NCBI GenBank assembly: GCA_017459925.1
Contig: JAFUCC010000008.1
Location: 1-64,000, forward strand
DNA length: 64,000 nt
Direction of reading: 5' to 3'
Origin: Eggerthellaceae bacterium
Lineage (GTDB): Bacteria > Actinomycetota > Coriobacteriia > Coriobacteriales > Eggerthellaceae
This document shows, piece after piece, positions 1-64,000 of this stretch. Both the position numbers and the translations under genes were made by a program. Position 1 is the first letter of the stretch. Each line of letters opens with the position of its first letter. A model generated the notes under the pieces. That model had not been told where the DNA came from. It worked only from the letters and a program-made list of their open reading frames with translations, and did no database searches.

Positions 1-3
1 GAT

Positions 4-1569
4 TCACCCCTTACGACCATTTGCAGAGAGCCGCGACCCGATGTACCAGTCGGCGGCGGACAGCCCGCCGTTCGCGTAGACGCAGAACAAGCCGGCATCA
101 GCGCCGAGGGTCAGGGCGCCGAGGCCCCGCCATTCTCTCGTTCCGCTCGTGGCCTTCTTGTTGGTGTAAGAGCCGTCGCACATGCCAGAGCTGTCGGACG
201 CTCCGTAACCGGAGCCGAACGGCAGATCACACGTGAAATCGGGGTAAAGCGGGTACTTCCACGAATCGGTCGTGTCGGAGTACAGGTACTTGCCAGTGCG
301 GGTGTAATTCGCAGTGACGGACGTCGCCTCGTTGCGGGAATCCCTGTTCAGGCAGATTTCCCAACCAGACGAACCGTCCGAAGACACGATCACGTCGCCG
401 AGCACTTCCGTGAAGCCGACGGCCAACTCGATGTTCTGAAGCTTGAACGGCTCCTTGCCGTTCGAGTTGGAATAAGGCGAGCCGTCGCCTTCGACCTGGT
501 CGGTCGCGCCCGTGAACCACGGGAGCGTGAACAGGTTGGTCGTGCCTGCCGTCGTCGAGAACGTCGCCGTCGTGTCGAGGTACACCGCGCTGTTGGAGCT
601 GTTGTACGCCTCGATCTTGAGGATTTTCGCCTTGGCATGGACGGAACGCGTAGCAGCAACGTTCTTGTCGGTGCCGGTGCCAAGTGACACGCACGAACCG
701 ACGACGAGATTCGCCGCATCGGTCGCGGAAATGATGATGCGCTTGACGTTGGACTCACTGACGGTGCAGGCGTAGGTGTAGTGATAGCTCGTGCAGCCTG
801 CCATGACCGACTGGCTGTGCTTGGTGGCGTACTTGAGCAGGAACATCGCCTTGACGTACCAGTCATCGGCGTAGGACTTGCCAGCGTAGCCAGTCGTCGC
901 GTTCTTGCACAACGTGATGAGCGCGTCATGCGAGACGGACGTCTCAGGGTAAGCCACCGACGGGACGCCGGACACGGATGCGTAGCTGCTGCCGTACATG
1001 CCGCCTGCGTACTTCGCATAGAGCATGTAGGGGCGCTGCGTGCCGTCTGGCAAGAGCGCACCGGGCTGAGGTTTCATGCCCTGCAGCCTGGTCTTGGAAA
1101 CGTACAGCAACTCATTCGATCCGCTAACGCTCGCGGCGTAGTAGAGGACCGGCGCCATGACCCAAACGTTGCCGTTCGAGCCGTCGAGACGGAAGTTGCC
1201 GTCGCCCTCGATGGCGGTAACATGGGGCGTGCCATCGGCATCGACATAGCCGTTGACGTTCCACGTCTTGAACGCGGGAATCGACGCATACGGGTCGGTA
1301 CCGGGCGACGCGATGGTTCCAGGCGTCGGCGCAGCGATCGAGGCGTTCGCGCCGAGCTTGGTGCATGCGGTTGAGCTTCCCATGGGGATGCTCACGCCAT
1401 AGGAATCCGAATCGGCGAAGCTGTCGATGAACGCCTTGACGGAACGGTTCGTGTACCGCTCGTTATCAGCGTCCCATTCGAGCTCCGCGTTCTCGACCAT
1501 CGTCTCGAGCGCGGTCGCTACACGCTGCAGCGTCTCGTCGGTAGCGGGGTGATACTTTAAAGTCGTCAT
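4..1569 (-). CDS. Tail receptor-binding protein with DGR-type variable C-terminus
   Basis: 521 aa, the last tail gene visible. The N-terminus (about 1-60) resembles a short oligomerisation or attachment region; the middle is beta-rich and Ser/Thr/Gly-rich. The final 45 residues carry a pattern typical of C-type-lectin-fold targets of diversity-generating retroelements: WRGLGALTLG, then AGLF, then ADWYIGSRL. In such proteins the AGLF...W.IG.R framework is fixed and the residues between vary. The 3' end therefore looks like a variable repeat; template repeat, RT and accessory gene would lie just downstream, left of position 1. A receptor-binding role is inferred from the fold and position, not shown. 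Confidence 0.75.
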   Translation of the reverse strand: MTTLKYHPATDETLQRVATALETMVENAELEWDADNERYTNRSVKAFIDSFADSDSYGVSIPMGSSTACTKLGANASIAAPTPGTIASPGTDPYASIPAFKTWNVNGYVDADGTPHVTAIEGDGNFRLDGSNGNVWVMAPVLYYAASVSGSNELLYVSKTRLQGMKPQPGALLPDGTQRPYMLYAKYAGGMYGSSYASVSGVPSVAYPETSVSHDALITLCKNATTGYAGKSYADDWYVKAMFLLKYATKHSQSVMAGCTSYHYTYACTVSESNVKRIIISATDAANLVVGSCVSLGTGTDKNVAATRSVHAKAKILKIEAYNSSNSAVYLDTTATFSTTAGTTNLFTLPWFTGATDQVEGDGSPYSNSNGKEPFKLQNIELAVGFTEVLGDVIVSSDGSSGWEICLNRDSRNEATSVTANYTRTGKYLYSDTTDSWKYPLYPDFTCDLPFGSGYGASDSSGMCDGSYTNKKATSGTREWRGLGALTLGADAGLFCVYANGGLSAADWYIGSRLSANGRKG

Positions 1570-1578
1570 ATGCTCTCC

Positions 1579-1803
1579 TTAGTAGGTGATAGTCATGGTC
1601 GGCATTTCGACGTTGTCTACGGTTTCGTAGCCATACTCGATGTTCGCGGACAGCGACATTCTGGCGAGCTTCGTGAAGTCAGATGCCGACATCAACCCCG
1701 CCTCGTCCGAGGTCGCGCAGGAGTTGGCGGCGTACCGCTCGTCGAACACGCCCTCGATGGTCGCGAGATGGCTCAGCTTGAGTAACTTTTCGGTAGCCGC
1801 CAT
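1579..1803 (-). CDS. Small tail/fibre structural protein
   Basis: 74 aa, between two fibre genes. It begins with ATEKLLKLS, the same module that starts the 297-aa protein encoded immediately upstream. It ends with GYETVDNVEMPTMTITY, closely matching the end of the BppU-like protein at 3488-4369. It therefore looks like a minimal protein built from an N-terminal docking motif and a C-terminal motif shared within this tail cluster. No enzymatic motif is seen. Confidence 0.6.
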   Translation of the reverse strand: MAATEKLLKLSHLATIEGVFDERYAANSCATSDEAGLMSASDFTKLARMSLSANIEYGYETVDNVEMPTMTITY

Positions 1804-1820
1804 TACTCCCCCTTAGATTC

Positions 1821-2714
1821 CTATTCGCCCGACTGACCCAGCGCAGCACGCACTTCTGCGTCGGTGGCATAAGTCACGTCAGCAGCAAGCAGGTACGGGG
1901 ACAGGTCGACGAAGCCGGCGAGCACGTCGAACTTGTAGGAGCCCTCGTCGTCGACCACGACGATGTTCGTGCCCTCCGGGAAGGACTCACCAGCCGTGCC
2001 GTCGATGAACAGCGCAGCGGTCGTGGCGTCGATCGTCAGGGCGCCAGACAGGTTGTAGACCTTGCCCTCGTTGGCAGCGATCAGCAGAGCAGCAGCGACC
2101 GAGGCCGGGGCGATGGAGCCAGCAGGCTTGTAGGTCGTGGCGATGGCCGTCGCGATAGCGGATGCGACATGGTCGTAAACCTGATCGGACGTAGCAAGGC
2201 CAGTACCGCCGTCGGCGATGGAAGCAGCAACATCCTCAGTCGAGGCAGAACCCAAGCCATGAACAGCGACAGGCGAGCCGTTGACGCTGATGGCCTTGTC
2301 AACACTGCCCTCTGCGATGAGGACGTCGACGGCCTTGTTCTCGGGCGCCAAGGCGGTGCCGTTGACCTTCACAGACTCGATAACGTTCGGCTGAGCGCCA
2401 GCAGTGACGCCGTCCAACTTGTACTTGTCTGCGGAGGTCATGAGGCCAGAGTCGGCAGCACCAGTCTCGTCAGCCGTGACGTCGCTGTACGTGGTATCCG
2501 TGAACTCGGCATCTGCGGGGACGCTCTTGGCCAGCGAATACGTGGTAGCAACAGGCACGCCGTTGTCGAAATAAACCGGCTGCGTGGCGGAACCAGCGTC
2601 AGACGACAGCTTTGCGGCTGCGTCTGCGGTTGCGTGCTTGCCAAGATAGCTGTCATCACTGTCCTGCTTGATGATGGCTACCTGGGAGAGCTTGAGAAGT
2701 TTCTCTGTGGCCAT
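1821..2714 (-). CDS. Phage tail/head fibre-like structural protein
   Basis: 297 aa, rich in Ala, Asp, Thr and Val and with no catalytic motif. It starts with ATEKLLKLSQVAI, shared with the next gene, and ends with DAEVRAALGQ, similar to DDEVRAMLGK at the end of the 117-aa protein at 2790-3143. Such exchangeable end modules are common among baseplate and fibre proteins. Function is inferred from location between baseplate and receptor-binding genes. Confidence 0.6.
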   Translation of the reverse strand: MATEKLLKLSQVAIIKQDSDDSYLGKHATADAAAKLSSDAGSATQPVYFDNGVPVATTYSLAKSVPADAEFTDTTYSDVTADETGAADSGLMTSADKYKLDGVTAGAQPNVIESVKVNGTALAPENKAVDVLIAEGSVDKAISVNGSPVAVHGLGSASTEDVAASIADGGTGLATSDQVYDHVASAIATAIATTYKPAGSIAPASVAAALLIAANEGKVYNLSGALTIDATTAALFIDGTAGESFPEGTNIVVVDDEGSYKFDVLAGFVDLSPYLLAADVTYATDAEVRAALGQSGE

Positions 2715-2789
2715 ATTGATTCCTTTCTCTAAATGGTCACGTTTTCGTATGCACTCACGAGACAGGGCCCTTGCCTCGGTGATGCCCTT

Positions 2790-3143
2790 TTACTTGCCGA
2801 GCATTGCCCGGACTTCGTCGTCGGTGGCGACTTCGACGTCTTCGGACGAGTCGGGGCCAAGCTGTTCCCACTTATTCCCATCCCACATCGCCTCACCGCC
2901 GTTCGAGTCGACGTGATACGTCTCGCCAACCTTGCCCGATTCGGGCAAATCGTCCATGCTTTCGACCGATCCGCGGTAGGCCACGGCATCTGTTTCGACA
3001 CCGATGTCGTCGAGTGACTTGTCGCCAGATAGCTCGACGCCGTTGATTGACGGCTTGTTGTCCAGCAGCTCGTAGTCGGTGACGACCACCGTGGCGGTGG
3101 CCAGGTGCATGGTCCCGTCGCAGCACTTGCATTCGTCAGTCAT
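2790..3143 (-). CDS. Small phage structural protein
   Basis: 117 aa. It has a Cys-rich start (CKCCDG) and the INGVELSGDKSLDDIGV segment that recurs in phage baseplate and fibre proteins. It then has a MWDGNKWEQLG segment typical of small beta domains at fibre tips, and a C-terminal DDEVRAMLGK motif shared with the protein at 1821-2714. Its start overlaps the stop of the preceding gene by one base. Role: probably baseplate or fibre accessory. Confidence 0.6.
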   Translation of the reverse strand: MTDECKCCDGTMHLATATVVVTDYELLDNKPSINGVELSGDKSLDDIGVETDAVAYRGSVESMDDLPESGKVGETYHVDSNGGEAMWDGNKWEQLGPDSSEDVEVATDDEVRAMLGK

Positions 3144-3478
3144 CAGATTTCCCCTTCCTCTAGGAGACGTTCGATTTGCAGCACGCCGATTGATGAGGCG
3201 TCTGCCTTTTCACCGCGCTTGTAGCGCACTTGCACTTCGACCGCCTTACCCTCTTTCCAGGAAAGCGTGTCGGCCTGAGAGAGTGTTACGACGACGTTCG
3301 TGCCGCCGTCCTCCCTCTTGTAGAAACGGATGTCGTCGCCCTCCTTGACGAGCAGGTGCCTGTTTTCCAGGAAGGCGACGTGAACCTTCTCGAACACGGT
3401 CAGGTCAATGTCCACGCTGAACGCGAGGGTCGGGGTCGTGCCCCGCCTCACTGACAGCTCTGTTATGTAGCAAGACAT
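3143..3478 (-). CDS. Small tail-cluster protein, unknown function
   Basis: 111 aa, no recognised catalytic motif. Predicted beta-strand content is high (alternating Val/Phe/Ile) and the order of charged residues suggests a small soluble domain. It lies in the baseplate cluster, coupled to the genes on both sides, so a structural or assembly role is likely. I do not recognise the family. Confidence 0.6.
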   Translation of the reverse strand: MSCYITELSVRRGTTPTLAFSVDIDLTVFEKVHVAFLENRHLLVKEGDDIRFYKREDGGTNVVVTLSQADTLSWKEGKAVEVQVRYKRGEKADASSIGVLQIERLLEEGEI

Positions 3479-3487
3479 GACAGCCCC

Positions 3488-4369
3488 CTAGTAGTCGAAC
3501 GACACGTACGGCATTTCCACGCCGTCGACCGTCTCGTAGCCCATGCGGACCATCGCCGAGAGTACGCCATCGGTCACATCCAGCCCCTCTCCGAGCTTCG
3601 CGCCGCCCCTGGTGCTCTCGGACATGACAGGCACGGTGTAGTCGACGATCGCCTCGCACGCAGCCGCCGCCTCGTTTGCCCTCGAAGCGGCAGTTGAAGC
3701 CTGCTGGGCGTTAGAGCTTGCAGCATCTGCAGCGGAATTGGCCGTGCTCGCCGCATTGTCCGCGGCCTCTGCAGCGGAATTTGCTGAAGCAGCGGCGTTT
3801 TCTGCGCCCTCAGCGGCCTCCTTGGCGGCAAGGGCCTCCGCATTAGCCGACTCTGCTGCGCTGTTCGCGGTGGCCGTCGCCTGCTGGCATGAGTTGACGG
3901 CGGCAGCAGCCTCCTCAGCTGCCATGCCTGCGTTGAGCGCCAGCTCTTCGGCCGCTTCCTCGATTTGGTCGAGCAGCGGCACGTAATCTCCGGTCACGTC
4001 GTCGGTGAGCGAAACGTCGCCGAGAACTTCGATCGACAAGGCGTCGGTTGTCCCGATGTACTCGTCGCACTCGACGCGAAAGTAGGCGTTCTTGCATGTG
4101 CCGATGTACGCAGCCACCGCCGTCGGCAGCGCGTACGTGAACTGGCCCGATGCATCCTGCACGGTAACGGCGTCCATAATCTTCGCGCCGCCGGCGTTCT
4201 CGCACATGAACGACACCGACTTCGTCGACAGGTCGACCGGCTCGTCCGCATCGAGAATCTGGAAAGTCCTTCTCAGGGAGCGGTCGTCGCCACGCCTAAC
4301 CCGCAGGCGCTTGGTCGGCGAATAGGCGCTCTCGCTCTTCTGCAGGTTGAGCGTGATAATCTCTCGCAT
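3488..4369 (-). CDS. BppU-like baseplate upper protein / tail fibre
   Basis: 293 aa. Residues about 1-135 look like the BppU N-terminal domain of siphophage baseplates (RVRRGDDRSL...F.ILDADEPVDLS...). Residues 140-240 are an Ala/Glu/Asn-rich heptad region predicted to form a trimeric coiled coil. The C-terminus GYETVDGVEMPYVSFDY matches the end of the small protein at 1579-1803, suggesting an exchangeable tip module. Confidence 0.65.
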   Translation of the reverse strand: MREIITLNLQKSESAYSPTKRLRVRRGDDRSLRRTFQILDADEPVDLSTKSVSFMCENAGGAKIMDAVTVQDASGQFTYALPTAVAAYIGTCKNAYFRVECDEYIGTTDALSIEVLGDVSLTDDVTGDYVPLLDQIEEAAEELALNAGMAAEEAAAAVNSCQQATATANSAAESANAEALAAKEAAEGAENAAASANSAAEAADNAASTANSAADAASSNAQQASTAASRANEAAAACEAIVDYTVPVMSESTRGGAKLGEGLDVTDGVLSAMVRMGYETVDGVEMPYVSFDY

Positions 4370-4383
4370 GTTTCCGTCCTCCT

Positions 4384-4623
4384 TTAACCTATGGCGCCGA
4401 GGACAACGCCGCCACTCGGCATCATTGCGACCAATACGACATCGCCGGCTGTCGGCGAGTAGCTTGCGAGCTTCGGCAAAGGCGTCGCGTCCGATCCCTT
4501 GATAGAGACGTTGACCTTCTTTCCTGTGACTGAGCGAACCTTCCCGAACGCGATATAGCTACTACGTGGCTCTTCTGACCAGAACAGCTCCATGATTTCG
4601 TCTGAGACAATCGAGCTAGACAC
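4384..4623 (-). CDS. Small tail protein, GTG start
   Basis: 79 aa if it starts at the GTG at 4623-4621, which is preceded 9 bases upstream by a strong GGGGGAGG ribosome binding site and overlaps the stop of the upstream tail gene. Longer readings of this frame run through the upstream gene and are unlikely. The protein ends in MMPSGGVVLGAIG, an OB-like small beta domain style seen in baseplate/puncturing-device genes. Function unknown. Confidence 0.6.
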   Translation of the reverse strand: MSSSIVSDEIMELFWSEEPRSSYIAFGKVRSVTGKKVNVSIKGSDATPLPKLASYSPTAGDVVLVAMMPSGGVVLGAIG

Positions 4624-5728
4624 TCCAAGACACCTCCCCCGATACGGTGACCTCGAAATCAGGCGGGAGCAGGTTGCGTATCTTGACGACTGTCGCAGCG
4701 CCGAGGGCGCACGTGATGTCCATCGCCGTGCAGCCGCCGATGAAGTCAATTCCCGCCTCTTCCCACTCGACGCCGACGCAGTCATTCGGCTCAATGGGCA
4801 CGTACATGCAGGGGATTTCTAGCTTTTCAATGAGCGTCGAATTATCGATTAGCTGCTTCTTGGCCTCCTGCTTGAGGTTTGCGAGCTTTTCGCTTACGGA
4901 GTTACCAGCTATCTCATCGACCTCAACGCGCATCGATATCGTCCGTCCGAGCACAACCGTTGACGCCGAGCTGCGATCATCGGTATTAACTGCCTTTGCG
5001 GCTATTCCGCACGTTTCGTCCTCGTACCAAAGGTTCACGGCGTTGGGGATACCCGACTTGTTGTCTGAGTGCGTGACTGACACCTTCATCGCGCTCTCGC
5101 CGTCGTCCCTGAACCACCAGGACGGGCTCCGCTTCGTCGGCTCGACGTACGGGTGCATCTGGACGGTTCCCATGGCGTCCGGGTATACGCTCGAGTAGCC
5201 AGCTGCAGCCAGCAGCCAGTTGACCACGCCGAGCCACGTCTCGTCCGGATCGCAGATATGCGAACCTGCAAGCCGGTAAGACGACGGCGTCACGTTCACG
5301 CGTAGACCGAGAGATTTCGCTATATCGGCAGCGAGCGAAACCGGGTTCGCGCCAGCCGCCGCAACATACGGCTTTCCAGGGCCGTCATCGGCCAGGACGG
5401 CGAGGACACTGCGAAGCTCCGCACTGCCCTCGACGAACGAGCCCGTGTGGGTGTCGTCGCCCAAGTCGACGAAACACGTGCAAATCGGCCGCGTGACCGA
5501 CTCGCCCGATTCGTCCGAGAACGAGTAGTAGACGCGGATGAGGTTGCCGCCGTCTGGCACCGTGGCGCCCTTGTAGTCAATCGACCCGCTCGCCTTGAGG
5601 TCCGTGAAGGCTCCCAGGCTCACGTTGCCGCCCGTAATCTGCCAAAGCTCGTCACCTTCGGCCATTGAAGGCCAGGAGACGCGTCTGAACTCGAACTTCT
5701 CGTGTAGTCTCGTGCCACCCCACCTCAT
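4616..5728 (-). CDS. Tail-tip / baseplate hub-like protein
   Basis: 370 aa, starting in an ATGA overlap with the FnIII tail protein. The order of genes (tape measure, FnIII protein, this, baseplate/fibres) and the beta-rich sequence fit the tail-associated hub (Tal/gp27-like) of siphophages. Around residues 160-260 it has the WLGVVNWLLAAAGYSSVYPD and VEPTKRSPSWWF segments found in such hub domains. No lysozyme or peptidase motif is seen. Confidence 0.6.
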   Translation of the reverse strand: MRWGGTRLHEKFEFRRVSWPSMAEGDELWQITGGNVSLGAFTDLKASGSIDYKGATVPDGGNLIRVYYSFSDESGESVTRPICTCFVDLGDDTHTGSFVEGSAELRSVLAVLADDGPGKPYVAAAGANPVSLAADIAKSLGLRVNVTPSSYRLAGSHICDPDETWLGVVNWLLAAAGYSSVYPDAMGTVQMHPYVEPTKRSPSWWFRDDGESAMKVSVTHSDNKSGIPNAVNLWYEDETCGIAAKAVNTDDRSSASTVVLGRTISMRVEVDEIAGNSVSEKLANLKQEAKKQLIDNSTLIEKLEIPCMYVPIEPNDCVGVEWEEAGIDFIGGCTAMDITCALGAATVVKIRNLLPPDFEVTVSGEVSWSV

Positions 5729-8139
5729 AGAGCATCACCCGAAATTCTGGTGACTTGAAGCGATATCGTCCAAAGGTCGGCCTTCGGATGAACTCGCGAG
5801 ATGCTGGGCACCACGACAGCCCTGAAAACATGGCCGTACAGCGTCTTGTAGACAGCCGTCTTGTGGCTGCGTGCCAAGTCATAGAACTTCATCATTTCGT
5901 CCCAGCCGATTACCGTCGCGCTCACGTCGTGCGTCTCACTGGACTTGTCGCTCATTACGGCCACGGGGAACTCGTTCCCGGCGACAGGGACGAGCGTGTG
6001 CTCCGGCTCGACCTTGAACGGGTCGTCTGGCCCAAGCCAAGCACGGGCGATTTCGTCGTCCCAGTAGAAGAACATCCACTTCGACTTGACCTTGCCGGGG
6101 AACATGCCCTGAGACACGGCACCAGACGCCGCGATTGCCGCTGTCATGTACGAGTAGTCGATGTTGAGCGGCGCGTACTTGTCGACGTACACGTCGCCGT
6201 CGATGAGGTTGTTCGCCAACAGCGTAGTCTCGCCGTTCACGACCCTGTACAGGGCGCACGACTCGACTTCCTGCAGGCCGTCGTTAATCTTCCTGACAGT
6301 TATGGTCACATAGCCCGTGTCTGGGTTCGGCACGGCGTCGACCACGACCATCGAAGGCGGCTCGAACTCGACCATGAAGTCGCGACTCGTGCTCGCCTGC
6401 AGCGTCGACGTCGACCTGACGTTTACCGTTATCGTGTAGTTGTACCCGCTGGCTGGTAACCATTCGGACGCGCTGATGTCGAACTCGAGCGCGGACGTGA
6501 TATCGCGTGTGTAGACGATCACATCGTCGCTGTACACGTTCATGATGGCCTGGGCAAGCGTTCCCGACGGGTCGCTGTATGCGACCTCGACGTGAATCGG
6601 CATGTTCACGGCCGTGAAGTCGTTTGCAGGCTGCTCTACCGTCACGGTAGGCACCTGGTATACATAGAACATCCTCGACGCCGACCACGGGCCGTAATCG
6701 GCGTGAGAGCCCTTCGTGCGCACCTGAATTGACACCGCGTCGTTCACGCCGAAGTCGTTCGACAGCGAGTACGACGCCGTGTTGCCCGACACGTCCTGGG
6801 TCGTCCACGTCGAACCGCCGTCAGTCGACCACCTCACCTGAGCAGCCGTCTGAGCCGAGCCGTCGATCGGGTTATGAGTCCACCTGACGGCGATGCTCTG
6901 CTGAGACTTAGGCACGACCGCTGACGATGCCGGTGCGTTGATGGTCGGCGCGTTCGGGGCGCATATCGTCACGATACCGTCCGAGTAGACCCAAGCAGAG
7001 ACGAGCGAGCCGCGGGTGTTTCGAATTCGATAGTAGAACGTGCCCCCGCCTGGGTTGTCTGCGAACGTCGTCACCTTGCCCGAAACGCTCGTGAGAGCGG
7101 TCCAGTTGCTCCTATCGGTGCTGCGCTGAACGTCGAGCGCCGTCGCGGTGTTCGCGCCGTTCGAGAACGTGCCCTTGACAGCCGTGTCGGTGACGCGTGC
7201 CATCGACGGCTTTCCAGGAGCGGCAGGCGTGTTGTACACCGTGCCACTCGTGGCATAACCCGAATCGCCAGCCGGGTTGTAGCTCCTGACCCGGTATGCG
7301 TAGTAGTTGTTCGCCGACGTCGTCGTGTCGGTGTACGTGGTAGCCGACCCGCCCACCGTCGCTATCTGCGTCCAAGAGCCGCCGTTCACCTGGCGCTCGA
7401 TCTTGTGGCCGCTGTAGAACCCGGAATCAGACGAGCCGCGAGTCCACGCGATGGTGTTCGCCGTGTCTGAGTTTCGCGTCACGGAGCAGCTGCTCGGCGC
7501 GTTCGGCGAGTTGTACACCCAACCGCTCGTCGAGTAGCCAGACGTGCCGGCGGCGTTCGTCGCCTTCACCCTGTAGGCGTACCTGTGATTCGCAGACGTC
7601 GAGTTGTCGGTGTAGCTCGTCGCAGAGCCGCTGAGAGTCGCCACCACGGACCACGAGCCGCCGTCTACGGCCCTTTCGACCGTCAGGCTGGAATAGGGCC
7701 GCGCAGTGCTCGCGTTGCGCGTCCAGGTCACGACGTTCTGCGTGTTCGACCTCCGCGACACCGATATACCGGTCGGTGCATTTGGACTCCAAGTCGGAAC
7801 ATCCGGCGTGTAAGTGGCGGTGCAGTTGGAAATCTGGTAGCCGCTGCTGTTCGACGTGTAGCTTGCGCTGCACGACGAGGTGTGCGTTGCACCGTAGTTC
7901 ACCCAGCCGACGTCTTGCCAGCCAGAATCGCCGTACCATCCTGCGCCATAGAGCTCAACGGTGCCGCCCCACGACTTTGCGATGTGGGAACCCCAGAAAT
8001 TGCCGTCGTCGACTCGGATCGAGAACTTGCGCTGAACCCAAGCCCTCGTCTCCTCCTGCTTGGTCGTGCGGTACTCGATGTAGGCCCTATAGTGAGACAG
8101 GCTTGTGCCTGCAGTGTTTCCGTAATAGCCGCGAGCCAT
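5725..8139 (-). CDS. Tail protein with fibronectin type III repeats
   Basis: 804 aa. Three FnIII-like domains (about residues 115-210, 211-303 and 304-395) have the repeated pattern W.R....Y..L..ER.V.GG.W..VAT..G.ATSYTD and Y.YRV. The C-terminal half (about 400-804) continues with beta-sandwich sequence and an end region resembling distal-tail/baseplate proteins. FnIII domains in tails are thought to bind surface carbohydrates. It follows the tape measure gene by two bases, the usual place for a distal tail or tail-tip protein. Confidence 0.75.
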   Translation of the reverse strand: MARGYYGNTAGTSLSHYRAYIEYRTTKQEETRAWVQRKFSIRVDDGNFWGSHIAKSWGGTVELYGAGWYGDSGWQDVGWVNYGATHTSSCSASYTSNSSGYQISNCTATYTPDVPTWSPNAPTGISVSRRSNTQNVVTWTRNASTARPYSSLTVERAVDGGSWSVVATLSGSATSYTDNSTSANHRYAYRVKATNAAGTSGYSTSGWVYNSPNAPSSCSVTRNSDTANTIAWTRGSSDSGFYSGHKIERQVNGGSWTQIATVGGSATTYTDTTTSANNYYAYRVRSYNPAGDSGYATSGTVYNTPAAPGKPSMARVTDTAVKGTFSNGANTATALDVQRSTDRSNWTALTSVSGKVTTFADNPGGGTFYYRIRNTRGSLVSAWVYSDGIVTICAPNAPTINAPASSAVVPKSQQSIAVRWTHNPIDGSAQTAAQVRWSTDGGSTWTTQDVSGNTASYSLSNDFGVNDAVSIQVRTKGSHADYGPWSASRMFYVYQVPTVTVEQPANDFTAVNMPIHVEVAYSDPSGTLAQAIMNVYSDDVIVYTRDITSALEFDISASEWLPASGYNYTITVNVRSTSTLQASTSRDFMVEFEPPSMVVVDAVPNPDTGYVTITVRKINDGLQEVESCALYRVVNGETTLLANNLIDGDVYVDKYAPLNIDYSYMTAAIAASGAVSQGMFPGKVKSKWMFFYWDDEIARAWLGPDDPFKVEPEHTLVPVAGNEFPVAVMSDKSSETHDVSATVIGWDEMMKFYDLARSHKTAVYKTLYGHVFRAVVVPSISRVHPKADLWTISLQVTRISGDAL

Positions 8140-8141
8140 TC

Positions 8142-10865
8142 CTACCGCCTAACCTTCGTCGGATTGCTTCGCTTGGCCCTCTTGAACACGTCGACGATGT
8201 CCTCGATGGTCGCAAGGTCTTCGAGGCTGGAAACGTCGACGGTCACGTCGCCGATGTAGTAGACGTTGCCGCCACCCTGCGAGTAGCCGCCTGCTCCCGC
8301 CATGGCGAAGTCGGCCCTGCCAGTGCCGTAGTCCCACGACTCGATGGACGAGGTCACGTTTCCGAGTGCGCTTCTGAGGTTGCGCATCTGAGATTGGATG
8401 CCGTTAATCAAGCCGCCCATGATGAACTCGCCGCTCTCGACGAGCAGGTTGCGGTCGACGTCTTCGGGGCCCTTCCAGTCGGGAATGAGGCTCGTCACGC
8501 TCGAGAGCATGTCCTGCAAGCCGCCGAGTGCGCCGCTGATGCCGCTGATGAGGCCGTCGATGATTTGACGTCCAGCGTCGATTAGCCAGCTGCCGGCGCC
8601 TGAGAAGATGCTCATTATCTTGTCGGGAATCGAGCTGATGAAGCTCATCATCCCGTCGACGCCGCTGCTCACGGTGCTCTTGACGTTCTCCCACGTCGAG
8701 CTTACGAACGACGACACCGAACTCCAAACGCTGCTCCACACGCCGCTGATCGCGGACAGCACCGAGCTGATTACGCTCGAAATCGCACTCATTGCCATGT
8801 TCACGAGGCTTTGGATTCCGTTCCAGACGGAATCCGCAATGCCCTTCACAGCGTTCCAGAAAGCGTTCCAATCACCGCGGATGATTGCCGAAACCGCCGC
8901 GATGATGCCCTGGATGACCCCCATGACCGTGTCGATGATGACCTGAATCGCAGGCCAGACGGCCTGCACCACGGCGAGGATTGCGTACATGACCGTCGTC
9001 ACGATTGCCTGGATTGCGGGCATGACGTCGTTAATCGCTGCGAGGATGTCCTCTAACACCGGCATGACCGCCTCGATGATAGCGGCTGCGAGTTCGACGA
9101 CGACGGTTATGATTTCGGTGATTATCGGCAGCAGAACCGACACGATAATCGTAATGAGCGGCGCGATTGCCGCCACGATATTGAGGATGAGCGTGATAAT
9201 CTGGCCTATCACGGGCAGGATGGCGTTGATAGCGGCTGAAATCGCCGGCATGACGGCCGTCGCGAGCCGCTGGATGCTCTCTCCGAGCACGATCAGGATG
9301 GGCATGAGCGACGAGCCGATCTGCTGCGCCAAGCCGATGACCGTGTTGCGGAAATCCTCGTTCGTCGCCATGAGGTACACGAACCCTGCCGCAAGCGCGG
9401 CGACGACGGCCACGGCTATTCCAACAGGACCGGCAAGGCTCAGCAGGTACTTGCCAACCCCCATAAGCCCACCGTTGACGGCTGAGAAGCGCGAAACGAG
9501 GATGAGGGCTTCTGCGCCAAGGCCCTTGACGAACGGAATCACTTTACCCAGCGCACCTGCGGCGGCGGTTATAGGGCCTCTGAGGTTGACGAACGCAGCG
9601 GCGAACAGGCCTGCCACCGCGATGCCGGAGCCGCAGTTGTCGATGAAGTCGCCGATGGCGTTCTCAAGCGGCGCAACCTGCTCAAACGTGAACCCGAAAG
9701 CCTGGGCAACCTGGCCAAACACGACCGCGATGTGGTCGCCCACTGAGGCCATACCGTCGGTTTCCTCGCGAAGCTCCCTCAGCACTGCAGGAATCGAGCT
9801 AATCCGCTCAGCGAAGTGGCCGAGGGCATCGGCAGCAGGTCCGATGTACTGCTCAACAGGAGTACCTTCAAAGAGCTTCAACATAGCAGCATGAAGAGCT
9901 GTTACTCGGTCACCCGAAATTTCCAAAGCCCTGTTGTATACAGACATAGCAGACTCGATGCGACCACCTATGGCATCGGTGAAAGCAAAGAAGGCATCTG
10001 CTGCAGGCTTGATGAGGTTACCGAAATTCGTTCCCCATTTAGAGAAATGCTTACTAATGCCGTCGAGCAGGTTCGCTATGCGCTTCGGGTCTATGGCATT
10101 GATCACGTTCTCCCAGAACTTGCCAATGCGATTGCCGAAGTTCTCCATCGAGGTTTTGATGCCCTTCGTTGCGGCCTGAGCCTGAGCATGGAAGGCTTCA
10201 CCGTTCGCAATGAGCGCATCGTTAAACTGCTCCATTGACACAGAGCCGTCATCAAGCGCCTCTTTCAAGTCCTGATACGAATGCCCAGCGCCCAAGATCG
10301 ACTCGGCGAGCTGATTCATCTGCGCCGGCGCGGTCTGGATTAGGGTGAACCAATCAACGTACCCGAACTTCCCTTTGGCAAGGGCCTTCGTATAGGCTTC
10401 TTGCGCCCTTGTTGTGGCTTCGGTTCCCTTTCCGCCTGCAAGCATTGCGTCATTAAAAGCGAGGCCCATGTCCGTAGCCTGTTTAAGACCCGGACCTGTC
10501 GCTTTGATTTGTCCGACAAATGAAGCGATGTCGGACGTCCTTGACGGCAAGCCGTCTAACCCGTTTGATATTGCTTTTACAGCGTTGTTTGCGTCCTCAG
10601 TGGACTCGCCGAGAGCAACCATCGTGTTATTGAACTGATTGAGGGTATCGACGCGGTTAATACCTGCATCGATGCCACCAACGAACTCACTCCACCCTGC
10701 AGATACCACGTTGGATATGATGTTGCCAAAAGCAACACCAAACGACGTGATGCCGCTTTGCATCGTGTTAAGTGCATTCATGGTGTACGAGCTGACGCCG
10801 CTAATCTTCTTTGACGCCTGATCGTCGACACTGATTTTCACCATGAGGTCGAGAAGGTTCATCAC
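8142..10865 (-). CDS. Tail tape measure protein
   Basis: 907 aa, the longest phage gene, directly after the tail assembly chaperones and starting in an ATGA overlap with them. The N-terminal third is helical and matches tape-measure sequence style (NTMVALGESTEDANNAVKAI, then ADMG-like helices). The centre has long hydrophobic stretches (about residues 410-640, VIxxII-type). By the usual 1.5 angstrom per residue the tail would be about 135 nm long. Confidence 0.93.
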   Translation of the reverse strand: MMNLLDLMVKISVDDQASKKISGVSSYTMNALNTMQSGITSFGVAFGNIISNVVSAGWSEFVGGIDAGINRVDTLNQFNNTMVALGESTEDANNAVKAISNGLDGLPSRTSDIASFVGQIKATGPGLKQATDMGLAFNDAMLAGGKGTEATTRAQEAYTKALAKGKFGYVDWFTLIQTAPAQMNQLAESILGAGHSYQDLKEALDDGSVSMEQFNDALIANGEAFHAQAQAATKGIKTSMENFGNRIGKFWENVINAIDPKRIANLLDGISKHFSKWGTNFGNLIKPAADAFFAFTDAIGGRIESAMSVYNRALEISGDRVTALHAAMLKLFEGTPVEQYIGPAADALGHFAERISSIPAVLRELREETDGMASVGDHIAVVFGQVAQAFGFTFEQVAPLENAIGDFIDNCGSGIAVAGLFAAAFVNLRGPITAAAGALGKVIPFVKGLGAEALILVSRFSAVNGGLMGVGKYLLSLAGPVGIAVAVVAALAAGFVYLMATNEDFRNTVIGLAQQIGSSLMPILIVLGESIQRLATAVMPAISAAINAILPVIGQIITLILNIVAAIAPLITIIVSVLLPIITEIITVVVELAAAIIEAVMPVLEDILAAINDVMPAIQAIVTTVMYAILAVVQAVWPAIQVIIDTVMGVIQGIIAAVSAIIRGDWNAFWNAVKGIADSVWNGIQSLVNMAMSAISSVISSVLSAISGVWSSVWSSVSSFVSSTWENVKSTVSSGVDGMMSFISSIPDKIMSIFSGAGSWLIDAGRQIIDGLISGISGALGGLQDMLSSVTSLIPDWKGPEDVDRNLLVESGEFIMGGLINGIQSQMRNLRSALGNVTSSIESWDYGTGRADFAMAGAGGYSQGGGNVYYIGDVTVDVSSLEDLATIEDIVDVFKRAKRSNPTKVRR

Positions 10866-11460
10866 GTCACCTCCAATCCAGCTCGCTTGATTACGTCATC
10901 GATCACCGCTTCTGCGTCGATGTCCTCCTGTGGCGTGACGGAATCGACCCAGCGTTGACCACCGCCCAGCAAGCCTGCTAGGCAGTCGGTCACGTACGTT
11001 CGGTAGGAAAGCTCTTCTGATTTGCTCTTGGACTTCTCTGTCGCGTAAGCTATGAACGGTCGCGGCATCTGGGGCCCTCGGTACTCACCGAGGGCAATCC
11101 AGACTATTCCGCTGTCTCTTGCTGCGAGGATAAAAAACTGGTGAATTCCTCGTCAGAAAGCAGCTCGACCACATCTGCGATCAGGCTCGACAAGCTCATT
11201 TCGGCGACGAACTCGTCAGGCGACACGCCCTTAACGGTCGCCAAGATGGCAACGATGTCGTCCTTGTGCGTCTTCAGCAGAGCTGGGATGGCTTTGCGCA
11301 TCCGATTGACGAAAGCCTGGTTGTCGCTCTCGCCGTCCGCGGGCTTGATTCCCTTGAACATCGCCGCAGCTTCTTCATCCATGGCGATGTTGGCAATCGG
11401 GTCGACGAGGTCAGCGATGACCTCGAGCGTACGCTCGCCTTTAATATCGGATAGACGCAT
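10862..11460 (-). CDS. Tail assembly chaperone, long -1 frameshift product
   Basis: Predicted 199-aa fusion. Ribosomes read residues 1-110 from 11460, slip -1 at T_TTT_TTA (11137-11131) and continue 89 codons to the stop at 10862. The -1 frame from the slip site is open: 21 codons (ILAARDSGIVWIALGEYRGPQ minus the last residue is enough to see the run) join the 68-codon ORF beginning MPRPFIAYA. This is the gpG/gpGT arrangement of siphophages, always just before the tape measure gene. Confidence 0.85.
11104..11460 (-). CDS. Tail assembly chaperone, short product
   Basis: 118 aa, helical and acidic, zero-frame product of the tail chaperone gene. It lies between the major tail protein and the tape measure gene. 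The last codons after the slip site (SSQQETAE) are made only in the unshifted product. In characterised phages the short form is in excess and the pair keeps the tape measure soluble and spirals tail tube subunits around it. Confidence 0.85.
   Translation of the reverse strand: MRLSDIKGERTLEVIADLVDPIANIAMDEEAAAMFKGIKPADGESDNQAFVNRMRKAIPALLKTHKDDIVAILATVKGVSPDEFVAEMSLSSLIADVVELLSDEEFTSFLSSQQETAE
11131..11137 (-). other. Programmed -1 ribosomal frameshift site T_TTT_TTA
   Basis: On the minus strand the sequence reads AGT TTT TTA with codons 108-110 of the tail chaperone in zero frame, so the heptamer T_TTT_TTA is in the exact register needed for tandem -1 slippage. The frame entered has no stop before 10862 and encodes the second half of the chaperone. 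Confidence 0.88.
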
Positions 11461-11463
11461 TGT

Positions 11464-12336
11464 TTAGCCCTCCTCGACCTGCTCGCTGCGCGTGACCGTG
11501 ACCGTGTACGTCTTGCTCAAACCGCTATTGGTGACGGTGACCGTGACGACGTTCTCACCGACGTTCCAGGCTGCGTCGTGGCCGTTCTCGACAGCCGTCG
11601 TGCCGTTCACGATTGCGACGGTCGCCCCGCCGACGTTCGCGGTGGCCGTGATGGCGTCGCTCTCGTTGGCGGTCGTGGCCGTGTACTCGGTGACGGTTGC
11701 CAGGAACTCGGGAGTCAGCTCAAGCTCGCCGATCGACAGGGCGGACAGCGTGACGTCCGTCGTGCCCTCGGTGCCTTCCTTGATGTAAATCTCGAACGGC
11801 ACGGTGTCGATGTCGTTGATGCTGTAGTGAGCCGTGAACTCGAACGCGAAGTCACCCTTGCCCTTGTCGTTAGACTGAATCTTGAACCCGCCGGTGGACA
11901 GGGTGTTCTTCATGTGGATGGCCATGAACCCGGCATCGTCGCCGGTCGTGACATCCGAGTAGTCGCCAACCCACCAGATGTCGTCGAAATCGTCCTGCTT
12001 GAGCACGGAACGCGGCATAACCTTGTTGCCGTTGATGTCTGCAGCTGCGATGACGCGCTTGGCGAACGGACGGTCCGCCGTCTTGGCGGTGCCGCTGATC
12101 TTCACGTCGTAGTAGTCGAGCTGCTTGAGCTCCATGGTGTTCGCAGGCACGTTGTCGATGTCATCGCCGAAGTCGATGTACGTCGGCGTAGCCTCGAACG
12201 AGACGCCGCCGCCAGTGGCAGCGAGGATGTCGTCTTCTTTGAGCGCACCAGTCTCCGGATTGAAATCGGAGAGCAGCATGCCGGCGTTGAGCTGAAGCTT
12301 CTGGAACGCATCGGACGCTATCTGCGTGTATTTCAT
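11464..12336 (-). CDS. Major tail protein (tube) with C-terminal Ig-like domain
   Basis: 290 aa. Residues 1-200 resemble major tail tube proteins (SFEATPTYIDFGDDIDNVPANTMELKQLDYYDVKISG style). Residues 205-285 form an added beta-sandwich with the repeated pattern ATANVGGATVAIVNGT...VTVTVTNSGLSKTYTVTVTR, as in cadherin-like/Ig-like decorations on phage tails. Its position before the chaperones supports the call. The Ig-like domain would project from the tube. Confidence 0.85.
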   Translation of the reverse strand: MKYTQIASDAFQKLQLNAGMLLSDFNPETGALKEDDILAATGGGVSFEATPTYIDFGDDIDNVPANTMELKQLDYYDVKISGTAKTADRPFAKRVIAAADINGNKVMPRSVLKQDDFDDIWWVGDYSDVTTGDDAGFMAIHMKNTLSTGGFKIQSNDKGKGDFAFEFTAHYSINDIDTVPFEIYIKEGTEGTTDVTLSALSIGELELTPEFLATVTEYTATTANESDAITATANVGGATVAIVNGTTAVENGHDAAWNVGENVVTVTVTNSGLSKTYTVTVTRSEQVEEG

Positions 12337-12348
12337 ATGCCTTCCTCC

Positions 12349-12723
12349 TTACGAGGCGGTCAGGTACTCGACGTTGACGTTGACGTACCTGCGCTTGATT
12401 GTGTTGTCATCGGATTCCTCGCGGACGGCCTGCGCCCACGGGGAGCCCTTCTTTAGCCAGAGCGTGCCGCCGTCGCACTTGACAAGCGTCCCGCCGTTGC
12501 CGAGCACCTTGCCGATCTCGCGGACCTTGGCGTTCGGCTTCTTCTCTGAGTTGGTGCGGAACCACAAGTTGACTGGCATGTTCACTTCCGGCTGCATCCA
12601 CTCGCCCTCGACGAGGTCGTAGGTCAGGTACGGGAATTCGGCATCCGAAGGCACCTCCGTGGCGGCGTACGCCTCCATGCCGAACTGCTCGAAGAACTCC
12701 TGTATTGCAGCTTCAGGCGTCAT
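12349..12723 (-). CDS. Tail terminator / completion-like protein
   Basis: 124 aa, overlapping the upstream gene by 11 bases and preceding the tail tube gene. It has the FPYLTYDLVEGEW stretch and the C-terminal RRYVNVNVEYL strand seen in minor tail/terminator proteins of gpE-capsid phages. Function is by position and sequence style only. Confidence 0.6.
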   Translation of the reverse strand: MTPEAAIQEFFEQFGMEAYAATEVPSDAEFPYLTYDLVEGEWMQPEVNMPVNLWFRTNSEKKPNAKVREIGKVLGNGGTLVKCDGGTLWLKKGSPWAQAVREESDDNTIKRRYVNVNVEYLTAS

Positions 12724-13072
12724 CTTGCGGTAACTCCCATTCCTCAGCAGCGACCCTGGCGAACTGGAACGTCGACATCGTCGGCGTGTGCCTATCCGCG
12801 GTGTCAGATGTCGTCCTGAACGTCTTGCCGTCCGAAAGCCGCTTGAAAACGCTGTGAAACGGCAAGGATGTTTCCGGATTGACCGTCACCGTGTAGACGT
12901 CGGTCATCCCGTCCTTCTCGGCGACCCTGGCGTTCAGGGTGTTCTCGCGGTGGATTGCAGCTTTGAATGGCGCCCCGTCAATCCATCTGACGTTGTGGCC
13001 ACCCTCGCCGTCCTTCTCGACCAGCTTGTAAAGCCTCACACACGGGACCGTCATGTCCAGGAACAAGGTCAT
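12713..13072 (-). CDS. Head-tail joining protein
   Basis: 119 aa from the ATG at 13072, which sits in an ATGA overlap with the preceding connector gene; readings from further upstream only shadow that gene. Small beta-rich protein (TVPCVRLYKLVEKDGEGGHN...DVYTVTVNPE) in the connector block between capsid and tail tube. Probably a stopper/head-closure protein. No catalytic motif. Confidence 0.6.
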   Translation of the reverse strand: MTLFLDMTVPCVRLYKLVEKDGEGGHNVRWIDGAPFKAAIHRENTLNARVAEKDGMTDVYTVTVNPETSLPFHSVFKRLSDGKTFRTTSDTADRHTPTMSTFQFARVAAEEWELPQDDA

Positions 13073-13515
13073 GCGACCTTCCTCCATACGTTCAGGCGGT
13101 TGCGGAAGTGAGACTGCCATGTCTCCACGGCTTCCCCTGACTCGCTTCCGCCGCTCGCCTTCGTGTAGCTGTAGCCGTCGAACGACTCCGACTGGTACGG
13201 GCCGTCGAGCACCTGGGCGTTGTTCTCGCACCAAGCCTCGATCTCGTCCGCTATCTCGATGACCGCCTGCGGAACGGCGAGGAACTGGACGGTGCCCTTG
13301 AATTCCTCGTCTTGCATGGCAGGCAGCGGATAGCAGTCCTTGCCAGTCGTCGGCCAGCGGTGCAATCCGTCGTTGAACACCGAGCCGTTAATCCAGAAGT
13401 ACTGACCATGCTGCAGGCCGATTATCTCGAGGGCGCCGTCAGCAATCGTGAACTTGCCGCACTTGCTGTTGCGCACGAATCGGTTGTGCAGATGGTTCAG
13501 TACTTCTTCCAACAT
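13069..13515 (-). CDS. Head-tail connector-like protein
   Basis: 148 aa, immediately after the major capsid gene (3-base gap). The N-terminus MLEEVLNHLHNRFV and the central FTIADGALEIIGLQHGQYFWINGSVFNDG-type segment are common in connector proteins of gut siphophages. A long helix (AVIEIADEIEAWCENN) follows, as in adaptor proteins. Likely part of the neck. Confidence 0.6.
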   Translation of the reverse strand: MLEEVLNHLHNRFVRNSKCGKFTIADGALEIIGLQHGQYFWINGSVFNDGLHRWPTTGKDCYPLPAMQDEEFKGTVQFLAVPQAVIEIADEIEAWCENNAQVLDGPYQSESFDGYSYTKASGGSESGEAVETWQSHFRNRLNVWRKVA

Positions 13516-13518
13516 GGC

Positions 13519-14601
13519 TTAGGCCGCTTTCGCCGTTTCCGCGATGCTCGCGATGAACAACGACTGCGGCGCGAACAGCACGGGCATGTACAGAGCCGAC
13601 GCCTTAGTCCACAGCACGGCGGGGTCGGTTTCGGCCCACTGGCTGACGTAGACGTAAGGCGACTCGGACGAACCGCCAACCTGCATGAACTGGGCGATTT
13701 CGACCTCCGGCGGGGTGCCCCACAGGCCAGCGCCGAGGCGCATGCCGTTCTGGGTGCCGAAGAACGTCACCTTGTCGTTCGGGAAGTAGCGGTGAGCCTT
13801 GACCGTCGGGCGCTTCGTGGAAGACGCCTGCAGCGGCTCGGCGTACGTGAGGTCGTCGGTGATGACCTGGCTGATGCCGTACTCCTCGCTCAGGAAGTCG
13901 AGCAGGGCCTGGTTGCGCACCAGGATGCCGGCCTGCGAGGAGCCGTTGATGGCGAGCTGCAGGTTGGCGTTCTTGCGCAGCTTGGTCAGCAGCGACTTGG
14001 GGCAGACCATGCCGGTGATGGTGACGCCCTCTGCGGCGGCCGCGTCGACGATGTTCTGAAGCTGGGTCAGGACGTCGGTGGCGGCGCCATCGCCCACGTC
14101 GAGCGTGAGGTTCTTGTGGTTCGTCGGCACGCCGTAGTCGATAACCTCGTTCAGGCCGTTCTCCTTGATGGTGACCTGGCCGGTCGCAAGCAGCTCGGCA
14201 CGGGCGACCTTGGCGCGGGTGATGACCTGATCGGACAGCGCAGCGTTGTCGTCCATGACGAAGTCGTACAGCGTCTCCTCGACGCGCACGCCACGCTTCA
14301 GGAGCTGGCGAAGCAGCTCGGACGTGTTGCGCTTGACCTTGATGAGGCCCTTCTCGATGTTGTGCTCGTCGATCGGGGCGCGGTCGGACTTCTGCGCCTG
14401 GGTGTCGAACGCGTGGAACTGGGCCATCTGGGGAATCTGATACTCAGATGCCATCGTGTACCACTCGGCTACCAGGTTGTCGGTGACTTGGTCGGTGAAC
14501 AGGCCCTCGAGCGGGTCGTTCGGACGCGAAACCATGAAACCGGTTGCAAGCAGGTCAGCCTCGCTGACCATGCCCATTGTCTCGTTGATGAACTTAGGCA
14601 T
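13519..14601 (-). CDS. Major capsid protein, gpE-like
   Basis: 360 aa, the length and style of lambda gpE-type capsid proteins: IKVKRNTSELLRQLLKRGVRVEETLYDFVMDD, then VLTQLQNIVDAAAAEG, KRPTVKAHRYFPNDKVTFFG near residue 265-285, and an APQSLFIASI tail. It follows scaffold and decoration genes with short gaps and has a good ribosome binding site. HK97 fold expected from the family. Confidence 0.9.
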   Translation of the reverse strand: MPKFINETMGMVSEADLLATGFMVSRPNDPLEGLFTDQVTDNLVAEWYTMASEYQIPQMAQFHAFDTQAQKSDRAPIDEHNIEKGLIKVKRNTSELLRQLLKRGVRVEETLYDFVMDDNAALSDQVITRAKVARAELLATGQVTIKENGLNEVIDYGVPTNHKNLTLDVGDGAATDVLTQLQNIVDAAAAEGVTITGMVCPKSLLTKLRKNANLQLAINGSSQAGILVRNQALLDFLSEEYGISQVITDDLTYAEPLQASSTKRPTVKAHRYFPNDKVTFFGTQNGMRLGAGLWGTPPEVEIAQFMQVGGSSESPYVYVSQWAETDPAVLWTKASALYMPVLFAPQSLFIASIAETAKAA

Positions 14602-14612
14602 TTTTCACCCTC

Positions 14613-14981
14613 CTATTCCTCGCCGCCGAAATTGGGGCGGGTAATCTCCGGGGACTCAATGACCGTGATGCCGGTCAGGGCCTTCGCGGCATCTTCTGCC
14701 AGCTCGGCAGGAAGCAGGTCGCCGTAGACGATGCCCTTCGTGACGACGGAACCAGGCTTGGAGCCATTGGTCACGTCGATGTCCTCGTACAGGATGCCCT
14801 TGGCGGATGCGCCGTTGGCGGGGATGACCGCGCCAGCGGGAACGATGGTCTTGCCGTTGATGGTCAGCTTCTGAGCGTGGTTAGCCGCGATGCTCATGCT
14901 CTCGCGCACGCAGTTCTCGTCATCTGCGAGGAAGTGACCGGCGTTGAACGTGATTCCGTTCGATGCTCCTGTGAAGCTCAT
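14613..14981 (-). CDS. Head decoration-like protein
   Basis: 122 aa, between scaffold and major capsid genes, the usual location of gpD-like decoration proteins in gpE-capsid phages. The sequence is beta-rich with a repeated small-residue pattern (IVPAGAVIPANGASAKGILYEDIDV). Function by position and size. Confidence 0.65.
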   Translation of the reverse strand: MSFTGASNGITFNAGHFLADDENCVRESMSIAANHAQKLTINGKTIVPAGAVIPANGASAKGILYEDIDVTNGSKPGSVVTKGIVYGDLLPAELAEDAAKALTGITVIESPEITRPNFGGEE

Positions 14982-14990
14982 GCGCTTCTC

Positions 14991-15572
14991 CTATTCCTCA
15001 TTGGTGGACTTGCCGTATAGGCGCTCATGCCGTTCTTGAAGGCGCTTGGCCGTCTCCGGGTTCACCCCGTCGACGGTGTGGCTCGAGGCAGGCGGCGTAT
15101 CGACTTCCGCGCCCTTGGTGGATGTCTGCGGAATGAACGCCTCCCACTCGGTCTTGGCCTTCTCTGCGAGGGTTTCCCTGTCAGCAAGCTCGCCGTCGAC
15201 GACGGTTACGCCGCTGAGGTCGGTCACCTTCATGATGGAGTCGAGCCGCTTCGCATCGATGCCTTGCTCGCTGAGCAGGGCGCGGTACAGGTCGGCCTTC
15301 TCCTTCTCGGCCTGCTGCTGGGCAATCTGGACCTTGTACTGCTCGAAGGCTTCGTGCTCTTCGTTGTACTTGGCCTCGAAATCCTCAGTAGGCTTCGCGG
15401 CTTCCAGCTCCTCGACTTTCTTCTCGAGTGCAGGAACCTTGGACGCTCGCTCGTTCAGGTCGTCGCGCTGTTGCTTTAGCGCGTCAACGGTTTCGGTGTG
15501 GGATTCGATAATCTGGTCGATCTTCTCTTCCTCGATGCCCATCGCCTTGAGCATGCTCCTGGTAAGCGCCAT
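14991..15572 (-). CDS. Capsid scaffold protein (GP20-like)
   Basis: 193 aa. A predicted coiled coil covers residues about 15-110 (IIESHTETVDALKQQRDDL..., then EKKVEELEAAK and EQYKVQIAQQQAEKEKADLYRAL), followed by a charged C-terminus, typical of GP20-type scaffolds. First gene of the capsid-tail transcription unit; the TGTGAC-type promoter at 15625-15644 lies 53 bases upstream. Confidence 0.85.
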   Translation of the reverse strand: MALTRSMLKAMGIEEEKIDQIIESHTETVDALKQQRDDLNERASKVPALEKKVEELEAAKPTEDFEAKYNEEHEAFEQYKVQIAQQQAEKEKADLYRALLSEQGIDAKRLDSIMKVTDLSGVTVVDGELADRETLAEKAKTEWEAFIPQTSTKGAEVDTPPASSHTVDGVNPETAKRLQERHERLYGKSTNEE

Positions 15573-15624
15573 GTAAGCTCCTATTCTTCGGGGGCTGTTC
15601 CTCGCCCTTTGCTTGACAGTGCGC

Positions 15625-15644
15625 AGTATGAGAGACGTGTCACA
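15625..15644 (-). promoter_or_regulatory. Candidate phage promoter a (capsid-tail operon)
   Basis: Minus strand: TTTGTGAC, 8 bases, CATACT. The TGA stop of the VRR-NUC gene lies inside the TGTGAC element. It is the last copy of the motif in the late region, so it would drive scaffold through fibre genes. Confidence 0.55.
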
Positions 15645-15972
15645 AATTCAGGTATCTGTCGATTAGCGCGATGGCGTTCTCGGCTCCTACGCAGATGTAT
15701 GCGCACATGCCCTCTTCCCTAAGACGCCATATCCACTCGACCTGCTTCGCGGTAGGCTTGCCGCCATCGGCTTTCATTTCGATGTAGAGCGAGTGGTACG
15801 GCCCACGGGCCACGGGGATGCATAGGTCGGGCACTCCTGCCCTCAAGCCCTGCCTGACGAGGCTGGCGCCCTCTGCGACGCTCCTCAAGCCCTCGTTGGG
15901 GATGTGGAACACGGGTAGGTTGCGCAGCTCGCAATACTGGACAACCGCAATCTGTTCGTCTGCTTCGCTCAT
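15640..15972 (-). CDS. VRR-NUC domain nuclease
   Basis: 110 aa, a stand-alone VRR-NUC (PD-(D/E)XK) domain with GVPDLCIP, then YIEMKADGGKPTAKQ, carrying the conserved D and E-x-K, and Q..W...L...G near the end. Such proteins occur in many phages next to packaging or replication genes and process branched DNA. The ATG lies 6 bases after a -10-like TAGTAT, so the mRNA may be leaderless; no ribosome binding site is seen. Confidence 0.88.
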   Translation of the reverse strand: MSEADEQIAVVQYCELRNLPVFHIPNEGLRSVAEGASLVRQGLRAGVPDLCIPVARGPYHSLYIEMKADGGKPTAKQVEWIWRLREEGMCAYICVGAENAIALIDRYLNL

Positions 15973-15978
15973 GGCTCG

Positions 15979-15998
15979 ATACTACGGACGCGGTCACA
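15979..15998 (-). promoter_or_regulatory. Candidate phage promoter b (VRR-NUC gene)
   Basis: TTTTTGTGAC, 8 bases, TAGTAT on the minus strand. The T-run is also the U-tract of the terminator at 15998-16026. The ATG of the nuclease gene follows the -10-like box by 6 bases, which would put the start of transcription at the start codon. Confidence 0.6.
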
Positions 15999-16026
15999 AA
16001 AAGAGCCGCCCGACACAAGGCGGCTC
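15998..16026 (-). terminator. Intrinsic terminator fused to promoter b
   Basis: GAGCCGCC / GGCGGCTC perfect 8-bp stem with an 8-base loop, then TTTTT that runs into GTGAC. It ends the short unit started by promoter c. Confidence 0.8.
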
Positions 16027-16086
16027 GATCAAAGGGGCCGTTCTCCGATTTGGGAAGGTGGGGGTGAAACCCAAGCCGAAGTCGAC
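15999..16086 (-). ncRNA. Predicted short RNA between promoter c and terminator
   Basis: Promoter c and the terminator at 15998-16026 bracket about 90 bases with no convincing ORF on the minus strand. Inferred only from those flanking signals; it could also be a relic of a deleted gene or a read-through leader of the VRR-NUC mRNA. Confidence 0.35.
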
Positions 16087-16092
16087 GGCGGA

Positions 16093-16112
16093 ATCGTATT
16101 CTCCCGGTCACA
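16093..16112 (-). promoter_or_regulatory. Candidate phage promoter c
   Basis: TTTTTTGTGAC, 8 bases, TACGAT on the minus strand, directly continuing from the U-tract of the terminator at 16112-16146. Confidence 0.5.
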
Positions 16113-16146
16113 AAAAAGGGCGCCTCCCGCCGAAACAGGAGGCTGA
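16112..16146 (-). terminator. Intrinsic terminator fused to promoter c
   Basis: Minus strand GCCTCC, loop, GGAGGC stem, then GCCC and TTTTTT; it ends the unit started by promoter d. Confidence 0.65.
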
Positions 16147-16177
16147 ACGGGAAGGAGCTGCAGCAGCACAGCCCAGC
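16112..16177 (-). ncRNA. Predicted short RNA or 25-codon leader between promoter d and terminator
   Basis: About 65 bases between promoter d and the next terminator. An ATG overlapping the -10-like box opens a 25-codon frame ending at the TTG TGA of motif c, without a ribosome binding site; coding is doubtful. Evidence is only the flanking signals. Confidence 0.3.
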
Positions 16178-16183
16178 GACGCC

Positions 16184-16203
16184 ATGGTAGCCTGCATGTC
16201 ACA
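16184..16203 (-). promoter_or_regulatory. Candidate phage promoter d
   Basis: ATGTGAC, 8 bases, TACCAT on the minus strand, starting one base after the TAA stop of the HK97 gp10-like gene. Confidence 0.45.
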
Positions 16204-16545
16204 TTAAGAGCCCTTTAGCTCGCTTTCGAGGATTTGTCGGTACTCCGACGCATGCTCCGTAGCAGCTGGGCGCAGGTATCCCTTGCCGCCGTTCGCGCCG
16301 GGGTATGTATGATGACCGAGTTCGATATATGGCCCGTACTCGACGTTCGTGCCTATCGCCGTGAACTTACCCCCTGAGTCGACGACATGCGTTATCGAAT
16401 TGCGGAGACGTCCTGTGTCAACGGGGCATATCTTCTTGGCGTGCCCCTCGCCGACGAGCCCGATTTTTTCAAGGGCGCGCTCTATGGCTGTCCCGATTCC
16501 GGCGACTACTTTGTCAGTGTTATCTTCTTTGATGATTACGCTCAT
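16204..16545 (-). CDS. HK97 gp10-like neck/tail completion protein
   Basis: 113 aa from the ATG at 16545. The family signature is clear: CPVDTGRLRNSI, then GTNVEYGPYIELG and LRPAATEH near the C-terminus. An upstream ATG at 16557 lies inside the CATGAT box of promoter e, so the ATG 7 bases after that box is preferred, giving an apparently leaderless mRNA. In HK97 this protein closes the head-tail joint. It is unusual that it sits apart from the other connector genes. Confidence 0.88.
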   Translation of the reverse strand: MSVIIKEDNTDKVVAGIGTAIERALEKIGLVGEGHAKKICPVDTGRLRNSITHVVDSGGKFTAIGTNVEYGPYIELGHHTYPGANGGKGYLRPAATEHASEYRQILESELKGS

Positions 16546-16552
16546 GCATGAA

Positions 16553-16572
16553 ATCATGAGCCATGGGTCACA
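16553..16572 (-). promoter_or_regulatory. Candidate phage promoter e (gp10-like gene)
   Basis: TTTTTTGTGAC, 8 bases, CATGAT on the minus strand; T-run shared with the terminator at 16571-16594; ATG of the gene 7 bases downstream. Confidence 0.55.
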
Positions 16573-16594
16573 AAAAACCCGCCGGAGCGGGTCT
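16571..16594 (-). terminator. Intrinsic terminator fused to promoter e
   Basis: ACCCGC / GCGGGT stem with a 4-base loop followed by TTTTTT on the minus strand, starting at the TAA stop of the 71-aa gene. Confidence 0.75.
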
Positions 16595-16809
16595 TAAGCT
16601 ATAGCCGACAGTCTCTTACTTTCGAGCCAGAACGCGTAGTCTTCTGGATACAGGAACTCCTCCATCAGCGAATCGGGAGTCATGTCGAACAGACGACCAT
16701 CTTGTGTCTCGCCGTTGAGCAGCGAAGCGAACGCCGCTATGGCGCTGCTTCGGTCGAGCCCGATCTCGCACGAACGGCCGTCATAGTATTTCTCGAGACG
16801 TTCATCCAT
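16594..16809 (-). CDS. Small phage protein, probably leaderless
   Basis: 71 aa, acidic, start ATG at 16809 (MDERLEKYYDG). The ATG lies exactly 6 bases after an extended -10 TGGTATAAT (16824-16816), so transcription would start at the ATG. No family recognised; the helical sequence SLMEEFLYPEDYAFWLESKRL is typical of small phage regulators or head accessory proteins. Confidence 0.6.
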   Translation of the reverse strand: MDERLEKYYDGRSCEIGLDRSSAIAAFASLLNGETQDGRLFDMTPDSLMEEFLYPEDYAFWLESKRLSAIA

Positions 16810-16815
16810 AATCTG

Positions 16816-16824
16816 ATTATACCA
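16816..16824 (-). promoter_or_regulatory. Extended -10 promoter (TGGTATAAT), leaderless start
   Basis: Minus strand TGG TATAAT, then 6 bases, then ATG. It lies inside the 3' end of the gp7-like head gene and lacks the TGTGAC element. Confidence 0.5.
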
Positions 16825-16834
16825 TAATGCCTGG

Positions 16835-18337
16835 TTAATTGCCATTTTTGTATATGTACCCGTAATTTGCCGCGTTGTCTTCGAACCACTCGTCATAGAC
16901 TGGCTGCAGCTCTTTCAAGACCCTCCTGCGCCCAACATCGTCAAATGGTTTATTCGCTTGCTCGTATTCCGCTTCCCAAAGCGCGTATTCAGCCTCGGTT
17001 TTCCTCCGAAGATAAAACGTTATGTAGTCGTTTTTGAGCTTTTCTGCGCTCTCTTTCGTGGCTGATTCCGTGCGTATCAGCTTGTACTCTCTGTCTTCGA
17101 GAATCTGGTTTACGGTGTGCGACGCACAATACGTTCGAGCTGTGGTGTCGATATCGATATCGCTGAACGTCCCAGAAATCGGCGTTGTGTGAGTGTGGAA
17201 CAGGTCTGCATCCTCGTACTTGTATCCGTCCGGCAACGTCTCTGGGAATGAGCAGCTGTTCGGTGTTCCGACTTTCTGGTAAATTTTCTCGCCGCCGACG
17301 CGAATTGTTGCAACTTCGGGTTCAAACTGCTTCAACCACTCCTTGTTAGAGCTTGGACCGCCCGATACCCTAAGACCAGCACTTGCCGTATACGCGCCCT
17401 GGACTCTTTCGGTCTTCCACTCCTCGTAGCTTACGCCTTTCGACAGCTTCGACCAACGCTGTGCGTCGTCAGTCTCGAAACTGTCGACTGCAGCCACCAG
17501 CGTGCAGCGGCAACCCCATATTTCCTCGCCTGGTCCCCATGGATCGCCGGGAAACCTGAGCCCGTTGCTGAACTTCTCGCCGACTTCGACCTTCTCGCCG
17601 TCGAGCATGCGGTGGCTGTGGCGCGTCCTGCCGTCCATCGTGGCGACCCATTCCTGCTTGAGCTTGATTCCGAGCTCCTGGGCACGCTTGTAGCTGCTCA
17701 CGCGCCCCTGGTTCTCCGCGCTCGTGACGGCGAGCCTCGCGACGTTCTCGGCCCAGCTCTGGTCCATCTTCACGACGGTCTTGATTCGCTTGGCGATGTC
17801 TTGGATGGACTCGCCTTGGAGCACGCCCTGGGTTATTGCGCTTGTGAGCTTCTGCTTGTTCCACCGGACGTCTTTCGGCACGTTGACCGACGGCTTCGGC
17901 AACAGCTGCGGGTCTTCCTTCATGAGGACTCGCACGGTGTCTTGGTCGACGAGCGTGAACATCGTGTTCACCCCTGCGGCCCTGTCGATGCTGTAGGCGG
18001 CGTAGTTGGCGTTCTCGGCGTAGATGGTCGGCAACGAGTCGTTCGCCATCGCCACGGCCTTCTGGTTGGCCCTCGTGGCGTCCTTGGCAAGCGCGGTGAC
18101 CATCGAGTTCATCCAATCGGCCCTCGACACCTGCAGCTTGCACCACGCCTCGTAGGCTTCCCTCGCCTCGTCGGTGTCGTCGAGCGCCTTGAGCCTCTGC
18201 GACCGCTCCTTGGAATACTCGGCCATGAGCTTCTTCTGCTTGGCCTGCATTTCCCTCGACGCCTGGTCGTAGGCCTTCGCCATCCGCTTCTCAAGGGCAG
18301 CTAACTGCTCGTCAGTCCACTTGTTGGCGGCGTCCAT
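16835..18337 (-). CDS. Mu F/SPP1 gp7-like head protein with JAMM-like C-terminal domain
   Basis: 500 aa. Residues 1-160 are helical. About 165-295 is the Mu F-like/gp7 head morphogenesis domain (WNKQKLTSAITQGVLQGESI, ATMDGRTRHSHRMLDGE, then GDPWGPGEEIWGCRCTL with the conserved Cys pair). Residues 340-500 are an extra domain with FHTHTTPISGTFSDIDID: H381-x-H383 and S392-x-x-D395 fit the metal-binding JAMM/JAB pattern. Toxin- or peptidase-like extensions on gp7 proteins are known in general; this one may be ejected with DNA. It follows the portal gene by one base. Confidence 0.85.
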   Translation of the reverse strand: MDAANKWTDEQLAALEKRMAKAYDQASREMQAKQKKLMAEYSKERSQRLKALDDTDEAREAYEAWCKLQVSRADWMNSMVTALAKDATRANQKAVAMANDSLPTIYAENANYAAYSIDRAAGVNTMFTLVDQDTVRVLMKEDPQLLPKPSVNVPKDVRWNKQKLTSAITQGVLQGESIQDIAKRIKTVVKMDQSWAENVARLAVTSAENQGRVSSYKRAQELGIKLKQEWVATMDGRTRHSHRMLDGEKVEVGEKFSNGLRFPGDPWGPGEEIWGCRCTLVAAVDSFETDDAQRWSKLSKGVSYEEWKTERVQGAYTASAGLRVSGGPSSNKEWLKQFEPEVATIRVGGEKIYQKVGTPNSCSFPETLPDGYKYEDADLFHTHTTPISGTFSDIDIDTTARTYCASHTVNQILEDREYKLIRTESATKESAEKLKNDYITFYLRRKTEAEYALWEAEYEQANKPFDDVGRRRVLKELQPVYDEWFEDNAANYGYIYKNGN

Positions 18338-18338
18338 G

Positions 18339-19727
18339 CTACTCCTCGATCAGCGGTTGGTCGACTAGCCCTTCCGTTCCGAGCTGAACCCTGTCGGCGT
18401 CTTCCTCGTCAACCGACTTCATGATGGCGATGACTTCCTCCGCGCTGATGTTCGGCAGCTTCTTCAAGATGGTCTGCTGGTTGAGCCACTGGGCTTCCTG
18501 GGCGACCATCTGCACCTGCTCGAGCTGGTTGCTGATTCGGTTGCGCTTGAATACGGGCGTGTCATCGACGCCGGCGAGTGTGCAGATTTGCTCGATGCAC
18601 TCGCCGACCCAGTACTCGAAGTCTGCGGCGTTCTCGTCCATCGGCTGGTAGGCCGCGTCGATGTGGTCGTTCGTGGCGCCTGCCGCTACCGTGTGGACGT
18701 CGAGTGCGCCGAAGTCCTCGTACAACCCGTTCCTGATGAGCGTGAGATAGCTGTCACGCGCCTGGTACGGCACCTCCTGGGTGTACGGCGTAATCTTGCC
18801 GCCCTGGCTTGTGTCGGCTGGCAGGAAGTGAGTCAGCTTCATCCTGTCGCGGAGTCGCGCCAGGTCTTCATCTTCCATGCCGCCGTAGTTCTCGACGAGC
18901 CAGTAAATCATCGAGCAGTCGGTCATGTCGTTCGCGAAACCCGACTTGATGAGGTCGTAGCTGTCGATTGACTGCTGCATGCCGATGAGCGTCGACTGTT
19001 TGAGCCTGCTCGCCCACATCGGCACGATCGGGAGCGTTCCGTAGTTCTCCTCGCCCACGACGGTGGACTCGCCATCGATCGGGACGTACGCCATCGTCGA
19101 CTTATAGGCGACCAGCTTCTCAGTCTCCGGGATGAGCTTGCTACCCTCCTCGTGGTACTTGATGTACCCGTCGGCCGTGTACAGCACTGCGGTCATCGGC
19201 TTGTTGTCGGCTATGCGCCAGAACCGGATGCCGGCCTTGAGCGAGCCGTCGTCCTCGTCCCACAGCGGAACGAACTCCGTGAACTTGAAGTAGTGGATGT
19301 GGTCGTAATTCCAGAACACGAACGACACCTTGTGGATTAGCGCGTAATAGGCTGCTTCCTTGATGCGGTGGTCGAAGTGCTTGCCCAGCTTCTCCTTGGT
19401 CTTGTCGCCCTCCTCCTGGGGCTCGTCGGGCTGTAGGAAGCTCACGCCATTACCGAGCGAGTACAGGCATCGTTGCGTGTTCAGTCGGTTGAAGAAATTG
19501 CTCGCGAGCTTGTTGTTCGACGCGGTGTAGTCTTCGACTTTCGACCCTGACAGCGTGAACATGAACTTAACGTATTCGTTGATGGTCTTGTTCTTCTGTG
19601 CGTCGTAAAGGTCGGCGGTGACGGCCGTCTTGTAGTCGTCGCTGTTCTTGTGAGCCGAGATCGCGCTCAATACGAACTTGGCCCAGTCTTCGGACTTCTC
19701 GAAGTCTTGGTACGTGTAGGTGTTCAT
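18339..19727 (-). CDS. Portal protein
   Basis: 462 aa, SPP1 gp6-like. It sits between terminase and the gp7-like gene. It has LGNGVSFLQPDE near residue 95, a beta-rich wing (FVFWNYDHIHYFKFTEFVPLWDEDDGSL), PIVPMWASRLKQSTL and the long C-terminal helix region. Leader from promoter f contains GAAGGGGCG before ATG. Confidence 0.92.
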   Translation of the reverse strand: MNTYTYQDFEKSEDWAKFVLSAISAHKNSDDYKTAVTADLYDAQKNKTINEYVKFMFTLSGSKVEDYTASNNKLASNFFNRLNTQRCLYSLGNGVSFLQPDEPQEEGDKTKEKLGKHFDHRIKEAAYYALIHKVSFVFWNYDHIHYFKFTEFVPLWDEDDGSLKAGIRFWRIADNKPMTAVLYTADGYIKYHEEGSKLIPETEKLVAYKSTMAYVPIDGESTVVGEENYGTLPIVPMWASRLKQSTLIGMQQSIDSYDLIKSGFANDMTDCSMIYWLVENYGGMEDEDLARLRDRMKLTHFLPADTSQGGKITPYTQEVPYQARDSYLTLIRNGLYEDFGALDVHTVAAGATNDHIDAAYQPMDENAADFEYWVGECIEQICTLAGVDDTPVFKRNRISNQLEQVQMVAQEAQWLNQQTILKKLPNISAEEVIAIMKSVDEEDADRVQLGTEGLVDQPLIEE

Positions 19728-19753
19728 AACGCCCCTTCTTCTCGGTTAGGCGT

Positions 19754-19773
19754 ATTTTGGCTGGTGTGTCACA
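19754..19773 (-). promoter_or_regulatory. Candidate phage promoter f (portal operon)
   Basis: ATGTGAC, 8 bases, CAAAAT on the minus strand. The TGA stop of the large terminase gene lies inside TGTGAC. A leader of about 20 bases with a ribosome binding site precedes the portal ATG. Confidence 0.5.
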
Positions 19774-21007
19774 TTCCGAACGGCGACACGTAGCTCTGGT
19801 GAGGCTGGTAAACGCGCTTGGTCTTCACGAAGTACCTCATCGCATCACATGCGTGGTCGTTCTCCTTGACGGGAACGTCGCCAGACGCCTTCTCGTTCCA
19901 GACGTAGCCCTGCAGCTCGTCGACTAGCGAAACGCAATTGCGTCCGATCTTCACCAACCCGCGCTGCATGGCAACGGCGGTGTCCCTGATGCCGTCTGCC
20001 ACGGCGTTGTCTGCTGGAATCACGCGGAACTTCTTTCTCTTACGTAGCTCAGCCATGAACGATGTAGCCGACGGGTCGACGATGAAATCGACGATGCCGG
20101 GTATGTCCTCGCAGAACCGCTCCATGTCGTCTGCGTAGTCGGCGTCGGTCTTCTGATGGCCCTCGGTTCTGCCGCTGTAGTAATACTCGTCGACGCAGTG
20201 CCAGATTCCGTCTTCATCTGTCGCCCATTTCAGCGCGGCAAACGGGTTTTGAGTGCCGTAGTCGCACGAGACGCAGAACTTCGGCTCGAAATACTCAGGC
20301 GGCTCCCACGGGTCTTCGAGCGCCTGCTCGTGGTTCGGCCACACCAAGCCCTCGGCCTGAGTCCACAGCCCCTTGATGTACCGGGCGTAGTAAACGGTGC
20401 CCTGGTACTCCATTTCGAGCGACTTGACGTACATCGGGTCGAGGAACGGATTGTCCCAAATCGTGTAATGCTGGTAGAACAGGTCGAGTCCCTGCGTCTG
20501 CGCAGAGTCGATGAACTGCTTGATGAAATGCTTCGGGCTCGACGGGTTGCACGCAGCGTGGCATTCCGAGTACGGCAGGGACAGGCGCGACTTCAACAGG
20601 TCGAACACGTCCTTGTGGATGTCGGTAATCTCGTCGCAGTAGCAGAACTTCACCTCGGAGCCGCGGAGCTTGTTCGCCGTGTCGCGGCTCTCGGCGCCGA
20701 TGCAGTACACCTTCTCGCCGAACAGTATCGCTATACCCGTCGACTGGCGTATCTCGCCGACAAGCCTCTCACCGTAGAAGTCCCTCATCGGCGTCAGCAC
20801 GTTTCGCTCTATGTTCTCGCGGGTTGCTCCGAGAATCAGGTTGATGCCCTTCTTGCCCCTCCGTGCGAGAACCCTGTCGGGTATCGTGTGGGTCACGGCG
20901 AGGTGCGACTTGCCGGATCGGACCGCGCCGACGGCGAAGTTCCACCTGCGGTTCGCGTTCAGCGCGTAATCGAGCTGCTTCTCGGTGTACTCGACGTTAC
21001 GCGACAT
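19769..21007 (-). CDS. terL: Terminase large subunit
   Basis: 412 aa, PBSX/phage TerL family. Walker A GAVRSGKSH at about residues 27-35, coupling region GATRENIERNVL, Walker B FCYCDEITDI, and a C-terminal RNase H-like nuclease with CVSCDYGTQNPFAAL, VDPSA and a late Asp in KENDHACDAMRYF. Overlaps the TerS gene by 11 bases. ATP-driven DNA packaging motor and concatemer nuclease. Confidence 0.96.
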   Translation of the reverse strand: MSRNVEYTEKQLDYALNANRRWNFAVGAVRSGKSHLAVTHTIPDRVLARRGKKGINLILGATRENIERNVLTPMRDFYGERLVGEIRQSTGIAILFGEKVYCIGAESRDTANKLRGSEVKFCYCDEITDIHKDVFDLLKSRLSLPYSECHAACNPSSPKHFIKQFIDSAQTQGLDLFYQHYTIWDNPFLDPMYVKSLEMEYQGTVYYARYIKGLWTQAEGLVWPNHEQALEDPWEPPEYFEPKFCVSCDYGTQNPFAALKWATDEDGIWHCVDEYYYSGRTEGHQKTDADYADDMERFCEDIPGIVDFIVDPSATSFMAELRKRKKFRVIPADNAVADGIRDTAVAMQRGLVKIGRNCVSLVDELQGYVWNEKASGDVPVKENDHACDAMRYFVKTKRVYQPHQSYVSPFGM

Positions 21008-21476
21008 CTTCCACTGCCTTTTCGGCAGTTCGTCTCACGGACACGCAGAAATCGCTAACCTTCTCGATTTCGTCGCTCAAGTCTATCTCGCGCTTGTCGC
21101 GCCACCTGTCAGACTGTCGGTTCTTGAGCCAGAATATGCAGGCCGTGGTATCTGCCGGATAGCTCTTCTCGGTCACTTCGATTCTCTGCGGGGCGCTCAC
21201 GCCGTTTGCGTCGGTCGTGATGATGGTCTTTCGCTCGGTGACCGTGACGCCCAAAGCCCGTTCGTACAGGCTGTGCTCGACCTTGATGTCGGCGTAATCG
21301 CGAGCCTCATTTAGGGCGTCCGATAATGCCGGGTCTTTCTTGACCCATAGGCACAGCGTCGACTTGGCGACCCCGATTTCCTTCGCAATTTCCTCGACGG
21401 TGCAGCCGCGCATGGCGAGGCCGCGCACCCACGGGATGTGGTAATCGGGATTGTATTTCGACTTCCTACCTGCCAT
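20997..21476 (-). CDS. terS: Terminase small subunit
   Basis: 159 aa. An N-terminal HTH (GCTVEEIAKEIGVAKSTLCLWVKKDPALSDAL) recognises the packaging site, followed by TERKTII..., YPADTTACIFWLKNRQSDRWRDK, a motif common in TerS proteins paired with PBSX-type TerL. Confidence 0.9.
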   Translation of the reverse strand: MAGRKSKYNPDYHIPWVRGLAMRGCTVEEIAKEIGVAKSTLCLWVKKDPALSDALNEARDYADIKVEHSLYERALGVTVTERKTIITTDANGVSAPQRIEVTEKSYPADTTACIFWLKNRQSDRWRDKREIDLSDEIEKVSDFCVSVRRTAEKAVEDVA

Positions 21477-21484
21477 AGAACGCC

Positions 21485-22348
21485 CTACCTATCGGCCAGC
21501 AGGTCGAACAGCTCCCACGCATCCTCGATGACACCATCCTCTTTATGCTGTTTGACCAGGGCTTTTAGTTTGTCGGCCGTTTCCTTGCGGATTGCGCCAC
21601 GTCCGAAAACGGACGCTATCGACACGTATTCCCCATCATCATCCGGGTAGCTTTCGAGCGCCTTCGCCACCATGGCGTGCACGGCCATGCCGACGTTCTT
21701 GATGTCCTCGAACTTCTGCACGCGCTGGATGGCCTCGACCGTCTCGTCGAACTGCTCTACGGGGCAGGCGCCAACCCAGTCGGATGCCGGCGTCGACTTC
21801 ACGTACTCTTCCAAATCCGCGAGCTGATGCGGCAGGAACGTGAACGTCACGTTCTTCCAATTGAAATCGACCTTCGGAATCGGCATGGCCTGCGCCTCTC
21901 GGTAAGCCTTCTCGAAAAACTCGTCTCCCAATGCCGTCTCGAGCATGTCGTCGACGTCCGTGACGATTGCCGCTATCTTCCTAAGCGTGTCCTCGTCGTC
22001 GACTCCCTCGATGGCGTTGTGGGCGAGCTGCTTGGCGGCTATGGCGCTGCGTGACAGCTTCGATCGGTCGAGCAGGGTGTAGACGTGCTCCAAACCCGCT
22101 TCACGGGCGGCACGCGTCCTGTGGTGGCCGCTGACGATTTCGACGCCCCTGTCGGTTTCGACGCAATAAGGCAGCTGCTCGAGCGTACCGCGCTTCCCGA
22201 TGTTCGCTACGAGTTGGGCGAACTTGGCGTCATCCATCACCCTGGCGTTGAGGTCTTGCTCCCTCAGCATCGAGAGCGGCACTTGAGCGAGGCATATTCC
22301 GTCTTCGAGCTCTGCGACTATGCGGACTTGTTCCTGGCTTTCAGCCAT
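21485..22348 (-). CDS. ParB/Srx-like domain protein
   Basis: 287 aa. An N-terminal ParB-like domain shows VPLSMLREQDLNARVMD, LVANIGKRGTLEQLP and VSGHHRTRAAREAGLEHV (the GxxR box, about residues 74-82). The rest is helical without an obvious second enzyme. Stand-alone ParB-domain proteins sit next to terminase or DNA methyltransferase genes in many phages, acting as nucleases or DNA-modification partners. It overlaps the upstream methyltransferase-like gene by 31 bases. Confidence 0.8.
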   Translation of the reverse strand: MAESQEQVRIVAELEDGICLAQVPLSMLREQDLNARVMDDAKFAQLVANIGKRGTLEQLPYCVETDRGVEIVSGHHRTRAAREAGLEHVYTLLDRSKLSRSAIAAKQLAHNAIEGVDDEDTLRKIAAIVTDVDDMLETALGDEFFEKAYREAQAMPIPKVDFNWKNVTFTFLPHQLADLEEYVKSTPASDWVGACPVEQFDETVEAIQRVQKFEDIKNVGMAVHAMVAKALESYPDDDGEYVSIASVFGRGAIRKETADKLKALVKQHKEDGVIEDAWELFDLLADR

Positions 22349-23718
22349 TTCTCCTCCTTGTCGACGAACTCATGCAGGCATTGAGCGTAGGTCTTGTCCT
22401 GCATGGCGCACTCATATGACAGCTTCCAGCCCATGCGGCCGTCTTCCTCTTTCGCGGTCAGCTTCATCAGGCCGCGCATTTCCTTCGATTCGGGGTACTT
22501 CGTAATCATCGCCGTGCGGACGACTCGGATCGCGGACAGCTTCAGGTCGTCGAACTCCATGCGGATTGAGCGTTTCTGGCATGCGACGGCGTAGAGCAGC
22601 CTGTTGATGCGACAGCTCGCTCTCGTGCACATGCCGAAACCGATGTAGGCGGCTTCCTGGCCCTTGCCCAGATCGGTTGCGATTCGGTTATATCCGAATA
22701 TCCCGGCGAGGTAGCCGTCGATGACAAGCCCGTAGCCCGAACCAGCTTGGGATGGCGTGAAGTTGTGGGTCAGCAGCTTTCGGTAGTACCTGACGTTCTC
22801 CGGAGACACCTTGACGACTTCGATCGACGAGGCCTTCGTTACGGCGTGGCCGTAGGGCATGAGGGGGTATTTTGAAGCCTCCATGCGCTGCGCGTCCGTA
22901 CGTGAGCACTCGCGGCCCAACAGCTCCTCGACTTCGCCCGGACGGTTCGACACGAGGTACATGTTGATACCAGCCCTGCCGCCATGGCGCCCGTAGGACG
23001 GTTCTCCGACGCATTTCCCGGCTTCCACTTCCTCGTACATGAGGAACAGGCATTTCGCGTCTCTCGTGGCGTCTAAGAGCTTCTGATAGCCTGCTGGCGG
23101 CTCGAACGTGCCGTAACTCGGCTCGTTCCACACGACGCTGTCGCTAATCGCCTTGTAGAACCTCTCGTAGCCACCGCTGTACGTCGGACACATGCACAGA
23201 ACGATTGCATGCGGGTCGTCCTTGACACGCTCGATGTGGTCGAACATGTCCATGTCGAAGTACCGCAGGCTCGGAATGCGCTCCCTGAGCGAGTCCATTT
23301 CGGCTCTGATCGAGGCGGCTATCTCGTCGTATCTCTCGTCGAAATCGCGCAGCATCTCGCGCCCGTAGACGCTTCCAGCCGAGTTGACAAGCTCCCTGCG
23401 CTTTATCTCGCACATGACCTCTATCGCGCTCTCAGGCGCCTCTCCGGTTTCCCTGTACGCGATTCCCATGTCGTCGATGCTACGGCCTTCGACGTATCGG
23501 CCGAGAACCCCCGAGAATATCGTGATATCGGATGCCTCGAGGTCGGTGTAGCCGGCATCCGCTGCCATGCAGGACATTGCGAGCTGGCCGCTGCAGGGCT
23601 CGACGGCCTTCGTGTAACCGGCTTTCTTGGCTGCTTCGAGCAATGAGGCGACGAACGCCTTGTCATCGGGTTTGAGTGCGCCTATGAACAGCGCCCCAGG
23701 ACTCTGAGCAAACGCCAC
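22318..23718 (-). CDS. DNA methyltransferase-like / GNAT-like fusion, putative antirestriction base-modification enzyme
   Basis: 466 aa from the GTG at 23718, which has AAGGAG 6 bases upstream; the longer reading from 23853 would translate through the tRNA-like RNA. The N-terminal half has a Rossmann methyltransferase motif I (EPCSGQ, about 40-45), LEASDITIFSG and a degenerate motif IV-like CMCPTYSGGYE (about 176-186). The C-terminal half (about 300-430) resembles GNAT acyltransferases such as Mu Mom: GYGLVIDGYLAGIFGYNRI, YIGFGMCTRASCRINRLL. The N-terminal type is annotated in other phages as antirestriction adenine methyltransferase. Substrate unknown; modification of phage DNA is inferred. 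Confidence 0.7.
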   Translation of the reverse strand: MAFAQSPGALFIGALKPDDKAFVASLLEAAKKAGYTKAVEPCSGQLAMSCMAADAGYTDLEASDITIFSGVLGRYVEGRSIDDMGIAYRETGEAPESAIEVMCEIKRRELVNSAGSVYGREMLRDFDERYDEIAASIRAEMDSLRERIPSLRYFDMDMFDHIERVKDDPHAIVLCMCPTYSGGYERFYKAISDSVVWNEPSYGTFEPPAGYQKLLDATRDAKCLFLMYEEVEAGKCVGEPSYGRHGGRAGINMYLVSNRPGEVEELLGRECSRTDAQRMEASKYPLMPYGHAVTKASSIEVVKVSPENVRYYRKLLTHNFTPSQAGSGYGLVIDGYLAGIFGYNRIATDLGKGQEAAYIGFGMCTRASCRINRLLYAVACQKRSIRMEFDDLKLSAIRVVRTAMITKYPESKEMRGLMKLTAKEEDGRMGWKLSYECAMQDKTYAQCLHEFVDKEEKWLKARNKSA

Positions 23719-23740
23719 AAGCGACTCCTTCTGAGCTAGA

Positions 23741-23816
23741 TGGTCCGCAGAGCCTGGACTTTCACCAAGCGGCCTCACCGCCCCGTGCGGTGCGCTCCAT
23801 CCTGAGCTATCCGCGG
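23741..23816 (-). tRNA. tRNA-Pro(CGG)-like RNA, atypical
   Basis: 76 bases fold as a cloverleaf: acceptor CCGCGGA/TCTGCGG, then T8 A9, D-arm GCTC/GAGC, anticodon arm CACCG/CGGTG with a 7-base loop, T-arm GCTTGG/CCAGGC, then A73 and encoded CCA. The anticodon would be CGG. C1-G72, A73, G35 and G36, the known bacterial tRNA-Pro identity elements, are all present. Abnormal points: A instead of T at position 33, T-loop TGAAAGT, a 6-base loop in the D-arm and a 13-bp acceptor/T stack. It may be a decayed tRNA or a tRNA mimic. Confidence 0.5.
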
Positions 23817-23851
23817 ATATGAGCAGGCAGCACATCGGCTGCGCTGGAACC

Positions 23852-23871
23852 ATTATCGGACCGGTGTCACA
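23852..23871 (-). promoter_or_regulatory. Candidate phage promoter g (tRNA-like RNA and modification gene)
   Basis: TTTTGTGAC, 8 bases, GATAAT on the minus strand, 3 bases after the stop of the metK-like gene. Transcription would start near 23845 and pass through the tRNA-like RNA into the methyltransferase-like gene. Confidence 0.6.
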
Positions 23872-23874
23872 AAA

Positions 23875-24663
23875 TCACACCAAGCCCCATTCGGCGAACC
23901 TCTCGAATCCGCCGTGCTCGACGATGTATTCCCTGGCTATTTCGACAATCTCGGAATACGGCTTGCCGTCAATCTCCTCGTCGCCGATGGCGCAGCACAG
24001 CTCGACTGGCTCGCCAGTCTCCTGAGCCTTGAGCCAAGCGTAGATGTTCACTGATACGTCGGCCTTGCTCAGGTCCTTGCCATGGAGTCCGCCGCCAGTC
24101 ACGCTGTCTGCCATGTCTGAGCCGAGCTTTCGGTTCGTGGCGCCGGCGTCGACATCCGATCCGCCCGTCCAATGGCCGAGAGGGTTCACTATCGCCGTCG
24201 GGTACTTCGCACGCAAGGCGTCCTCATCGGCGTTGGATTGGCAGATGACCACATGGTTTCGCGGCATGTCAATGATGTACTTGCCGTCGTGCGGGTACTC
24301 TGCGTAGATATCCCTCGCCAGATGGGACAGCTGCGATTGCTCCTGGGTAACCGGCATTCCCTTGAAGATGCCGTTGTCGCCGCAACGGATCGCGTCGGCC
24401 TGGTTGCCTGCGAGGTGGACGTCCTGCGGCACTTCGGAATAGTTGACCATCAAGTCACCGGCGATGCGGTGAACAGCCCTTCCGACGTCGCCTCTGTCAA
24501 GCAGCACGGAAGTCTCGGCGATGATATGGCAAACGCCATGTCCCAAAAGCACCTCGACGGCGATTTTAGGTGTGGATGATTGCCTGTATGCCAAATCGAC
24601 CAATGCGCCTGCCACACGGTCTGCCAGCTTGTCAGGATGCGATGGATTGACCTTCTCGAACAC
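23875..24663 (-). CDS. metK: S-adenosylmethionine synthetase homologue (phage MetK)
   Basis: 262 aa, much shorter than the usual 380-400, GTG start with GGAGGAGAG upstream. Family motifs are kept: HPDKLADRVAGALVD (residues 9-23), CGDNGIFKGMP (P-loop-like GDQG region), and GGSDVDAGATNRKLGSDMADS...GGGLHGKDLSKAD, matching the GG.GDAG.TGRK and G.GAFSGKDP.KVD boxes. It would make SAM from methionine and ATP, supplying the methyltransferase-like enzyme encoded next. Whether the shortened enzyme is active is untested. Confidence 0.85.
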   Translation of the reverse strand: MFEKVNPSHPDKLADRVAGALVDLAYRQSSTPKIAVEVLLGHGVCHIIAETSVLLDRGDVGRAVHRIAGDLMVNYSEVPQDVHLAGNQADAIRCGDNGIFKGMPVTQEQSQLSHLARDIYAEYPHDGKYIIDMPRNHVVICQSNADEDALRAKYPTAIVNPLGHWTGGSDVDAGATNRKLGSDMADSVTGGGLHGKDLSKADVSVNIYAWLKAQETGEPVELCCAIGDEEIDGKPYSEIVEIAREYIVEHGGFERFAEWGLV

Positions 24664-24697
24664 GACTCTCTCCTCCTTAGAATTGATGACTTGCGGA

Positions 24698-24717
24698 ATT
24701 ATCGGTGGCGCGTCACA
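24698..24717 (-). promoter_or_regulatory. Candidate phage promoter h (metK)
   Basis: TTTTTGTGAC, 8 bases, GATAAT on the minus strand, fused to the U-tract of the terminator just upstream; leader of about 25 bases to the GTG start. Confidence 0.6.
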
Positions 24718-24745
24718 AAAAGAGCCGCCCTGTTGCGGACGGCTC
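24716..24745 (-). terminator. Intrinsic terminator fused to promoter h
   Basis: GAGCCGTCC / GGGCGGCTC stem (one G-U pair) with a 6-base loop, then TTTTT on the minus strand. It ends the accessory gene block above it. Confidence 0.8.
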
Positions 24746-24771
24746 GAAGCTCAGTGACGACATACCTGCGC

Positions 24772-25062
24772 CTAACACACAAGGCCTGTCACCGACTGGA
24801 TTGCGTCGCGCATGTCCTCCATTTCGTCTTGCACGGCGTAGTCTGAGTATCGCCGATCGAGGTAATCGTCGAGAATCAACTCGACTTCCTCGTCGGTTGG
24901 CTCGAGCTTCTTGCCGTCGTTCCACTCGGCCTTTTCGTTCAGCACGTAGGCTTCGATTTCGGCATCGAGGTCATCGAACGCACGCTTGCGCAGGATGGCC
25001 CTGAACACCTTGTCTTCCTCGCTGTTGATTTCGTACTTCTTCCTCAAATCCTGGTAGCTCAT
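24772..25062 (-). CDS. Small acidic phage protein
   Basis: 96 aa, strongly acidic and helical (DDLDAEIEAYVLNEKAEW, EEVELILDDYLDRR). No family recognised. It is the last gene before the terminator at 24716-24745. DNA-mimic or protein-inhibitor functions are common for such genes but nothing here proves it. Confidence 0.6.
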   Translation of the reverse strand: MSYQDLRKKYEINSEEDKVFRAILRKRAFDDLDAEIEAYVLNEKAEWNDGKKLEPTDEEVELILDDYLDRRYSDYAVQDEMEDMRDAIQSVTGLVC

Positions 25063-25063
25063 T

Positions 25064-25270
25064 TCAGCACCCCCATTGCGCTATCTCTGAAAAGTCGTGC
25101 TTTTCGTCTCCAAGGCTGGCTGTAACCCATGAGCCGGCATGCATGTCGATGGCTCCGTTCTTGTACAGCTCCTCAACCATCTCGAACGCCTCGTAGTAGT
25201 CACCGGCCTCGACCTCGACTTCCTTGGTGCGAGTCTCCTCTACCGTGATGACAACCTTTTCCCGACTCAT
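25064..25270 (-). CDS. DpnD/PcfM-like small protein
   Basis: 68 aa with EETRTKEVEVEAGDYYEAFEMVEELY, resembling the short DpnD/PcfM family found in phages and conjugative elements. Function of that family is unknown. Its ATG overlaps the stop of the preceding 56-aa gene in a TGATG junction. Confidence 0.6.
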   Translation of the reverse strand: MSREKVVITVEETRTKEVEVEAGDYYEAFEMVEELYKNGAIDMHAGSWVTASLGDEKHDFSEIAQWGC

Positions 25271-25440
25271 CAGTACACCGCCTTAATCGCTATCTCGGAA
25301 TCGTTGATGTCGCCCTGAACCAAAGCCAGGTTCTCGTCGAGCCACGCATACGCAGACTCGTAGATTTCGTCGCGGCTCGCCTCGTCTGGGATGTCGATGT
25401 CGTAAGCCGCAACCGCATCAAAAACAACCGTCACGTTCAT
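25270..25440 (-). CDS. Small acidic phage protein
   Basis: 56 aa (MNVTVVFDAVAAYDIDIP...), coupled to its neighbours by a TGATG overlap at its end and a short gap at its start. Its form (beta strand, then DEASRDEIYESAYAWLDEN helix) is like the PcfM-like gene next to it, suggesting a related fold. No function known. Confidence 0.55.
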   Translation of the reverse strand: MNVTVVFDAVAAYDIDIPDEASRDEIYESAYAWLDENLALVQGDINDSEIAIKAVY

Positions 25441-25448
25441 GCTCGCTC

Positions 25449-25670
25449 CTAAATCTCGATGTACGCGCTATCTCGACGGCCGCTGTCCTCCTCAACGAAC
25501 ACAACCTCAAGCCCCTCTGGGTTATAGGCCATGTTGTCCACGGCGTTCTCAGCGCCCCTGACCGTCTCGATGTAGCGCACGACCTTGTTCTCAGCCGACT
25601 CCTCATCACGAGCGTCGACTATCACGTCGACTGTCGTGACATAGTCGACCACGACCCTGTACTTCTTCAT
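25449..25670 (-). CDS. Small phage protein
   Basis: 73 aa from ATG 25670 with GGAGGTAAGC upstream; a longer reading would run through the zinc-ribbon gene. The pattern MKKYRVVVDYVTTVDVIVDARDEESAENKV again resembles the DpnD/PcfM-like style of the two genes that follow, so the three may be diverged duplicates. Confidence 0.55.
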   Translation of the reverse strand: MKKYRVVVDYVTTVDVIVDARDEESAENKVVRYIETVRGAENAVDNMAYNPEGLEVVFVEEDSGRRDSAYIEI

Positions 25671-25672
25671 GC

Positions 25673-25882
25673 TTACCTCCATCCCATCGAAATGCTCGTC
25701 GGAACCATCTGGAATTTCTCGGTGAACTCCTCGCCGCACTCTTCGCACCGCCAATACCGCTCGAACCAATGGCTACCGCCCGGTCCCTCGTCGGAATCAA
25801 CGGCCTCGGCGAACTTTCCGCATTCGGGGCAGACCCCGTCCTGCTTACCCGCCATGAACTTGTCGACGACTTCCTGAATCAT
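25673..25882 (-). CDS. Zinc-ribbon phage protein
   Basis: 69 aa. Two CxxC pairs (CPECGKF near residue 18 and CEECGEEF near 46) form a rubredoxin-like zinc ribbon. Start chosen at ATG 25882, two bases after the previous stop. Function unknown. Confidence 0.6.
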   Translation of the reverse strand: MIQEVVDKFMAGKQDGVCPECGKFAEAVDSDEGPGGSHWFERYWRCEECGEEFTEKFQMVPTSISMGWR

Positions 25883-25884
25883 GC

Positions 25885-26106
25885 CTACCACCCATGCTTT
25901 CCGTAATCGCGGATGATTGCTGTGAACGCCCTCTGCGCGAGATGCCACGAGAGGTCATCACTCGCTATGTCGAGAAAATCGTCGTAATCGGCTTCGTCGG
26001 GAACCCTGAGAATCCACGTCTCGTAAGCCATTTCGTGCTGCATCATCATGATGACGTGGTCCATCGACTGCAGCGTCGTGATACGTTCTTCGATCATCTG
26101 ATTCAT
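25885..26106 (-). CDS. Small phage protein
   Basis: 73 aa from ATG 26106 (MNQMIEERITTLQ). Helical, with an acidic centre (DEADYDDFLDIASDDL). It lies directly after ardA. No family recognised. Confidence 0.5.
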   Translation of the reverse strand: MNQMIEERITTLQSMDHVIMMMQHEMAYETWILRVPDEADYDDFLDIASDDLSWHLAQRAFTAIIRDYGKHGW

Positions 26107-26116
26107 GCCCAACCCC

Positions 26117-26674
26117 CTACCAAAGCTCGACGTAGCCGCCGTCGTAGGGGAGGAACGTCCCGCACGACTCAAGCTCCTGACCGTAGCTTTCGAAATCGAA
26201 ATGACGCCGCATGAAGTCCTCCGCCTCGGTGAACGCGGGGTCGTCCTCGCAGCACCGCATCGCGACGTCGGACATGTCCTCGCAGCCTGGATAGTCGCGC
26301 CAATCGCCGGACTTGTACGTCTGGATTGCCGCCGACAAGCTCGTCTCGTTGCCGATAATCGCAATGAGGATGTCGAAATCCTCAACGTCTTCGACCGCCT
26401 CGGCAATCTCGTTCAGCTCCTCGTAGGACGCATATTCGCTGAATTCCTCGAACAACGGCAGTTCGCTGTCGTAGTCGGGAAAGAAATACTCCTCGTAAAT
26501 CCCGAAGCTCGGATCATCCTGGTCGACCGGGTCGCCGATGCCGATGCGCTGCAAGACGTCTTCCCGGTCGTCATCGTCGATGGGGAACTCGACCCACTCC
26601 CCGACGAGGTCGCCCTCGTTGTACTTGCCAAGGTTGCCGACCCAGGCCTTCACGTACGGGTAACACGCTTTCAT
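26117..26674 (-). CDS. ardA: ArdA-like antirestriction protein (DNA mimic)
   Basis: 185 aa, very acidic. ArdA features are visible: KAWVGNLGKYNEGDLVGEWVEF at the start (Y-N-x-G-x-L-x-G-x-W box), FGIYEEYFFPDYDSELPL, YASYEELNEIAE and the C-terminal YDGGYVELW. ArdA dimers mimic bent B-DNA and block type I restriction complexes. Its presence alongside the modification cassette at 21.5-24.7 kb points to an anti-restriction district. Confidence 0.8.
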   Translation of the reverse strand: MKACYPYVKAWVGNLGKYNEGDLVGEWVEFPIDDDDREDVLQRIGIGDPVDQDDPSFGIYEEYFFPDYDSELPLFEEFSEYASYEELNEIAEAVEDVEDFDILIAIIGNETSLSAAIQTYKSGDWRDYPGCEDMSDVAMRCCEDDPAFTEAEDFMRRHFDFESYGQELESCGTFLPYDGGYVELW

Positions 26675-26702
26675 GCTATAATCCTCTCGCTAGGTGCTCT
26701 CG

Positions 26703-26740
26703 CCTAGTTCCTTGGTGATAGGGCGGCTTCTCCCCGCCCT
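26703..26740 (-). other. Strong stem-loop in front of ardA
   Basis: Minus strand GATAGGGCGG, 7-base loop, CCGCCCTATC. No U-tract follows, so it is probably an mRNA-stabilising or attenuating structure and not a terminator. It separates the 108-aa gene from ardA. Confidence 0.5.
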
Positions 26741-27065
26741 ATCCCTCTTCTTCCAGGTATTCAGACCACGTCTGCTCGTCACAGTCCCAGAACTCGACTT
26801 GGTAGCCGGCGTTGTCGACGTAGCCGTAGCAGGCGACTTCGGAGCCCTCGTCGATGTACAGCAGCTCCTTGACACCACCGGCGTACTCCGAGCCCTGACC
26901 AGAGACGAAATTCTCGACGGCTTCCATCAGGTCCTGGTCTGCCTCTGAGGCACTGACCATAATCGTCTCAATCTCCTCGCCCCACGGGTTGAACACGACG
27001 CATTGAATGAGCGTGTCCTCTCCCTGGCTCCAAACCGGAATGCGGGCGACGACTTGCTTCTCCAT
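26739..27065 (-). CDS. Phage protein, unknown
   Basis: 108 aa from ATG 27065, with AGGAGG 8 bases upstream (a GTG 9 bases earlier is possible). Acidic, with VVFNPWGEEIETIMVSASEAD and YVDNAGYQVEFWDCDEQTW. No recognised family. Confidence 0.55.
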   Translation of the reverse strand: MEKQVVARIPVWSQGEDTLIQCVVFNPWGEEIETIMVSASEADQDLMEAVENFVSGQGSEYAGGVKELLYIDEGSEVACYGYVDNAGYQVEFWDCDEQTWSEYLEEEG

Positions 27066-27077
27066 TCCCTTCACCTC

Positions 27078-27389
27078 CTAAAACTCGTGCTTCATCGCGT
27101 CGTTGCGGTACTTGCGTGCAAGATGAACCTGCGGCCACTCCGGATCGAGGAAACCCAGCTTCTCGCGGCTCTTCTTCTCTTCCCAAGCCTGACGCCACTC
27201 GTTGTCGGGAACGAACACCAGACCGCCGTCAAGGTCGAATCTGCTCAGCTCGATGCAGGCCAGCCCGTTGTCGTGCGCGATTTCGTACAGGGCGATGAAC
27301 GTCTCGTAGTTCTCGCCGGAGCGCGTTATGCCGGCCAGGTCGGCAAGCTTCGTCAGGTTCCATGCCATCCGCTGCTTCTTGTTGCTCAT
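27078..27389 (-). CDS. Phage protein, unknown
   Basis: 103 aa. N-terminal helix NLTKLADLAGITRSGENYETFIALYEIAHDNGLACIEL followed by a basic Trp-rich part (EWRQAWEEKKSREKLGF). First gene after the CTAAC/GTTAG-controlled promoter at 27440-27468, with GGAGAGAG before the ATG. Function unknown. Confidence 0.55.
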   Translation of the reverse strand: MSNKKQRMAWNLTKLADLAGITRSGENYETFIALYEIAHDNGLACIELSRFDLDGGLVFVPDNEWRQAWEEKKSREKLGFLDPEWPQVHLARKYRNDAMKHEF

Positions 27390-27439
27390 TTCTCTCTCCT
27401 TGTTCCTTGGCTTTCAGGCTTCCATTTCCTGATAATCTT

Positions 27440-27468
27440 ATTCTAACATATGTTAGGTTTACAGTCAA
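27440..27468 (-). promoter_or_regulatory. Promoter with CTAAC-N4-GTTAG operator (copy 1)
   Basis: -35 TTGACT, 17-base spacer, -10 TAGAAT on the minus strand. A perfect 14-base palindrome (CTAACAT + ATGTTAG, 27443-27456) overlaps the -10. Upstream sequence is repeated at copy 2. Confidence 0.75.
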
Positions 27469-27505
27469 TCAGGATGCGGACGTTTTATGTACCTGACCTG
27501 GTCTT

Positions 27506-27742
27506 TTACGCGACTCGCGCCTTGCGCCAGCGCATTTCCTCCCACAGCTCTTCATAGAGCGCATCGGCGTACTCCTCGCCGCGCAGCTCCTCGATGATGT
27601 CGAATCCGATCTCGCGCACAACGCAGCCCTCTGGCTCGTCCCAGGTGCGCATGATGGCTTCCTTGATGCCGGCGATGCCCAACTGGTGCATCTTGAACCG
27701 AAACTCGGTCATGGCCTGCTCGTATTCCCTGATGCTGTCCAT
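27506..27742 (-). CDS. Small phage protein
   Basis: 78 aa, helical, acidic, with RIGEL-like helices (REYEQAMTEFRFKMHQLGIAG, then IIEELRGEEYADALYEELWEE). It has its own motif promoter (j), with GGAGGGCAGCA before the ATG. No family recognised. Confidence 0.55.
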   Translation of the reverse strand: MDSIREYEQAMTEFRFKMHQLGIAGIKEAIMRTWDEPEGCVVREIGFDIIEELRGEEYADALYEELWEEMRWRKARVA

Positions 27743-27752
27743 TGCTGCCCTC

Positions 27753-28178
27753 CTAATACTCGATTATCAGCTCGGCGTCACAACCGGATTTGCTGGTGTC
27801 GTTGATTCGGTAGTTCACGACCTCGAACGTGTTCTCCTCGAACACTGCGAGGTGGTCCTTGGCCTGAACAGGGCGCCCGGTGACGTTGATGCGGCGCACA
27901 TCCCACCTGGTTCCGGGAAAGTCCCTGATAACCTGGTCGGTCAGCTCTCGGATGGTCTTCTTCGCACACGGGCCGACGATGAAGCGTTCGACGTCGCTCT
28001 CGCTGAGGTAACACGCCCAGTTCTCGTCGGCGACCTCGCTGAACACGTACTTGTCGCTATCCCTGCGCTCGTCAAGCTCCTCGTAGTAACAGCTCATGTG
28101 GCGCTTGCCGAGATACGTCTCGACCGTGTGCCAAATCGTCTCGTACCGCTTTCCCTCTACCAGGTTGATTGCCTTCAT
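27753..28178 (-). CDS. Phage protein, unknown
   Basis: 141 aa from ATG 28178 (a GTG three codons earlier is possible). Mixed alpha/beta sequence with VEGKRYETIWHTVETYLGKRHMSCYYEELDERRDSDKY. Controlled by the palindrome promoter at 28260-28288, and its 3' end holds promoter j for the next gene. Function unknown. Confidence 0.55.
   Translation of the reverse strand: MKAINLVEGKRYETIWHTVETYLGKRHMSCYYEELDERRDSDKYVFSEVADENWACYLSESDVERFIVGPCAKKTIRELTDQVIRDFPGTRWDVRRINVTGRPVQAKDHLAVFEENTFEVVNYRINDTSKSGCDAELIIEY
27763..27782 (-). promoter_or_regulatory. Candidate phage promoter j
   Basis: TTGTGAC, 8 bases, GATAAT on the minus strand, inside the 3' end of the 141-aa gene and just upstream of the 78-aa gene. 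Confidence 0.55.
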
Positions 28179-28208
28179 CGTTCGCACCTTCCCGCACGCT
28201 CTAATGAG

Positions 28209-28232
28209 AGGAGCCGCCCCTCTGGCGGCTCC
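28209..28232 (-). other. Leader stem-loop
   Basis: Minus strand GGAGCCGCC, short loop, GGCGGCTCC, located between the palindrome promoter (copy 2) and the gene start, with no U-tract. Possible attenuator or mRNA-stabilising hairpin. Confidence 0.5.
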
Positions 28233-28259
28233 TTCAGGTCTTCCTTACCTGATAATCTT

Positions 28260-28288
28260 ATTCTAACATATGTTAGATTTACTGGCAA
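28260..28288 (-). promoter_or_regulatory. Promoter with CTAAC-N4-GTTAG operator (copy 2)
   Basis: -35 TTGCCA, 17-base spacer, -10 TAGAAT, with the same perfect 14-base palindrome at 28263-28276. About 75 bases around it are a near copy of the region around copy 1, including the upstream element CGTTTTATG. Confidence 0.75.
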
Positions 28289-28326
28289 GGTTGATGCGTA
28301 CGTTTTATGGACGTGACCTGCGCAAA

Positions 28327-28710
28327 CTAAAACAGCGGCATCGTGCCGCCGTTGTCTCGCTCCTCTTTCACCTTCGCCGGATTGAACTCCTCGACGACGT
28401 ACCCCGCCGCCCTGAGCCAATCGACGACCCTGTGGCGATGGCACTCGCCAATCTCCTTCTCCCAGCAGAGCAATGCTACATCTTCATCGCCCAGCTCTCT
28501 CACGACCTCGGCCGGATCGGTCCTCGCAAGCTGCTCGTCATATCGCCTGTAGAACTCGTCGACGGGCAATCGGAGCATCTGCCAGCTAGGGCACAGCGAT
28601 TCGATGCTTCTGCCGAACCAGCCCTTCGGCCTTCCCCTGGAAATCGCCACTGGCTCGATGCCGAACTTCTCCAGGGCTTTCACCCGCCCCCAGTAGCTCG
28701 TGTAAATCAT
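28327..28710 (-). CDS. DUF488-family protein
   Basis: 127 aa from the ATG at 28710, overlapping the hicB stop (TGATG). DUF488 features: IYTSYWGRVKALEKFGI at the start, ISRGRPKGW, then a late LLCWEKEIGECHRHRVVDWLRAAGY with the Cys-His-Arg box. The biochemical role of DUF488 proteins is not settled. It appears to be the third gene of the hicA-hicB operon. Confidence 0.75.
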   Translation of the reverse strand: MIYTSYWGRVKALEKFGIEPVAISRGRPKGWFGRSIESLCPSWQMLRLPVDEFYRRYDEQLARTDPAEVVRELGDEDVALLCWEKEIGECHRHRVVDWLRAAGYVVEEFNPAKVKEERDNGGTMPLF

Positions 28711-29159
28711 CACTCCTTCTTCCTCGGACGACCGGCGCCCGGATTTGTTTTCTTCCGCTTGTTGATGCTTGCGATTGTCACCATGCGCCTGCCGCCGTGC
28801 ATGTACGCTTCCAGGCTTCCCTCGTTGAGCATCTGACAGACGCGCCCGTGGGAAACACCGAGCTCTTTTGCCGCCTCGGAAATGGTCACGCACTTGCTCG
28901 CCGCGATATAGTCATCCGACACTTCAACGCACAATACGACCTGCGGCGGATCGGAGAACACCGGCTTCGGCAAAACCTCTCCGCTCTCGATCATGTCGGC
29001 GATTGCGAGCTTCAGCGCAGTTGCGCATCCCTCGGTTGCTTCGGCTACCGTGCTGCCCGACGCGTAGCATTCTGCAAACTGCGTAGCCTGCAGGAAGTAA
29101 TAGGGACCGCGGCCGTCGCCGTCGTCGTGTTTCTCGATAGTCGCCTCGTACACGTACAC
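28710..29159 (-). CDS. hicB: HicB-like antitoxin with DNA-binding C-terminus
   Basis: 149 aa, GTG start with GGAGG 6 bases upstream. N-terminal HicB fold: YEATIEKHDDGDGRGPYYFLQATQFAECYASGSTVAEATEGCATALKLAI in style. C-terminal MerR/Xis-type HTH: VTISEAAKELGVSHGRVCQMLNEGSLEAYMHGGRRMV. It should neutralise HicA and may repress promoters carrying the CTAAC/GTTAG operator. Confidence 0.82.
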   Translation of the reverse strand: MYVYEATIEKHDDGDGRGPYYFLQATQFAECYASGSTVAEATEGCATALKLAIADMIESGEVLPKPVFSDPPQVVLCVEVSDDYIAASKCVTISEAAKELGVSHGRVCQMLNEGSLEAYMHGGRRMVTIASINKRKKTNPGAGRPRKKE

Positions 29160-29193
29160 GGGGCACCTCCTCGTATGGTAGAATCGCCATGGT

Positions 29194-29217
29194 CGGGCAG
29201 GGGATTTCTCCCCTGCC
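29194..29217 (-). other. GAAA-capped hairpin between hicA and hicB
   Basis: Minus-strand RNA GGGCAGGGGA-GAAA-TCCCCTGCCC, a perfect 10-bp stem with a GNRA tetraloop and no U-tract. It lies in the gap between the toxin stop and the antitoxin GTG, so it could set the HicA:HicB ratio. Confidence 0.7.
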
Positions 29218-29226
29218 CTCGGTCTG

Positions 29227-29415
29227 TTACCACCCGGCCTGTCGCTTGATTGATTCCCAGGTCTTCCAATCCAGATGGTCGCTCTCCTTTCCTGCGACCG
29301 TCACCTTTCTCCCTCCCTTCACGTACCTGCGGTGACTTCCTTCTTGTCGGACCTTCACGAAACCCTCTCGCTCAAGCCTTCGGATAACTTCTCGGACTGT
29401 AGGTGGTTGCAGCAC
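29227..29415 (-). CDS. hicA: HicA toxin (mRNA interferase)
   Basis: 62 aa, GTG start with GGAAAGGAG upstream. Short HicA/YcfA fold: VREVIRRLEREGFVKVRQEGSHRRYVKGGRKVTVAGK, with the catalytic His in GSHRRY at about residue 28. It cleaves translated mRNA when unbound by HicB. Confidence 0.85.
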   Translation of the reverse strand: MLQPPTVREVIRRLEREGFVKVRQEGSHRRYVKGGRKVTVAGKESDHLDWKTWESIKRQAGW

Positions 29416-29443
29416 TGCTCCTTTCCTTTGTCCGATAATCTAA

Positions 29444-29472
29444 TTCTAACATTAGTTAGCATTTACAGCAAG
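29444..29472 (-). promoter_or_regulatory. hicA promoter with CTAAC-N4-GTTAG operator (copy 3)
   Basis: -35 TTGCTG, 17-base spacer, -10 TAGAAT on the minus strand; operator CTAACTAATGTTAG at 29447-29460, one centre change from copies 1 and 2. Confidence 0.75.
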
Positions 29473-29504
29473 TGATTGTGAACAAAATATGCGCTTTGAG
29501 CTGG

Positions 29505-29547
29505 GAAAATAACGAGCCATCGGGGAGAGAGTGTACCCGATGGCTCT
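29505..29547 (-). terminator. Intrinsic terminator before the hicAB promoter
   Basis: GAGCCATCGGG / CCCGATGGCTC perfect stem with an 11-base loop followed by GTTATTTT on the minus strand. Confidence 0.7.
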
Positions 29548-29576
29548 TGCTAGGAGACGCCTCGTGGCAAGGCGTG
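29505..29576 (-). ncRNA. Predicted short RNA from promoter i
   Basis: Promoter i and the terminator at 29505-29547 bracket about 70 bases that would fold into two hairpins (CGCCT/AGGCG and the terminator). No ORF. Inferred from the flanking signals only. Confidence 0.3.
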
Positions 29577-29582
29577 TGACTA

Positions 29583-29602
29583 TTGTCCCCTAACTGTCAC
29601 AC
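29583..29602 (-). promoter_or_regulatory. Candidate phage promoter i
   Basis: GTGTGAC, 8 bases, GACAAT on the minus strand; overlaps the last codons of the two-HTH protein gene. First copy of the motif met going leftwards. Confidence 0.45.
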
Positions 29603-30183
29603 GAGAATTCACGCGCCTTCTCTTTCAGCTCGTTGGCGACGGACACGATGCTTACGAGCGTCTTGTACTCGCAAGTGCTCCTGTCGCCCATCGAGTAGAC
29701 GGTCCGCTGGGGCAATCCGCTCATCCTCGCCACCTCTGCTCGCGTGACGCCGTGCTCGTCAAGCCATTTGAGTGCTGCGTTCACAGATGACGCATCAACA
29801 CGGTTCCTGGCCTTCGGCGCGACAGGGCGCTTGCATTCCATGATTCGCCGGTAGTTCTCACGGCTCATTCGCCTTGAAGGCAGGTACTTCCCGCTCTTCT
29901 CGTCGATACGCGCCGCGTGGTGCTTTCCTGTTATCAATAGCTTGATTGCGTTCCGCGTGATTCCGGTCGCCCTTGAAATCTCGTGAATCGTCGCGCCCTG
30001 ATCGAGCCAGCCATTCACCTTATTCCTGGCTTCTTTCGTGCGCTCCTCGCCGACCATGCTCTTGTCGTGCGGCTCCCACGATCGCTTGTAGTCGGCTTCT
30101 GCGGCGCGGCACATGAAGCAGCGGCATCCCATGACGAACTTCTCATGTGATGGTTTGCCGCATGACCGAAGCTGCTCATTCAT
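29590..30183 (-). CDS. Two-HTH DNA-binding protein, candidate late activator
   Basis: 197 aa from ATG 30183. N-terminal Cys cluster (GCRCFMCRAAEADY), an HTH at about 65-90 (GATIHEISRATGITRNAIKLLITG) and a second at about 135-165 (DEHGVTRAEVARMSGLPQRTVYSMGD). It lies at the junction between early genes and the block carrying TGTGAC-type promoters, the place where Gram-positive phages encode late activators such as RinA or ArpU. That role is an inference from position; it could also be a repressor. Confidence 0.6.
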   Translation of the reverse strand: MNEQLRSCGKPSHEKFVMGCRCFMCRAAEADYKRSWEPHDKSMVGEERTKEARNKVNGWLDQGATIHEISRATGITRNAIKLLITGKHHAARIDEKSGKYLPSRRMSRENYRRIMECKRPVAPKARNRVDASSVNAALKWLDEHGVTRAEVARMSGLPQRTVYSMGDRSTCEYKTLVSIVSVANELKEKAREFSCDS

Positions 30184-30202
30184 CGTATACCTCGGCCGAC
30201 GG

Positions 30203-30688
30203 TTAGTTGCTGCCGCTCGAGCCGAACCCCGACTCGCCTCTCGACGATTCGGAAAGCTCGCCAACCTCGATGCATTCGCACGTCTCGAACGGGACGACGA
30301 CGAGCTGGCAGACTCTGTCACCGCGGGAGACTTGCATCGCGCCGCCAGAATTCGGCAAGAACCTCTTTAGCCAATGCTCTTCATCCTCGAACCACGCATG
30401 CGTCGGGTGATTGTTGTGCAGCGGAGCCTTGATTTCGCCGCGATAGCCTGAGTCGATTACCCCGACGCAGTTGCTCAGGTTGACGCCCTTCGAGCCGAGT
30501 CCTGATCTCGGAAACACCAGCCCTACGAAACCTTCGGGAATCTCGACGCATACGCCGGTGCCCACCATCTTCGTCTCGCCCGGTTCGAGGCTTACATCCT
30601 CACGGCTCGTCAAGTCCATGCCGGCGTCTCCCGGCTTCGCATGCTTCGGCAACGGTGCGCCGTTCATCAGCTTCACATTAATCTGCAT
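30203..30688 (-). CDS. dut: dUTPase
   Basis: 161 aa, trimeric dUTPase family. The five motifs are visible: PGDAGMDL, PRSGLGSKGV, NCVGVIDSGYRGEIK, RGDRVCQLVV and the C-terminal RGESGFGSSG (P-loop-like motif V). It removes dUTP and supplies dUMP. Overlaps the next small gene at its start. Confidence 0.95.
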   Translation of the reverse strand: MQINVKLMNGAPLPKHAKPGDAGMDLTSREDVSLEPGETKMVGTGVCVEIPEGFVGLVFPRSGLGSKGVNLSNCVGVIDSGYRGEIKAPLHNNHPTHAWFEDEEHWLKRFLPNSGGAMQVSRGDRVCQLVVVPFETCECIEVGELSESSRGESGFGSSGSN

Positions 30689-30894
30689 TTGTAAATCTCC
30701 TTCTCCAAGGCCAACAGCGATTGCCGTAGGCTCGTTATCTGTCTCTTGATCGCGGTTCGGTTCGCCTGGGCGTTCTTCTGGGTGTAATAGCCCGCAACGA
30801 ACATGTGGTCAGCAACTGGCGCATACTCAGACACGCTCTCATGCAGCTGCTCCATTTGGAGCAGGCACATGTCTGCTTGCTTAAGCATCTTCAT
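30673..30894 (-). CDS. Small coiled-coil phage protein
   Basis: 73 aa, helical with heptad pattern (TAIKRQITSLRQSLLALEKEIYKC). Overlaps both neighbours. No known family. Confidence 0.5.
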   Translation of the reverse strand: MKMLKQADMCLLQMEQLHESVSEYAPVADHMFVAGYYTQKNAQANRTAIKRQITSLRQSLLALEKEIYKCRLM

Positions 30895-31156
30895 CTTCGA
30901 CCTCCACCCAAGCGTCCTTGTCGTAGTCGAACTCGTACCATTTGCCGTCGACCCATCTCCTGCGGTTCTCAGCCCTGCTCTTATGGCCGCAATGCTCGCA
31001 CGTTATCCACTCGCCGTTGAACATGGCCCAAAAGTTGTAGTAGTGCTGATTCCCGCATTCGGGACACTTCGAGTGAACGATGAGCTCCTTTGCCCTTGGG
31101 TCGTCATTGCCTATCGCCACATAAGGCACGCCGTCGATATCGCCACTGTGATTCAT
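30881..31156 (-). CDS. Zinc-ribbon phage protein
   Basis: 91 aa with CPECGNQHYYNFWAMFNGEWITCEHCG, a four-Cys zinc ribbon, and an acidic C-terminus (DAWVEVEDEDA). Function unknown. Confidence 0.55.
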   Translation of the reverse strand: MNHSGDIDGVPYVAIGNDDPRAKELIVHSKCPECGNQHYYNFWAMFNGEWITCEHCGHKSRAENRRRWVDGKWYEFDYDKDAWVEVEDEDA

Positions 31157-31332
31157 CGCTTCACCCTTGCCCCTCCGAGACTTCGTCCCTTGCGCTTCGA
31201 GTGGACACCTTTGATTTTCCGCCGCGCTTTGCGCATGTCCTTATGTCCGCCCTGGGACTCTGAGAGCAAGCTTGACGCCAGCTTGTCGAGAACCAGCTCG
31301 GACAGCTGCTTTCGTGCGTCTTCCATAATCAC
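31153..31332 (-). CDS. Small basic phage protein
   Basis: About 59 aa. The GTG at 31332 overlaps the previous stop and has GGAG at a good distance; the ATG two codons later is an alternative. The C-terminus is strongly basic (RKARRKIKGVHSKRKGRSLGGARVKR), suggesting nucleic acid binding. Confidence 0.45.
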   Translation of the reverse strand: MIMEDARKQLSELVLDKLASSLLSESQGGHKDMRKARRKIKGVHSKRKGRSLGGARVKR

Positions 31333-31556
31333 ATCCGCTCCTTTCGCGACACGAAAGCGCCGCACATCGGACAGAACCTGAACGGGACCTTCGGCTTGTA
31401 GTCAGTGTGGCTCCCGCAGTTCGAGCAATAGAAACCGTCACCCTCGTGGACATTGCTGCATGTACGCCAAAAGAAGGCGGCGTACACAACCGCCATGGCC
31501 ATATAGCCGATCGCGCACCCTGATGTGAGCGCAAGCGCATGCGTCACCTTACTCAT
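31329..31556 (-). CDS. Small membrane-anchored zinc-ribbon protein
   Basis: 75 aa. Residues 5-29 are hydrophobic (LALTSGCAIGYMAMAVVYAAFFW); C-terminal CSNCG and CPMCG pairs form a zinc ribbon. Function unknown. Confidence 0.5.
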   Translation of the reverse strand: MSKVTHALALTSGCAIGYMAMAVVYAAFFWRTCSNVHEGDGFYCSNCGSHTDYKPKVPFRFCPMCGAFVSRKERM

Positions 31557-31743
31557 TGCCTTTCACCTGCTTTCTCTTCGGCTTATCCCACCACTTCGCG
31601 AACTTCTCGGTGCATTCCTTGCAGATATCCCCGCCACGCATGGTTTTTCTGATGCTGTTCGGGTAGCTCTCCACTAAGGAACGTGTGTTACTTGACGGTG
31701 TGTAATATTTCCCGCATCGATCGCACTGCATTGCACCACTCAT
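31549..31743 (-). CDS. Small zinc-binding phage protein
   Basis: 64 aa, CDRCGKYY and CKECTEKF pairs in the style of small HNH-less zinc proteins of phages. Coupled to both neighbours. Confidence 0.5.
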   Translation of the reverse strand: MSGAMQCDRCGKYYTPSSNTRSLVESYPNSIRKTMRGGDICKECTEKFAKWWDKPKRKQVKGNE

Positions 31744-32162
31744 TGCTCGTTCACCAGCCCCTCAGCCAACTGCTGCGCAAACCTGCGAGTCTCAGCCTCC
31801 GCCATGTCAGCGTCAATCATGACCGCAAACGGCTCTCTAAAGCTCCCGTACTGTTCATGAATGCGCCTGCATTCGTCGCTCATGATCGACACGTCGGGCA
31901 GATGCCATGAATGCGCCGCATCCCAGCCAAGAACCCATGTATCGCCATTTAGGCACGCGAACGTCACACCACCATCCACGTCGAGGTCGGGAATCACGTC
32001 GTAAATCTCATCCCAGCTCTTTCCGAAAGCAGGATGGTCATGAGGGATAGCCACGTAACCGCAGCGATGGCCCATCTGAACCGCCCTGGTGCAACACTGC
32101 AGGCTAGATTCCTCAAACTCACGTTCAACGCCAACACCGTTCCAGAACTCACTAGGCTTCAT
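31740..32162 (-). CDS. Conserved-type phage protein, unknown
   Basis: 140 aa. Contains GYVAIPHDHPAFGKSWDEIYDVIPDLDVDGGVTFA, a pattern found in many phage and plasmid proteins of unknown role, then GWDAAHSWH. ATGA overlap with the next gene. Confidence 0.6.
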   Translation of the reverse strand: MKPSEFWNGVGVEREFEESSLQCCTRAVQMGHRCGYVAIPHDHPAFGKSWDEIYDVIPDLDVDGGVTFACLNGDTWVLGWDAAHSWHLPDVSIMSDECRRIHEQYGSFREPFAVMIDADMAEAETRRFAQQLAEGLVNEQ

Positions 32163-32355
32163 TTGCGCTCACCAACTTCCCGCAACCGTCCTCAATTGCG
32201 GTTGTCTTCGGATACCGCCAATCACAGATGCAGTTGAGCAGTAGCAGTATCTTGTCCACGTATTCGCGTTCGGCATGGTTATCCACGGCGATAAGGCGTC
32301 TCGCCTCATTCAGCTCAACCATGTTGGCGAGCACTACTTTCTCGCATTCGTTCAT
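32152..32355 (-). CDS. Small phage protein
   Basis: 67 aa, helical (VVLANMVELNEARRLIAVDNHAEREYVDKILLLL). No family recognised; overlaps both neighbours. Confidence 0.5.
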   Translation of the reverse strand: MNECEKVVLANMVELNEARRLIAVDNHAEREYVDKILLLLNCICDWRYPKTTAIEDGCGKLVSANEA

Positions 32356-32558
32356 GATTCCTCCTCGTAAAGCTCCTCGAGCATTGCCTCGAGCTCTATA
32401 TCATCTTGAATCTCCTTGAATATTGCCCTCTGCGCCCTGATATACCTGTGCGCCATCCTCTTCCCTTTTGGTATCTGATTCTCAGCGATAAGGATGCATA
32501 GGCCGAAGATGCGCAGGCAAACATTCCCAATCAGGCCGATTGCCTTCGCACTCGTCAT
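32352..32558 (-). CDS. Small membrane-associated phage protein
   Basis: 68 aa from ATG 32558. One hydrophobic segment (AIGLIGNVCLRIFGLCILIAE) followed by an acidic helix. Function unknown. Confidence 0.45.
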   Translation of the reverse strand: MTSAKAIGLIGNVCLRIFGLCILIAENQIPKGKRMAHRYIRAQRAIFKEIQDDIELEAMLEELYEEES

Positions 32559-32941
32559 GATTCGCTTCCCTTCACTCGCGCCCCGCATGTCGGGCAGCAG
32601 TTCCGTATCACTCCGCATCCTGTCTCCATGTAGCCGCCGCACTCGGAGCACTTCTCGTCGACGACCTCATGTTCACCGTGCATCATCGAGCGCAAGGTGC
32701 GCTTCTCATTCACGACCTCGCACTCCCTAACCGGCTGGTACTCTTTGCCACCGATGGTCACCTTCTCGATCTCGCGACCGTTAAGCGCAAGCGGGTACAT
32801 CCAGGGTTGCTCTTCTCCTTTGAAGTCGATGCGCATGTGCAGCGTGTCGTAGCCTTGCTCTCGGATCGGCGGATTTACTGGCTCGTGCCATTCGACCTCG
32901 CCCCAGCGATACGTGCGTGGCGGTATCCTGCAGTCACTCAT
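32555..32941 (-). CDS. Zinc-ribbon phage protein
   Basis: 128 aa. C-terminal CSECGGYM and CCPTCGARV pairs. N-terminal part has RWGEVEWHEPVNPPIREQGYD. The same design (unknown domain plus terminal zinc ribbon) recurs in several neighbours. Confidence 0.55.
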   Translation of the reverse strand: MSDCRIPPRTYRWGEVEWHEPVNPPIREQGYDTLHMRIDFKGEEQPWMYPLALNGREIEKVTIGGKEYQPVRECEVVNEKRTLRSMMHGEHEVVDEKCSECGGYMETGCGVIRNCCPTCGARVKGSES

Positions 32942-33216
32942 CTGCCCACCTCGATTCCGAGCGATTTCAGGCGCTCCTCGTACCAGCAGTCGGCGTCATC
33001 GAGCGAGCATCCGCACCGCTCCTCGCTGTAGTGGTCGCATGCCGCCCTGCACGGGCCGTAGTGGACGAACCGGAACAGATCCCGCGCGATGGATGCCAGT
33101 TCTGCCATCTCGTTGCTCGCCAATTCCAAGTCGAGCTCCAGCTCGAAAATTCTGGCCGACGGTGTTTTCTCGCGTTGTGGAACGTCCGTGAACGACGTGC
33201 CTTTCCTAATCGCCAT
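32938..33216 (-). CDS. Cys-rich small phage protein
   Basis: 92 aa from ATG 33216; longer readings shadow the upstream gene. A long helix (ARIFELELDLELASNEMAELASIARDL) is followed by CRAACDHYSEERCGCSLDDADCWYEER. It shares the end motif E.LKSLGIEV with the next protein (EELGIEV), suggesting duplication. Confidence 0.5.
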   Translation of the reverse strand: MAIRKGTSFTDVPQREKTPSARIFELELDLELASNEMAELASIARDLFRFVHYGPCRAACDHYSEERCGCSLDDADCWYEERLKSLGIEVGR

Positions 33217-33604
33217 CTGACACCTCAATTCCAAGCTCTTCCATACGCTTGAACGTCTCATCTTTGAACACGCAACCGGGCGCGTCTTTGCAGGTACTCG
33301 CATAGTACGGACACCCCTTGCAACCGCCTGGAAGGAAGATGAACTCGGCCATGTCGCGCACGAGTGATTCAAGGCTCTTGATACGTCCCTGGCGCTTATC
33401 CATGATGCCGATAAGGTTGCGAATAGACTCGTCGCGTGTTTCAACCTTGTGCTCAAGCTCTTTGATGCGCTTTCGCTGACGAGCTATCTCAACTCCACGT
33501 GCCATCCAGCGTTCGCAAGTCTTGTCGAAATGCTTCTGCAAGATGTCATAGGCTCTCTGAAGCTCATCAAGGCGCTCTCTGAGGTTGCTTTCGCCGAAGC
33601 TCAT
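33206..33604 (-). CDS. Coiled-coil Cys-rich phage protein
   Basis: 132 aa from ATG 33604. A heptad coiled coil spans about residues 5-85; then GGCKGCPYYASTCKDAPGC and the end MEELGIEV, similar to the adjacent 92-aa protein. The pair probably arose by duplication. Confidence 0.5.
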   Translation of the reverse strand: MSFGESNLRERLDELQRAYDILQKHFDKTCERWMARGVEIARQRKRIKELEHKVETRDESIRNLIGIMDKRQGRIKSLESLVRDMAEFIFLPGGCKGCPYYASTCKDAPGCVFKDETFKRMEELGIEVSDGD

Positions 33605-34200
33605 TGCACACCTCCCAAAGCTGAGCGTCCGAGCGTAAACGACTTGGTGTAGGTATCCTGCCAAGCGTCTCGCACCATTTGGTTATGATCAGCACGCTTT
33701 GCCTCGCCCCGAAGCGCCGTCTTTCCGGACGCTGTGAGCATCATCCACAAGGCCTGCGACACTGGCAGTTTGCGGCCAGTTATCTCATACGGCTCGTATT
33801 TCGGCTGCTTAGGATTAAATGAGCTGTCATCCACCCATCCAAAAATAAGCGGTTTCCACCCACTCACATCGATATTCTTCTCGATGATTTCAGTCCACAG
33901 CTTCTTCGTGCAAACCAACCAGTTTACGTCGCCAACCCGGTTCATTCCGTGACCGCTCTTGAGGTCGGCCATACAGCTCTTCACCTCGAAGACGTGAATG
34001 GTTCCGGCCTCGATCGATCGGAGCGACTTCGACATGTTCAATGGCTCGAATGCCATGTAATCGACACGGCCGGTCAGTTGAAATCCGCCGAAAACCTCTC
34101 CGCTATTGAGTTTCACCTCAGATGCCCACAATGGAAACTTGCTAAGAATCTGCCGCTCTAGCTCACAAGAGAGCATGACGGTAATCTCACTTCGATTCAT
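33601..34200 (-). CDS. PD-(D/E)XK nuclease-like protein
   Basis: 199 aa from ATG 34200. Contains GRVDYMAFEP followed about 25 residues later by HVFEVKSCMADL, a D...ExK arrangement, then GHGMNRVGDVNWLVCTKKL. This matches a family of phage proteins related to restriction-type nucleases. Possible role in DNA metabolism; activity not certain. Confidence 0.6.
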   Translation of the reverse strand: MNRSEITVMLSCELERQILSKFPLWASEVKLNSGEVFGGFQLTGRVDYMAFEPLNMSKSLRSIEAGTIHVFEVKSCMADLKSGHGMNRVGDVNWLVCTKKLWTEIIEKNIDVSGWKPLIFGWVDDSSFNPKQPKYEPYEITGRKLPVSQALWMMLTASGKTALRGEAKRADHNQMVRDAWQDTYTKSFTLGRSALGGVQ

Positions 34201-34820
34201 TGCTGCACCTTCTTCCCGCAGTTCGGGCAAAAGTAGGCGTAGTCGGTCATGGCATACGCCTTGCCGCATTCGGAGCACGTGAAGTGCGGTATAGGCCAGA
34301 ACGCAACGTCATCCGGCTGCTTTGCGACGTTCTGGCACGTCCCGCTCCCCAGCGTGGCGGCTATGTACAGCTTCTCGCCGAACTCGAGCGTGCCGTCATC
34401 GTGCTTAGTGGCGAACACGGTGTTCCTGCATTGCTTGTAGATTTCCTTCTCAGCGGATTCGTCGATCTCGATCTCGCCACCGCAGTCGTTGCAGAACGTG
34501 GCGCTTATGTCGTTGATGCACCCGCACTCGCAGCGCGTCGCGTCGTAGGCGCCCGTGTCTGGCTCGTATCCGTACGGGTGCGCCTTAGCCTTGGGCCTTC
34601 CCAGCGTGGCTGCTACGGCCTGCTCGGGAGTGCAGCGGAGCGTGATCAGTGCGGCTTTGGCGTTTGCTGAAGTCTCGATAATTGCTTTCGTAAAGCCGTC
34701 ATCACCGATAATTACATAGCGTTCGTACGGTTCCATCGCGCCTTTGTTTATGCCGCTGCTCATCTGGTACTCCATACCTCGCTCGTCGAGCAGTGCGCGG
34801 AGCTTACCGGTTGTGCTCAT
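34197..34820 (-). CDS. Zinc-ribbon phage protein
   Basis: 207 aa with two ribbons: CECGCINDISATFCNDCG at about 97-114 and CSECGKAYAMTDYAYFCPNCG near the C-terminus. The N-terminal 80 residues are alpha/beta. Function unknown. Confidence 0.55.
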   Translation of the reverse strand: MSTTGKLRALLDERGMEYQMSSGINKGAMEPYERYVIIGDDGFTKAIIETSANAKAALITLRCTPEQAVAATLGRPKAKAHPYGYEPDTGAYDATRCECGCINDISATFCNDCGGEIEIDESAEKEIYKQCRNTVFATKHDDGTLEFGEKLYIAATLGSGTCQNVAKQPDDVAFWPIPHFTCSECGKAYAMTDYAYFCPNCGKKVQQ

Positions 34821-35221
34821 CAGCTCACCGCCTGTATAGCCATGTCAATCAGCTTTGCCTCCGGGAACTGCGACCAAGCGATGATTTCCGGAACAATGAA
34901 AACGACCAGTACCAGCAGCACTAAGGCGAAGAACCTGGCGATTATGCCAACTACCCAAGCCCTATCACTCCAGGTGTCAAAGGTTCTCCAATGGGTATAT
35001 CTATCCTTCTCGAGTTTCATGCAATGCCTTAACAGCAAGAGGTATACCGCCAGCGCGATGGCGAATATGATGCCTGCCATCACTATGTACGTGATATCAA
35101 GCGCGACCTGCATCGCTGCGTACTGCGGCAAATACTCCTGTATAAACTCGCCTGTCTGCTCGACTCCCATACCGAGCTGGTTGCCTATCTCCTTGATTAC
35201 CGATTCATCCATTACGTCCAA
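34820..35221 (-). CDS. Membrane protein, unknown
   Basis: 133 aa with two strong transmembrane segments (about 40-65, VALDITYIVMAGIIFAIALA, and 95-115). It is in the early gene train, not beside structural genes, so a holin role is not supported. May act in superinfection exclusion or host membrane change. Confidence 0.5.
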   Translation of the reverse strand: MDVMDESVIKEIGNQLGMGVEQTGEFIQEYLPQYAAMQVALDITYIVMAGIIFAIALAVYLLLLRHCMKLEKDRYTHWRTFDTWSDRAWVVGIIARFFALVLLVLVVFIVPEIIAWSQFPEAKLIDMAIQAVS

Positions 35222-35484
35222 TCACCTCTCATTCGTTTCTCGTATAGTTCCAGCTCGGCCTTGACATGCTTCTCGTATCGAACCGCGCAAAACGGCTTAC
35301 CCTGGAACTCCATGACGATGGGGTTATCGCACTCTGTAACGTCATCGACCATGTGCTGGCAGCACGGGTCTTTCGCGTTATCAAGTAGAGCCCAGCCGTT
35401 CTCGTCAGGACATCCGATGCAAAGCTCCTCAATCGCGGTCTGGCAATCGGCGAAGCAATCCCTCGCATATCGAAGCTCGCTCAT
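35212..35484 (-). CDS. Small Cys-rich phage protein
   Basis: 90 aa from ATG 35484. CFADC, CIGC, CCQHM and a further Cys suggest metal binding. ATGA-type overlap with the upstream gene. Function unknown. Confidence 0.5.
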   Translation of the reverse strand: MSELRYARDCFADCQTAIEELCIGCPDENGWALLDNAKDPCCQHMVDDVTECDNPIVMEFQGKPFCAVRYEKHVKAELELYEKRMRGDWT

Positions 35485-35882
35485 GCCAGCACCTCCCTCA
35501 TGTCCACGAACTCGACCTTGTGATGGAACGGGTGCTTTACGGGCATGCCGCCGGCTGCATGCACAGTGCAGCTGTACGTCCTGCAGATGAACGGTCGCAC
35601 GTCGTAAACCATGCACGTCTTGTCATCACTGAGCAGTGGGCACGTGAAGTCGATCTCGGCCATTTCGGGCCTCAGCTGGATGCTCCTATCGGCAACCGCT
35701 TTCCTTAAAACGTTCGCCTCTTGCTCGGTCATCGGCAATATCCTCGAGCAGCATTCACCACACCCGACATGAGTGCCGCGGCCGCTGAAGATATCCCTCG
35801 GCTGGTTCAGCTGGCCGATTGCCCTATGCAGCTCAATCAGCTCTAATCGGGACAGGTTGCTGATATCCGACTGGACGGGCAT
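35481..35882 (-). CDS. YkgJ-family putative zinc/iron-chelating protein
   Basis: 133 aa from ATG 35882. Family pattern: GCGECCSRILPMTEQE, then CPLLSDDKTCMVYDVRPFICRTYSC. The CxxCC and later Cys residues bind a metal cluster in the YkgJ/UPF0153 family. Rare among phage genes; role unknown. Confidence 0.75.
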   Translation of the reverse strand: MPVQSDISNLSRLELIELHRAIGQLNQPRDIFSGRGTHVGCGECCSRILPMTEQEANVLRKAVADRSIQLRPEMAEIDFTCPLLSDDKTCMVYDVRPFICRTYSCTVHAAGGMPVKHPFHHKVEFVDMREVLA

Positions 35883-36463
35883 CAGTACCACCCGCTCACG
35901 CAGTAGTCGGTGTTGCCGGGCTCGTTGCCTCCGTCGATGACATAGCATGTGCCCTGGCTTCCCTCGAACGTATCTCCCGGCGCCTTGTCAGACGCCGCAA
36001 CTGCGTAATAGCCTTCTTCGGTGCGGTAGAACCCGTCGTCATCCACCCAGAGCTGGTCGCGGTAGATTGCGTTGTCGCCGCTGTAGAACGTCTCGACGCG
36101 TCCATCGTGCTCGTATGTTCCGTCGTAGTTGTTCAGCCCGTCAGGGTTGCCACGGTAGCCCGTGTAAGAGCCACTGTACGGCTCGTAATACTCTTCTTGG
36201 TATTTCATAGCCGCTTCTACTGCTGCCGCCGCTTCTGCGGCTTCCTGGGCTGCTCTCGCGGCTTCCTGGGCCTCGTTCCACCGCTTCATGGCGAACTCGC
36301 GCTTTGCGGCTTCCCTGGCTTCGATTTGCTGCGAGCTGATGGTATCGCTCACATCCCTGAAAGCGTCGCGGTCGGTCTGCTCCGCGATTGCCGGCGTGCA
36401 GCCGGTGACGACGATTCCGCACAGTGCGGCGGCTATGATTGCTTCGGTTATGTTGCGTTTCAT
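35882..36463 (-). CDS. Predicted lipoprotein
   Basis: 193 aa from ATG 36463. Signal peptide with lipobox IVVTGC (Cys at about 20), an Ala/Glu-rich helix (about 45-90) and a Tyr/Gly-rich C-terminal domain. A surface lipoprotein expressed from the phage early region could block superinfection, as phage lipoproteins such as TP-J34 Ltp do; inferred only. Confidence 0.6.
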   Translation of the reverse strand: MKRNITEAIIAAALCGIVVTGCTPAIAEQTDRDAFRDVSDTISSQQIEAREAAKREFAMKRWNEAQEAARAAQEAAEAAAAVEAAMKYQEEYYEPYSGSYTGYRGNPDGLNNYDGTYEHDGRVETFYSGDNAIYRDQLWVDDDGFYRTEEGYYAVAASDKAPGDTFEGSQGTCYVIDGGNEPGNTDYCVSGWY

Positions 36464-36672
36464 ATCATTGTCTCCTTGAGTCCCAGCAGGTAATCTGCGC
36501 TGACGCCGACGACCTTGCAGATTTCGCGGATGCTCTCCGCGTTGGGCGTCCTGTCGCCCGAATACCACGAGTTGACTGCTGTGAGCGAAAATCCCGTTCC
36601 GTTTGCCAACTCGCTCCTTTCGATGCCGCGCTCGGACATCGCCTTGCGCAGCCTTTGAGTGAGAATCCTCAC
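36460..36672 (-). CDS. XRE-family HTH regulator
   Basis: 70 aa from a GTG at 36672 that overlaps the previous stop. HTH at about 12-55: LRKAMSERGIERSELANGTG, TAVNSWYSGDRTPNAESI. The C-terminus ADYLLGLKE is typical of XRE phage regulators. Confidence 0.75.
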   Translation of the reverse strand: MRILTQRLRKAMSERGIERSELANGTGFSLTAVNSWYSGDRTPNAESIREICKVVGVSADYLLGLKETMI

Positions 36673-37070
36673 AACTCCGCCTTTCCACGGCCAAAGACCA
36701 AAACCGGCCGCTGTTGGTTCACCCACCCTGGCATGGGCAGGTAGTCTTTCGAGAACATTTCCCAGCACTTCTGGTCGTTCATGGGCTTCGGGGTCCAGTA
36801 GAAAACCCAGCCGCCCATCGACTTCTCCCAGTAGATGTGCAGCAGGCCTTTGTGCAGCATGCCGTGGCACCCATCGAGATTCCCCGATCCGCACAGCTTC
36901 ACCTTCGGGATGCGCTTGTCAGTCTCGCGGCTGACCCCGCCCATGCCCTTTTGGATGACGTGATGCGCGTCGTGCGCCCACCTGCCGCAGATGACGCAAT
37001 GCTCCGTGTCGACGACGCTCGGCTTGTCGAACAGCTTCTGCCTGAACATGCTGTACGCGGTTGCGCTCAT
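36669..37070 (-). CDS. HNH-like zinc protein
   Basis: 133 aa from ATG 37070. CVICGRWAHDAHHVIQKGMGG, then KLCGSGNLDGCHGMLHKG: two Cys pairs with the His-His and Asn/His pattern of HNH endonucleases. Could be a recombination endonuclease (NinG-like) given its neighbours. Confidence 0.65.
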   Translation of the reverse strand: MSATAYSMFRQKLFDKPSVVDTEHCVICGRWAHDAHHVIQKGMGGVSRETDKRIPKVKLCGSGNLDGCHGMLHKGLLHIYWEKSMGGWVFYWTPKPMNDQKCWEMFSKDYLPMPGWVNQQRPVLVFGRGKAEL

Positions 37071-37246
37071 GCAACCCACCTCTCGTACACGCAATGGCCG
37101 ACTTCGCGGCAATTCGTCCAGCAGTTCCATGGCGTGCAGAACGACTTGCCGCCGCCGATGTCGGCGACCTTCGCCTCATCTGGGCAGTTGAACGGCATGC
37201 GCTCTGCGAACAGCGCCAAGGCCATCTGTCCCTCGAGCTGCCTCAT
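37067..37246 (-). CDS. Small Cys-containing phage protein
   Basis: 59 aa from ATG 37246, C-terminal CTPWNCWTNCREVGHCVYERW, likely metal binding. Coupled to both neighbours. Confidence 0.45.
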   Translation of the reverse strand: MRQLEGQMALALFAERMPFNCPDEAKVADIGGGKSFCTPWNCWTNCREVGHCVYERWVA

Positions 37247-37692
37247 GCTGCGGCCTCCACGAACTTCATGCGGGCTATCTCCTCCGGCGTCATGACCGGC
37301 AATCCCTGCGCTTCGCACTCCTGGCGCATGCCGTCGAGCAGGTGCGAGAACTCGGCAGAGTCCATTTCAGAGCTGCCCTTGTAGACTTTGACGTGCTTGA
37401 ACTCCTTGCCGTTCACGTAGCCCGTTCCGATTACGTCGTAGTACCGGAAGTAGCCCTCGATCGGGACATCGGATCGCACGCTGAACACCTCGCACACGCC
37501 ATATTCCCTGAGCATGTACCCATGCACGTCGGTATCCGAGTAGCCGAGCTTTCGGGCGAGCTGGTTTAGCAGCACCCAGTAGTATGCGTTCTGGGTGAGC
37601 GAACGGCCCTTCTTCCGCTCCTTGACCTCGTACAGCTTCTCGCGGTCTTGCGAGAACAGCCAGGTGATGATTTCCTGCGGCTTGCCTATCAT
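37243..37692 (-). CDS. NinB-like recombination protein (tentative)
   Basis: 149 aa with RSLTQNAYYWVLLNQLARKLGYSDTDVHGYMLREYG near residues 30-65, a pattern of phage NinB/Orf-type single-strand DNA-binding recombination mediators. It lies between the helicase loader and an HNH gene, supporting a recombination role. Confidence 0.5.
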   Translation of the reverse strand: MIGKPQEIITWLFSQDREKLYEVKERKKGRSLTQNAYYWVLLNQLARKLGYSDTDVHGYMLREYGVCEVFSVRSDVPIEGYFRYYDVIGTGYVNGKEFKHVKVYKGSSEMDSAEFSHLLDGMRQECEAQGLPVMTPEEIARMKFVEAAA

Positions 37693-38429
37693 CAGGCCAC
37701 CATCCTCTTGTCATCGCCGTACATGTCGACGACTTCCACGCCGTCGCAAAGACGGGAGACGATGGCCTCGGCCGTCGCCCTGTCGCGCTTCGCCAGCCTC
37801 TCGGCCAGCTCTCCACGCGTGAAGTTCGTGGTCACGACGATTGGCTTGCAATCGCGGTAACGCATGTCGATGATTTCGTAGAGCATCGACACGGCGAACT
37901 CCGTCGGCTGTTCCTTGCCGAGGTCGTCGAGGATGAGCACGTCGCATCCGTACAGTCTGTCGAGAACGTCGCTCTTGTTGCCGTCGAATATGCCCTGCAA
38001 CTCGCTCACCACGTCACGGGAATTCTCGAAGCGTGCGGTATGCCGGACGCCCTTGTCCTTCTCCGTGTCGAGGATTCGCATAGCCAATGCCGCGGCGAAC
38101 CCGGACTTCATCGTCCCGTTGTTGCCCTGGATGTAGAGCCATGTCCCGCTAAGGACCTTTTCGGAGTAGTCTTCCAAATCGGCTTTGACGGTCAGATAAC
38201 GCTCTGGGATGCCTGCGAGACGGTAACGCCGCTCCGCTCGAGTCGTAGCCGTGCCGTCGTGCTCAGACTCGTTGCATCCGCAAGAGCCCCAGCACGGCAA
38301 CCCGTCATACGTCTTGCCCATGACGTTGATGCTCGTCCGCTTCAACTCCCTGCCGCAATGAGGGCACGTCTCGACGTGCGGGATCTCGCCAACCGGCGAA
38401 TCAATCGTATTTCTGCCAGTAAGAGTCAC
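37692..38429 (-). CDS. DnaC-like helicase loader ATPase
   Basis: 245 aa. N-terminal zinc motif (CPHCGRELKR, CWGSCGCN), then an AAA+ core with Walker A GNNGTMKSGFAA (Gly-Thr-Met in place of the usual Gly-x-Gly), Walker B VLILDDLGKE and sensor VTTNFTRGEL. Overlaps the initiator gene by 29 bases. It loads host replicative helicase at the phage origin. Confidence 0.85.
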   Translation of the reverse strand: MTLTGRNTIDSPVGEIPHVETCPHCGRELKRTSINVMGKTYDGLPCWGSCGCNESEHDGTATTRAERRYRLAGIPERYLTVKADLEDYSEKVLSGTWLYIQGNNGTMKSGFAAALAMRILDTEKDKGVRHTARFENSRDVVSELQGIFDGNKSDVLDRLYGCDVLILDDLGKEQPTEFAVSMLYEIIDMRYRDCKPIVVTTNFTRGELAERLAKRDRATAEAIVSRLCDGVEVVDMYGDDKRMVA

Positions 38430-39138
38430 GCTTCGCCTCCTTCGGCTCCTCGTTCTTCCTGTTCCAGTTCAGAATCGTCCGATAGTGCGACTTGTACTTG
38501 TCGCCCTTGCTGCCGATGTAGTAGCTGAGGTCGTTGATGCGCCTCTCCCAGTCGTTGGGGAATCGCTCCTTGAGCTTTTCAAGCTCTGAGTCGGTGAGAA
38601 GCACGTTCAGGAATTCGCCATAGCGGTGGCGCTTTGTCTCAACCTGTGATGTATTACTGGTTGATTCTTCAGTATCAGATACAGTATCAGTAACAGATAC
38701 AGATATAGGATGGTATCCATGGTGTATCGATGGGGTATCGATAGGGTATGGATAGGGGTCTTTGAATATGGCGTTATACCTGTCGACTAGCTCGGACTTG
38801 AACCCATCGTCTTTGACGGAATCTATGCACTTCGCAAGGGATTTCCCCGTCTTAGGCGAGCTGTTCCAGTTGTACTTCCACCAGTTGCGAATCAGCACCT
38901 CGCTCGTCTCGACGCGATAAGCCAACATACCCTCAGCGCAAAGTTCCTTCATCGCCTTCTTTGCCTGCTGGGCAGTGAGCCCCGTCTCGATTTCGATGCG
39001 CCTGAACGTAACCTCGAAGCAACCTGACAGATTGCCGTGCGGGGCGGTGAGGATGTACAGCATCAGCAACTTTCCGAAGCTGCTCATCCTCTCCACCTTG
39101 GAGTCGGTCCAGAAGTCCGTCACGATGTTTCTATACAT
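38401..39138 (-). CDS. Phage replication initiator (DnaD/replisome organiser-like)
   Basis: 245 aa. N-terminal winged helix (TDSKVERMSSFGKLLMLYILTAPHGNLSGCFEV, then AQQAKKAMKELCAEGML) and a C-terminal DnaD-like end. The linker (about 125-165) is encoded by an A+T-rich repeat tract that may be the origin. Located before ssb and after the loader gene, as in lambda O-type modules. Confidence 0.8.
   Translation of the reverse strand: MYRNIVTDFWTDSKVERMSSFGKLLMLYILTAPHGNLSGCFEVTFRRIEIETGLTAQQAKKAMKELCAEGMLAYRVETSEVLIRNWWKYNWNSSPKTGKSLAKCIDSVKDDGFKSELVDRYNAIFKDPYPYPIDTPSIHHGYHPISVSVTDTVSDTEESTSNTSQVETKRHRYGEFLNVLLTDSELEKLKERFPNDWERRINDLSYYIGSKGDKYKSHYRTILNWNRKNEEPKEAKRDSYWQKYD
38655..38765. other. 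Candidate replication origin (repeat tract inside initiator gene)
   Basis: About 100 bases far richer in A+T than the surroundings, with repeats of GTATCAG/ACAGATA and then GGGGTATCGAT, GGGTATGGAT. Phage origins often lie inside the initiator gene as iterons; no experimental or homology support is available here. Confidence 0.5.
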
Positions 39139-39151
39139 CCGAATCCCCGAC

Positions 39152-39649
39152 TTAGAAGGGAATGTCGTCGTCGTACACCGATGAGGCTGCGTCGATTACC
39201 GGCGCACGCTGCTGGTTGACATAACCGGGCTGCTGTGGCGCCCTGTACGCCCCGTTTTGCTGCTGGTTGGTGTAGTTGTTTGGACGTGTCTGGTATTGGC
39301 CTTGAGAACCGCTTTGCGCGTTCCGCTGCGTCATGAGGTCGATCTCGTCGACCACGACTTCCAGCTTGCTTCGCTTCTGCCCGTTCTGCTCCCACTGGCT
39401 GTAGCGGAGCTTGCCCTCGATGGCGACTTTCATGCCCTTCTGCAGGATTCCAGCCAAGCTGTCAGCGCGGTTGCCGAACAACGTGCAGTCGACGAAGTTG
39501 GTGTAATCTTCCCACTCGCCAGTCTGGTTATTCTTCCTACGGTCGTTCACGGCCATGCCCAAGCTCATGACGCTCATGCCCGATTGCGTACGCCGAAGCT
39601 CCGGGTCGCGGGTTAGGTTCCCGCTGATGACGACACGGTTGATGCTCAT
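39152..39649 (-). CDS. ssb: Single-stranded DNA-binding protein
   Basis: 165 aa, OB fold (NRVVISGNLTRDPELRRTQSGMSVMSLGMAVNDRR), Gln/Asn-rich linker and the acidic tip DDDIPF that recruits partner proteins. Located between initiator and Bet/RecT genes. Confidence 0.95.
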   Translation of the reverse strand: MSINRVVISGNLTRDPELRRTQSGMSVMSLGMAVNDRRKNNQTGEWEDYTNFVDCTLFGNRADSLAGILQKGMKVAIEGKLRYSQWEQNGQKRSKLEVVVDEIDLMTQRNAQSGSQGQYQTRPNNYTNQQQNGAYRAPQQPGYVNQQRAPVIDAASSVYDDDIPF

Positions 39650-40456
39650 CTAAAACGCCTCCATTCCATCTGCGCGAGCCGCCACCGATTCGACGTAGGC
39701 TTCGCGTTCTTCTTCATTCATTTCGCCCCATCCGTCAGGCCCGTAGCTCTGATCGGCCTGGGTTTCGTACAAGACCTCCTGCGGCCCCTCGTACAACGGG
39801 ATGCGCACGGATTCCTTGACTGCCACGGCTTCGTCGTCTTCGTCGACAAGCTCCCCATCGGAGTTGAGGACAATCCCGATTTCCTCCGGCTCGTACAACC
39901 CTTGGAACTCGTTGGGGAACGCCTCGCGCAGAGCCTGGGACTTCGCCACCTTCGCGATCATCGTCGCGGTCTTGGTCTTCCACAGCGCATAGTTCTGGTC
40001 ATATTCGTCGAGGCTCACCTCGGCGTATTCAGGATGCTCGTGCCCCTTGACGAACACGCGGCACCACCCGCCGAGAAGCTGCTCGCCCAATTCCGGGTAC
40101 ACGCCCGTCCCGCGCTTGTGCATAAGCTTGTGCTCCTGGGCGTTGAACACGACCACGCCGTATTCCTTACCCAGATAGCTCGGATGCGCCTCAGCCCTGC
40201 GCTGGAAGTAGTCCTTCGTAGGAACGACGGTCAGGACGTTGTAGCCCTTGTTCTTGTCATACCAGGGCTGCACGGCAACATCGCCGGCAAGCGGGTTCAG
40301 ACCCCTCGCCGCGCAAGTCATGATGACTTTCGCGTACTCTGAATCAGGAACATTGTCGGCGTTCCCGCCGAGCACCAACTGGGCGACGTACGCAGGAGTG
40401 AGCGTAATCTCCTGGCCATCGCTCGCCTTATAGGTCTTCGCCAATTCGCTAGTCAT
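39650..40456 (-). CDS. bet: RecT/Bet-family single-strand annealing protein
   Basis: 268 aa from ATG 40456, preceded by AGGAGG; the ATG seven codons earlier lacks such a site. Family core: ARGLNPLAGDVAVQPWYD, VLTVVPTKDYFQRRAEAHPSY, GGWCRVFVKGHEHP, and VAKSQALREAFPNEFQGLYEPEE. Annealing of complementary single strands for recombination and replication restart. Confidence 0.9.
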   Translation of the reverse strand: MTSELAKTYKASDGQEITLTPAYVAQLVLGGNADNVPDSEYAKVIMTCAARGLNPLAGDVAVQPWYDKNKGYNVLTVVPTKDYFQRRAEAHPSYLGKEYGVVVFNAQEHKLMHKRGTGVYPELGEQLLGGWCRVFVKGHEHPEYAEVSLDEYDQNYALWKTKTATMIAKVAKSQALREAFPNEFQGLYEPEEIGIVLNSDGELVDEDDEAVAVKESVRIPLYEGPQEVLYETQADQSYGPDGWGEMNEEEREAYVESVAARADGMEAF

Positions 40457-41597
40457 CGCCGCCTCCTTGCATTTCACGGACGAGCTTCAAGACGCTCTCG
40501 CGGTCCTCCTGCTCGAAATCGATTACGTAACGCTCGCCGCGGACGCCGATGTTCTGCTGCACCAAGAAGGTTTTGAGCTCAACCTTCTCGGCGTCCGTCA
40601 TGTCGACGAACACGATGCACGGCCGCGATTGCTGCGCATCGGAGACGACGCTCACGCTCGCCGTGTATCCGTTCTGCGCTTCAGGATTCGGCGTGATGTC
40701 GACCTGGTAGTAAGAATCAGGCTCCGGCTCGACTTCCTCAAACTGTGGAACGACTGGCTCGTTCGCTGCCTTAATCTCGGCGATATCGGATTTCATGGCG
40801 TTGATGCGCTGCTGCTCTGCCTCGCGCATATCGTTGTGTTCCATGGCTGCGTTCAGGTCGAATGTGCGGAAGAACACTGCCTCCGACTCCTCGTAGAACT
40901 TCATGAGCGGTGCTTGCCGTTTCAGGACTTCCCAGTCCTTGGCAATCTTCGCGACAGCGTCTTCCAACTCCCTCGCGGCCTTCGCTGGGCCGTAGCTGAG
41001 GTTCAGCCACTTCGGGTTGATTTCAAGAACCCGCTCGAACGGAACCACCGGGACGAGCGCAGGGGCGAAATCCTCGTACGTAGCCCTCAAACCCTGCTTG
41101 ATGTTCTCGCGTTTGATGTCTTCCTGGCTGTCGATGTACTGCTTGAGCTTGTCGACGTCTTCCTTCGCGGGTTCAAGAAGCTCCTTGACGGCCTGCTCGA
41201 AAGCGGCGAGCGGCTGGTTGTACGCGTTCTTGATGGCCTTTCGCTCGTCGTCGACTTCCTTGATGATTTTGTTCAGGTCGGCGCGGCAATCCTTGGCCTC
41301 GTCGACGTTCATCGCCAGGATGGCCTTCTCGTCCATGTCCTTGTACGGCGCCATCATCTTCTCGAGCCAACCGCGCTTCGCTTCGAGATACGACGCGGCG
41401 TCGATCACGGCTGGCTTGTAGGAAATGCGCTCGAGCGAATCCTCGATGACCTCTGCCTCGACTTCGATCGGACCGGCGAAGCGTTCGAGGATGCTGACAA
41501 GGTCGGCCTTCCTGTCCTTCGCCGTGTACTCGAGCCCCTGCCTATCGCATTCGGCCTTAAGCTCGGCAACGGTCATTTTGCTGTAATTAGGCTGCAT
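40449..41597 (-). CDS. DUF1351-family protein with SAP-like N-terminus
   Basis: 382 aa. Residues 5-42 resemble a SAP DNA-binding helix pair (MTVAELKAECDRQGLEYTAKDRKADLVSIL). Residues 60-250 match DUF1351 (LDEAKDCRADLNKIIKEVDDERKAIKNAYNQPLAAFE), regularly found beside Bet/RecT genes, and may act as an exonuclease partner or cofactor. Overlaps bet by 8 bases. Confidence 0.75.
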   Translation of the reverse strand: MQPNYSKMTVAELKAECDRQGLEYTAKDRKADLVSILERFAGPIEVEAEVIEDSLERISYKPAVIDAASYLEAKRGWLEKMMAPYKDMDEKAILAMNVDEAKDCRADLNKIIKEVDDERKAIKNAYNQPLAAFEQAVKELLEPAKEDVDKLKQYIDSQEDIKRENIKQGLRATYEDFAPALVPVVPFERVLEINPKWLNLSYGPAKAARELEDAVAKIAKDWEVLKRQAPLMKFYEESEAVFFRTFDLNAAMEHNDMREAEQQRINAMKSDIAEIKAANEPVVPQFEEVEPEPDSYYQVDITPNPEAQNGYTASVSVVSDAQQSRPCIVFVDMTDAEKVELKTFLVQQNIGVRGERYVIDFEQEDRESVLKLVREMQGGGDD

Positions 41598-42027
41598 TCA
41601 AAACCTCCTCCAATTCCGGGAAGAACTTGTCAATCTTTGACTTGCGAATCGACACCAACCCGTCTGTCACGAGGCTTGGGAACTGGACGACGAGGAACCT
41701 CGTCATGCACGCCCGGTAGCTGTTGTTGCACTTGTAGTCCTCTGACTCGTGCTTCTCGAGCCACTTTGAATCGCGCAGTTCCTCGAACTCCTTGGCGATG
41801 CTGAACCGCTCGTTGAGCATCACAGCATGCGTCGCGTCGAGGCAGATGCGCTCCCAGACCTTCGGATTGTTGTCGATGTAGGCTTTCGTGCGGTTGTACG
41901 TCTCCTGGGCGCTCAGGCCCTCCGTACGCTCCTCGTGCCTTGCAAGCTCTCGCTTGAGCTGCGCGTTCTCGCGCTCGACCGCCGTAAGCCTCCGCTCCAT
42001 GTCCCTGATAACTGACGACAACGTCAT
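41587..42027 (-). CDS. Coiled-coil phage protein
   Basis: 146 aa from ATG 42027. N-terminal coiled coil (VIRDMERRLTAVERENAQLKRELARHEER), then alpha-helical. Probably a DNA-recombination accessory; unknown family. Confidence 0.55.
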   Translation of the reverse strand: MTLSSVIRDMERRLTAVERENAQLKRELARHEERTEGLSAQETYNRTKAYIDNNPKVWERICLDATHAVMLNERFSIAKEFEELRDSKWLEKHESEDYKCNNSYRACMTRFLVVQFPSLVTDGLVSIRKSKIDKFFPELEEVLNAA

Positions 42028-42029
42028 GG

Positions 42030-42269
42030 CTACCACGCTCCAATCAGATGCAGCACGCTCATGGCGGCTGGCGTTCCGACGAGCACCGCCGCACCTGCGA
42101 GGCCGAGTTTCACGCAAGCGATGCGCTCCTCGCGGGTCGGTGGTACAATGCGACATGAAGGCCTTGCTTCTGTGGCGGATGCGGGGTCTTCTGCTTTGCA
42201 GGGCGCAAATTTCTTGCGGCTCTGACCTGGGAAATGACAAGTTGGCGTGACAAGACACTGAATTTCCAT
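42030..42269 (-). CDS. Small membrane-anchored phage protein
   Basis: 79 aa from ATG 42269 with GGAAGGAGTGAGGTT upstream. C-terminal hydrophobic helix (CVKLGLAGAAVLVGTPAAMSVLHLI). Function unknown. Confidence 0.5.
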   Translation of the reverse strand: MEIQCLVTPTCHFPGQSRKKFAPCKAEDPASATEARPSCRIVPPTREERIACVKLGLAGAAVLVGTPAAMSVLHLIGAW

Positions 42270-42273
42270 AACC

Positions 42274-42675
42274 TCACTCCTTCCTTGCATCCTTCTTCCT
42301 TGCTCTCCTCTTCTGCTGCCGCGCCTTGGCGTATCGCCTTCGAGCGTTCTCAAATTCCTCACCTGATTCGGTCTGGGCGATTTCCTTAAGCGCGACGGTG
42401 TTCGCGAGTTTGTTCTTCTCTGCGAGGGCATTCTGGTGGCAGGTCGGACAAAAGCCGTCGTTATAGAACTTCCTGGCCTTGCATCCGCACCCTGGGCAAA
42501 TCCGGTACTCGATGATCGAGGCGCCGATGCGGTACGCATGCCTTCTGACTGCCTCTGGCGACCTCTCGACGTGGAATCTGCGCGATATGATGCGTGAGCA
42601 CTCAACTGCGCCATGGTTACCGAACTCCCTGAGAACGGCGTCTTGCTCCGCCGTCCACGACTCCCACCGCTTCAT
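42274..42675 (-). CDS. Putative Myb/SANT-like DNA-binding protein
   Basis: 133 aa. WTAEQDAVLREFGNHGAVECSRIISRRFHVERSPEAVRRHAYRIG resembles a SANT/HTH domain, followed by CPGCGCKARKFYNDGFCPTCH and a basic tail. Overlaps the HTH gene upstream by 59 bases, unusually long, so one of the two ends may be mis-set. Confidence 0.6.
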   Translation of the reverse strand: MKRWESWTAEQDAVLREFGNHGAVECSRIISRRFHVERSPEAVRRHAYRIGASIIEYRICPGCGCKARKFYNDGFCPTCHQNALAEKNKLANTVALKEIAQTESGEEFENARRRYAKARQQKRRARKKDARKE

Positions 42676-42880
42676 GCAACCCCATTTCCTCGCTCAGCCA
42701 GCTCTCGAACACTGACGGGCGAATCTTCAGAACCGGGCGCTTTGCCCCGGACTTGATGTGCGGCAACGGGTGACTGTTCCTGGCGCGGTGGCAAGCTGCT
42801 CTGATCTCAGCTTCGGAAAGCGTGCCTCCGTACATGAGGCTCAGCTTGCGCGGAGTGTAGAAGCCCTCGAACTCTGCCAT
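42617..42880 (-). CDS. Small HTH (excisionase-like) protein
   Basis: 87 aa from ATG 42880. YTPRKLSLMYGGTLSEAEIRAACHRARNSHPLPHIKSGAKRPVLKIRPSVFESWL is a MerR/Xis-type winged helix with the C-terminal W..L motif. It may be the excisionase or an early regulator. Confidence 0.6.
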   Translation of the reverse strand: MAEFEGFYTPRKLSLMYGGTLSEAEIRAACHRARNSHPLPHIKSGAKRPVLKIRPSVFESWLSEEMGLHEAVGVVDGGARRRSQGVR

Positions 42881-42882
42881 GG

Positions 42883-43398
42883 CTACTTGCACCCCATGAC
42901 GTTGGCGTAATGGCGAATCATGGCCCTGTCGGTTCCGCAGATGAGCAGGTGAATCTCGTCGAAGCGAACCGGCATCTCGACGAACTGGTCAGCATCACTG
43001 AAGAACCAAGCAGCCTGAGCCTCGCGTGCTGCACGTTCATGGTCAGCGAGATGGTCGGCTGGCATGAACCCGTCCTTGAAGAGCGAGCTGTGCTTGACTT
43101 TGATGAACACGAGACAACCGTCTTCGTCTTCGGCGATGATGTCGATGTAGCCTGCAGGCGTGCCGTATTCGCGCTCGATGATGTCGTAGCCCACGAGTTC
43201 CAGATACCGAGCTGCTGCGCTTTTAGCGCGCACATCCATGCTCGATTCGCGGTCTTCGTCTTCAGGCTCGTCCTGAATGCGCTCAACCTTGGCGTCGTCC
43301 CATTTGCAGCTCTCGGCGAACGCTTCGGCATCTTCCCGGCAAGCGAACTTCTTGAGCTTTTCCTTGCCGCTCTTCGTGCCCGTTACCAAATACTTCAT
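42883..43398 (-). CDS. YraN-like nuclease-fold protein, active site altered
   Basis: 171 aa. Residues about 58-105 match the UPF0102/YraN core (AKSAAARYLELVGYDIIEREYG, then GYIDIIAED and LVFIKVKHSS). The typical GEID and FVEVK boxes are GYID and FIKVK here, so the Glu residues needed for the PD-(D/E)XK site are lost. Probably DNA binding without cleavage, or a changed activity. Confidence 0.6.
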   Translation of the reverse strand: MKYLVTGTKSGKEKLKKFACREDAEAFAESCKWDDAKVERIQDEPEDEDRESSMDVRAKSAAARYLELVGYDIIEREYGTPAGYIDIIAEDEDGCLVFIKVKHSSLFKDGFMPADHLADHERAAREAQAAWFFSDADQFVEMPVRFDEIHLLICGTDRAMIRHYANVMGCK

Positions 43399-43428
43399 TA
43401 CTCTCTCCTTTGTTCCTTGGCGAAATGG

Positions 43429-43704
43429 CTAGTAGATGTAAAACGAGGTGCATCCAAGGTCGGAAACGAGGTCGGCATCGTCGACGAACTCGTCGAACTC
43501 CTTGCAGTAGCCGACGCTCTCGTGGCCCTTGAACTCGCAATTGATGCTGTGGTCGCAGTCGAGGCACGTCTTGCCCTTAATCAGAGCCTCGTACTCGCGC
43601 TCTTTGCGGTCGCAGTACGAATCCCACGCGCTTGCTCCGCTAAACCTATCGAGAACCGTGCTGCTCATCGCTTCCTCGAACATCAAACCCAAACCCGCTG
43701 CCAT
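43429..43704 (-). CDS. Small Cys-rich phage protein
   Basis: 91 aa. CLDCDHSINCEFKGHESVGYCKEF and a late Cys suggest metal binding. First gene after the 17-base palindrome at 43734-43750. Confidence 0.5.
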   Translation of the reverse strand: MAAGLGLMFEEAMSSTVLDRFSGASAWDSYCDRKEREYEALIKGKTCLDCDHSINCEFKGHESVGYCKEFDEFVDDADLVSDLGCTSFYIY

Positions 43705-43733
43705 TTCTCTCTCCTAGCTTTGCGTGGACGCAT

Positions 43734-43750
43734 GTAAGTTTTAAACTTAC
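43734..43750. promoter_or_regulatory. 17-base palindromic operator candidate
   Basis: GTAAGTTT, central T, AAACTTAC: a perfect inverted repeat between the Cro-like gene and the first early gene. Fits an operator for the repressor or the Cro-like protein; no clear promoter box is seen beside it. Confidence 0.5.
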
Positions 43751-43753
43751 TTT

Positions 43754-43987
43754 CTAGGCCACAAAAAATGAGTCCACAAACTCCTTAATCCACACCCTGG
43801 CATCCGTGCCGCACAAGTTATAATAATCTCGCAACGTCGTGAGGGATACCTGGTCAGGGCGTTTCTCCCACTCGACAATAGTGGCTGTTGAACGGCCTAG
43901 TTTCTTCGCCAAGTCTGATTGAGTCATCAGGCTTGACTTCCTGGCGTCACGGAGGACTGCCATATCCCGCCCTGTCTCGCTCATCAT
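43754..43987 (-). CDS. Cro-like XRE HTH protein
   Basis: 77 aa, GGAGGTGA upstream (ATG at 43987 or 43984). HTH at about 20-55 (MTQSDLAKKLGRSTATIVEWEKRPDQVSL). Divergent from the repressor gene across 137 bases, the classic Cro position. Confidence 0.85.
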   Translation of the reverse strand: MMSETGRDMAVLRDARKSSLMTQSDLAKKLGRSTATIVEWEKRPDQVSLTTLRDYYNLCGTDARVWIKEFVDSFFVA

Positions 43988-44020
43988 TCACCTCCTTTCG
44001 TTCTTTTAGCTTATATGTAT

Positions 44021-44049
44021 ATCTTAACTTTGCTTCTATTGATAAGCAA
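44021..44049 (-). promoter_or_regulatory. Early leftward promoter
   Basis: -35 TTGCTT, 17-base spacer, -10 TAAGAT on the minus strand, in front of the Cro-like gene. Its -35 is covered by the inverted repeat CTATTG-N5-CAATAG at 44036-44052, a likely repressor site. Confidence 0.65.
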
Positions 44050-44068
44050 TAGTAAATTTCAAATTTTC

Positions 44069-44097
44069 TTGAATTTTTCTATTATGCATAGTTAAAT
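44069..44097 (+). promoter_or_regulatory. Repressor promoter
   Basis: TTGAAT, 17-base spacer, TTAAAT, ending 28 bases before the repressor ATG. The whole intergenic region is strongly A+T-rich compared with its surroundings. Confidence 0.55.
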
Positions 44098-44124
44098 CAT
44101 TCCATCTGAAACTTGGAGGACATC

Positions 44125-44808
44125 ATGGCCGCTACAGCTTTTGCTCGAAACATCAAAGCTATGCGGGAAAGCCGTGATCTCACGCAAATGCAGCTCTCCG
44201 ACGAAGTAGGCGTATCCCGGCTTACCGTTAACAAGTGGGAGCGAGGCGATATCGAACGACCCCGCCAACCCGAAGTAATCGATCGTCTAAAGGAATACTT
44301 CGGCGTAACAGACTCCGATCTCTTCGGCTACAACGATGGATACTACGCAAAAAAGTACGGCCTCACCGAGCGCCCTGCCGGTGCTTTAGCCGCCAACCCT
44401 GAGCCACGTAAGGCTTACGCCCCGCTGCTCGGTCGAGTCCATGCCGGCGACGCCCAGGAGCCGGATGTCCTGGACAGCAAGATTCCGCTGCCCTACGAAG
44501 TCTGGGAACGTCACAAGCGCGGGTACTTCCTCGAAGTCGAGGGCACCTGCATGAATCGCGTCTATCCCGAAGGATGCCGCGTATTCATCGACCCTGACAA
44601 GGCTCCGCAGAACGGCTCGATCGCCGTCGTGAGCATCGACGACATGGATTACATCATGCGCCGCCTATACGTCGGCTCAAGCTCGATCATGCTCGTCGCC
44701 CAATCATTCGATAACGGCTGGGACGACATCATCGTCAAAGACAATGACAAGCAGGTCAAGATGGTCGGCACTGTCGTCTGGTATCAGCCGAGCGAAGAAC
44801 TCGAGTAG
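44125..44808 (+). CDS. CI-like repressor with altered S24 peptidase domain
   Basis: 227 aa from ATG 44125, with TTGGAGGA upstream; the in-frame TTG 12 bases earlier overlaps that site. HTH at about 10-55 (AMRESRDLTQMQLSDEVGVSRLTVNKWERGD). The C-terminal half resembles LexA/CI (LGRVHAGDAQEP, VEGTCMNRVYPEGC). The catalytic Ser of GDSM is Cys142 and the Lys of VKRL is missing (IMRRL), so self-cleavage is doubtful. Confidence 0.88.
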   Translation: MAATAFARNIKAMRESRDLTQMQLSDEVGVSRLTVNKWERGDIERPRQPEVIDRLKEYFGVTDSDLFGYNDGYYAKKYGLTERPAGALAANPEPRKAYAPLLGRVHAGDAQEPDVLDSKIPLPYEVWERHKRGYFLEVEGTCMNRVYPEGCRVFIDPDKAPQNGSIAVVSIDDMDYIMRRLYVGSSSIMLVAQSFDNGWDDIIVKDNDKQVKMVGTVVWYQPSEELE

Positions 44809-44841
44809 CGAATTCAGCGCAAGAACCGGAAGGGGCAAACA

Positions 44842-45666
44842 ATGGGCCTATTCGACAAGCTATCCGAAGTCGCCAACAAAGCCGCCGATTATGCGAACAT
44901 GGACGCATCCGAGGCCGCTGGGAAAGCGAAGAATCAGCTCAGCCAGTATTCAGAGGCTAAATCCATCGCCAAGCAGGAGAAGGCCGAAGCCAAGAAAGCA
45001 CTCAAGGAAAAGCAGCGCAACGAGACGTCTGCGATTTTCAAGCTCGCTTCGCCGTCACCTGCCACTTCTGGCACGTTCGGCGTTGCGACAATATGGAAGC
45101 AGCAAAACGGGCTCGTCTACTTCAGCGACAATGTCGACACGCTCTACGAGGTCGCCGGCTTTGAATGGGATGGACCGTCATACGAGGCAGTCATCACGAC
45201 CGAAGCCGTAACCGAAGAGCAGGGTAAGCAGAAACGCACCGGTCGAGTCACCGGCGCCGTCGTCGGGACCATCCTGGCTCCCGGCATCGGTACAGCCATC
45301 GGAGCCGCATACGGCACTGGCAACAAGAAGCTTGACAAGAAGGGCAAGACGACGACCGTTCAGCAAACCTCCCAGGTCGAGAACGAGACGATTGCGACGC
45401 TGTACCTGAGCGATGCGTACGGCAACATAGTCCACGTCATCGCGAAAGACAAGGCCGAGAGACTGTCCGAGCTTGCCGCACTTGCACGCACCGCACAAGC
45501 CGCTCGGATCGCATTCAACCAGCAGGTTCAGCAGACGGCTCAAGTCCAGAAGGCTGACGCCGCCTCGCCTTACGACGAGCTGACAAAGCTGAAAGAGCTC
45601 ATGGACTCCGGCGTAATCACCGAGGACGACTTCAACGCCGCAAAAGCGAGAATCCTGGGGATATGA
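44842..45666 (+). CDS. SHOCT-domain lysogeny-module protein
   Basis: 274 aa. Residues 1-60 are Ala/Lys-rich helix; about 65-125 is a beta domain; 130-155 is a glycine-zipper-like hydrophobic segment (GAVVGTILAPGIGTAIGAAYG); the last 30 residues are a SHOCT motif (YDELTKLKELMDSGVITEDDFNAAKARIL). Lying between repressor and integrase on the + strand it should be expressed in the lysogen, so a superinfection-immunity or conversion role is plausible. Confidence 0.65.
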   Translation: MGLFDKLSEVANKAADYANMDASEAAGKAKNQLSQYSEAKSIAKQEKAEAKKALKEKQRNETSAIFKLASPSPATSGTFGVATIWKQQNGLVYFSDNVDTLYEVAGFEWDGPSYEAVITTEAVTEEQGKQKRTGRVTGAVVGTILAPGIGTAIGAAYGTGNKKLDKKGKTTTVQQTSQVENETIATLYLSDAYGNIVHVIAKDKAERLSELAALARTAQAARIAFNQQVQQTAQVQKADAASPYDELTKLKELMDSGVITEDDFNAAKARILGI

Positions 45667-46820
45667 TGCGCTCCGCCAAGGGCTCGATAACCAAGCTCGG
45701 CTACAACCACTACCGTATCCGGGTCGAGGGTTTCGCCGACCCTGAAACAGGGAAACGGCGCCAGCTCTCGAAGACGATACGCGGAACGCGCAAGCAGGCT
45801 GAGGACGAGAAGCTGAAACTGCTCATCGAAGCAGGCGACGAAGTCGTCGACTCCGACATGCCCTTCGGCCAATACGTCTCGAGCATGTACTTGCCGGACA
45901 AAGAGGCCCTGGTTGCCTCCGGCGGGAAATTCAAGCGCAAGACGCTCACCAACTACAAGTCGCGCCTGCGGAACCATATCCTGCCGACGTTCGAGAACGT
46001 GCCGCTCAAGAACATCACCATCCTCATGATTCGCAAGTGGCTCGCGACCATACCGAGCAAGGCAACCGCGAAAGCCTGCTTCGCCGTGCTCAGCTCGGTG
46101 CTATCGCATGCGGTCGAAAACTTGAAGCTCCGAGACAACCCGTGCCTGAAGATGAAACCGCCAGAAGTCGACGAATACGAGCCCGAAATCCTCGATCTCG
46201 AAGACATCGAGGTGTACCTTTACTTCTTCCGCGAGACGACGGTCGAGGCCGCTGTGCTGCTCGCCGTAGGCGGCGGGTTCAGGCGCGGCGAGATATGCGG
46301 ACTCGACGTCGCCGACATCGACTTCGAGACGGGCGCTACGCTGATTGACGACACTTACATAACCGATGGCGGCGAGGCGTACACCGAAACCACTAAGACG
46401 CGCAAGAAGCACGTCGTCTACCTCCCGATGTCGATAACCGATAGGCTTGCCGAGATTCTTCCCAAGCACGGTCCTGTCCTTCCTGGCAACAGCAACGGGC
46501 GCATGTACCCCGACGCCGTCACCAAGGCGTACGAGCGCATCCAAAAGCAGATGCCGGCAGAAGTGCCGCGGATTCCGCTGAAGAACCTACGCCACTCCTC
46601 GCACACCCTGGCTTACGAAGTCGGCGGCGACATGGCTGGAATCAAGGACAGGGGCGGGTGGTCGAACATGTCGACGCCGCAGCGGTACTATCTGAGGCCG
46701 CGAGGCGACAGGGACAAAGCTATCGCCGAAGCCATGGACGCCGCCCTGAAACCGCGTCGATCGAGCGGCCGCAGAACCATAACGTTCGATGCTCGAGCAC
46801 GATCCGCAGAGGCGTTCTAA
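45663..46820 (+). CDS. int: Tyrosine integrase
   Basis: 385 aa. N-terminal arm-binding domain (ITKLGYNHYRIRVEGFADPETGKRRQLSKTIRGTRKQAE), core-binding SAM-like domain (about 90-170), catalytic domain with GGGFRRGEICGL (Arg I), KTRKKHVVYLP (Lys), LKNLRHSSHTL (Arg II) and STPQRYYL (Tyr). Ends 85 bases from the tRNA-Thr gene, the presumed attachment site. Confidence 0.95.
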   Translation: MMRSAKGSITKLGYNHYRIRVEGFADPETGKRRQLSKTIRGTRKQAEDEKLKLLIEAGDEVVDSDMPFGQYVSSMYLPDKEALVASGGKFKRKTLTNYKSRLRNHILPTFENVPLKNITILMIRKWLATIPSKATAKACFAVLSSVLSHAVENLKLRDNPCLKMKPPEVDEYEPEILDLEDIEVYLYFFRETTVEAAVLLAVGGGFRRGEICGLDVADIDFETGATLIDDTYITDGGEAYTETTKTRKKHVVYLPMSITDRLAEILPKHGPVLPGNSNGRMYPDAVTKAYERIQKQMPAEVPRIPLKNLRHSSHTLAYEVGGDMAGIKDRGGWSNMSTPQRYYLRPRGDRDKAIAEAMDAALKPRRSSGRRTITFDARARSAEAF

Positions 46821-46837
46821 CCCGCACTTGTGACCGG

Positions 46838-46856
46838 TTGTGACCTGATTTGACGG
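46838..46856 (+). repeat. Direct repeat TTGTGACC downstream of int
   Basis: TTGTGACC GG TTGTGACC between the integrase stop and the tRNA gene, followed by TGATTTGAC. May be integrase arm-type sites or relics of the TGTGAC element; no -10-like box follows at the right distance. Confidence 0.4.
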
Positions 46857-46865
46857 AGCAATGAA

Positions 46866-46895
46866 AACAGGCCAGCACATTTTACCGTGCTGACC
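46866..46895 (-). terminator. Terminator of tRNA-Thr
   Basis: Minus strand GGTCAGCAC, 8-base loop, GTGCTGGCC, then TGTTTT. It also closes the integrase unit from the other side. Confidence 0.65.
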
Positions 46896-46905
46896 TGCGG
46901 TTTCG

Positions 46906-46981
46906 TGGAGCCAACGAGCGGACTCGAACCGCTGACCTGCTCATTACGAGTGAGCTGCTCTACCAGCTGAGCCACGTTGGC
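46906..46981 (-). tRNA. tRNA-Thr(CGT)
   Basis: Full cloverleaf: GCCAACG/CGTTGGC acceptor, D-arm, anticodon loop CTCGTAA, T-arm GCGGTTCGAGTCCGC, encoded CCA. Probable integration site of the prophage, whose integrase lies against its 3' end. Confidence 0.95.
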
Positions 46982-47075
46982 AACAGCACCCTACCGAGTG
47001 CGAGTAAGCATTATATAGAAGAAGCCGACTACGCGCAATCGGCCATGCCTCCATCACGAAATCGCCCGATTTATG

Positions 47076-47104
47076 TTGAACATCACCCCAGGGGTGATGT
47101 TCAA
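47076..47104. repeat. 29-base palindrome, copy 1
   Basis: TTGAACATCACCCC, central A, then its exact reverse complement. Three copies occur in the window, all outside genes near tRNA genes. Confidence 0.8.
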
Positions 47105-47144
47105 ATTGAAGAGACGCTTCGACGCCAAAGGGGCTCCAGCAAAG

Positions 47145-47173
47145 TTGAACATCACCCCTGGGGTGATGTTCAA
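47145..47173. repeat. 29-base palindrome, copy 2
   Basis: Identical arms to copy 1 with central T. The 330-base gap between tRNA-Thr and fhaA holds copies 1 and 2 and the fhaA promoter, nothing else recognisable. Confidence 0.8.
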
Positions 47174-47219
47174 GTAAACGCCCTTGATTGTGGATATCTC
47201 TGCATTGATGCACAATACC

Positions 47220-47249
47220 TTGAAAAAACTCGGTAAAAAGCGCGATAAT
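47220..47249 (+). promoter_or_regulatory. fhaA promoter
   Basis: TTGAAA, 18-base spacer, GATAAT, about 60 bases before the fhaA ATG. Confidence 0.55.
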
Positions 47250-47311
47250 ACACTTATATATGCACTATGCGAGAAACTACTCGTTTGAAACGTAGCGAAA
47301 AAGGAGCACAG

Positions 47312-48313
47312 ATGGGAATTTTCTCGAAGTTCGAAGGTAAGATGGAAGATACCTTCGAAGGAGCCGCCGGCAATATGTCAAAAGCTCCCATTTCTCCTGT
47401 TCAAATTGCTAAAAAGGCCGAAAAGCAGATGCGCCGCGAAACCATGGTCGGCGCCGGGAAGCAGTATGCTCCGACCCTGTACACGGTGCTCGTGAACCCC
47501 GACGACGATTCGCGCCTGTTCGGCTACTACCCCACCCTTGCGGGTGAAACCGAAACGTACCTGAGCGGCAAAGCGGCCGAAGAGGGCCTTACCATGGACG
47601 GCCGTCCGCTCGTGCGCTTCATCGTCGACGAAGGGCTGAAGCATGGCAAATTCGACGTCATCGCCGAAATGGTCGCATCGCCCATCGTCGAGCAGCTCCG
47701 TAGCGAAGAGCTCGAGCGCTACGGCATCGCTCCGCGCCAGCGCCAATCGCAGCCCATTCCGCAAGGTTACGACAACGTGCAACCGGCGCAGGCCGCCCAA
47801 CCGCAGCGCAAGCCGCCGCTGCCCTACGTCCCGGAAGAGGAAATCGATCGCTCCATCGATTACGGCGAGTACACGTTCAACAGCGAAGACTTCGAGGACT
47901 ACCGCTCGAAGGCGGAGCTTCCGGACATTCCCCAGGCATACAACGACCAGCAGCCTGTCCAGCAGGTCCAAGCTGCGAACACGGTCGCTTTCTCGGGCGG
48001 GGACGACACCGTGCCCGACCACACCATCGTGCAAGCGCGGCTCATCGACCGCACGTACCAGCGTCCGTACGACTTGGCCGGCACGCTTGTCACCATGGGA
48101 CGCGAATCGAGCAACGACATCGTCGTGCAGGACATCAACGCAAGCCGCCGCCATGCCGAACTGCGCCTGAACACCCAGGGCATTTGGGTCATTACCGACC
48201 TGAGCTCGATGAACGGCACGCTCGTGAACGGCGTGTCCGTCGCTTCGCACCCGCTGTACCCCGGCGATGTGGTCACCATCGGCAAGACCGACTTCGAGTT
48301 CACGTTAGCCTAA
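47312..48313 (+). CDS. fhaA: FhaA: DUF3662 and FHA domain protein
   Basis: 333 aa from ATG 47312 with AAAAAGGAGCACAG upstream. N-terminal DUF3662 domain (GIFSKFEGKMEDTFEGAAG, TLYTVLVNPDDDSRLFGYYP), Gln/Pro-rich linker and C-terminal FHA domain (TMGRESSNDIVVQDINASRRHAEL...DLSSMNGTLVNG). In actinobacteria FhaA binds phosphothreonine targets of PknB and helps control peptidoglycan synthesis. First gene of a five-gene operon. Confidence 0.92.
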   Translation: MGIFSKFEGKMEDTFEGAAGNMSKAPISPVQIAKKAEKQMRRETMVGAGKQYAPTLYTVLVNPDDDSRLFGYYPTLAGETETYLSGKAAEEGLTMDGRPLVRFIVDEGLKHGKFDVIAEMVASPIVEQLRSEELERYGIAPRQRQSQPIPQGYDNVQPAQAAQPQRKPPLPYVPEEEIDRSIDYGEYTFNSEDFEDYRSKAELPDIPQAYNDQQPVQQVQAANTVAFSGGDDTVPDHTIVQARLIDRTYQRPYDLAGTLVTMGRESSNDIVVQDINASRRHAELRLNTQGIWVITDLSSMNGTLVNGVSVASHPLYPGDVVTIGKTDFEFTLA

Positions 48314-48341
48314 ACGCTATCGCTCCCACCAGGAGGATTCA

Positions 48342-48755
48342 GTGATCGACGTCGTACTGCTCATCGGGCGCTTGCTGTTTGTCGCCCTGCTGTACCTGTT
48401 TCTCTTCGCAATCATGCGCACGGGCATCGGATTGGTGCGCGGCCAGCGCAAAAAGGAACGCACGTGGAACCTTTCGGTCGAAAAGGGCCCGAAGGAGCTA
48501 CGCGGCGTCTCCATCGTCGTGCGCGGCCCCGTCATCGTGGGCAGGTCCCCGAGCGCCGATATCGTCATCGGGGCGGGCTACGTCTCGGCGCGGCACGCGC
48601 GTTTCTCGCTCATGGGGCAAAACCTGTTCGTAGAGGACCTCGGATCGACGAACGGCACGCTCGTGAACGGCCAGCGCATCACCGACCCAGTGGCTTTGAA
48701 CAACAACGATGTGGTGAACGTGGGCGACGTTTCCATGCGCGTCAGACGCAACTAA
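48342..48755 (+). CDS. fhaB: FhaB: membrane-anchored FHA protein
   Basis: 137 aa, GTG start with AGGAGG upstream. One transmembrane helix (6-28) and an FHA domain (IVGRSPSADIVIGAGYVSARHARF, DLGSTNGTLVNG). Equivalent to FhaB/FipA, which binds phosphorylated division proteins. Confidence 0.9.
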   Translation: MIDVVLLIGRLLFVALLYLFLFAIMRTGIGLVRGQRKKERTWNLSVEKGPKELRGVSIVVRGPVIVGRSPSADIVIGAGYVSARHARFSLMGQNLFVEDLGSTNGTLVNGQRITDPVALNNNDVVNVGDVSMRVRRN

Positions 48756-48830
48756 CCGCATGTTTTCACCCCAGGCATACCTGACGACACGCAGGGCACG
48801 GCTCGGCGCGTCGTCGTAGAAAGCAGGACG

Positions 48831-50030
48831 ATGGCCAAACACAGCTCATATCGGTCTACGGAGCGCACGCGCAAGGGTGCCGTCACGAAATTCGGCAGCC
48901 GCACCGACGTGGGCTCGGTGCGCGAGCAGAACGAGGACTCGCTCGTCGTACGTCCGCCGCTGTTCGTCGTCGCGGACGGCATGGGCGGTCACGCTGCCGG
49001 CGAAGTCGCCTCCGAAATCGCCGTGAGCACCATCGAGGAGCTCGCACCCGATTTCGCCGACGCAGAAGCCCTCGGGCATGCCGTCGAGGAGGCCAACCGC
49101 GACATCATCAACGCAGCGCTTTCCGGCGAGGGGCGCGAGGGCATGGGCACCACGGTCACGGCGGCCGTGCTCGAACGCAATCACCTGGTCATCGCCCAAG
49201 TCGGCGACTCGCGCGCCTACCTGCTGCACAACGGCGAGCTCACGCAGCTCACCCGCGACCACAGCCTCATGGCCAACATGATCGAAGCCGGGCAGATCAC
49301 GCCCGAGGAAGCGCGCTTCCACCCCAGCCGATCGGTCATCACGCGCGCGCTCGGCAACGACCCCGACACCGTGCCCGACCTGTACGAGATAAACGTTGAA
49401 GACGGCGATCGCCTGCTGCTCTGCTCCGACGGCCTGTATTCCATGCTGGAAGACGACGAGATCGCAGCGGTCATGCGACGCGTGTCCGACCCGCAGAAAT
49501 GCGCGACCACGCTGGTGAACGGCGCAATAGCGGCAGGCGGACACGACAACGTCACGGTCATCGTCGCCGACGCGGAAGGCACGGCCCACCAGAAGCGCAA
49601 GCGGATGGCCATCCGCACGAAAATCACCATCGGCTTCGTGCTGCTGCTGTTGGCCGGCATCATCGCCGCTGCCATCTGGGGCGGTTCCACCTACCTGCAT
49701 AACACGGCTTACCTTGCCGAAACCGAAAGCGGCATGGTGGCGGTGTATCGCGGCGTGCCTGGCGACGTGCTCGGGTTCACCTATTCAGAGCTCGTCGAGG
49801 AAACCGACATACCGGTGAAGAAACTCTCCCCGTCCGCAGCCGAGCGCATTTCCGAGAACATGCGCGTGAGCAGCGTCGACGAAGCACTCGAGCTGGTGGA
49901 CTCGTATCGCGCCGAACTTGAAGCGCAGCAAGCCAAGGAAAAAGCCGAGGCCGACGCCAAGGCGGCCCGTTCCGCGGCAGCCGCCGAGGAAGACGAAGCC
50001 TACGAGGAAGACGAGGAGCCCGCTGAATGA
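48831..50030 (+). CDS. pstP: PP2C-type Ser/Thr phosphatase
   Basis: 399 aa. PPM/PP2C catalytic domain (about 15-250) with VREQNEDSL, FVVADGMGGHAAGE, GMGTTVTAAV, VGDSRAYLL, LLLCSDGLYSM, GGHDNVTVIV; a transmembrane helix at about 265-285; then an extracellular part and an acidic C-terminal tail. Reverses PknB phosphorylation. Overlaps the next gene in an ATGA junction. Confidence 0.95.
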   Translation: MAKHSSYRSTERTRKGAVTKFGSRTDVGSVREQNEDSLVVRPPLFVVADGMGGHAAGEVASEIAVSTIEELAPDFADAEALGHAVEEANRDIINAALSGEGREGMGTTVTAAVLERNHLVIAQVGDSRAYLLHNGELTQLTRDHSLMANMIEAGQITPEEARFHPSRSVITRALGNDPDTVPDLYEINVEDGDRLLLCSDGLYSMLEDDEIAAVMRRVSDPQKCATTLVNGAIAAGGHDNVTVIVADAEGTAHQKRKRMAIRTKITIGFVLLLLAGIIAAAIWGGSTYLHNTAYLAETESGMVAVYRGVPGDVLGFTYSELVEETDIPVKKLSPSAAERISENMRVSSVDEALELVDSYRAELEAQQAKEKAEADAKAARSAAAAEEDEAYEEDEEPAE

Positions 50031-52801
50031 CGCGCCGCAACCTCGAACTCGTGCTGTTATGCGTGGCGGCGCCGATCGTCATCTTGCTGTTTGCCATGCT
50101 GGCCCTCAACCAGGGCGAGCGGCTGGGCCTCACCACGCTCGGCGTGCCCATCGGCATCTTCGGCGCGTTCATCATCGCGCATATAGCCATCAGGTTCCTC
50201 GCGGCCGACTCCGACCCGGCAATCCTGCCGATCGTGTTCGCGCTTTCGGGCATCGGCATCGCATTCGTCACGCGCCTTGCCCCAGAACTTGCGTTGAACC
50301 AGGTCATCTGGTTGTTCGTAGGCGTAGCGGCCATGGTGCTGGTGCTCGTGTTCTCGAGGCGCCTGGAAAAGCTCGCAAACTACAAGTACACGCTCATGGT
50401 CATAGGCTTCGCGCTGCTGCTTTCGCCGTTGCTGCCTGTCGTTGGCACCGAGATTTACGGCAGCCGCATTTGGCTTTCCATCGGCCCGCTGTCATTCCAA
50501 CCCGGCGAGCTGGCAAAGGTGGTCATCGTGCTGTTCTTGGCCGCGTACCTGTCGGCCAACCGCGAGATGCTGTCGGTGTTCACATGGCGCATCGGGCCGT
50601 TCAGGCTGCCTGACATCAGGACGCTCGCGCCCATGCTCGTCATGTGGGTCATCGCATTGCTCATCGTCATCTTCGAGCGCGACCTCGGCAGCGCACTCGT
50701 GTTCTTCTTCGTGTTCTTGGCCATGTTGTACGTATCGACTGGCAAGAAGTTCTACCTCGTCGTGGGCGTCGTGCTCATGGCGCTTGGCTGCGTCGGCGCG
50801 TACCTCGGGTTCTCGCACGTGCAAGTGCGCGTGGCCAACTGGCTCGACCCCTTCGCCGACCCGCAAGGCGACGGCTACCAAATGCTGCAAGGCCTCTTCT
50901 CGATGGCCGACGGAGACCTGTTCGGCGTCGGCATCGGCCGTGGCCTCGCCGAAAACATCCCAGTCGTGGAAAGCGACTTCATCTTCGCAGCGCTCGCCGA
51001 GGAATGCGGCCTGCTCGGCGCCTCCGGCGTGTTGCTGCTATACCTGAGCTTCGCCATCCGCGGCTACGTCACCGCCGCGCGCGCGAAAAGCGATTTCAGC
51101 AGCATGACCGCCGTCGGCCTGACCACCACCATCGTGCTGCAGGCGTTCATCATCGTCGGCGGCGTGACCAGGCTCATCCCCCTTACCGGCCTGACCTTGC
51201 CGTTCGTCAGCCAAGGCGGTTCGTCGCTTCTGGCCAGCTTCATTGCGGTGGGCTTCCTGCTGCGTTGCGGCGACGAGGCCACGGGCGTCGGCCAGGAGAT
51301 GAGCAACGTCACCGGCGCAGTCGGGGCGAACAGCCTGCTCGGCCGCGTGGCGCTCGGGAAACGCCTGACCAATGCGCTCATCATCCTGTCGGCGCTGTTC
51401 GTGCTGCTCGTCGCCAACATCACGCTGATCATGGTCATCCAGGCCAGCGACTACCAGAACATGCCCGGCAACAACCACACCATCGCAAAGCAGGCCACGG
51501 TCAAGCGCGGCACCATCTCCACTGCCGACGGAGTCGTCCTCGCCGAAAGCGTCGAGGCGGGCGACGGCACGTACACGCGCGAATACCCTGCTGGCGACCT
51601 CGCCTCGCAGGTCGTGGGATACTACTCCAGCAAATACGGAACGGCTGGCATCGAGAACACCTACAACGAAACGCTGACCGGCGAGCAGAATTACGCCACA
51701 TGGATCGATGTGCTGAACTCCCAGGCGGGCATCACGCAACCCGGCCACGACATAGTGCTCTCCATCGACTCGACCATCCAACGGGCAGCGCAGGACGCGC
51801 TCGCAGGTTACACCGGCGCCTGCGTGGTCATCGACCCGAAGACAGGCGCAGTGCTCGCCATGGCGTCGTCGCCCACCTACAACGCCGCCGATTTCGAAGC
51901 TGTGCTCGACGCGGCCGCATCCGATGACAGCATCACGTCGCTGCTCAACCGCGCCACGCAATCGCAGTACGCCCCTGGCTCGACGTTCAAGACGGTCACC
52001 TTGGCAACCGCTTTCGAAAACGGCGTCGCCGACGAAGACACCGTGTTCGACTCGCCGGGCGAAATCGAGATCGGCAACGGCCCCGTCACGAACTTCAACG
52101 GCAACAGCTTGGGCGAGATAACGCTCGCCATGGCCACCGCGTACTCTTCCAACACGGTATTCGCCCAGCTCGGCGTCGAGATGGGCGCGCAAATGCTCGT
52201 AGCCGGAGCGGACAAGTTCGGCTTCGACACGAACATGTCCTTCGACCTGCCGCTCGCCGAGTCGGTCATGGGCGATCCCGGCAACATGACCACCTGGGAA
52301 ACTGCCTGGGCGGCGGTCGGGCAGCCCGTCAACAGCTATAACGACAACCGCCAGATTGGCCCGTTCGCAACCGTGCTCGAAATGGGCATGGTCGGCTGCG
52401 CAATCGCCAACAACGGCACGATCCTGCACCCCTACCTGGTCGAGGGCATTTACAACGCAAACGGCCAGCGCAGCTTCACGGCTACGCCGAGCGCGTTCCA
52501 GCAGGCTGTCAGCGCGCAGACTGCCGAGCGCGTGAAGGCGGTGCTCGTCGATGCCGTCGAATGGGGCACGGGCGTGTACGCGCAAATCGACGGCGTCACC
52601 GTCGCCGGCAAGACGGGCACGGCTGAAACCGGCAAGGAGGCCGACGACAGCTGGTTCGTCGGGTTCGCGCCAGCCGAAGACCCGCAAGTCGTGGTCGCCA
52701 TCGTGCTCGAGCAGGCCATCGACAGCGAATATTCCGATAACGCGGCATTAAAATCGCAAAATGTTTTGGAAACGGCGCTACAAAAGAAGGGCGTTTTGTA
52801 G
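50027..52801 (+). CDS. Fused SEDS polymerase (FtsW/RodA) and class B PBP
   Basis: 924 aa. Residues 1-430 are a SEDS protein with about ten membrane helices (IWLSIGPLSFQPGELAKV, FERDLGSALV, GDGYQMLQGLFSMADGDLFGVG, PVVESDFIFAALAEECGLLG, PFVSQGGSSLL). After a further membrane helix (about 452-474) comes a penicillin-binding transpeptidase: S652-T-F-K655, S707-S-N709 and K862-T-G864. Glycan polymerase and crosslinking enzyme, normally two proteins (RodA and PbpA), are one chain here, with no stop or frameshift between them. Confidence 0.93.
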   Translation: MTRRNLELVLLCVAAPIVILLFAMLALNQGERLGLTTLGVPIGIFGAFIIAHIAIRFLAADSDPAILPIVFALSGIGIAFVTRLAPELALNQVIWLFVGVAAMVLVLVFSRRLEKLANYKYTLMVIGFALLLSPLLPVVGTEIYGSRIWLSIGPLSFQPGELAKVVIVLFLAAYLSANREMLSVFTWRIGPFRLPDIRTLAPMLVMWVIALLIVIFERDLGSALVFFFVFLAMLYVSTGKKFYLVVGVVLMALGCVGAYLGFSHVQVRVANWLDPFADPQGDGYQMLQGLFSMADGDLFGVGIGRGLAENIPVVESDFIFAALAEECGLLGASGVLLLYLSFAIRGYVTAARAKSDFSSMTAVGLTTTIVLQAFIIVGGVTRLIPLTGLTLPFVSQGGSSLLASFIAVGFLLRCGDEATGVGQEMSNVTGAVGANSLLGRVALGKRLTNALIILSALFVLLVANITLIMVIQASDYQNMPGNNHTIAKQATVKRGTISTADGVVLAESVEAGDGTYTREYPAGDLASQVVGYYSSKYGTAGIENTYNETLTGEQNYATWIDVLNSQAGITQPGHDIVLSIDSTIQRAAQDALAGYTGACVVIDPKTGAVLAMASSPTYNAADFEAVLDAAASDDSITSLLNRATQSQYAPGSTFKTVTLATAFENGVADEDTVFDSPGEIEIGNGPVTNFNGNSLGEITLAMATAYSSNTVFAQLGVEMGAQMLVAGADKFGFDTNMSFDLPLAESVMGDPGNMTTWETAWAAVGQPVNSYNDNRQIGPFATVLEMGMVGCAIANNGTILHPYLVEGIYNANGQRSFTATPSAFQQAVSAQTAERVKAVLVDAVEWGTGVYAQIDGVTVAGKTGTAETGKEADDSWFVGFAPAEDPQVVVAIVLEQAIDSEYSDNAALKSQNVLETALQKKGVL

Positions 52802-52873
52802 GAAGATGTAGGGAAATGGTTCGTGTGTTCAAAACATCGCTAAAACACGAGCACGAAGCATGAAGGAGTCAAC

Positions 52874-54892
52874 GTGGCAGGCAACATGACAGGGCGGACG
52901 CTTAGCAACCGCTATCTCATAGGGGAACGAGTGGGCATCGGCGGCATGGCCGAAGTCTACCAGGGCCAAGACACGGTCCTCGGGCGCACTGTCGCCGTGA
53001 AGGTCATGCTTCCGCAGTATGCAGAAGACGCCACGTTCGTCGCCCGCTTCAAGCAAGAAGCCGCTGCCGCCGCCAACCTGCAAAGCCCCTACATCGTGAA
53101 CGTGTACGACTGGGGCCAAGACGCCGACACGTCATTCATCGTGATGGAGTTCGTCCGCGGCTCCGATTTGAAGACCGCCATTCAGCAACGGGGCGCCATC
53201 AACCAGCGCAAAGTCGCCGAAATCGGCTCGCAGGTCTGCCAGGCCCTTTCGGTCGCCCACGGGCTCGACATCATCCACCGCGACATCAAGCCGCAGAACA
53301 TCATGATCCAGCCCGACGGCAACGTGAAGGTCATGGACTTCGGCATCGCGCGCGCCAAGAACTCGGTCAAGACGAAGACGTCGGCCGTACTCGGCACCGC
53401 GCACTACATCTCGCCCGAGCAGGCGCAGGGCAAGGAGCTCTCCCCCGCTTCCGATATCTACTCGTTGGGCGTCGTGTTGTACGAGGCAGCCACCGGCAAG
53501 CTGCCGTTCGACGGGCCCGACGCGGTCAGCGTGGCGCTGAAGCAGGTGCAGGAAGCACCCGTGCCTCCACGCGAGGTGAACCCCGCCATCGACGCGAACC
53601 TCGAGGCCATCATCATGAAGGCCATGAGCAAAGACCCGCGCGAGCGTTTCGCCACGGCGCGCGACATGCGCCATGCGCTTAACGACTTCCTCGCAGGCCG
53701 GCCCGTCACGCTCGGCGGTTTCAGCGGCGCGCAAACCGCGCTCATCGCCGACCCGATTCCCGACATCGAGCCCATTGGCCCGTACAAGACCGACAAAACA
53801 GCCGTCATGAACGTGCCGGCTGGCGGCAACGGAGGCTATCAGCCTGGCGGCTACCAGCCCAGTGGCCGCATGCGCTACGTCGATCCGGGCGACGACCAGC
53901 AGAAGCCCAGCCATCGCGGCGCCTTTATCGCCGTGGGCGTCATCGCCGTGATCGCCATCGCCGCTGCATTGGCATTTGTGCTGCTCGGCCGCGGATGCTC
54001 GATCGATACCGGCAACATCGAGGTTCCCGACGTCGCGAACAAGACGCTCGAGCAGGCAACCACCCTCATCGAGGGGCAAGGGCTTGCGGTGGGCGCCGTC
54101 GATTACGTGTACAGCGACACGGTGCCCGAGGGGTCCGTCGTCAGCCAGTCGCCCAAGGCCGGTTCGAAGCAGGCCGAGGGCACGAAGATCAACCTGTCGG
54201 TTTCGCAGGGAGCCGAGCAGGTAGCGGTTCCCGACCTTTCCGACATGACGGCAGACGAAGCGCGGGCGGCACTTCAGAAGGCCGGCCTGAAATACAAAGC
54301 GGGTGCTGCCGAGCATTCAGACACAGTCAAGGAAAACCATGTCGTGCGCCAGTCGCCCAAAGCCGGCGAGAAGGTCGCCAAGAACTCGGAGGTCACCTAT
54401 TACCTGTCTGCAGGACAGGAAACCACCGCCGTGCCTGACGTCGTGGGCGAATACGAAGGGTCCGCGCAGTCGATCCTGACAAACGCGGGCTTCACGGTCA
54501 CGGTCGACTACAAGTCGAGCAGCGACGTGGAAGAGGGCGCGGTCATCAGCCAGTCGCCCAAGGCTGGCGAAAAGGTCAAGAGCGGCTCGTCGGTTAACAT
54601 CGTCGTCAGCACCGGCGCGAAGTACTATTCGGCGTCGGCGTACGTGAACAACTCCGGTGCAGGCGAGGTGTCGCCTGGCAGCACCGAAGTCGAACAGGGA
54701 GGCAGCGTCACCTTCTACATCACGGCGTACGACGGTTACGAGGTTTCCGACGTTTCCGACTCGAACGGCAACTCGTACGGCGCAGTCAGCTCCGTCACGC
54801 TCAGCAACGTGCAAAACGACGTCAGCTTGTCGGTCGTGTTCGAGGCGCTGCCCGAGCCAACGCCGTCAAGCAGCTCGGCAAGCGCATCGTGA
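52874..54892 (+). CDS. pknB: Ser/Thr protein kinase PknB with three PASTA domains
   Basis: 672 aa, GTG start with GAAGGAG upstream. Kinase domain 10-275: GIGGMAEVY, K43, HRDIKPQN (D137), D155-FG, SPEQA. Membrane helix about 352-372. Three PASTA repeats (about 380-575), each with VP(D/E)V/L and SQSPKAG, sense muropeptides or lipid II. A further C-terminal domain (about 578-660, SPGSTEVEQGGSVTF...) resembles bacterial surface repeats. Last gene of the fhaA operon; no pknA is present. Confidence 0.95.
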   Translation: MAGNMTGRTLSNRYLIGERVGIGGMAEVYQGQDTVLGRTVAVKVMLPQYAEDATFVARFKQEAAAAANLQSPYIVNVYDWGQDADTSFIVMEFVRGSDLKTAIQQRGAINQRKVAEIGSQVCQALSVAHGLDIIHRDIKPQNIMIQPDGNVKVMDFGIARAKNSVKTKTSAVLGTAHYISPEQAQGKELSPASDIYSLGVVLYEAATGKLPFDGPDAVSVALKQVQEAPVPPREVNPAIDANLEAIIMKAMSKDPRERFATARDMRHALNDFLAGRPVTLGGFSGAQTALIADPIPDIEPIGPYKTDKTAVMNVPAGGNGGYQPGGYQPSGRMRYVDPGDDQQKPSHRGAFIAVGVIAVIAIAAALAFVLLGRGCSIDTGNIEVPDVANKTLEQATTLIEGQGLAVGAVDYVYSDTVPEGSVVSQSPKAGSKQAEGTKINLSVSQGAEQVAVPDLSDMTADEARAALQKAGLKYKAGAAEHSDTVKENHVVRQSPKAGEKVAKNSEVTYYLSAGQETTAVPDVVGEYEGSAQSILTNAGFTVTVDYKSSSDVEEGAVISQSPKAGEKVKSGSSVNIVVSTGAKYYSASAYVNNSGAGEVSPGSTEVEQGGSVTFYITAYDGYEVSDVSDSNGNSYGAVSSVTLSNVQNDVSLSVVFEALPEPTPSSSSASAS

Positions 54893-55005
54893 TAGCATCG
54901 CAACGCCCTGCCTGAACGGAATTGAGCCGCACCCCCGCACGGACCGGAAAACGATAGGCCCGGCTCGGGAGGCGCGACGCGAATCAGGCGGGGCGTTCTT
55001 CCGCG

Positions 55006-55014
55006 TGGTACAAT
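55006..55014 (+). promoter_or_regulatory. tRNA-Arg(CCT) promoter, extended -10
   Basis: TGGTACAAT 12 bases before the tRNA. The rest of the pknB-tRNA gap (about 130 bases) shows nothing else. Confidence 0.45.
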
Positions 55015-55025
55015 AGCCGCCACGC

Positions 55026-55101
55026 GCCCCCGTAGCTCAGGGGACAGAGCACCGCTCTCCTAAAGCGGGTGTCGGCCGTTCGAATCGGCCCGGGGGCGCC
55101 A
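55026..55101 (+). tRNA. tRNA-Arg(CCT)
   Basis: Acceptor GCCCCCG/CGGGGGC, anticodon loop CTCCTAA, T-arm GGCCGTTCGAATCGGCC, encoded CCA. Confidence 0.95.
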
Positions 55102-55110
55102 GAACATCAA

Positions 55111-55137
55111 AAGGCCGGGGCTAAGCCCGGCCTTCTT
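55111..55137. terminator. Bidirectional terminator (tRNA-Arg / aroK)
   Basis: AAGGCCGGG, 6-base loop, CCCGGCCTT; minus strand continues with TTTTGATG, plus strand with CTTCAT. Confidence 0.6.
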
Positions 55138-55173
55138 CATATCCTATCGGATGCGAATGAAGTTTTCCCGTTT

Positions 55174-55686
55174 TTACTCCACGGCGCTGGCAACCTTGCG
55201 CGCGGCGGCGGTGATGTTCAGGTCGTCGACGTTCACGGTTATGTCGGCATACTGTTCGTACAGCGGCTTGCGCTCGTCGTACAGCTCGCGCAGGCTCATG
55301 GAGATGCCGCCCTTCAGCACGACGCCGCGCTCCTGCAAATCGTTCAAGCGCGACACGAGCGATTCGTACGAGATTTCGAGGTACACGATCGTGCCGATTT
55401 GCGCCAAATGCTTCATGGCCGCATCGGAGTACACCGCGCTGCCGCCCGTGGCGATGACGGTGTTGGTCGCTTCGATTTCGCTCAGCACTTCGTTCTCGAC
55501 GGCAATGAAGCCCTCGGGGCCCAAGGCGTCGATGATCTTCTGCAGCGTCTTGTCGCACTGGTTCTGAATCAGAAGGTCGGCATCGATGAAGCTCTTGTTC
55601 AGGATCTTCGCCAAGACGATGCCCAGCGTCGACTTCCCCGCCCCCGGCATGCCGATCAGCACGATGTTGTTCTTCACTTCGCCCAC
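55174..55686 (-). CDS. aroK: Shikimate kinase
   Basis: 170 aa, GTG start. Walker A GMPGAGKST (12-20), DADLLIQ, GGSAVYSD, and a lid region RGVVLKGG; the usual FRxxE box is changed (GPEGFIAVENEVL). Phosphorylates shikimate in the chorismate pathway. Confidence 0.9.
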   Translation of the reverse strand: MGEVKNNIVLIGMPGAGKSTLGIVLAKILNKSFIDADLLIQNQCDKTLQKIIDALGPEGFIAVENEVLSEIEATNTVIATGGSAVYSDAAMKHLAQIGTIVYLEISYESLVSRLNDLQERGVVLKGGISMSLRELYDERKPLYEQYADITVNVDDLNITAAARKVASAVE

Positions 55687-55703
55687 AGCGACCTCTTTCC
55701 AGC

Positions 55704-55735
55704 AAAAAGGCCAGAAAGGAAGTCCTTCCTGGCCT
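55704..55735 (-). terminator. Terminator of tRNA-Ser(GCT)
   Basis: Minus strand AGGCCAGGAAGG, 4-base loop, CCTTTCTGGCCT, then TTTTGC. Confidence 0.75.
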
Positions 55736-55744
55736 GTTTCGTCG

Positions 55745-55835
55745 TGGCGGAGGAGTAGGGATTCGAACCCTAGAACGCCTTGTGGGCGTTACTCACTTAG
55801 CAGGCGAGCACCTTCGGCCTCTCGGTCACTCCTCC
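55745..55835 (-). tRNA. tRNA-Ser(GCT)
   Basis: 91 bases with class II long variable arm; acceptor GGAGGAG/CTCCTCC, anticodon loop CTGCTAA, T-arm GGGTTCGAATCCC, encoded CCA. Confidence 0.95.
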
Positions 55836-55911
55836 GCGTGCAAAAATGCATATTACCCGACTTGTCCGCGGGAATCAATCGAACGGTTCGATTGCAAGAA
55901 AAACCCTCGTT

Positions 55912-56352
55912 TCACTTCCGCTTGAACGTGTCGCGCAAAGCCTCGCCGAACGCGCGGCGGAACGCCTCGGCGAAACGGCTGGTAATGGACTCGTTGATGA
56001 TGGTGGCTTGGGCGACTTGCTCGCCGTAATGCGGATGGTTCTTGCGGAACACGGCGTTGCAGATGCGCGTGACGACAAACCCGATGAGCGTGACGGCCAG
56101 GCAGCTTCCCGTTAGCTCGATGACCGGCGTGTTCTGCTCGAACAGCGCATACAGCGTTATGAGCGCGAACACGACCGACAACACGCCGCACAGCCACGTG
56201 AACACCGTGATGAGCGTCGCTTTCGCCTTGTCAGACGAATAGCGGAACGACATGATGAGGTACACCACGACCGCGACGACGGCCAGCAGCACGAGCAGCG
56301 GGAGTATGCGGTACAGGCGAATCACAGCTTCTTGTTCCTTATGTCGAGACAA
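55912..56352 (-). CDS. Integral membrane protein, unknown
   Basis: 146 aa with three predicted membrane helices (about 15-35, 47-70, 80-98) and a helical cytoplasmic tail. Overlaps ispE by 14 bases, so co-expressed with it. No family recognised. Confidence 0.6.
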   Translation of the reverse strand: MSRHKEQEAVIRLYRILPLLVLLAVVAVVVYLIMSFRYSSDKAKATLITVFTWLCGVLSVVFALITLYALFEQNTPVIELTGSCLAVTLIGFVVTRICNAVFRKNHPHYGEQVAQATIINESITSRFAEAFRRAFGEALRDTFKRK

Positions 56353-57310
56353 CCATGGTGCGAATCGAACCGAACGAGGTCGCGCGCGACCACCAGCCCC
56401 GTTTGCGCGCTTCGGCGACCACGTTGCATGCTACCGCAAAATCGTCGCATACGGCGAACGAGGTTGCGCCGCTGCCGCACAAAAGCGCGTCGGAAACGCC
56501 TGGTTGCGCTATCAGCCAGTTTCGCACATCTGCCAGCTCGGGCATGAGGCCTTCGGAAGCGGGTGCCAAATTGTTGAACAGCACGACGTCGTCGCCCTTG
56601 ACGGCGCGTTGCGCCTGCAAGGCGATGTCTGCGGGAACCGCCTTGGGCTGCTCGTCGAATGCGCGGTACGCCTCGGCAGTGGAGACGCCGCCTTCGGGCT
56701 TCACGAGCGCGACGGCGCGCTTCGACGGTTCGAGCGCGTGCACGAACACATCGCCCGTCCCCTCGTAGTATGCACAGCCGCCACGAAGGAAGAACGCCAC
56801 GTCGCTTCCCAGCCGACGTGCCGTCTCCTCGATTACCGGATCGTCGGGCGCGACGCCCCACAGCCGAGCTGCGCCGACAAGCGCCGCTGCGGCGTTCGAA
56901 GAGCCACCGCCAAGACCGCCTTGGGCGGGGATGTTCTTCTCGATGCGCATTTCGATGCCAACGTCGTCGCGGCCGATGCGCTCGGCCAAACGCAGCACCG
57001 CTTTCGTGGCAATGTTGTCCTCGGAGGGAAGGTCGGGCACCGGAACGTCGCCGCAGGCCACGAGGCGCGTCGTTGGAACGCTGGGGTCGGCAGCATCGGG
57101 CAACTTGCGACGCATGTACACGACATCGTGCAGGTTCAATGCGTGCAGCACCGTTGCGGCGTCATGGTAACCGTCTTCGCGGCGGGATCCGATAGCCAAA
57201 TGCAGGTTCACCTTTGCCGGCGACACCAGCTTCAGCCAGCCTTGCGCACGAAACTCGTCGCGTTCCTGCAGCGCCACCGCATCGGCCGTTATGTCAGTTG
57301 TTCCAGCCAT
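56339..57310 (-). CDS. ispE: 4-diphosphocytidyl-2-C-methyl-D-erythritol kinase
   Basis: 323 aa, GHMP kinase family. SPAKVNLHLAIGSRREDGYHD at the start, ATP loop IPAQGGLGGGSSNAAAAL, and LCGSGATSFAV near the C-terminus. Step of the MEP isoprenoid pathway. Confidence 0.95.
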   Translation of the reverse strand: MAGTTDITADAVALQERDEFRAQGWLKLVSPAKVNLHLAIGSRREDGYHDAATVLHALNLHDVVYMRRKLPDAADPSVPTTRLVACGDVPVPDLPSEDNIATKAVLRLAERIGRDDVGIEMRIEKNIPAQGGLGGGSSNAAAALVGAARLWGVAPDDPVIEETARRLGSDVAFFLRGGCAYYEGTGDVFVHALEPSKRAVALVKPEGGVSTAEAYRAFDEQPKAVPADIALQAQRAVKGDDVVLFNNLAPASEGLMPELADVRNWLIAQPGVSDALLCGSGATSFAVCDDFAVACNVVAEARKRGWWSRATSFGSIRTMVVST

Positions 57311-57363
57311 GTTTCCCCTTTAGCGTGTCAAAGTGACCAGGCCAGATTGACACATTCTCATTC

Positions 57364-57852
57364 TCACTTCTTGCGACGTGCGGCAAAGAAGTCGCGCAAC
57401 AGCGTGGCGCATTCGCCTTCGAGCACGCCGGCCGTCACGTCGAACGTATGGTTCAGGCGTTCGTCGGCATTCACCTGGTACAGCGTGCCGAGCGCGCCGG
57501 CTTTCGGGTCGGGCGCGCCGTACACGCAGCGGTCGACGCGCGCCTGGTGCATGAGGCCGGCGCACATGAGGCACGGTTCCAACGTGACATACACGGTGCA
57601 GCCTGTCAGGCGCCAGGCATCGAGCTCGCGAGCAGCTTCGAGCATCGCGACGAATTCCGCATGACCCGCAGGGTCTTTTGCACGCTCGCGGCGGTTGCCT
57701 GCGCGGGCGATGACGCGAGGCTCAGCCAGCGGATGTCTCGTCGCGGGGTCGATCGGCTCGTACACCACGACAGCGCCAATGGGAACCTCGCCCGCCTCGC
57801 CGGCGGCTTTGGCTTCCTCGAGGGCCATGCGCATGTACGCTTCGTCATTCAT
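57364..57852 (-). CDS. tadA: tRNA adenosine deaminase
   Basis: 162 aa from ATG 57852. Zinc deaminase motifs GHAEFVAM (His/Glu) and PCLMCAG. A TATAAT box lies 7 bases before the ATG, so the mRNA is probably leaderless. Converts A34 to inosine in tRNA-Arg(ACG), which is encoded at 60610-60686. Confidence 0.92.
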   Translation of the reverse strand: MNDEAYMRMALEEAKAAGEAGEVPIGAVVVYEPIDPATRHPLAEPRVIARAGNRRERAKDPAGHAEFVAMLEAARELDAWRLTGCTVYVTLEPCLMCAGLMHQARVDRCVYGAPDPKAGALGTLYQVNADERLNHTFDVTAGVLEGECATLLRDFFAARRKK

Positions 57853-57859
57853 GCGTTTC

Positions 57860-57865
57860 ATTATA
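57860..57865 (-). promoter_or_regulatory. tadA -10 box, leaderless
   Basis: TATAAT on the minus strand, 7 bases before the chosen ATG; no ribosome binding site is present. Confidence 0.5.
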
Positions 57866-57915
57866 GGATAATGCCCAAAACAGCCAGCCGTTTGAACTAT
57901 ACTGTTACCTCGCGC

Positions 57916-57952
57916 GGAGGCGTGGCCGAGTGGTTGAAGGTGGCAGTCTTGA
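57916..57952 (+). pseudogene. Truncated tRNA-Ser copy (5' half)
   Basis: 37 bases identical but for one to the 5' half of tRNA-Ser(TGA) at 58110, ending exactly after the anticodon TGA. Beyond it the sequence departs; GAAAACTGTTGAGC, a piece of the 3' half, reappears at 58049. Between and after are several hairpins, so it cannot form a working tRNA. Confidence 0.8.
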
Positions 57953-57955
57953 CTG

Positions 57956-58098
57956 CTTGTGTACCATGAAATGGAACACAAGCACGCGGGCTTGTCACCC
58001 GAAGGGCGAAATGCGAAGCATTTCGAGGCCCCGCGCCTTGACAAGACCGAAAACTGTTGAGCAACAGTTTTCATCAGCCAGGTTAAACTGGCTGAAAG
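57956..58098 (+). repeat. Hairpin-rich insert after truncated tRNA-Ser
   Basis: Inverted repeats CTTGTGT/ACACAAG (57956-57982), CGAAATGC/GCATTTCG (58007-58025), AAAACTGTTG/CAACAGTTTT (58050-58071) and CAGCCAG/CTGGCTG. No ORF. Looks like a relic of an element that entered at the tRNA anticodon loop, or a tRNA-derived RNA gene with its terminator. Confidence 0.5.
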
Positions 58099-58109
58099 TA
58101 ATAAAGCGC

Positions 58110-58197
58110 GGAGGCGTGGCCGAGTGGTTGAAGGCGGCAGTCTTGAAAACTGTTGAGCCGCGAGGTTCCGTGGGTTCGAATCCTACCGCCTCCGCCA
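58110..58197 (+). tRNA. tRNA-Ser(TGA)
   Basis: 88 bases, acceptor GGAGGCG/CGCCTCC, anticodon loop CTTGAAA, long variable arm, T-arm GGGTTCGAATCC(T), encoded CCA. Confidence 0.95.
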
Positions 58198-58237
58198 GCA
58201 TTCCTATTTCACCAAGACGCTTCGATAGGGGTCGTTC

Positions 58238-59095
58238 ATGAAAAGCATCGCGTATTACAACGGGCAGACGGGCGCGCCGGAAGAGCTGACGATTCCGTTC
58301 AACGATCGGTCGCATTTCTTCGGCGATGGCGTATACGACGCTGCCATGGGCGCAAACGGGAAGATCTTCCTGCTGGAAGAGCACCTCGACCGCTTCTACT
58401 CTTCGGCGGCCGCATTCCGTATCGAAGTGCCCATGGGGCGCGATGAGCTGTCCGAGCTGCTGCTCGATTTGCTATCGCAAGTCGAGGGGCCGTCACAATT
58501 CGTGTATTGGCAGGTCACGCGCGGCATATCGGGCGAACGCGCGCATGCGTTCGACCCCAAAGCGCCCGGCATCCTCTGGGTTCTCATCAACCAGGAGGAT
58601 ATGGCCGACCCGCAGAAGAAGCTGAAGCTCATCACGCGGCCCGACACGCGCTTCGAGCACTGCAACGTGAAGACGCTGAACCTGCTTCCCGCCGTCATGA
58701 ACACGCAAGCCGCCCTCGAGGCGGGTGCCGACGAAGCCGTGCTGCACCGCAACGGCATCGTGACCGAATGCGCGCATTCCAACGTGCTCATACTGAAGGA
58801 CGGAACGCTGTACTCGCACCCCAACGACGAGTTCATCCTGCGCGGCATCGCGAAGACGCACCTCATTCAGGCGGCGTATCGCGCTGCCGTGCCGGTCATC
58901 GAGCGCCCGTTCACGCTTGACGAGCTGTTCGATGCCGACGAGGTCATCGTTACCGCGTCTTCTCACCTCTGCTGCATCGCAAGCGAAATCGACGGCGAAC
59001 CCGTCGGCGGCAACGACCCCGCCACCATTCGGGCGCTGCTCGACATCGTCTACCGCGAGTACTTCAACTACTGCGACCTGCAGAAACTAAATTAG
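58238..59095 (+). CDS. Class IV aminotransferase, probably D-amino acid aminotransferase
   Basis: 285 aa. PLP fold type IV: FNDRSHFFGDGVYD, catalytic Lys in NVKTLNLLPAVM (about residue 147), TECAHSNVLILKDGTLYSHP, and GIAKTHLI. Length and motifs fit D-alanine/D-amino acid aminotransferase (Dat); a branched-chain aminotransferase or ADC lyase cannot be excluded. Confidence 0.85.
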   Translation: MKSIAYYNGQTGAPEELTIPFNDRSHFFGDGVYDAAMGANGKIFLLEEHLDRFYSSAAAFRIEVPMGRDELSELLLDLLSQVEGPSQFVYWQVTRGISGERAHAFDPKAPGILWVLINQEDMADPQKKLKLITRPDTRFEHCNVKTLNLLPAVMNTQAALEAGADEAVLHRNGIVTECAHSNVLILKDGTLYSHPNDEFILRGIAKTHLIQAAYRAAVPVIERPFTLDELFDADEVIVTASSHLCCIASEIDGEPVGGNDPATIRALLDIVYREYFNYCDLQKLN

Positions 59096-59097
59096 CT

Positions 59098-59196
59098 AAT
59101 GAGTAGCAGGACGTTCCTCCTACTCATTTTCGCAAGGCGCGCCTGGCTTCGGCCCGGCCCCTGAAAATGAGTAGGAGGAACGTCCTGCTACTCATT
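59098..59196. repeat. Large inverted repeat (33-base arms) between convergent genes
   Basis: Arms 59098-59130 and 59164-59196 are exact reverse complements and each arm is itself an imperfect palindrome (AATGAGTAG...CTACTCATT). Convergent aminotransferase and citrate synthase genes end on either side, so it probably works as a bidirectional terminator. Confidence 0.8.
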
Positions 59197-59205
59197 CTGC
59201 GACGT

Positions 59206-60558
59206 TTAACGCTGGTCGATCGGCAGATACTCGCGGGTGCCGCGGAACGTGGCCTTGTAAGCGGGGCGGATGATGCGCTTGCCGGCGACGATTTCCTCGA
59301 AGCGATGCGCAGCCCAACCCGCCATGCGCGCGCACGCGAACAGCGGCGTGAACAGGTCCTCGGGAATGCCCAACATCGAGTACACCAAACCAGAGTACAT
59401 GTCGACGTTCGCGCAGACGTCCTTGGTCGTGCCCTTCACATCGCGCAGTACCACCGGCGACAGGCGCTCGATGCTTTCCAAGAGGCGGAACTCGCGCTCG
59501 TATTCCGACCCCTCAGCCAGCTCGCGCGCGAACTGCTTGCAGATGACCGCGCGCGGGTCTGACTTCGTGTACACCGCATGACCCATGCCGTAGATGAGGC
59601 CCGTGTGGTCGAACGCCTCCTTCTTCACGATGCGCGTCAGGTAGGCGGCGACCTCGTCGTCGTTGTCCCAGTCGTCGATTTCGAACTTGGCCTCGGCCTG
59701 CATGGCGCGGATCTTGTGGTTCGCGCCGCCGTGACGGCTGCCCTTCAGCGAGCCGATGGCCGCAGCGTACGTGGCGTACGGGTCGGTGTCGGACGACGTC
59801 AGCACGCGCGTGGTGAACGTGGAGTTGTTGCCGCCGCCATGTTCGGCGTGAATGCACAGCATGATGTCGAGCATGCGCGCTTCGTCCTCGGTGAACTGGC
59901 GGTCCGGGCGCAGCATCGACAGAATGGTTTCGGCCGTGGATTGGCCGGGAATGAACGGGTGCATGATCATGCTGCCGTGGTTGAAACGCGCCTCTTTGGC
60001 GTAGTACGAGAACACCATGATGCGCGGCAGGCGCGAAATCAGCGAAATAGCCGTTTGAATCTCGTGCTCGACGCTGCGGCTCTCGGCTTCAGGGTCATGC
60101 GCGTACAGCGAGATTATCGTGCGGGCCAGCGTGTTCATGATGTTGTCGGGCGTGTCGCGCAGGATCATCGACGCAGTGAAGCCCTCGGGCAGCTCGCGTT
60201 GCGCATCGATGACGGAAATGAAGCGCTCGAGCTGGTCTTTCGTGGGCAGCTCGCCCATCAGCAGCAAGTACGCCAGCTCCTCGTAGCGGAAACGGCGGTC
60301 ATCCTGCGGCGTGCCGAGCAGGTCATACAGCTCGTAGCCGCGCAGGCGCAGCGAGCCCTCGTCGGGCACCTTCACGCCGTCGGATATCACGTAGCCGTGC
60401 ACGTTCGAGATGTTCGTCACGCCCGCCAGCACGCCCGTGCCGTCCTGATTGCGCAGGCCGCGCTTCACGTCGAAGCGTTCGTAGAAGCTGGGATCGACGA
60501 CGTTCACCGTCGTGAAGCTGTCGTACAGCTCGAACAGTTCGTCCTTGTTATCGGCCAT
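59206..60558 (-). CDS. gltA: Citrate synthase
   Basis: 450 aa. Motifs: GYELYDLL, PEGFTASMILRDTPDN, the His-containing HAEHGGGNNSTFTTRVLTSS, GSLKGSRHGGANHKI, GMGHAVYTKSDPRA. Condenses oxaloacetate and acetyl-CoA. Confidence 0.94.
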   Translation of the reverse strand: MADNKDELFELYDSFTTVNVVDPSFYERFDVKRGLRNQDGTGVLAGVTNISNVHGYVISDGVKVPDEGSLRLRGYELYDLLGTPQDDRRFRYEELAYLLLMGELPTKDQLERFISVIDAQRELPEGFTASMILRDTPDNIMNTLARTIISLYAHDPEAESRSVEHEIQTAISLISRLPRIMVFSYYAKEARFNHGSMIMHPFIPGQSTAETILSMLRPDRQFTEDEARMLDIMLCIHAEHGGGNNSTFTTRVLTSSDTDPYATYAAAIGSLKGSRHGGANHKIRAMQAEAKFEIDDWDNDDEVAAYLTRIVKKEAFDHTGLIYGMGHAVYTKSDPRAVICKQFARELAEGSEYEREFRLLESIERLSPVVLRDVKGTTKDVCANVDMYSGLVYSMLGIPEDLFTPLFACARMAGWAAHRFEEIVAGKRIIRPAYKATFRGTREYLPIDQR

Positions 60559-60573
60559 GATTGTGCCTCCTAT

Positions 60574-60601
60574 AATGAAAAAGCCGTTCGTAGAACGGCT
60601 T
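60574..60601 (-). terminator. Terminator of tRNA-Arg(ACG)
   Basis: AAGCCGTTC, 3-base loop, GAACGGCTT, then TTTCATT on the minus strand. Confidence 0.7.
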
Positions 60602-60609
60602 AAGATGCG

Positions 60610-60686
60610 TGGCGCGCCCTGTAGGATTCGAACCTACGACGCCCTGATTCGTAGTCAGGTCCTCTATCCAGCTGAGGTAAGGGCGC
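60610..60686 (-). tRNA. tRNA-Arg(ACG)
   Basis: Acceptor GCGCCCT/AGGGCGC, anticodon loop CTACGAA, T-arm GTAGGTTCGAATCCTAC, encoded CCA. A34 is the target of TadA. Confidence 0.95.
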
Positions 60687-60781
60687 GTTCAAACAGCTTG
60701 CATATTGAAACACTCAACATCGCACCTGTCAACGCTTGGTGCGTCCTCGCTCACGGAATGTCCATTTGGGTGAACATCAAC

Positions 60782-60810
60782 TTGAACATCACCCCTGGGG
60801 TGATGTTCAA
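60782..60810. repeat. 29-base palindrome, copy 3
   Basis: Same as copy 2 (central T), with an extra half-site TGAACATCAA just upstream; located between tRNA-Arg and the Rrf2 gene stop. Confidence 0.8.
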
Positions 60811-60820
60811 GGAATCGGGG

Positions 60821-61297
60821 CTATTTCGACCCGGCAAGCAAACGCTTCGACTCGGCCTCGAGAGCACGGCCGATGATGACTTCGGTCGACTCTTCGTCCT
60901 GAAGCGCATCGAGCAGATCCTGCACCGAAATGGATGCCAGGAACATCTCCAAGCTGTCAGTTACCATGTTATGCATGGCGCGAACGGCAGCCGCAGAATC
61001 GCTGACCTTGCGACCCTTCTTCATGGGCTGACGCACGTGCTTCAAATCGCTGTCGAACGCATCGAGGATCTGGCCGACCGTGATGTCCGACGGGTCCTTC
61101 GCAAGCACGTAACCGCCGTTCTTGCCCGGGCGAGCCTTGATGAGGCCGGCATTGCGCAGGCGAAGCGCCAGCTGAATGAGGTAGTCTCGAGGAACCGACA
61201 TCTCTTCGGAAATCTCGCGCGACGAGCAGGTGGTACCCTTCACCGCTAGGTACATGATTGCGCGAACGCCGTAATCGACTGACGCCTTCAACTTCAT
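60821..61297 (-). CDS. Rrf2-family transcriptional regulator
   Basis: 158 aa from ATG 61297 with GGGGAGGACAG upstream. Rrf2 winged helix: KLKASVDYGVRAIMYLAV, SSREISEEMSVPRDYLIQLALRLRNAGLIKARPGKNGGYVLAKDPSDITVGQIL in pattern. The three clustered Cys of IscR/NsrR are missing, so it probably does not bind an iron-sulfur cluster. Its upstream region has two GTCACG half-sites (about 61365-61385). Confidence 0.88.
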   Translation of the reverse strand: MKLKASVDYGVRAIMYLAVKGTTCSSREISEEMSVPRDYLIQLALRLRNAGLIKARPGKNGGYVLAKDPSDITVGQILDAFDSDLKHVRQPMKKGRKVSDSAAAVRAMHNMVTDSLEMFLASISVQDLLDALQDEESTEVIIGRALEAESKRLLAGSK

Positions 61298-61521
61298 AAC
61301 ACTGTCCTCCCCAACAAACGCTTTCAAGATGGGCGGCACGAAACCGTCGACATGCCAAAAACGTGACATTAATCGTGACACATTTGGCAATTACTATAAT
61401 CAATATTGTCCACTTAACTGGGGAAAGTTTCAAGTCCCCAACTTAGCTCGTTGTCGCTTGCGCACAAACGGCAGCGGCACTCCAGCGTGCTACATTCACC
61501 GAACTCAAAGCGCATTTCGCA

Positions 61522-61549
61522 TTGCGAATTATGAGCTTACTTATATAAT
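61522..61549 (+). promoter_or_regulatory. nhaC-like promoter
   Basis: TTGCGA, 16-base spacer, TATAAT, 27 bases before the ATG with AGGAGGG as ribosome binding site. Confidence 0.5.
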
Positions 61550-61576
61550 ATGGGCGCAATTTTGACAGGAGGGAAC

Positions 61577-63169
61577 ATGGAATTCGTAGGCACGTTCTGG
61601 GCGCTTGTCCCACCCATTGTCGCCATCGTGTTGGCGCTCATCACCAAAGAGACGTTCAGCTCGCTGTTCATCGGCATCTTGGTGGGCGCGCTGCTGTTGG
61701 CGCTTCAGTCGGGCGACATCGTCAACATCTTGAACTATATGATCCTTGGCGAAATCGGCGAAGGCGACGACGCCATGAGCGTCGGCTTCATCGCCGCCAT
61801 TTCCGACTCGTGGAACGCCGGCATCTTCATATTCCTGGTCATGCTGGGCATCATGGTCGCCATGGTGAACGTGGCCGGCGGCTCTGCGGCGTTCGGCCGC
61901 TGGGCTGCGACGCACATCAAGTCGCGCGTGGGCGCCATGCTGGCCACCTTCGTGCTGGGCGTGCTCATCTTCATTGACGACTACTTCAACTGCCTGACGG
62001 TCGGCGCGGTCATGCGCCCCGTCACCGACGCCGAGAAAATCTCGCGCGCGAAGCTGTCCTACATCATCGACGCCACCGCAGCGCCCATCTGCATGATCGC
62101 CCCCATTTCGTCGTGGGCGGCTGCCGTCTCGGCCACCGCAAGCGACCTCGACACGGGCGTGACGGGCATTCAGCTGTTCATCCAGGCCATTCCGTTCAAC
62201 TTCTACTCGCTGCTGACCATCGTGTTCATCATCGGCATCTGCATCATGGGCTTCGATTACGGCCCCATGGCGAAGGCCGAGTTCGAGGCGTATCAGAACG
62301 GTAACCTGGGCTCGCTCGGCAACGAAGAGGCAGTCGAGAAGTCGAACGCATCGCTGATCGATCTGCTGCTGCCGATTATCGTGCTGATTGTCTGCTGCGT
62401 CATCGGCATGCTGTACGTCGGCGGCTTCTGGGATCCTGAAGCCGACGGCTTCAGCGACGTCATGATCGCGTTCGGCGACACCGATGCGTCTGTCGGCCTG
62501 CCGTGGGGCTCGCTCATCGCCGTGGTCATCACGTTCATCTACCTGCTCATCCGCCGCGTCGTGAGCTTCAAGGAAGCCACCGCCTGCTTCGTCGAGGGCT
62601 TCAAGGCCATGGTCCCCGCCATGCTGATCTTGACGTTCGCCCTGACGCTGAAGCTCGCGACTTCCGCGCTCGGCGCCGACGTGTTCGTGCACGACGCGCT
62701 CGCAGGCTCGGCCGAGGGCCTGTACATGATGCTGCCGGCCATCATCTTCCTGGTGGCGCTGTTCCTGGCGTTCTCGACGGGCACCAGCTGGGGCACGTTC
62801 GGCATCCTCATCCCCATTGTCGTGGCCGTGTTCGACCCGACTTCGACGCTGCTGACCATCGGCATCTCCGCTTGCCTGGCCGGCGCCGTTTGCGGCGACC
62901 ACATCTCCCCCATTTCGGACACGACGATCATGGCGTCGGCAGGCGCCAACGTGAACCACATCGAGCATGTGAACACGCAGGCCCCGTACGCGCTGACCGT
63001 CGCCGCCGTGGCATTCGTGTGCTTCATCATCGCGGGCTTCACGCAGAACGCCGCCATCTGCCTGATCATCGGCGTCGTGCTCATCATCGGCGTGCTGCTG
63101 GTGCTGCGCAACACCATTGGCAAGAAGTCGCTTGAAGACCGCAAGGCTTTCGAAGCTGCCGCCAAGTAG
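61577..63169 (+). CDS. NhaC-family Na+/H+ antiporter-like transporter
   Basis: 530 aa from ATG 61577. About 11-12 membrane helices; family motifs FIDDYFNCLTVGAVMRPVTD, STGTSWGTFGILIPI and GDHISPISDTTIMASAGA. Exchange of sodium (or an amino acid/carboxylate) for protons is inferred from the family. Confidence 0.88.
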   Translation: MEFVGTFWALVPPIVAIVLALITKETFSSLFIGILVGALLLALQSGDIVNILNYMILGEIGEGDDAMSVGFIAAISDSWNAGIFIFLVMLGIMVAMVNVAGGSAAFGRWAATHIKSRVGAMLATFVLGVLIFIDDYFNCLTVGAVMRPVTDAEKISRAKLSYIIDATAAPICMIAPISSWAAAVSATASDLDTGVTGIQLFIQAIPFNFYSLLTIVFIIGICIMGFDYGPMAKAEFEAYQNGNLGSLGNEEAVEKSNASLIDLLLPIIVLIVCCVIGMLYVGGFWDPEADGFSDVMIAFGDTDASVGLPWGSLIAVVITFIYLLIRRVVSFKEATACFVEGFKAMVPAMLILTFALTLKLATSALGADVFVHDALAGSAEGLYMMLPAIIFLVALFLAFSTGTSWGTFGILIPIVVAVFDPTSTLLTIGISACLAGAVCGDHISPISDTTIMASAGANVNHIEHVNTQAPYALTVAAVAFVCFIIAGFTQNAAICLIIGVVLIIGVLLVLRNTIGKKSLEDRKAFEAAAK

Positions 63170-63196
63170 CAAGCGCAACATCATCACCTGACAAGA

Positions 63197-63224
63197 ATGG
63201 GCTCCCAATTGGGAGCCCATTTTT
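63197..63224. terminator. Bidirectional terminator
   Basis: ATGGGCTCCC, AATT, GGGAGCCCAT, then TTTT on the plus strand; sits between convergent antiporter and symporter genes. Confidence 0.85.
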
Positions 63225-63245
63225 CGTTTCTCTTTCGTTTAACCG

Positions 63246-64000
63246 CTATTCGCGCTTGGGATCGGGAATACCGGCGATCTCGTCGGCGGCGGCGCCTTCG
63301 ATGCCGCGACCGGCGGTCTTCGCGGAGATTTCCTGGCCAGCCGTGGCGGCTTCGAACGCCAGGTCGCCTGCGCCCTTGGCGGACGGCGGCTCGATCTGGA
63401 ACTCATCGCACGGCGTGAAGAGGCTCACGACCGGCACGACGATAATCGACAGAATCATGGCCAGCGCGCCGATGACGAGCGGCGAGCCCAGCGCATTGCC
63501 GGCGATCATGTTGCCCGTGGTCAGGCACACGCCGATGGCGAAGCTGCACCATACGGACGCCTTCGACACGCGCTTCTTGTACAGGCCCCACAAAAACGGG
63601 CCGAGGAACGAGCCAGCCAGCGCGCCCCAGGAAATGGCCATGAGCTGCGCGATGAACGGCAGCGAGCCCTGCACCTGTATGATGCCGATGGCGGCGGACA
63701 GCACGATGAACACCACGAGCAGCACGCGCATCCACGTGATCTGCTGCTTCTCGCCCATGTCCTTCACGACATTGCCCTTGATGAGGTCGAGCGTCAGCGT
63801 GGACGACGACGTCAGCACGAGCGAGGACAGCGTCGACATCGACGCCGACAGCACCATGACCACCAGCACGCCCAGCAGGATATCGGGAATGTTCGACACG
63901 AGCGCCGGCATGATGGAGTCGTACACGATGGCGCCGTTAGCGCCGTACTCGATGTAGGTTGCCGCAGCGCTCGTCGTGGCCAGGCGGCCGAAACCGCCGA
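63246..64000 (-). CDS. Sodium:solute symporter (C-terminal part, cut by window)
   Basis: The visible 251 codons contain LGVLVVMVLSASMSTLSSLVLTSSS (helix with SSS-family signature), WGALAGSFLGPFLWGLYKK and further membrane helices, then a cytoplasmic tail of about 50 residues. The reading frame stays open to the window edge, so the N-terminus is missing. Substrate unknown. Confidence 0.88.
   Translation of the reverse strand, partial: GGFGRLATTSAAATYIEYGANGAIVYDSIMPALVSNIPDILLGVLVVMVLSASMSTLSSLVLTSSSTLTLDLIKGNVVKDMGEKQQITWMRVLLVVFIVLSAAIGIIQVQGSLPFIAQLMAISWGALAGSFLGPFLWGLYKKRVSKASVWCSFAIGVCLTTGNMIAGNALGSPLVIGALAMILSIIVVPVVSLFTPCDEFQIEPPSAKGAGDLAFEAATAGQEISAKTAGRGIEGAAADEIAGIPDPKRE

Follow-up and report, generated by a model that had tools for sequence, protein, structure and literature searches.

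The window, i.e. the whole stretch of 64,000 nucleotides that was analyzed (bases 1-64000 of contig C124 of bin G000), starts at a contig end, and there is therefore no sequence to the left of its base 1. The last gene visible at this end is located on the minus strand and, as the initial annotation had observed, points off the window; it terminates at base 4. This gene, its variable repeat (VR), and the template repeat (TR) and reverse transcriptase (RT) found on another contig of the same genome (C127) are listed below with the other features of the locus.

Window 1-23, minus strand: first part of the VR-TR interval, which the contig end interrupts and which resumes at C127:1-83
Window 4-1569, minus strand: DGR target gene encoding a 521-aa tail protein (phrog_17147 and phrog_5302 matches)
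Window 24-132, minus strand: VR, codons 480-515 of the 521-codon tail-protein gene, with its template at C127:84-192
Window 1821-21007, minus strand: upstream phage structural genes, putatively tail to packaging (ORF order)
Window 45663-46820, plus strand: phage integrase (PF00589, 5e-17), at the far end of the prophage
Window 46894-46950, minus strand: attachment-site copy within the 3′ part of tRNA-Thr, a 57-bp exact match to C127:4052-4108
Window 46906-46981: tRNA-Thr
C127, about 17-34: GC-rich hairpin 3′ of the VR, 7-bp stem and 4-nt loop (fold)
C127:84-192: TR, 109 bp
C127:218-314: RT-19-like RNA in the TR-RT spacer (Rfam match)
C127:341-1438: RT, directly after the TR, open frame (RVT_1 2e-11, phrog_1423 7e-37)
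L073 14-1582 and L074 4989-6557: two related viral contigs, near-identical over 5.4 kb except in the VR

The repeats and the target gene

A plain DNA BLAST search of the whole bin with bases 1-400 of the window gave a sole other match, C127:84-192. The two copies align over 109 bp without gaps (83% identity, 18 mismatches). All 18 mismatches fall at adenines of the C127 copy, which contains 26 of them (hypergeometric P 9e-15), and all 83 non-adenine positions are identical in the window. Since C127 has A at each of the mismatched positions and the other 83 agree, the C127 copy is the template and the window contains the variable copy. The final two changes of the VR (CAA to CTC) were found again in several relatives, and they are therefore probably a fixed TR/VR difference marking the 3′ boundary, like IMH/IMH* of phage BPP-1; when they are left out, 16 of 16 mismatches are at adenines (P 3e-13).

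The VR is situated at the 3′-end of the open target gene, where AAC codons of the template were converted to GCC, ACC, CTC, TAC, GGC, GCC, GAC and TAC, and an AAT codon to GAT. The changes include codons 498 (AAC to TAC), 505 (AAC to GCC), 507 (AAC to GAC) and 509 (AAC to TAC); AAC or AAT codons 485, 487, 488, 491 and 501 were also altered, and AAC codon 500 was unchanged. The initial annotation had placed a VR-like stretch at bases 4-140 and had proposed that its TAC, GCC, GAC and TAC codons were reached from AAC. Comparison with the C127 template placed the actual VR within these limits, and all four codons proved to be changed AAC codons of the template. Our searches turned up neither a chance duplication nor a second TR in the rest of the bin, and no further VR, whether in the remaining genes of the window, on C127 or beyond it in the bin; a search for templates in which C or G was mutated instead of A likewise revealed no case.

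The target gene matched phrog_17147 (3e-97) and phrog_5302, annotated as 'tail protein' (5e-24), and is flanked by other phage structural genes on one side and by the lysis genes on the other. These matches, the position of the gene and the example of known phage DGRs suggest that its product may act in host or receptor binding. Searches of Pfam, NCBIfam and PDB sequences gave nothing beyond chance, and there was no profile match of the target to Mtd. When 21 relatives were aligned over the C-terminal part, the framework AGLF...W.IG.R was found to be largely conserved. The framework that the initial annotation had pointed out is real, but its attribution to C-type-lectin targets is putative. 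AlphaFold models of the full-length protein (8 sequences, mean pLDDT 35) and of the C-terminal 172 aa (22 sequences, mean pLDDT 54) were too poor for a fold call, and a PDB search with these low-confidence models gave no significant match; we therefore claim no fold for the target.

A prophage on two contigs

The continuity of the prophage from C124 to C127 was established by its attachment site and by synteny. The 57-bp direct repeat lies beside the integrase gene in the window; on C127 it separates the RT, XkdX-like and holin genes from the host-like genes that come next, and the orientation of the two copies is that expected for attachment sites flanking one prophage. In relatives, the target, TR, RT, a small ORF and a holin-like gene occur in that order on one contig, and the lysis genes of C127 come after the tail genes of C124 as they do in those phages. 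The VR-to-TR spacing is ~209-319 bp in the relatives and 215 bp here if the contig ends abut. Both ends align to neighboring positions of one interval in relatives, e.g. in L060, which has GTGAAT and, a few bases further on, CGAAGCGGAA and the GC hairpin; the ends may be separated by a gap of as many as about 15 bases. C124 and C127 thus each carry one half of a single prophage of ~51 kb, integrated in tRNA-Thr, whose host is assigned to the Coriobacteriales on the basis of related genomes.

The initial annotation had predicted, beyond the left edge of the window, a near copy of the VR differing only at adenines and an RT gene at a distance of 0.1-3 kb. Both exist: the copy is the TR at C127:84-192, on the contig that continues the prophage past the assembly break, and the RT (C127:341-1438) is found in the order and spacing of the single-contig relatives. 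The IMG/VR contigs of three related phages (L062, L075 and L077) end, like the window, within the VR or a short distance beyond it, which suggests that the TR/VR repeat generally tends to interrupt assembly there.

Among the genes upstream of the target (1821-21007), the only one matched to a phage family was 1821-2714 (phrog_38190, function unknown), and the assignment of this segment to tail and packaging functions is a prediction from sequence and gene order. Two short motifs were also recorded. GGGTGAA, located just after the VR and before the hairpin, is kept in the window and in L006-L009, L022-L024, L060 and L061, the intervals being otherwise divergent. A short repeat, TTGAACATCACCCC(T/A)GGGGT, recurs near host genes on both contigs (window 47075-47154 and 60782-60810; C127 6548-6570 and 9812-9832).

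The reverse transcriptase and its RNA

A search of the bin with RVT_1 revealed five RT places, one of which (C127:551-1141) lies inside the ORF at 341-1438. The best solved match of the RT profile was 8ub7, labelled reverse transcriptase, which we take to be the BPP-1 DGR enzyme.

In a survey of 155 DGRs, motif 4 of the RT had the form (I/V/L)GxxxSQ in 90% of cases (the exceptions being SP, SH, NQ, PA, AQ and VQ), and the residue before xDD was Y or F; the SQ motif was considered a hallmark, not a strict definition, and it was suggested that adenine-specific error depends on it (PMC3521204). Other authors have interpreted non-SQ forms as inactivated enzymes or as sequencing errors (PMC4244168). 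The RT described here departs at both places: its motif 4 is IGTYFSL, which lacks the (I/V/L)GxxxSQ hallmark, and its catalytic motif is HLDD, with H in the position of the Y or F of YxDD and both aspartates kept. Since DiGReF accepts non-SQ elements as DGRs if their TR and VR show the adenine pattern (PMC3521204), the element was kept among the DGRs and filed as a variant.

Relatives were found with alignments as queries; the single RT sequence as query found none, and a search of viral contigs for the exact TR pattern gave no match. In an RT tree of 24 rows, the 14 rows with FSL, LSL or FSM formed one clade (support 100/100), and the neighboring groups carry SQ. Within this clade, the RT of the window phage (HLDD) and those of L061 and G289 (both HMDD) constitute an HxDD subclade (support 99/97). 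The tree carries a long-branch warning, above all for BPP-1, and the long branches are outside the FSL/LSL/FSM clade. One member of the clade, L085 (RT at 475-1560), combines FSM in motif 4 with QMDD at the YxDD position; no TR or VR was found in this fragment.

The GC-rich hairpin downstream of the VR fits the stem and loop length of phage DGR hairpins, which have a GC-rich stem of 7-10 bp and a 4-nt loop GRNA and are required for homing in BPP-1 (PMC3240598), but its loop is GCAA and not the published GRNA. The spacer between the TR and the RT matched the RT-19 RNA of Rfam (RF03073) at C127:218-314 with 30.9 bits (E 3e-4, 500 bases searched), over the full length of the model (1-99 of 99) and on the correct strand. 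Full-length matches were located at the same place in L054, L064 and L073, and also in L059, which is outside the SL clade. The spacer matches (31-41 bits) do not reach the RT-19 gathering score of 78.3, and these spacers are distant kin of RT-19 RNA, not members by the rule of Rfam; the BPP-1 spacer matched Phage_DGR. An alignment of 14 spacers yielded 12 pairs in 3 helices, with standard pairing in 95% of cells; there were 17 double changes, whereas shuffles gave 4.7 and sliding gave no more than 7, the helices being derived from the same alignment that was used to count covariation. Folding of the spacer of this cassette as a single sequence was no better than shuffles (z -0.08), and the structural claim therefore rests on covariation across relatives. 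A search of the bin and of nine relatives for genes of the bAvd family (PF22296) had no hit, the BPP-1 control being positive.

The DGR of Bordetella phage BPP-1 (mtd, avd, TR, brt) resembles this cassette in its 3′-end VR, hairpin, TR, spacer RNA and RT, with the same order and strand, and in its adenine-only TR/VR differences. The two RTs, however, are only 25% identical (SQ and YMDD in BPP-1, FSL and HLDD here), Mtd is not detectably related to the target of the window phage, and the spacers match different RNA families (Phage_DGR and RT-19, respectively). BPP-1 also has avd between the target and the TR, where none was found here; an accessory protein of the Avd type, present in BPP-1, is not universal among DGRs. 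The Eggerthella lenta DGRs (ert, mtd) likewise belong to prophages of the class Coriobacteriia, but are reported to have a predicted avd or a TR within the RT gene; one of them was seen to vary in culture (PMC8778435). The RT of the crAssE-Sib phage DGR is similarly devoid of the SQ motif, but it has SP instead of SL, retains YxDD and represents one phage, in contrast to the clade described here; the SP form was called unexpected, and a widely used DGR finder detected it only after in silico alteration of the motif (PMC11054128).

The bin contains other retroelements. A second DGR (L028; G000:C139:11000-28000) has its TR at 7648-7758 and its VR at 6978-7088, with 12 of 12 mismatches at adenines and a nearby RT with a divergent motif 4 (GSQMVQ) and YMDD. 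In a third (L029; G000:C13:5000-20000; TR 8190-8315 on the minus strand, VR 8922-9047), 10 of 10 mismatches are at adenines; its RT match is partial and the frame appears interrupted. Two more RTs (G000:C202:1468-2109 and C37:592-1128) do not resemble DGR enzymes in their context, as far as this was viewed. In two Olsenella assemblies (L032 and L033, about 3700-4000) the target runs into the 3′-end of the TR and there is no second copy, as if VR and TR had been fused by deletion or by assembly collapse; the RT of L033 also has an in-frame stop.

Adenine-specific change and its interpretation

The same cassette was found on one contig in many relatives. In 14 SL-type TR/VR pairs taken together, 174 of 177 mismatches were at A, a figure that is descriptive because the repeat finder by which the pairs were picked selects for adenine bias; the same script recovered the TR and VR of BPP-1 as a control. 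The proportion of adenines changed was 56% in these 14 pairs and 61% in six SQ-type pairs (also obtained with the adenine-favoring finder), and the bases replacing A did not differ significantly between the two types (P 0.44). Unbiased tests were provided by the window pair, obtained by plain BLAST, and by L073 and L074. The latter stem from separate IMG/VR entries (RT with FSL and YADD) and differ at 17 positions over a shared 5,447 bp: 2 lie at a contig end and the other 15 in the VR, where 12 coincide with TR adenines (P 1e-7). The TR is identical. This is what recent DGR action looks like, and it was observed with an RT lacking the SQ glutamine. For the HxDD subclade (window phage, L061 and G289) the evidence consists of TR/VR patterns, no strain pair having been found for the window phage or for this subclade; the HLDD enzyme of the window phage is presumed to be active now.

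We put at roughly 97% the probability that the left end of the window is the VR of a DGR in a tailed-phage prophage integrated in tRNA-Thr, with the cassette split only by assembly. This reading is based on the 18 of 18 adenine mismatches, the RT following the TR, the 57-bp repeat, the single-contig relatives, the hairpin, the spacer covariation and the L073/L074 pair; the unread join of C124 and C127, FSL for SQ, HLDD for YxDD, the failure to find an Avd-family gene and the GCAA loop speak against it. Chance resemblance, or ordinary decayed duplication of the gene end, is refuted by the TR/VR test in the window, the pattern in relatives and the L073/L074 pair: no point was found in favor of this explanation, whose probability is negligible given P of about 1e-14 for the 18 mismatches, the repetition of the pattern in many independent phages and the failure of template bases C or G to yield any. 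The contigs might also derive from different phages of the bin, with the TR of C127 serving another target, as could be imagined for a bin of 224 contigs with 8% contamination and a join not present on a single contig. We consider this most improbable in view of the attachment repeats in matching orientation, the identity of TR and VR at 83 of 83 non-adenine sites, the failure to find a further VR on C127 or in the rest of the bin, and the lysis genes that follow the tail genes as in relatives.

The most serious competitor is that the DGR was formerly active and that its RT has since been inactivated (HLDD, FSL), leaving the VR as a frozen relic. This would agree with the survey, in which only Y or F precedes xDD (PMC3521204), with the interpretation of non-SQ forms as inactivated (PMC4244168) and with the absence of a strain pair for the window phage and its subclade. 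HxDD, however, is common to three divergent phages, all with adenine-only or nearly adenine-only TR/VR differences, and was therefore inherited and is not a fresh lesion. Moreover, the RT frame is open, the VR of the window shows no drift at the 83 non-adenine sites, and the wider FSL clade is active, as seen in L073/L074. A relic is thus unlikely. If the DGR operates as we propose, the phage RT would copy the TR RNA, with its structured spacer, and make errors at adenines, and the cDNA, homing presumably by the BPP-1 mechanism, would replace the VR at the 3′-end of the tail gene between the fixed GC-rich boundary and the downstream hairpin, so that about a dozen codons of the presumed host-binding tip would vary and the TR would stay intact.

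DGRs in Coriobacteriia prophages and DGR RTs without SQ (SP, crAssE-Sib) were known; the cassette itself is one more phage DGR, and its use lies in the RT lineage. The literature searched did not mention the SL form, HxDD or an RT-19-like RNA as a DGR spacer, although large surveys may contain such sequences without remarking on them. It is likely, in our judgment, that a monophyletic group of phage DGRs (so far from Coriobacteriia genomes and viral contigs) lost the SQ glutamine (FSL, LSL, FSM), that a subgroup including the window phage changed Y to H in YxDD, and that adenine-specific mutagenesis was kept, apparently without a bAvd-family protein. Motif-based searches may miss such non-SQ DGRs. 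Because assemblies can break at TR/VR repeats, a contig that ends in half a DGR deserves to be followed up. If the proposed history is true, the RT-19-like RNA would be the DGR RNA spacer of this group, and the SQ dipeptide would not be what makes DGR RTs adenine-specific. A clade uniformly without Q, with the adenine pattern kept and a natural pair showing fresh VR change, makes the SQ hypothesis directly testable.

Follow-up and report, generated by a model that had tools for sequence, protein, structure and literature searches.

Deviant tRNA-Gly genes of Staphylococcus aureus, the non-proteinogenic ones, are reserved for non-ribosomal use. Transferases of the GNAT fold that take their amino acid from an aminoacyl-tRNA are described among FemABX and MurMN (PMC12945691, PMC4307249), and the natural-product transferases VlmA, DhpH, DhpK, PacB and Orf11, which also have the GNAT fold, use aminoacyl-tRNA donors to modify small molecules (PMC12945691). 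An acyl-CoA donor is described for the phage enzyme Mom in a survey of jumbo phages (PMC7824862). CmoA, CmoX and CmoY are responsible for a 5-carboxymethylcytosine-glycine hypermodification of phage DNA, and the survey reported with them also counted ParBc sequences (PMC12783734).

The locus analyzed here lies in a 64,000-nt stretch of DNA from an Eggerthellaceae bacterium (hereafter the window). A tRNA-like RNA precedes a gene whose product has a Dam-like and a GNAT domain (Dam-GNAT). The pair would belong to a family of two-part phage cassettes, each composed of a dedicated tRNA and a Dam-like/GNAT fusion enzyme, with the window element as the RNA half.

The tRNA-like RNA and its surroundings

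This region of the window is a prophage, whose genes include ParB-like, terminase, portal, head, and capsid genes. A tyrosine recombinase gene (45663-46820, +) adjoins tRNA-Thr (46906-46981, −), and this site is a likely integration end of the prophage. The features around the tRNA-like RNA are listed in Table 1.

Table 1. Features at the tRNA-like RNA and the Dam-GNAT gene, in positions of the window
Feature	Position	Strand	Basis or remark
tRNA-like RNA, 76 nt with encoded CCA	23741..23816	−	sequence reading; covariance model R1 match
Ribosome-binding site AAGGAG for the downstream gene	23725..23730	−	sequence reading
Dam-like + GNAT gene, 466 aa, GTG start	22318..23718	−	PF22555, PF22559, phrog_7858; structure model
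ParB-like gene, constant downstream neighbour in the family	21485..22348	−	profile matches; ORF survey of homologue loci
SAM-synthetase-like gene, directly upstream, metK N-terminal part only	23875..24663	−	occasional neighbour only

Read on the minus strand from 23816 to 23741, the RNA has an acceptor stem CCGCGGA/TCTGCGG with 7/7 pairs (one G-U), C1-G72 and A73, and fully paired D (4/4), anticodon (5/5), and T (6/6) stems. The D loop is AGGATG, the T loop TGAAAGT, and the anticodon loop CACGGGG, which contains A33 and, if a standard 7-base loop is assumed, the anticodon CGG. U33 and the canonical GTTCRANNC T arm, both kept in 35/35 distinct tRNAs of the window's genome, are absent. The predicted minimum-energy fold is the cloverleaf plus one additional pair, C32-G38. 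The folding energy is unexceptional (16 of 200 shuffles were equally stable), and the argument from it was dropped as support because z was only −1.59.

When both strands of the window (64 kb) were scanned for cloverleafs by structure only, the RNA scored 52 and ranked 4th: three ordinary tRNAs scored higher, the two tRNA-Ser scored lower, and the best non-tRNA reached 47.5. Covariance model R1, built from 32 related elements with the window excluded, matched exactly 23741-23816 over the full length (52 bits, E 1.2e-10). ARAGORN, suggested as a check by the first-pass annotation, called five other tRNAs in the window and missed this element, and Rfam RF00005 listed four other tRNAs, with the element absent even at E 10. 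The 76-base cloverleaf with encoded CCA, A33, and a non-standard T loop that the first-pass annotation had described is confirmed by the paired stems and the R1 match: it is real, and not a lone relic.

That annotation had further recognized the ProRS identity set. C1-G72, A73, and G35-G36 are indeed present and fit ProRS if the loop is taken as 7 bases, and a second Pro-like element is known among the relatives (L219, anticodon TGG). The Pro identity itself is uncertain, because the D loop resembles the A20 type of Arg elements and CACGGGG could instead contain the anticodon ACG, if base 33 is absent and one G has been added, a reading that would suit Arg. The relatives are mostly of Lys, Arg, or Gly type. 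Judged from its sequence, the window RNA may be of Pro or of Arg type.

The GTG start of the Dam-GNAT gene at 23718 is located 22 nt 3' of the CCA and is preceded by AAGGAG (23730-23725). In the 5' direction, the reading frame continues without a stop across the RNA as far as an ATG at 23853; homologue alignments nevertheless begin at GTG 23718. The protein scored 163 bits against PF22555 (DAM-like-phage1) and 98.9 bits against PF22559 (GNAT-phage-like), each with a curated cut-off of 27. Joint transcription of RNA and gene from an upstream site, "promoter g", had been proposed and found no support, as a consensus scan of 23600-24100 returned no sigma-70-like promoter sites; a terminator-like site (23896-23878) lies just upstream of the RNA. 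No relative of the window gene was detected in 137 other genomes of the family or in 395 others drawn from the phylum.

Linkage of the RNA to Dam-GNAT genes

A tblastn search identified 13 phage records with a relative of the window gene. In Mycobacterium phages Jeon and Megabear, whose relatives are only about 20% identical, an annotated tRNA-Gly overlaps the annotated start of the Dam-GNAT gene. The gene is preceded by a tRNA-Lys in Faecalibacterium phage FP_Brigit and by a "tRNA-???" in Microbacterium phage ValentiniPuff (both ARAGORN calls), and by a Gly-like cloverleaf in Gordonia phage Clawz. The IMG/VR contig L006 has a tRNA-Arg 5' of its two-domain gene; a second Dam-like paralogue on this contig (4001-5164, +) lacks both a GNAT domain and a tRNA-like RNA but is accompanied by a ParB-like gene of its own. 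Among viral and genome contigs and the earlier loci, 251 full-length homologue ORFs were collected, some contigs occurring in duplicate, and were grouped at 80% identity into 89 clusters, 84 of which had the at least 150 nt of upstream DNA needed for use; the other five had too little. The named hosts include Streptomyces, Anaerovibrio, and Clostridiales, and the remaining records come from metagenome bins, those of Firmicutes among them. The arrangement of RNA and gene recurs in Firmicutes and Actinobacteria, in their phages as well as their prophages. A ParB-like ORF follows 226 of the 248 homologues with more than 600 nt of downstream DNA, and 13 homologue loci out of 251, counting the window, have a SAM-synthetase-related ORF upstream. 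In L057 and L081, an in-frame stop lies within the matched stretch of the Dam-GNAT gene, possibly an early natural gene end, a broken copy, or a sequencing error.

In a structure-only scan, a cloverleaf scoring at least 44 was present within 450 nt upstream of the gene in 47/84 clusters, compared with 10/438 and 10/438 control windows elsewhere in the same loci on the two strands and with 5/84 on the reverse strand of the same upstream regions. When ARAGORN calls were admitted beside the scan, an element was found in 54/84 clusters. Covariance model R1 or R2 gave a match at E<0.01 in 63 of the 84 representative loci, which do not include the window, and all R1 and R2 rows (65 and 50, E up to 1) were on the same strand as the gene. 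Since both models recognize ordinary tRNAs too, the strand bias and the isotype pattern weigh as much as the number of matches.

Among the scan matches, the median distance between RNA and gene was 65 nt, and 35/47 were within 120 nt. The RNA lies hundreds of bases to more than 1 kb upstream in L019, L020, L180, and L187, about 0.7-1.9 kb downstream in L080, L152, L153, and L167, and 15 kb away in L092. Such a flexible position fits a trans-acting RNA.

No element was detected at E<0.01 in 21 of the 84 representative loci. When the whole records of 20 of these loci and of L136 were searched, clear Gly-type RNAs were obtained in 3/21 (L070, L092, and L167), together with an ambiguous match in L149 and ordinary-looking tRNAs in L106, L137, and L189, the last a bacterial genome; nothing was found in the DNA searched for the remaining loci. 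The linkage was also examined in reverse, from RNA to gene. An initial search of viral contigs with a D-arm pattern picked out at least five but was unproductive. A Lys-type D-arm pattern was matched by three contigs, and each of them has a Dam-GNAT gene (3/3). Of the Gly-array-type cloverleafs found by pattern, two occur with the gene, one lies on a stretch that ends 186 nt past the RNA, and one belongs to the L044 contig. A gapped Gly pattern hit at least 120 stretches, mostly by chance, and yielded seven cloverleafs, four of which are other tRNA kinds without the gene. Two further contigs from the Gly pattern search were rejected, as they were not cloverleafs.

Covariation of the stems

Compensatory changes in the stems, which the first-pass annotation had named as the thing to seek in related phages, were found. 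In 40 aligned Gly-type elements, 98.3% of cells were paired, and 18/21 pairs had changed on both sides; in 32 Lys/Arg/Pro-type elements, 93.9% of cells were paired, and 16/21 pairs had changed on both sides. These pairing percentages are somewhat inflated, because the scan that initially detected all of these elements gives credit for pairing. The covariation score was 0.860 for the Gly type (0.187 when shuffled and at most 0.133 when slid) and 0.589 for the Lys/Arg/Pro type (0.176 and at most 0.164, respectively). Two T-stem pairs of the latter set fail in 16/32 rows owing to a recurrent extra base in the T stem. The Gly alignment (A8) consisted of 32/41 G1-C72 and 8/14 C1-G72 elements, with odd-loop elements among the omissions, and the Lys/Arg/Pro alignment (A7) of 32/33 non-redundant elements, with the window left out. 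The structure of the RNA is under selection.

Isotypes, synthetase determinants, and decoding features

The 126 cloverleaf strings were filtered by acceptor sequence, which removed ordinary tRNAs, chance folds of high GC content, and one genuine element read in a shifted register (L090), 24 strings in all, and left 102 distinct elements. Their anticodons assign 61 to Gly, 27 to Lys, 12 to Arg, and 2 to Pro; L125, counted as Lys, is a mis-registered Gly element. In E. coli, the GlyRS determinants are U73, C35, C36, and the first acceptor base pairs, the LysRS determinant is A73, and the ArgRS determinants are A20 and C35. A Gly anticodon goes with U73 in 60/61 elements, the exception being L089 with the tail CGTG, and a Lys anticodon goes with A73 in 25/27 (exceptions L037 and L125). 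An A20-type D loop is present in 12/12 Arg elements, compared with 5/88 Lys and Gly elements. The sequences are related, and Fisher values for this agreement between isotype and determinants overstate its significance. U73 is not the usual Arg discriminator, and its presence in 11/12 Arg elements is a point against simple charging with Arg.

U33 is missing in 31 of the 94 seven-base anticodon loops; in the other 8 elements, the loop has 6 or 8 bases or the register is wrong. The T arm GTTCRANNC is kept in 53/102 elements and lost in 49/102. Both U33 and the canonical T arm are kept in 34/102 elements, compared with all 35 of the host tRNAs; on this ground, these 34 elements may still translate. 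ARAGORN calls many of the relatives of the window RNA. The elements of ValentiniPuff, L067, and Streptomyces L191 are one anticodon-loop base short and keep the A20-type D loop.

Tandem arrays consisting only of Gly elements occur in L182, L185, L187, L044, L188, L034, L170, and L157, and several Oscillospiraceae prophages have two or three tandem RNAs, all with an NCC anticodon, T73, and CCA. The arrays of L182, L185, L187, L188, and L044 have differing wobble bases and non-standard T loops, for example in Clostridiales bacterium CCNA10.

On the protein tree, the isotype changes 4 times among 62 labelled clusters, compared with a minimum of 17 and a mean of 22 changes in 1000 shuffles; about a dozen of the clusters were labelled by hand from covariance-model matches, and L117 was relabelled from Gly+Lys to Gly on account of a mis-registered Gly element. 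The Lys clade contains one branch that has switched to Gly and another that has switched to Pro. T73 is found in the Gly branch together with, in most cases, the C1-G72 of the clade, as if the synthetase determinants had changed while a feature recognized by the enzyme stayed.

Folds and motifs of the enzyme

The AlphaFold2 model of the window protein (mean pLDDT 85) has two domains. The top fold match of the N-domain was E. coli Dam in complex with DNA (4rtp; Z 13.8, rmsd 3.2, 195 residues); RNA methyltransferases such as RlmJ also matched, at a lower Z of 10.9. The C-domain folded alone (pLDDT 88) matched GNAT proteins at tied Z values of 9.5-11.1; these matches are CoA enzymes and phage Mu Mom (8bv8; Z 10.2, 141 aligned residues, rmsd 3.3-3.4). 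No FemX-type enzyme was present in the fold-match lists, and one GNAT domain was modelled; the lists speak neither for nor against kinship with FemX.

The usual CoA loop motif of GNAT enzymes is [QR]xxGx[GA]. It was found in 0/251 homologues in a search, run without a positive control, of the 16-residue stretch at that place. Motif IV of Dam enzymes is (D/N/S)PP(Y/F). The window protein has MCPTY, and its relatives mostly have NPPTY or FPP(T/F). The window copy could be defective or impaired, given the altered motif IV and the lack of relatives in the genomes of the family and phylum.

Discussion

We consider it probable that the RNA is a dedicated non-translational tRNA, charged by host synthetases, from which the Dam-GNAT enzyme receives an amino acid that is probably transferred onto phage DNA. 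From the observed linkage, structure, isotype logic, and fold, we infer the charging, the transfer, and the DNA target. A host aminoacyl-tRNA synthetase would charge the tRNA with Gly, Lys, Arg, or Pro depending on the lineage, and loss of U33, deviation of the T loop, or the extra T-stem base would bar much of the RNA from translation. The GNAT domain, without the usual CoA loop motif, would then take the amino acid from the tRNA and attach it to a base, either directly or via another group on that base; the Dam-like domain would present this base, and phage DNA is the likeliest acceptor. Transfer from tRNA to a DNA base is proposed because the GNAT fold is one of aminoacyl-tRNA transferases and the Dam fold points to DNA. 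Several observations weigh against this account: a third of the elements keep both decoding features, 21 of the 84 loci gave no match at E<0.01, the fold matches of the C-domain are CoA enzymes and Mom, the window copy has an altered motif IV, and R1 and R2 recognize ordinary tRNAs as well. The broader notion of an aminoacyl-tRNA-dependent hypermodification of phage DNA, in which dedicated tRNAs and Dam-GNAT enzymes write Gly, Lys, Arg, or Pro and the RNA sets the chemistry of the mark, is one for and against which we judge the balance to be even. The amino acid written would switch through the anticodon and the discriminator base, as in the changes from Lys to Gly and from Lys to Pro within one protein clade.

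The constant pairing of enzyme and tRNA could also mean that the RNA is a substrate rather than a donor, i.e., that Dam-GNAT modifies the linked tRNA, or tRNAs generally, and that the pair acts on translation. The match of RNA adenine methyltransferases such as RlmJ to the N-domain agrees with this, but the Dam-DNA complex is the better match, isotype switches with matching identity bases favor a particular amino acid over a particular target base, and 6-base anticodon loops and the loss of U33 are unsuited to a translating tRNA; we regard a substrate role as unlikely. A decoy or replacement role appears more doubtful still. Lys and Arg isotypes are common targets of anticodon nucleases, deviant loops could resist cleavage, and the neighboring gene would probably be protective, so that the RNAs might counter anticodon nucleases or other tRNA-targeting defences from an anti-defence island beside a DNA-protection gene. 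Against this, the linkage involves a single gene family in which each protein lineage mostly has one isotype, arrays within one prophage are all Gly, and a PADLOC run found no defence family among the five proteins tested.

Simple decay had been offered by the first-pass annotation as the plainer reading of the window RNA. Phage tRNAs often decay, and ordinary or decaying ones might stand beside the gene by chance, through hitch-hiking or at integration or recombination sites; the third of the elements that are canonical at U33 and the T arm and the many ARAGORN calls are in keeping with this. However, the control windows, the strand bias, the covariation, the agreement of isotype and determinants, and the Gly-only arrays are against chance, as is the pattern search that leads from the RNA back to the gene, and we think this origin improbable, below even the decoy role. 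Decay of an ordinary phage tRNA was itself rejected on covariation, linkage controls, and determinant agreement: pairing is intact and covaries, the linkage recurs, and determinants are kept while decoding features are lost. Donation of an aminoacyl group to a GNAT-type enzyme outside translation, which the same annotation had entertained as an idea, is now better supported than decay, with charging and transfer as its presumed steps. The least probable explanation is a cis-acting leader, a tRNA-shaped RNA that controls expression of the gene or serves as an mRNA processing signal. The short distances in many loci, where the RNA is just 5' of the gene, speak for it; it was discarded because the position is flexible (far upstream, downstream, or 15 kb away in other loci), and a leader would have no need of CCA and synthetase determinants. 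A packaging signal was also rejected, since the annotations of Jeon, Megabear, and Clawz place no terminase gene closer than 3 kb to the Dam-GNAT gene.

At least one of these RNAs is missing from a published annotation. Table 1 of the ValentiniPuff report gives 0 tRNAs (PMC7302621), and this phage carries the element according to a covariance-model match. The annotation passage for Gordonia phage Soos likewise gives no tRNA (PMC11008160); Soos carries the Dam-GNAT gene, and its cluster mate Clawz has the element. Searches of the open-licence PMC literature, some of them narrow, returned no account of tRNA-dependent DNA modification or of linkage between a tRNA and Dam-GNAT.

If the donor reading is true, it would join non-ribosomal use of aminoacyl-tRNA with phage DNA hypermodification, fields that are so far separate in the literature searched, and would provide a natural enzyme that places genetically chosen amino acids on DNA. 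It would also account for a part of the phage tRNAs that are deviant or have been missed, and PF22555 and PF22559, phage domains of Pfam with names based on fold only, would gain a function that can be tested directly.

The proposed system resembles the non-proteinogenic tRNA-Gly of S. aureus in that a deviant tRNA-Gly is set aside from the ribosome. It resembles phage Mu Mom in having the GNAT fold in a DNA-modifying phage enzyme, although the match of the C-domain to Mom is tied with those to many other GNATs, and we know of no linked tRNA for Mom. With CmoA/CmoX/CmoY it would share the joining of an amino acid to phage DNA by way of a methyltransferase homologue; that system uses free glycine and ATP, not aminoacyl-tRNA, and CmoY is an asparagine-synthetase-like ligase, not a GNAT (PMC12783734). 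VlmA, DhpH, DhpK, PacB, and Orf11 have a FemX-like architecture without a DNA domain, and a dedicated linked tRNA is unmentioned in the section of PMC12945691 that treats them. In the parts of these sources that deal with them, none of FemABX, the natural-product GNATs, Mom, and CmoY is described as joining an amino acid derived from aminoacyl-tRNA to DNA. FemABX and MurMN are GNAT-fold transferases that use aminoacyl-tRNA, as is proposed for Dam-GNAT; FemX acts on precursors of the cell wall and contains a pair of GNAT domains (PMC12945691), whereas the phage enzyme has one GNAT domain fused to a Dam-like domain. Unlike FemABX, the phage system has a tRNA gene linked to the enzyme gene and comprises several isotypes.
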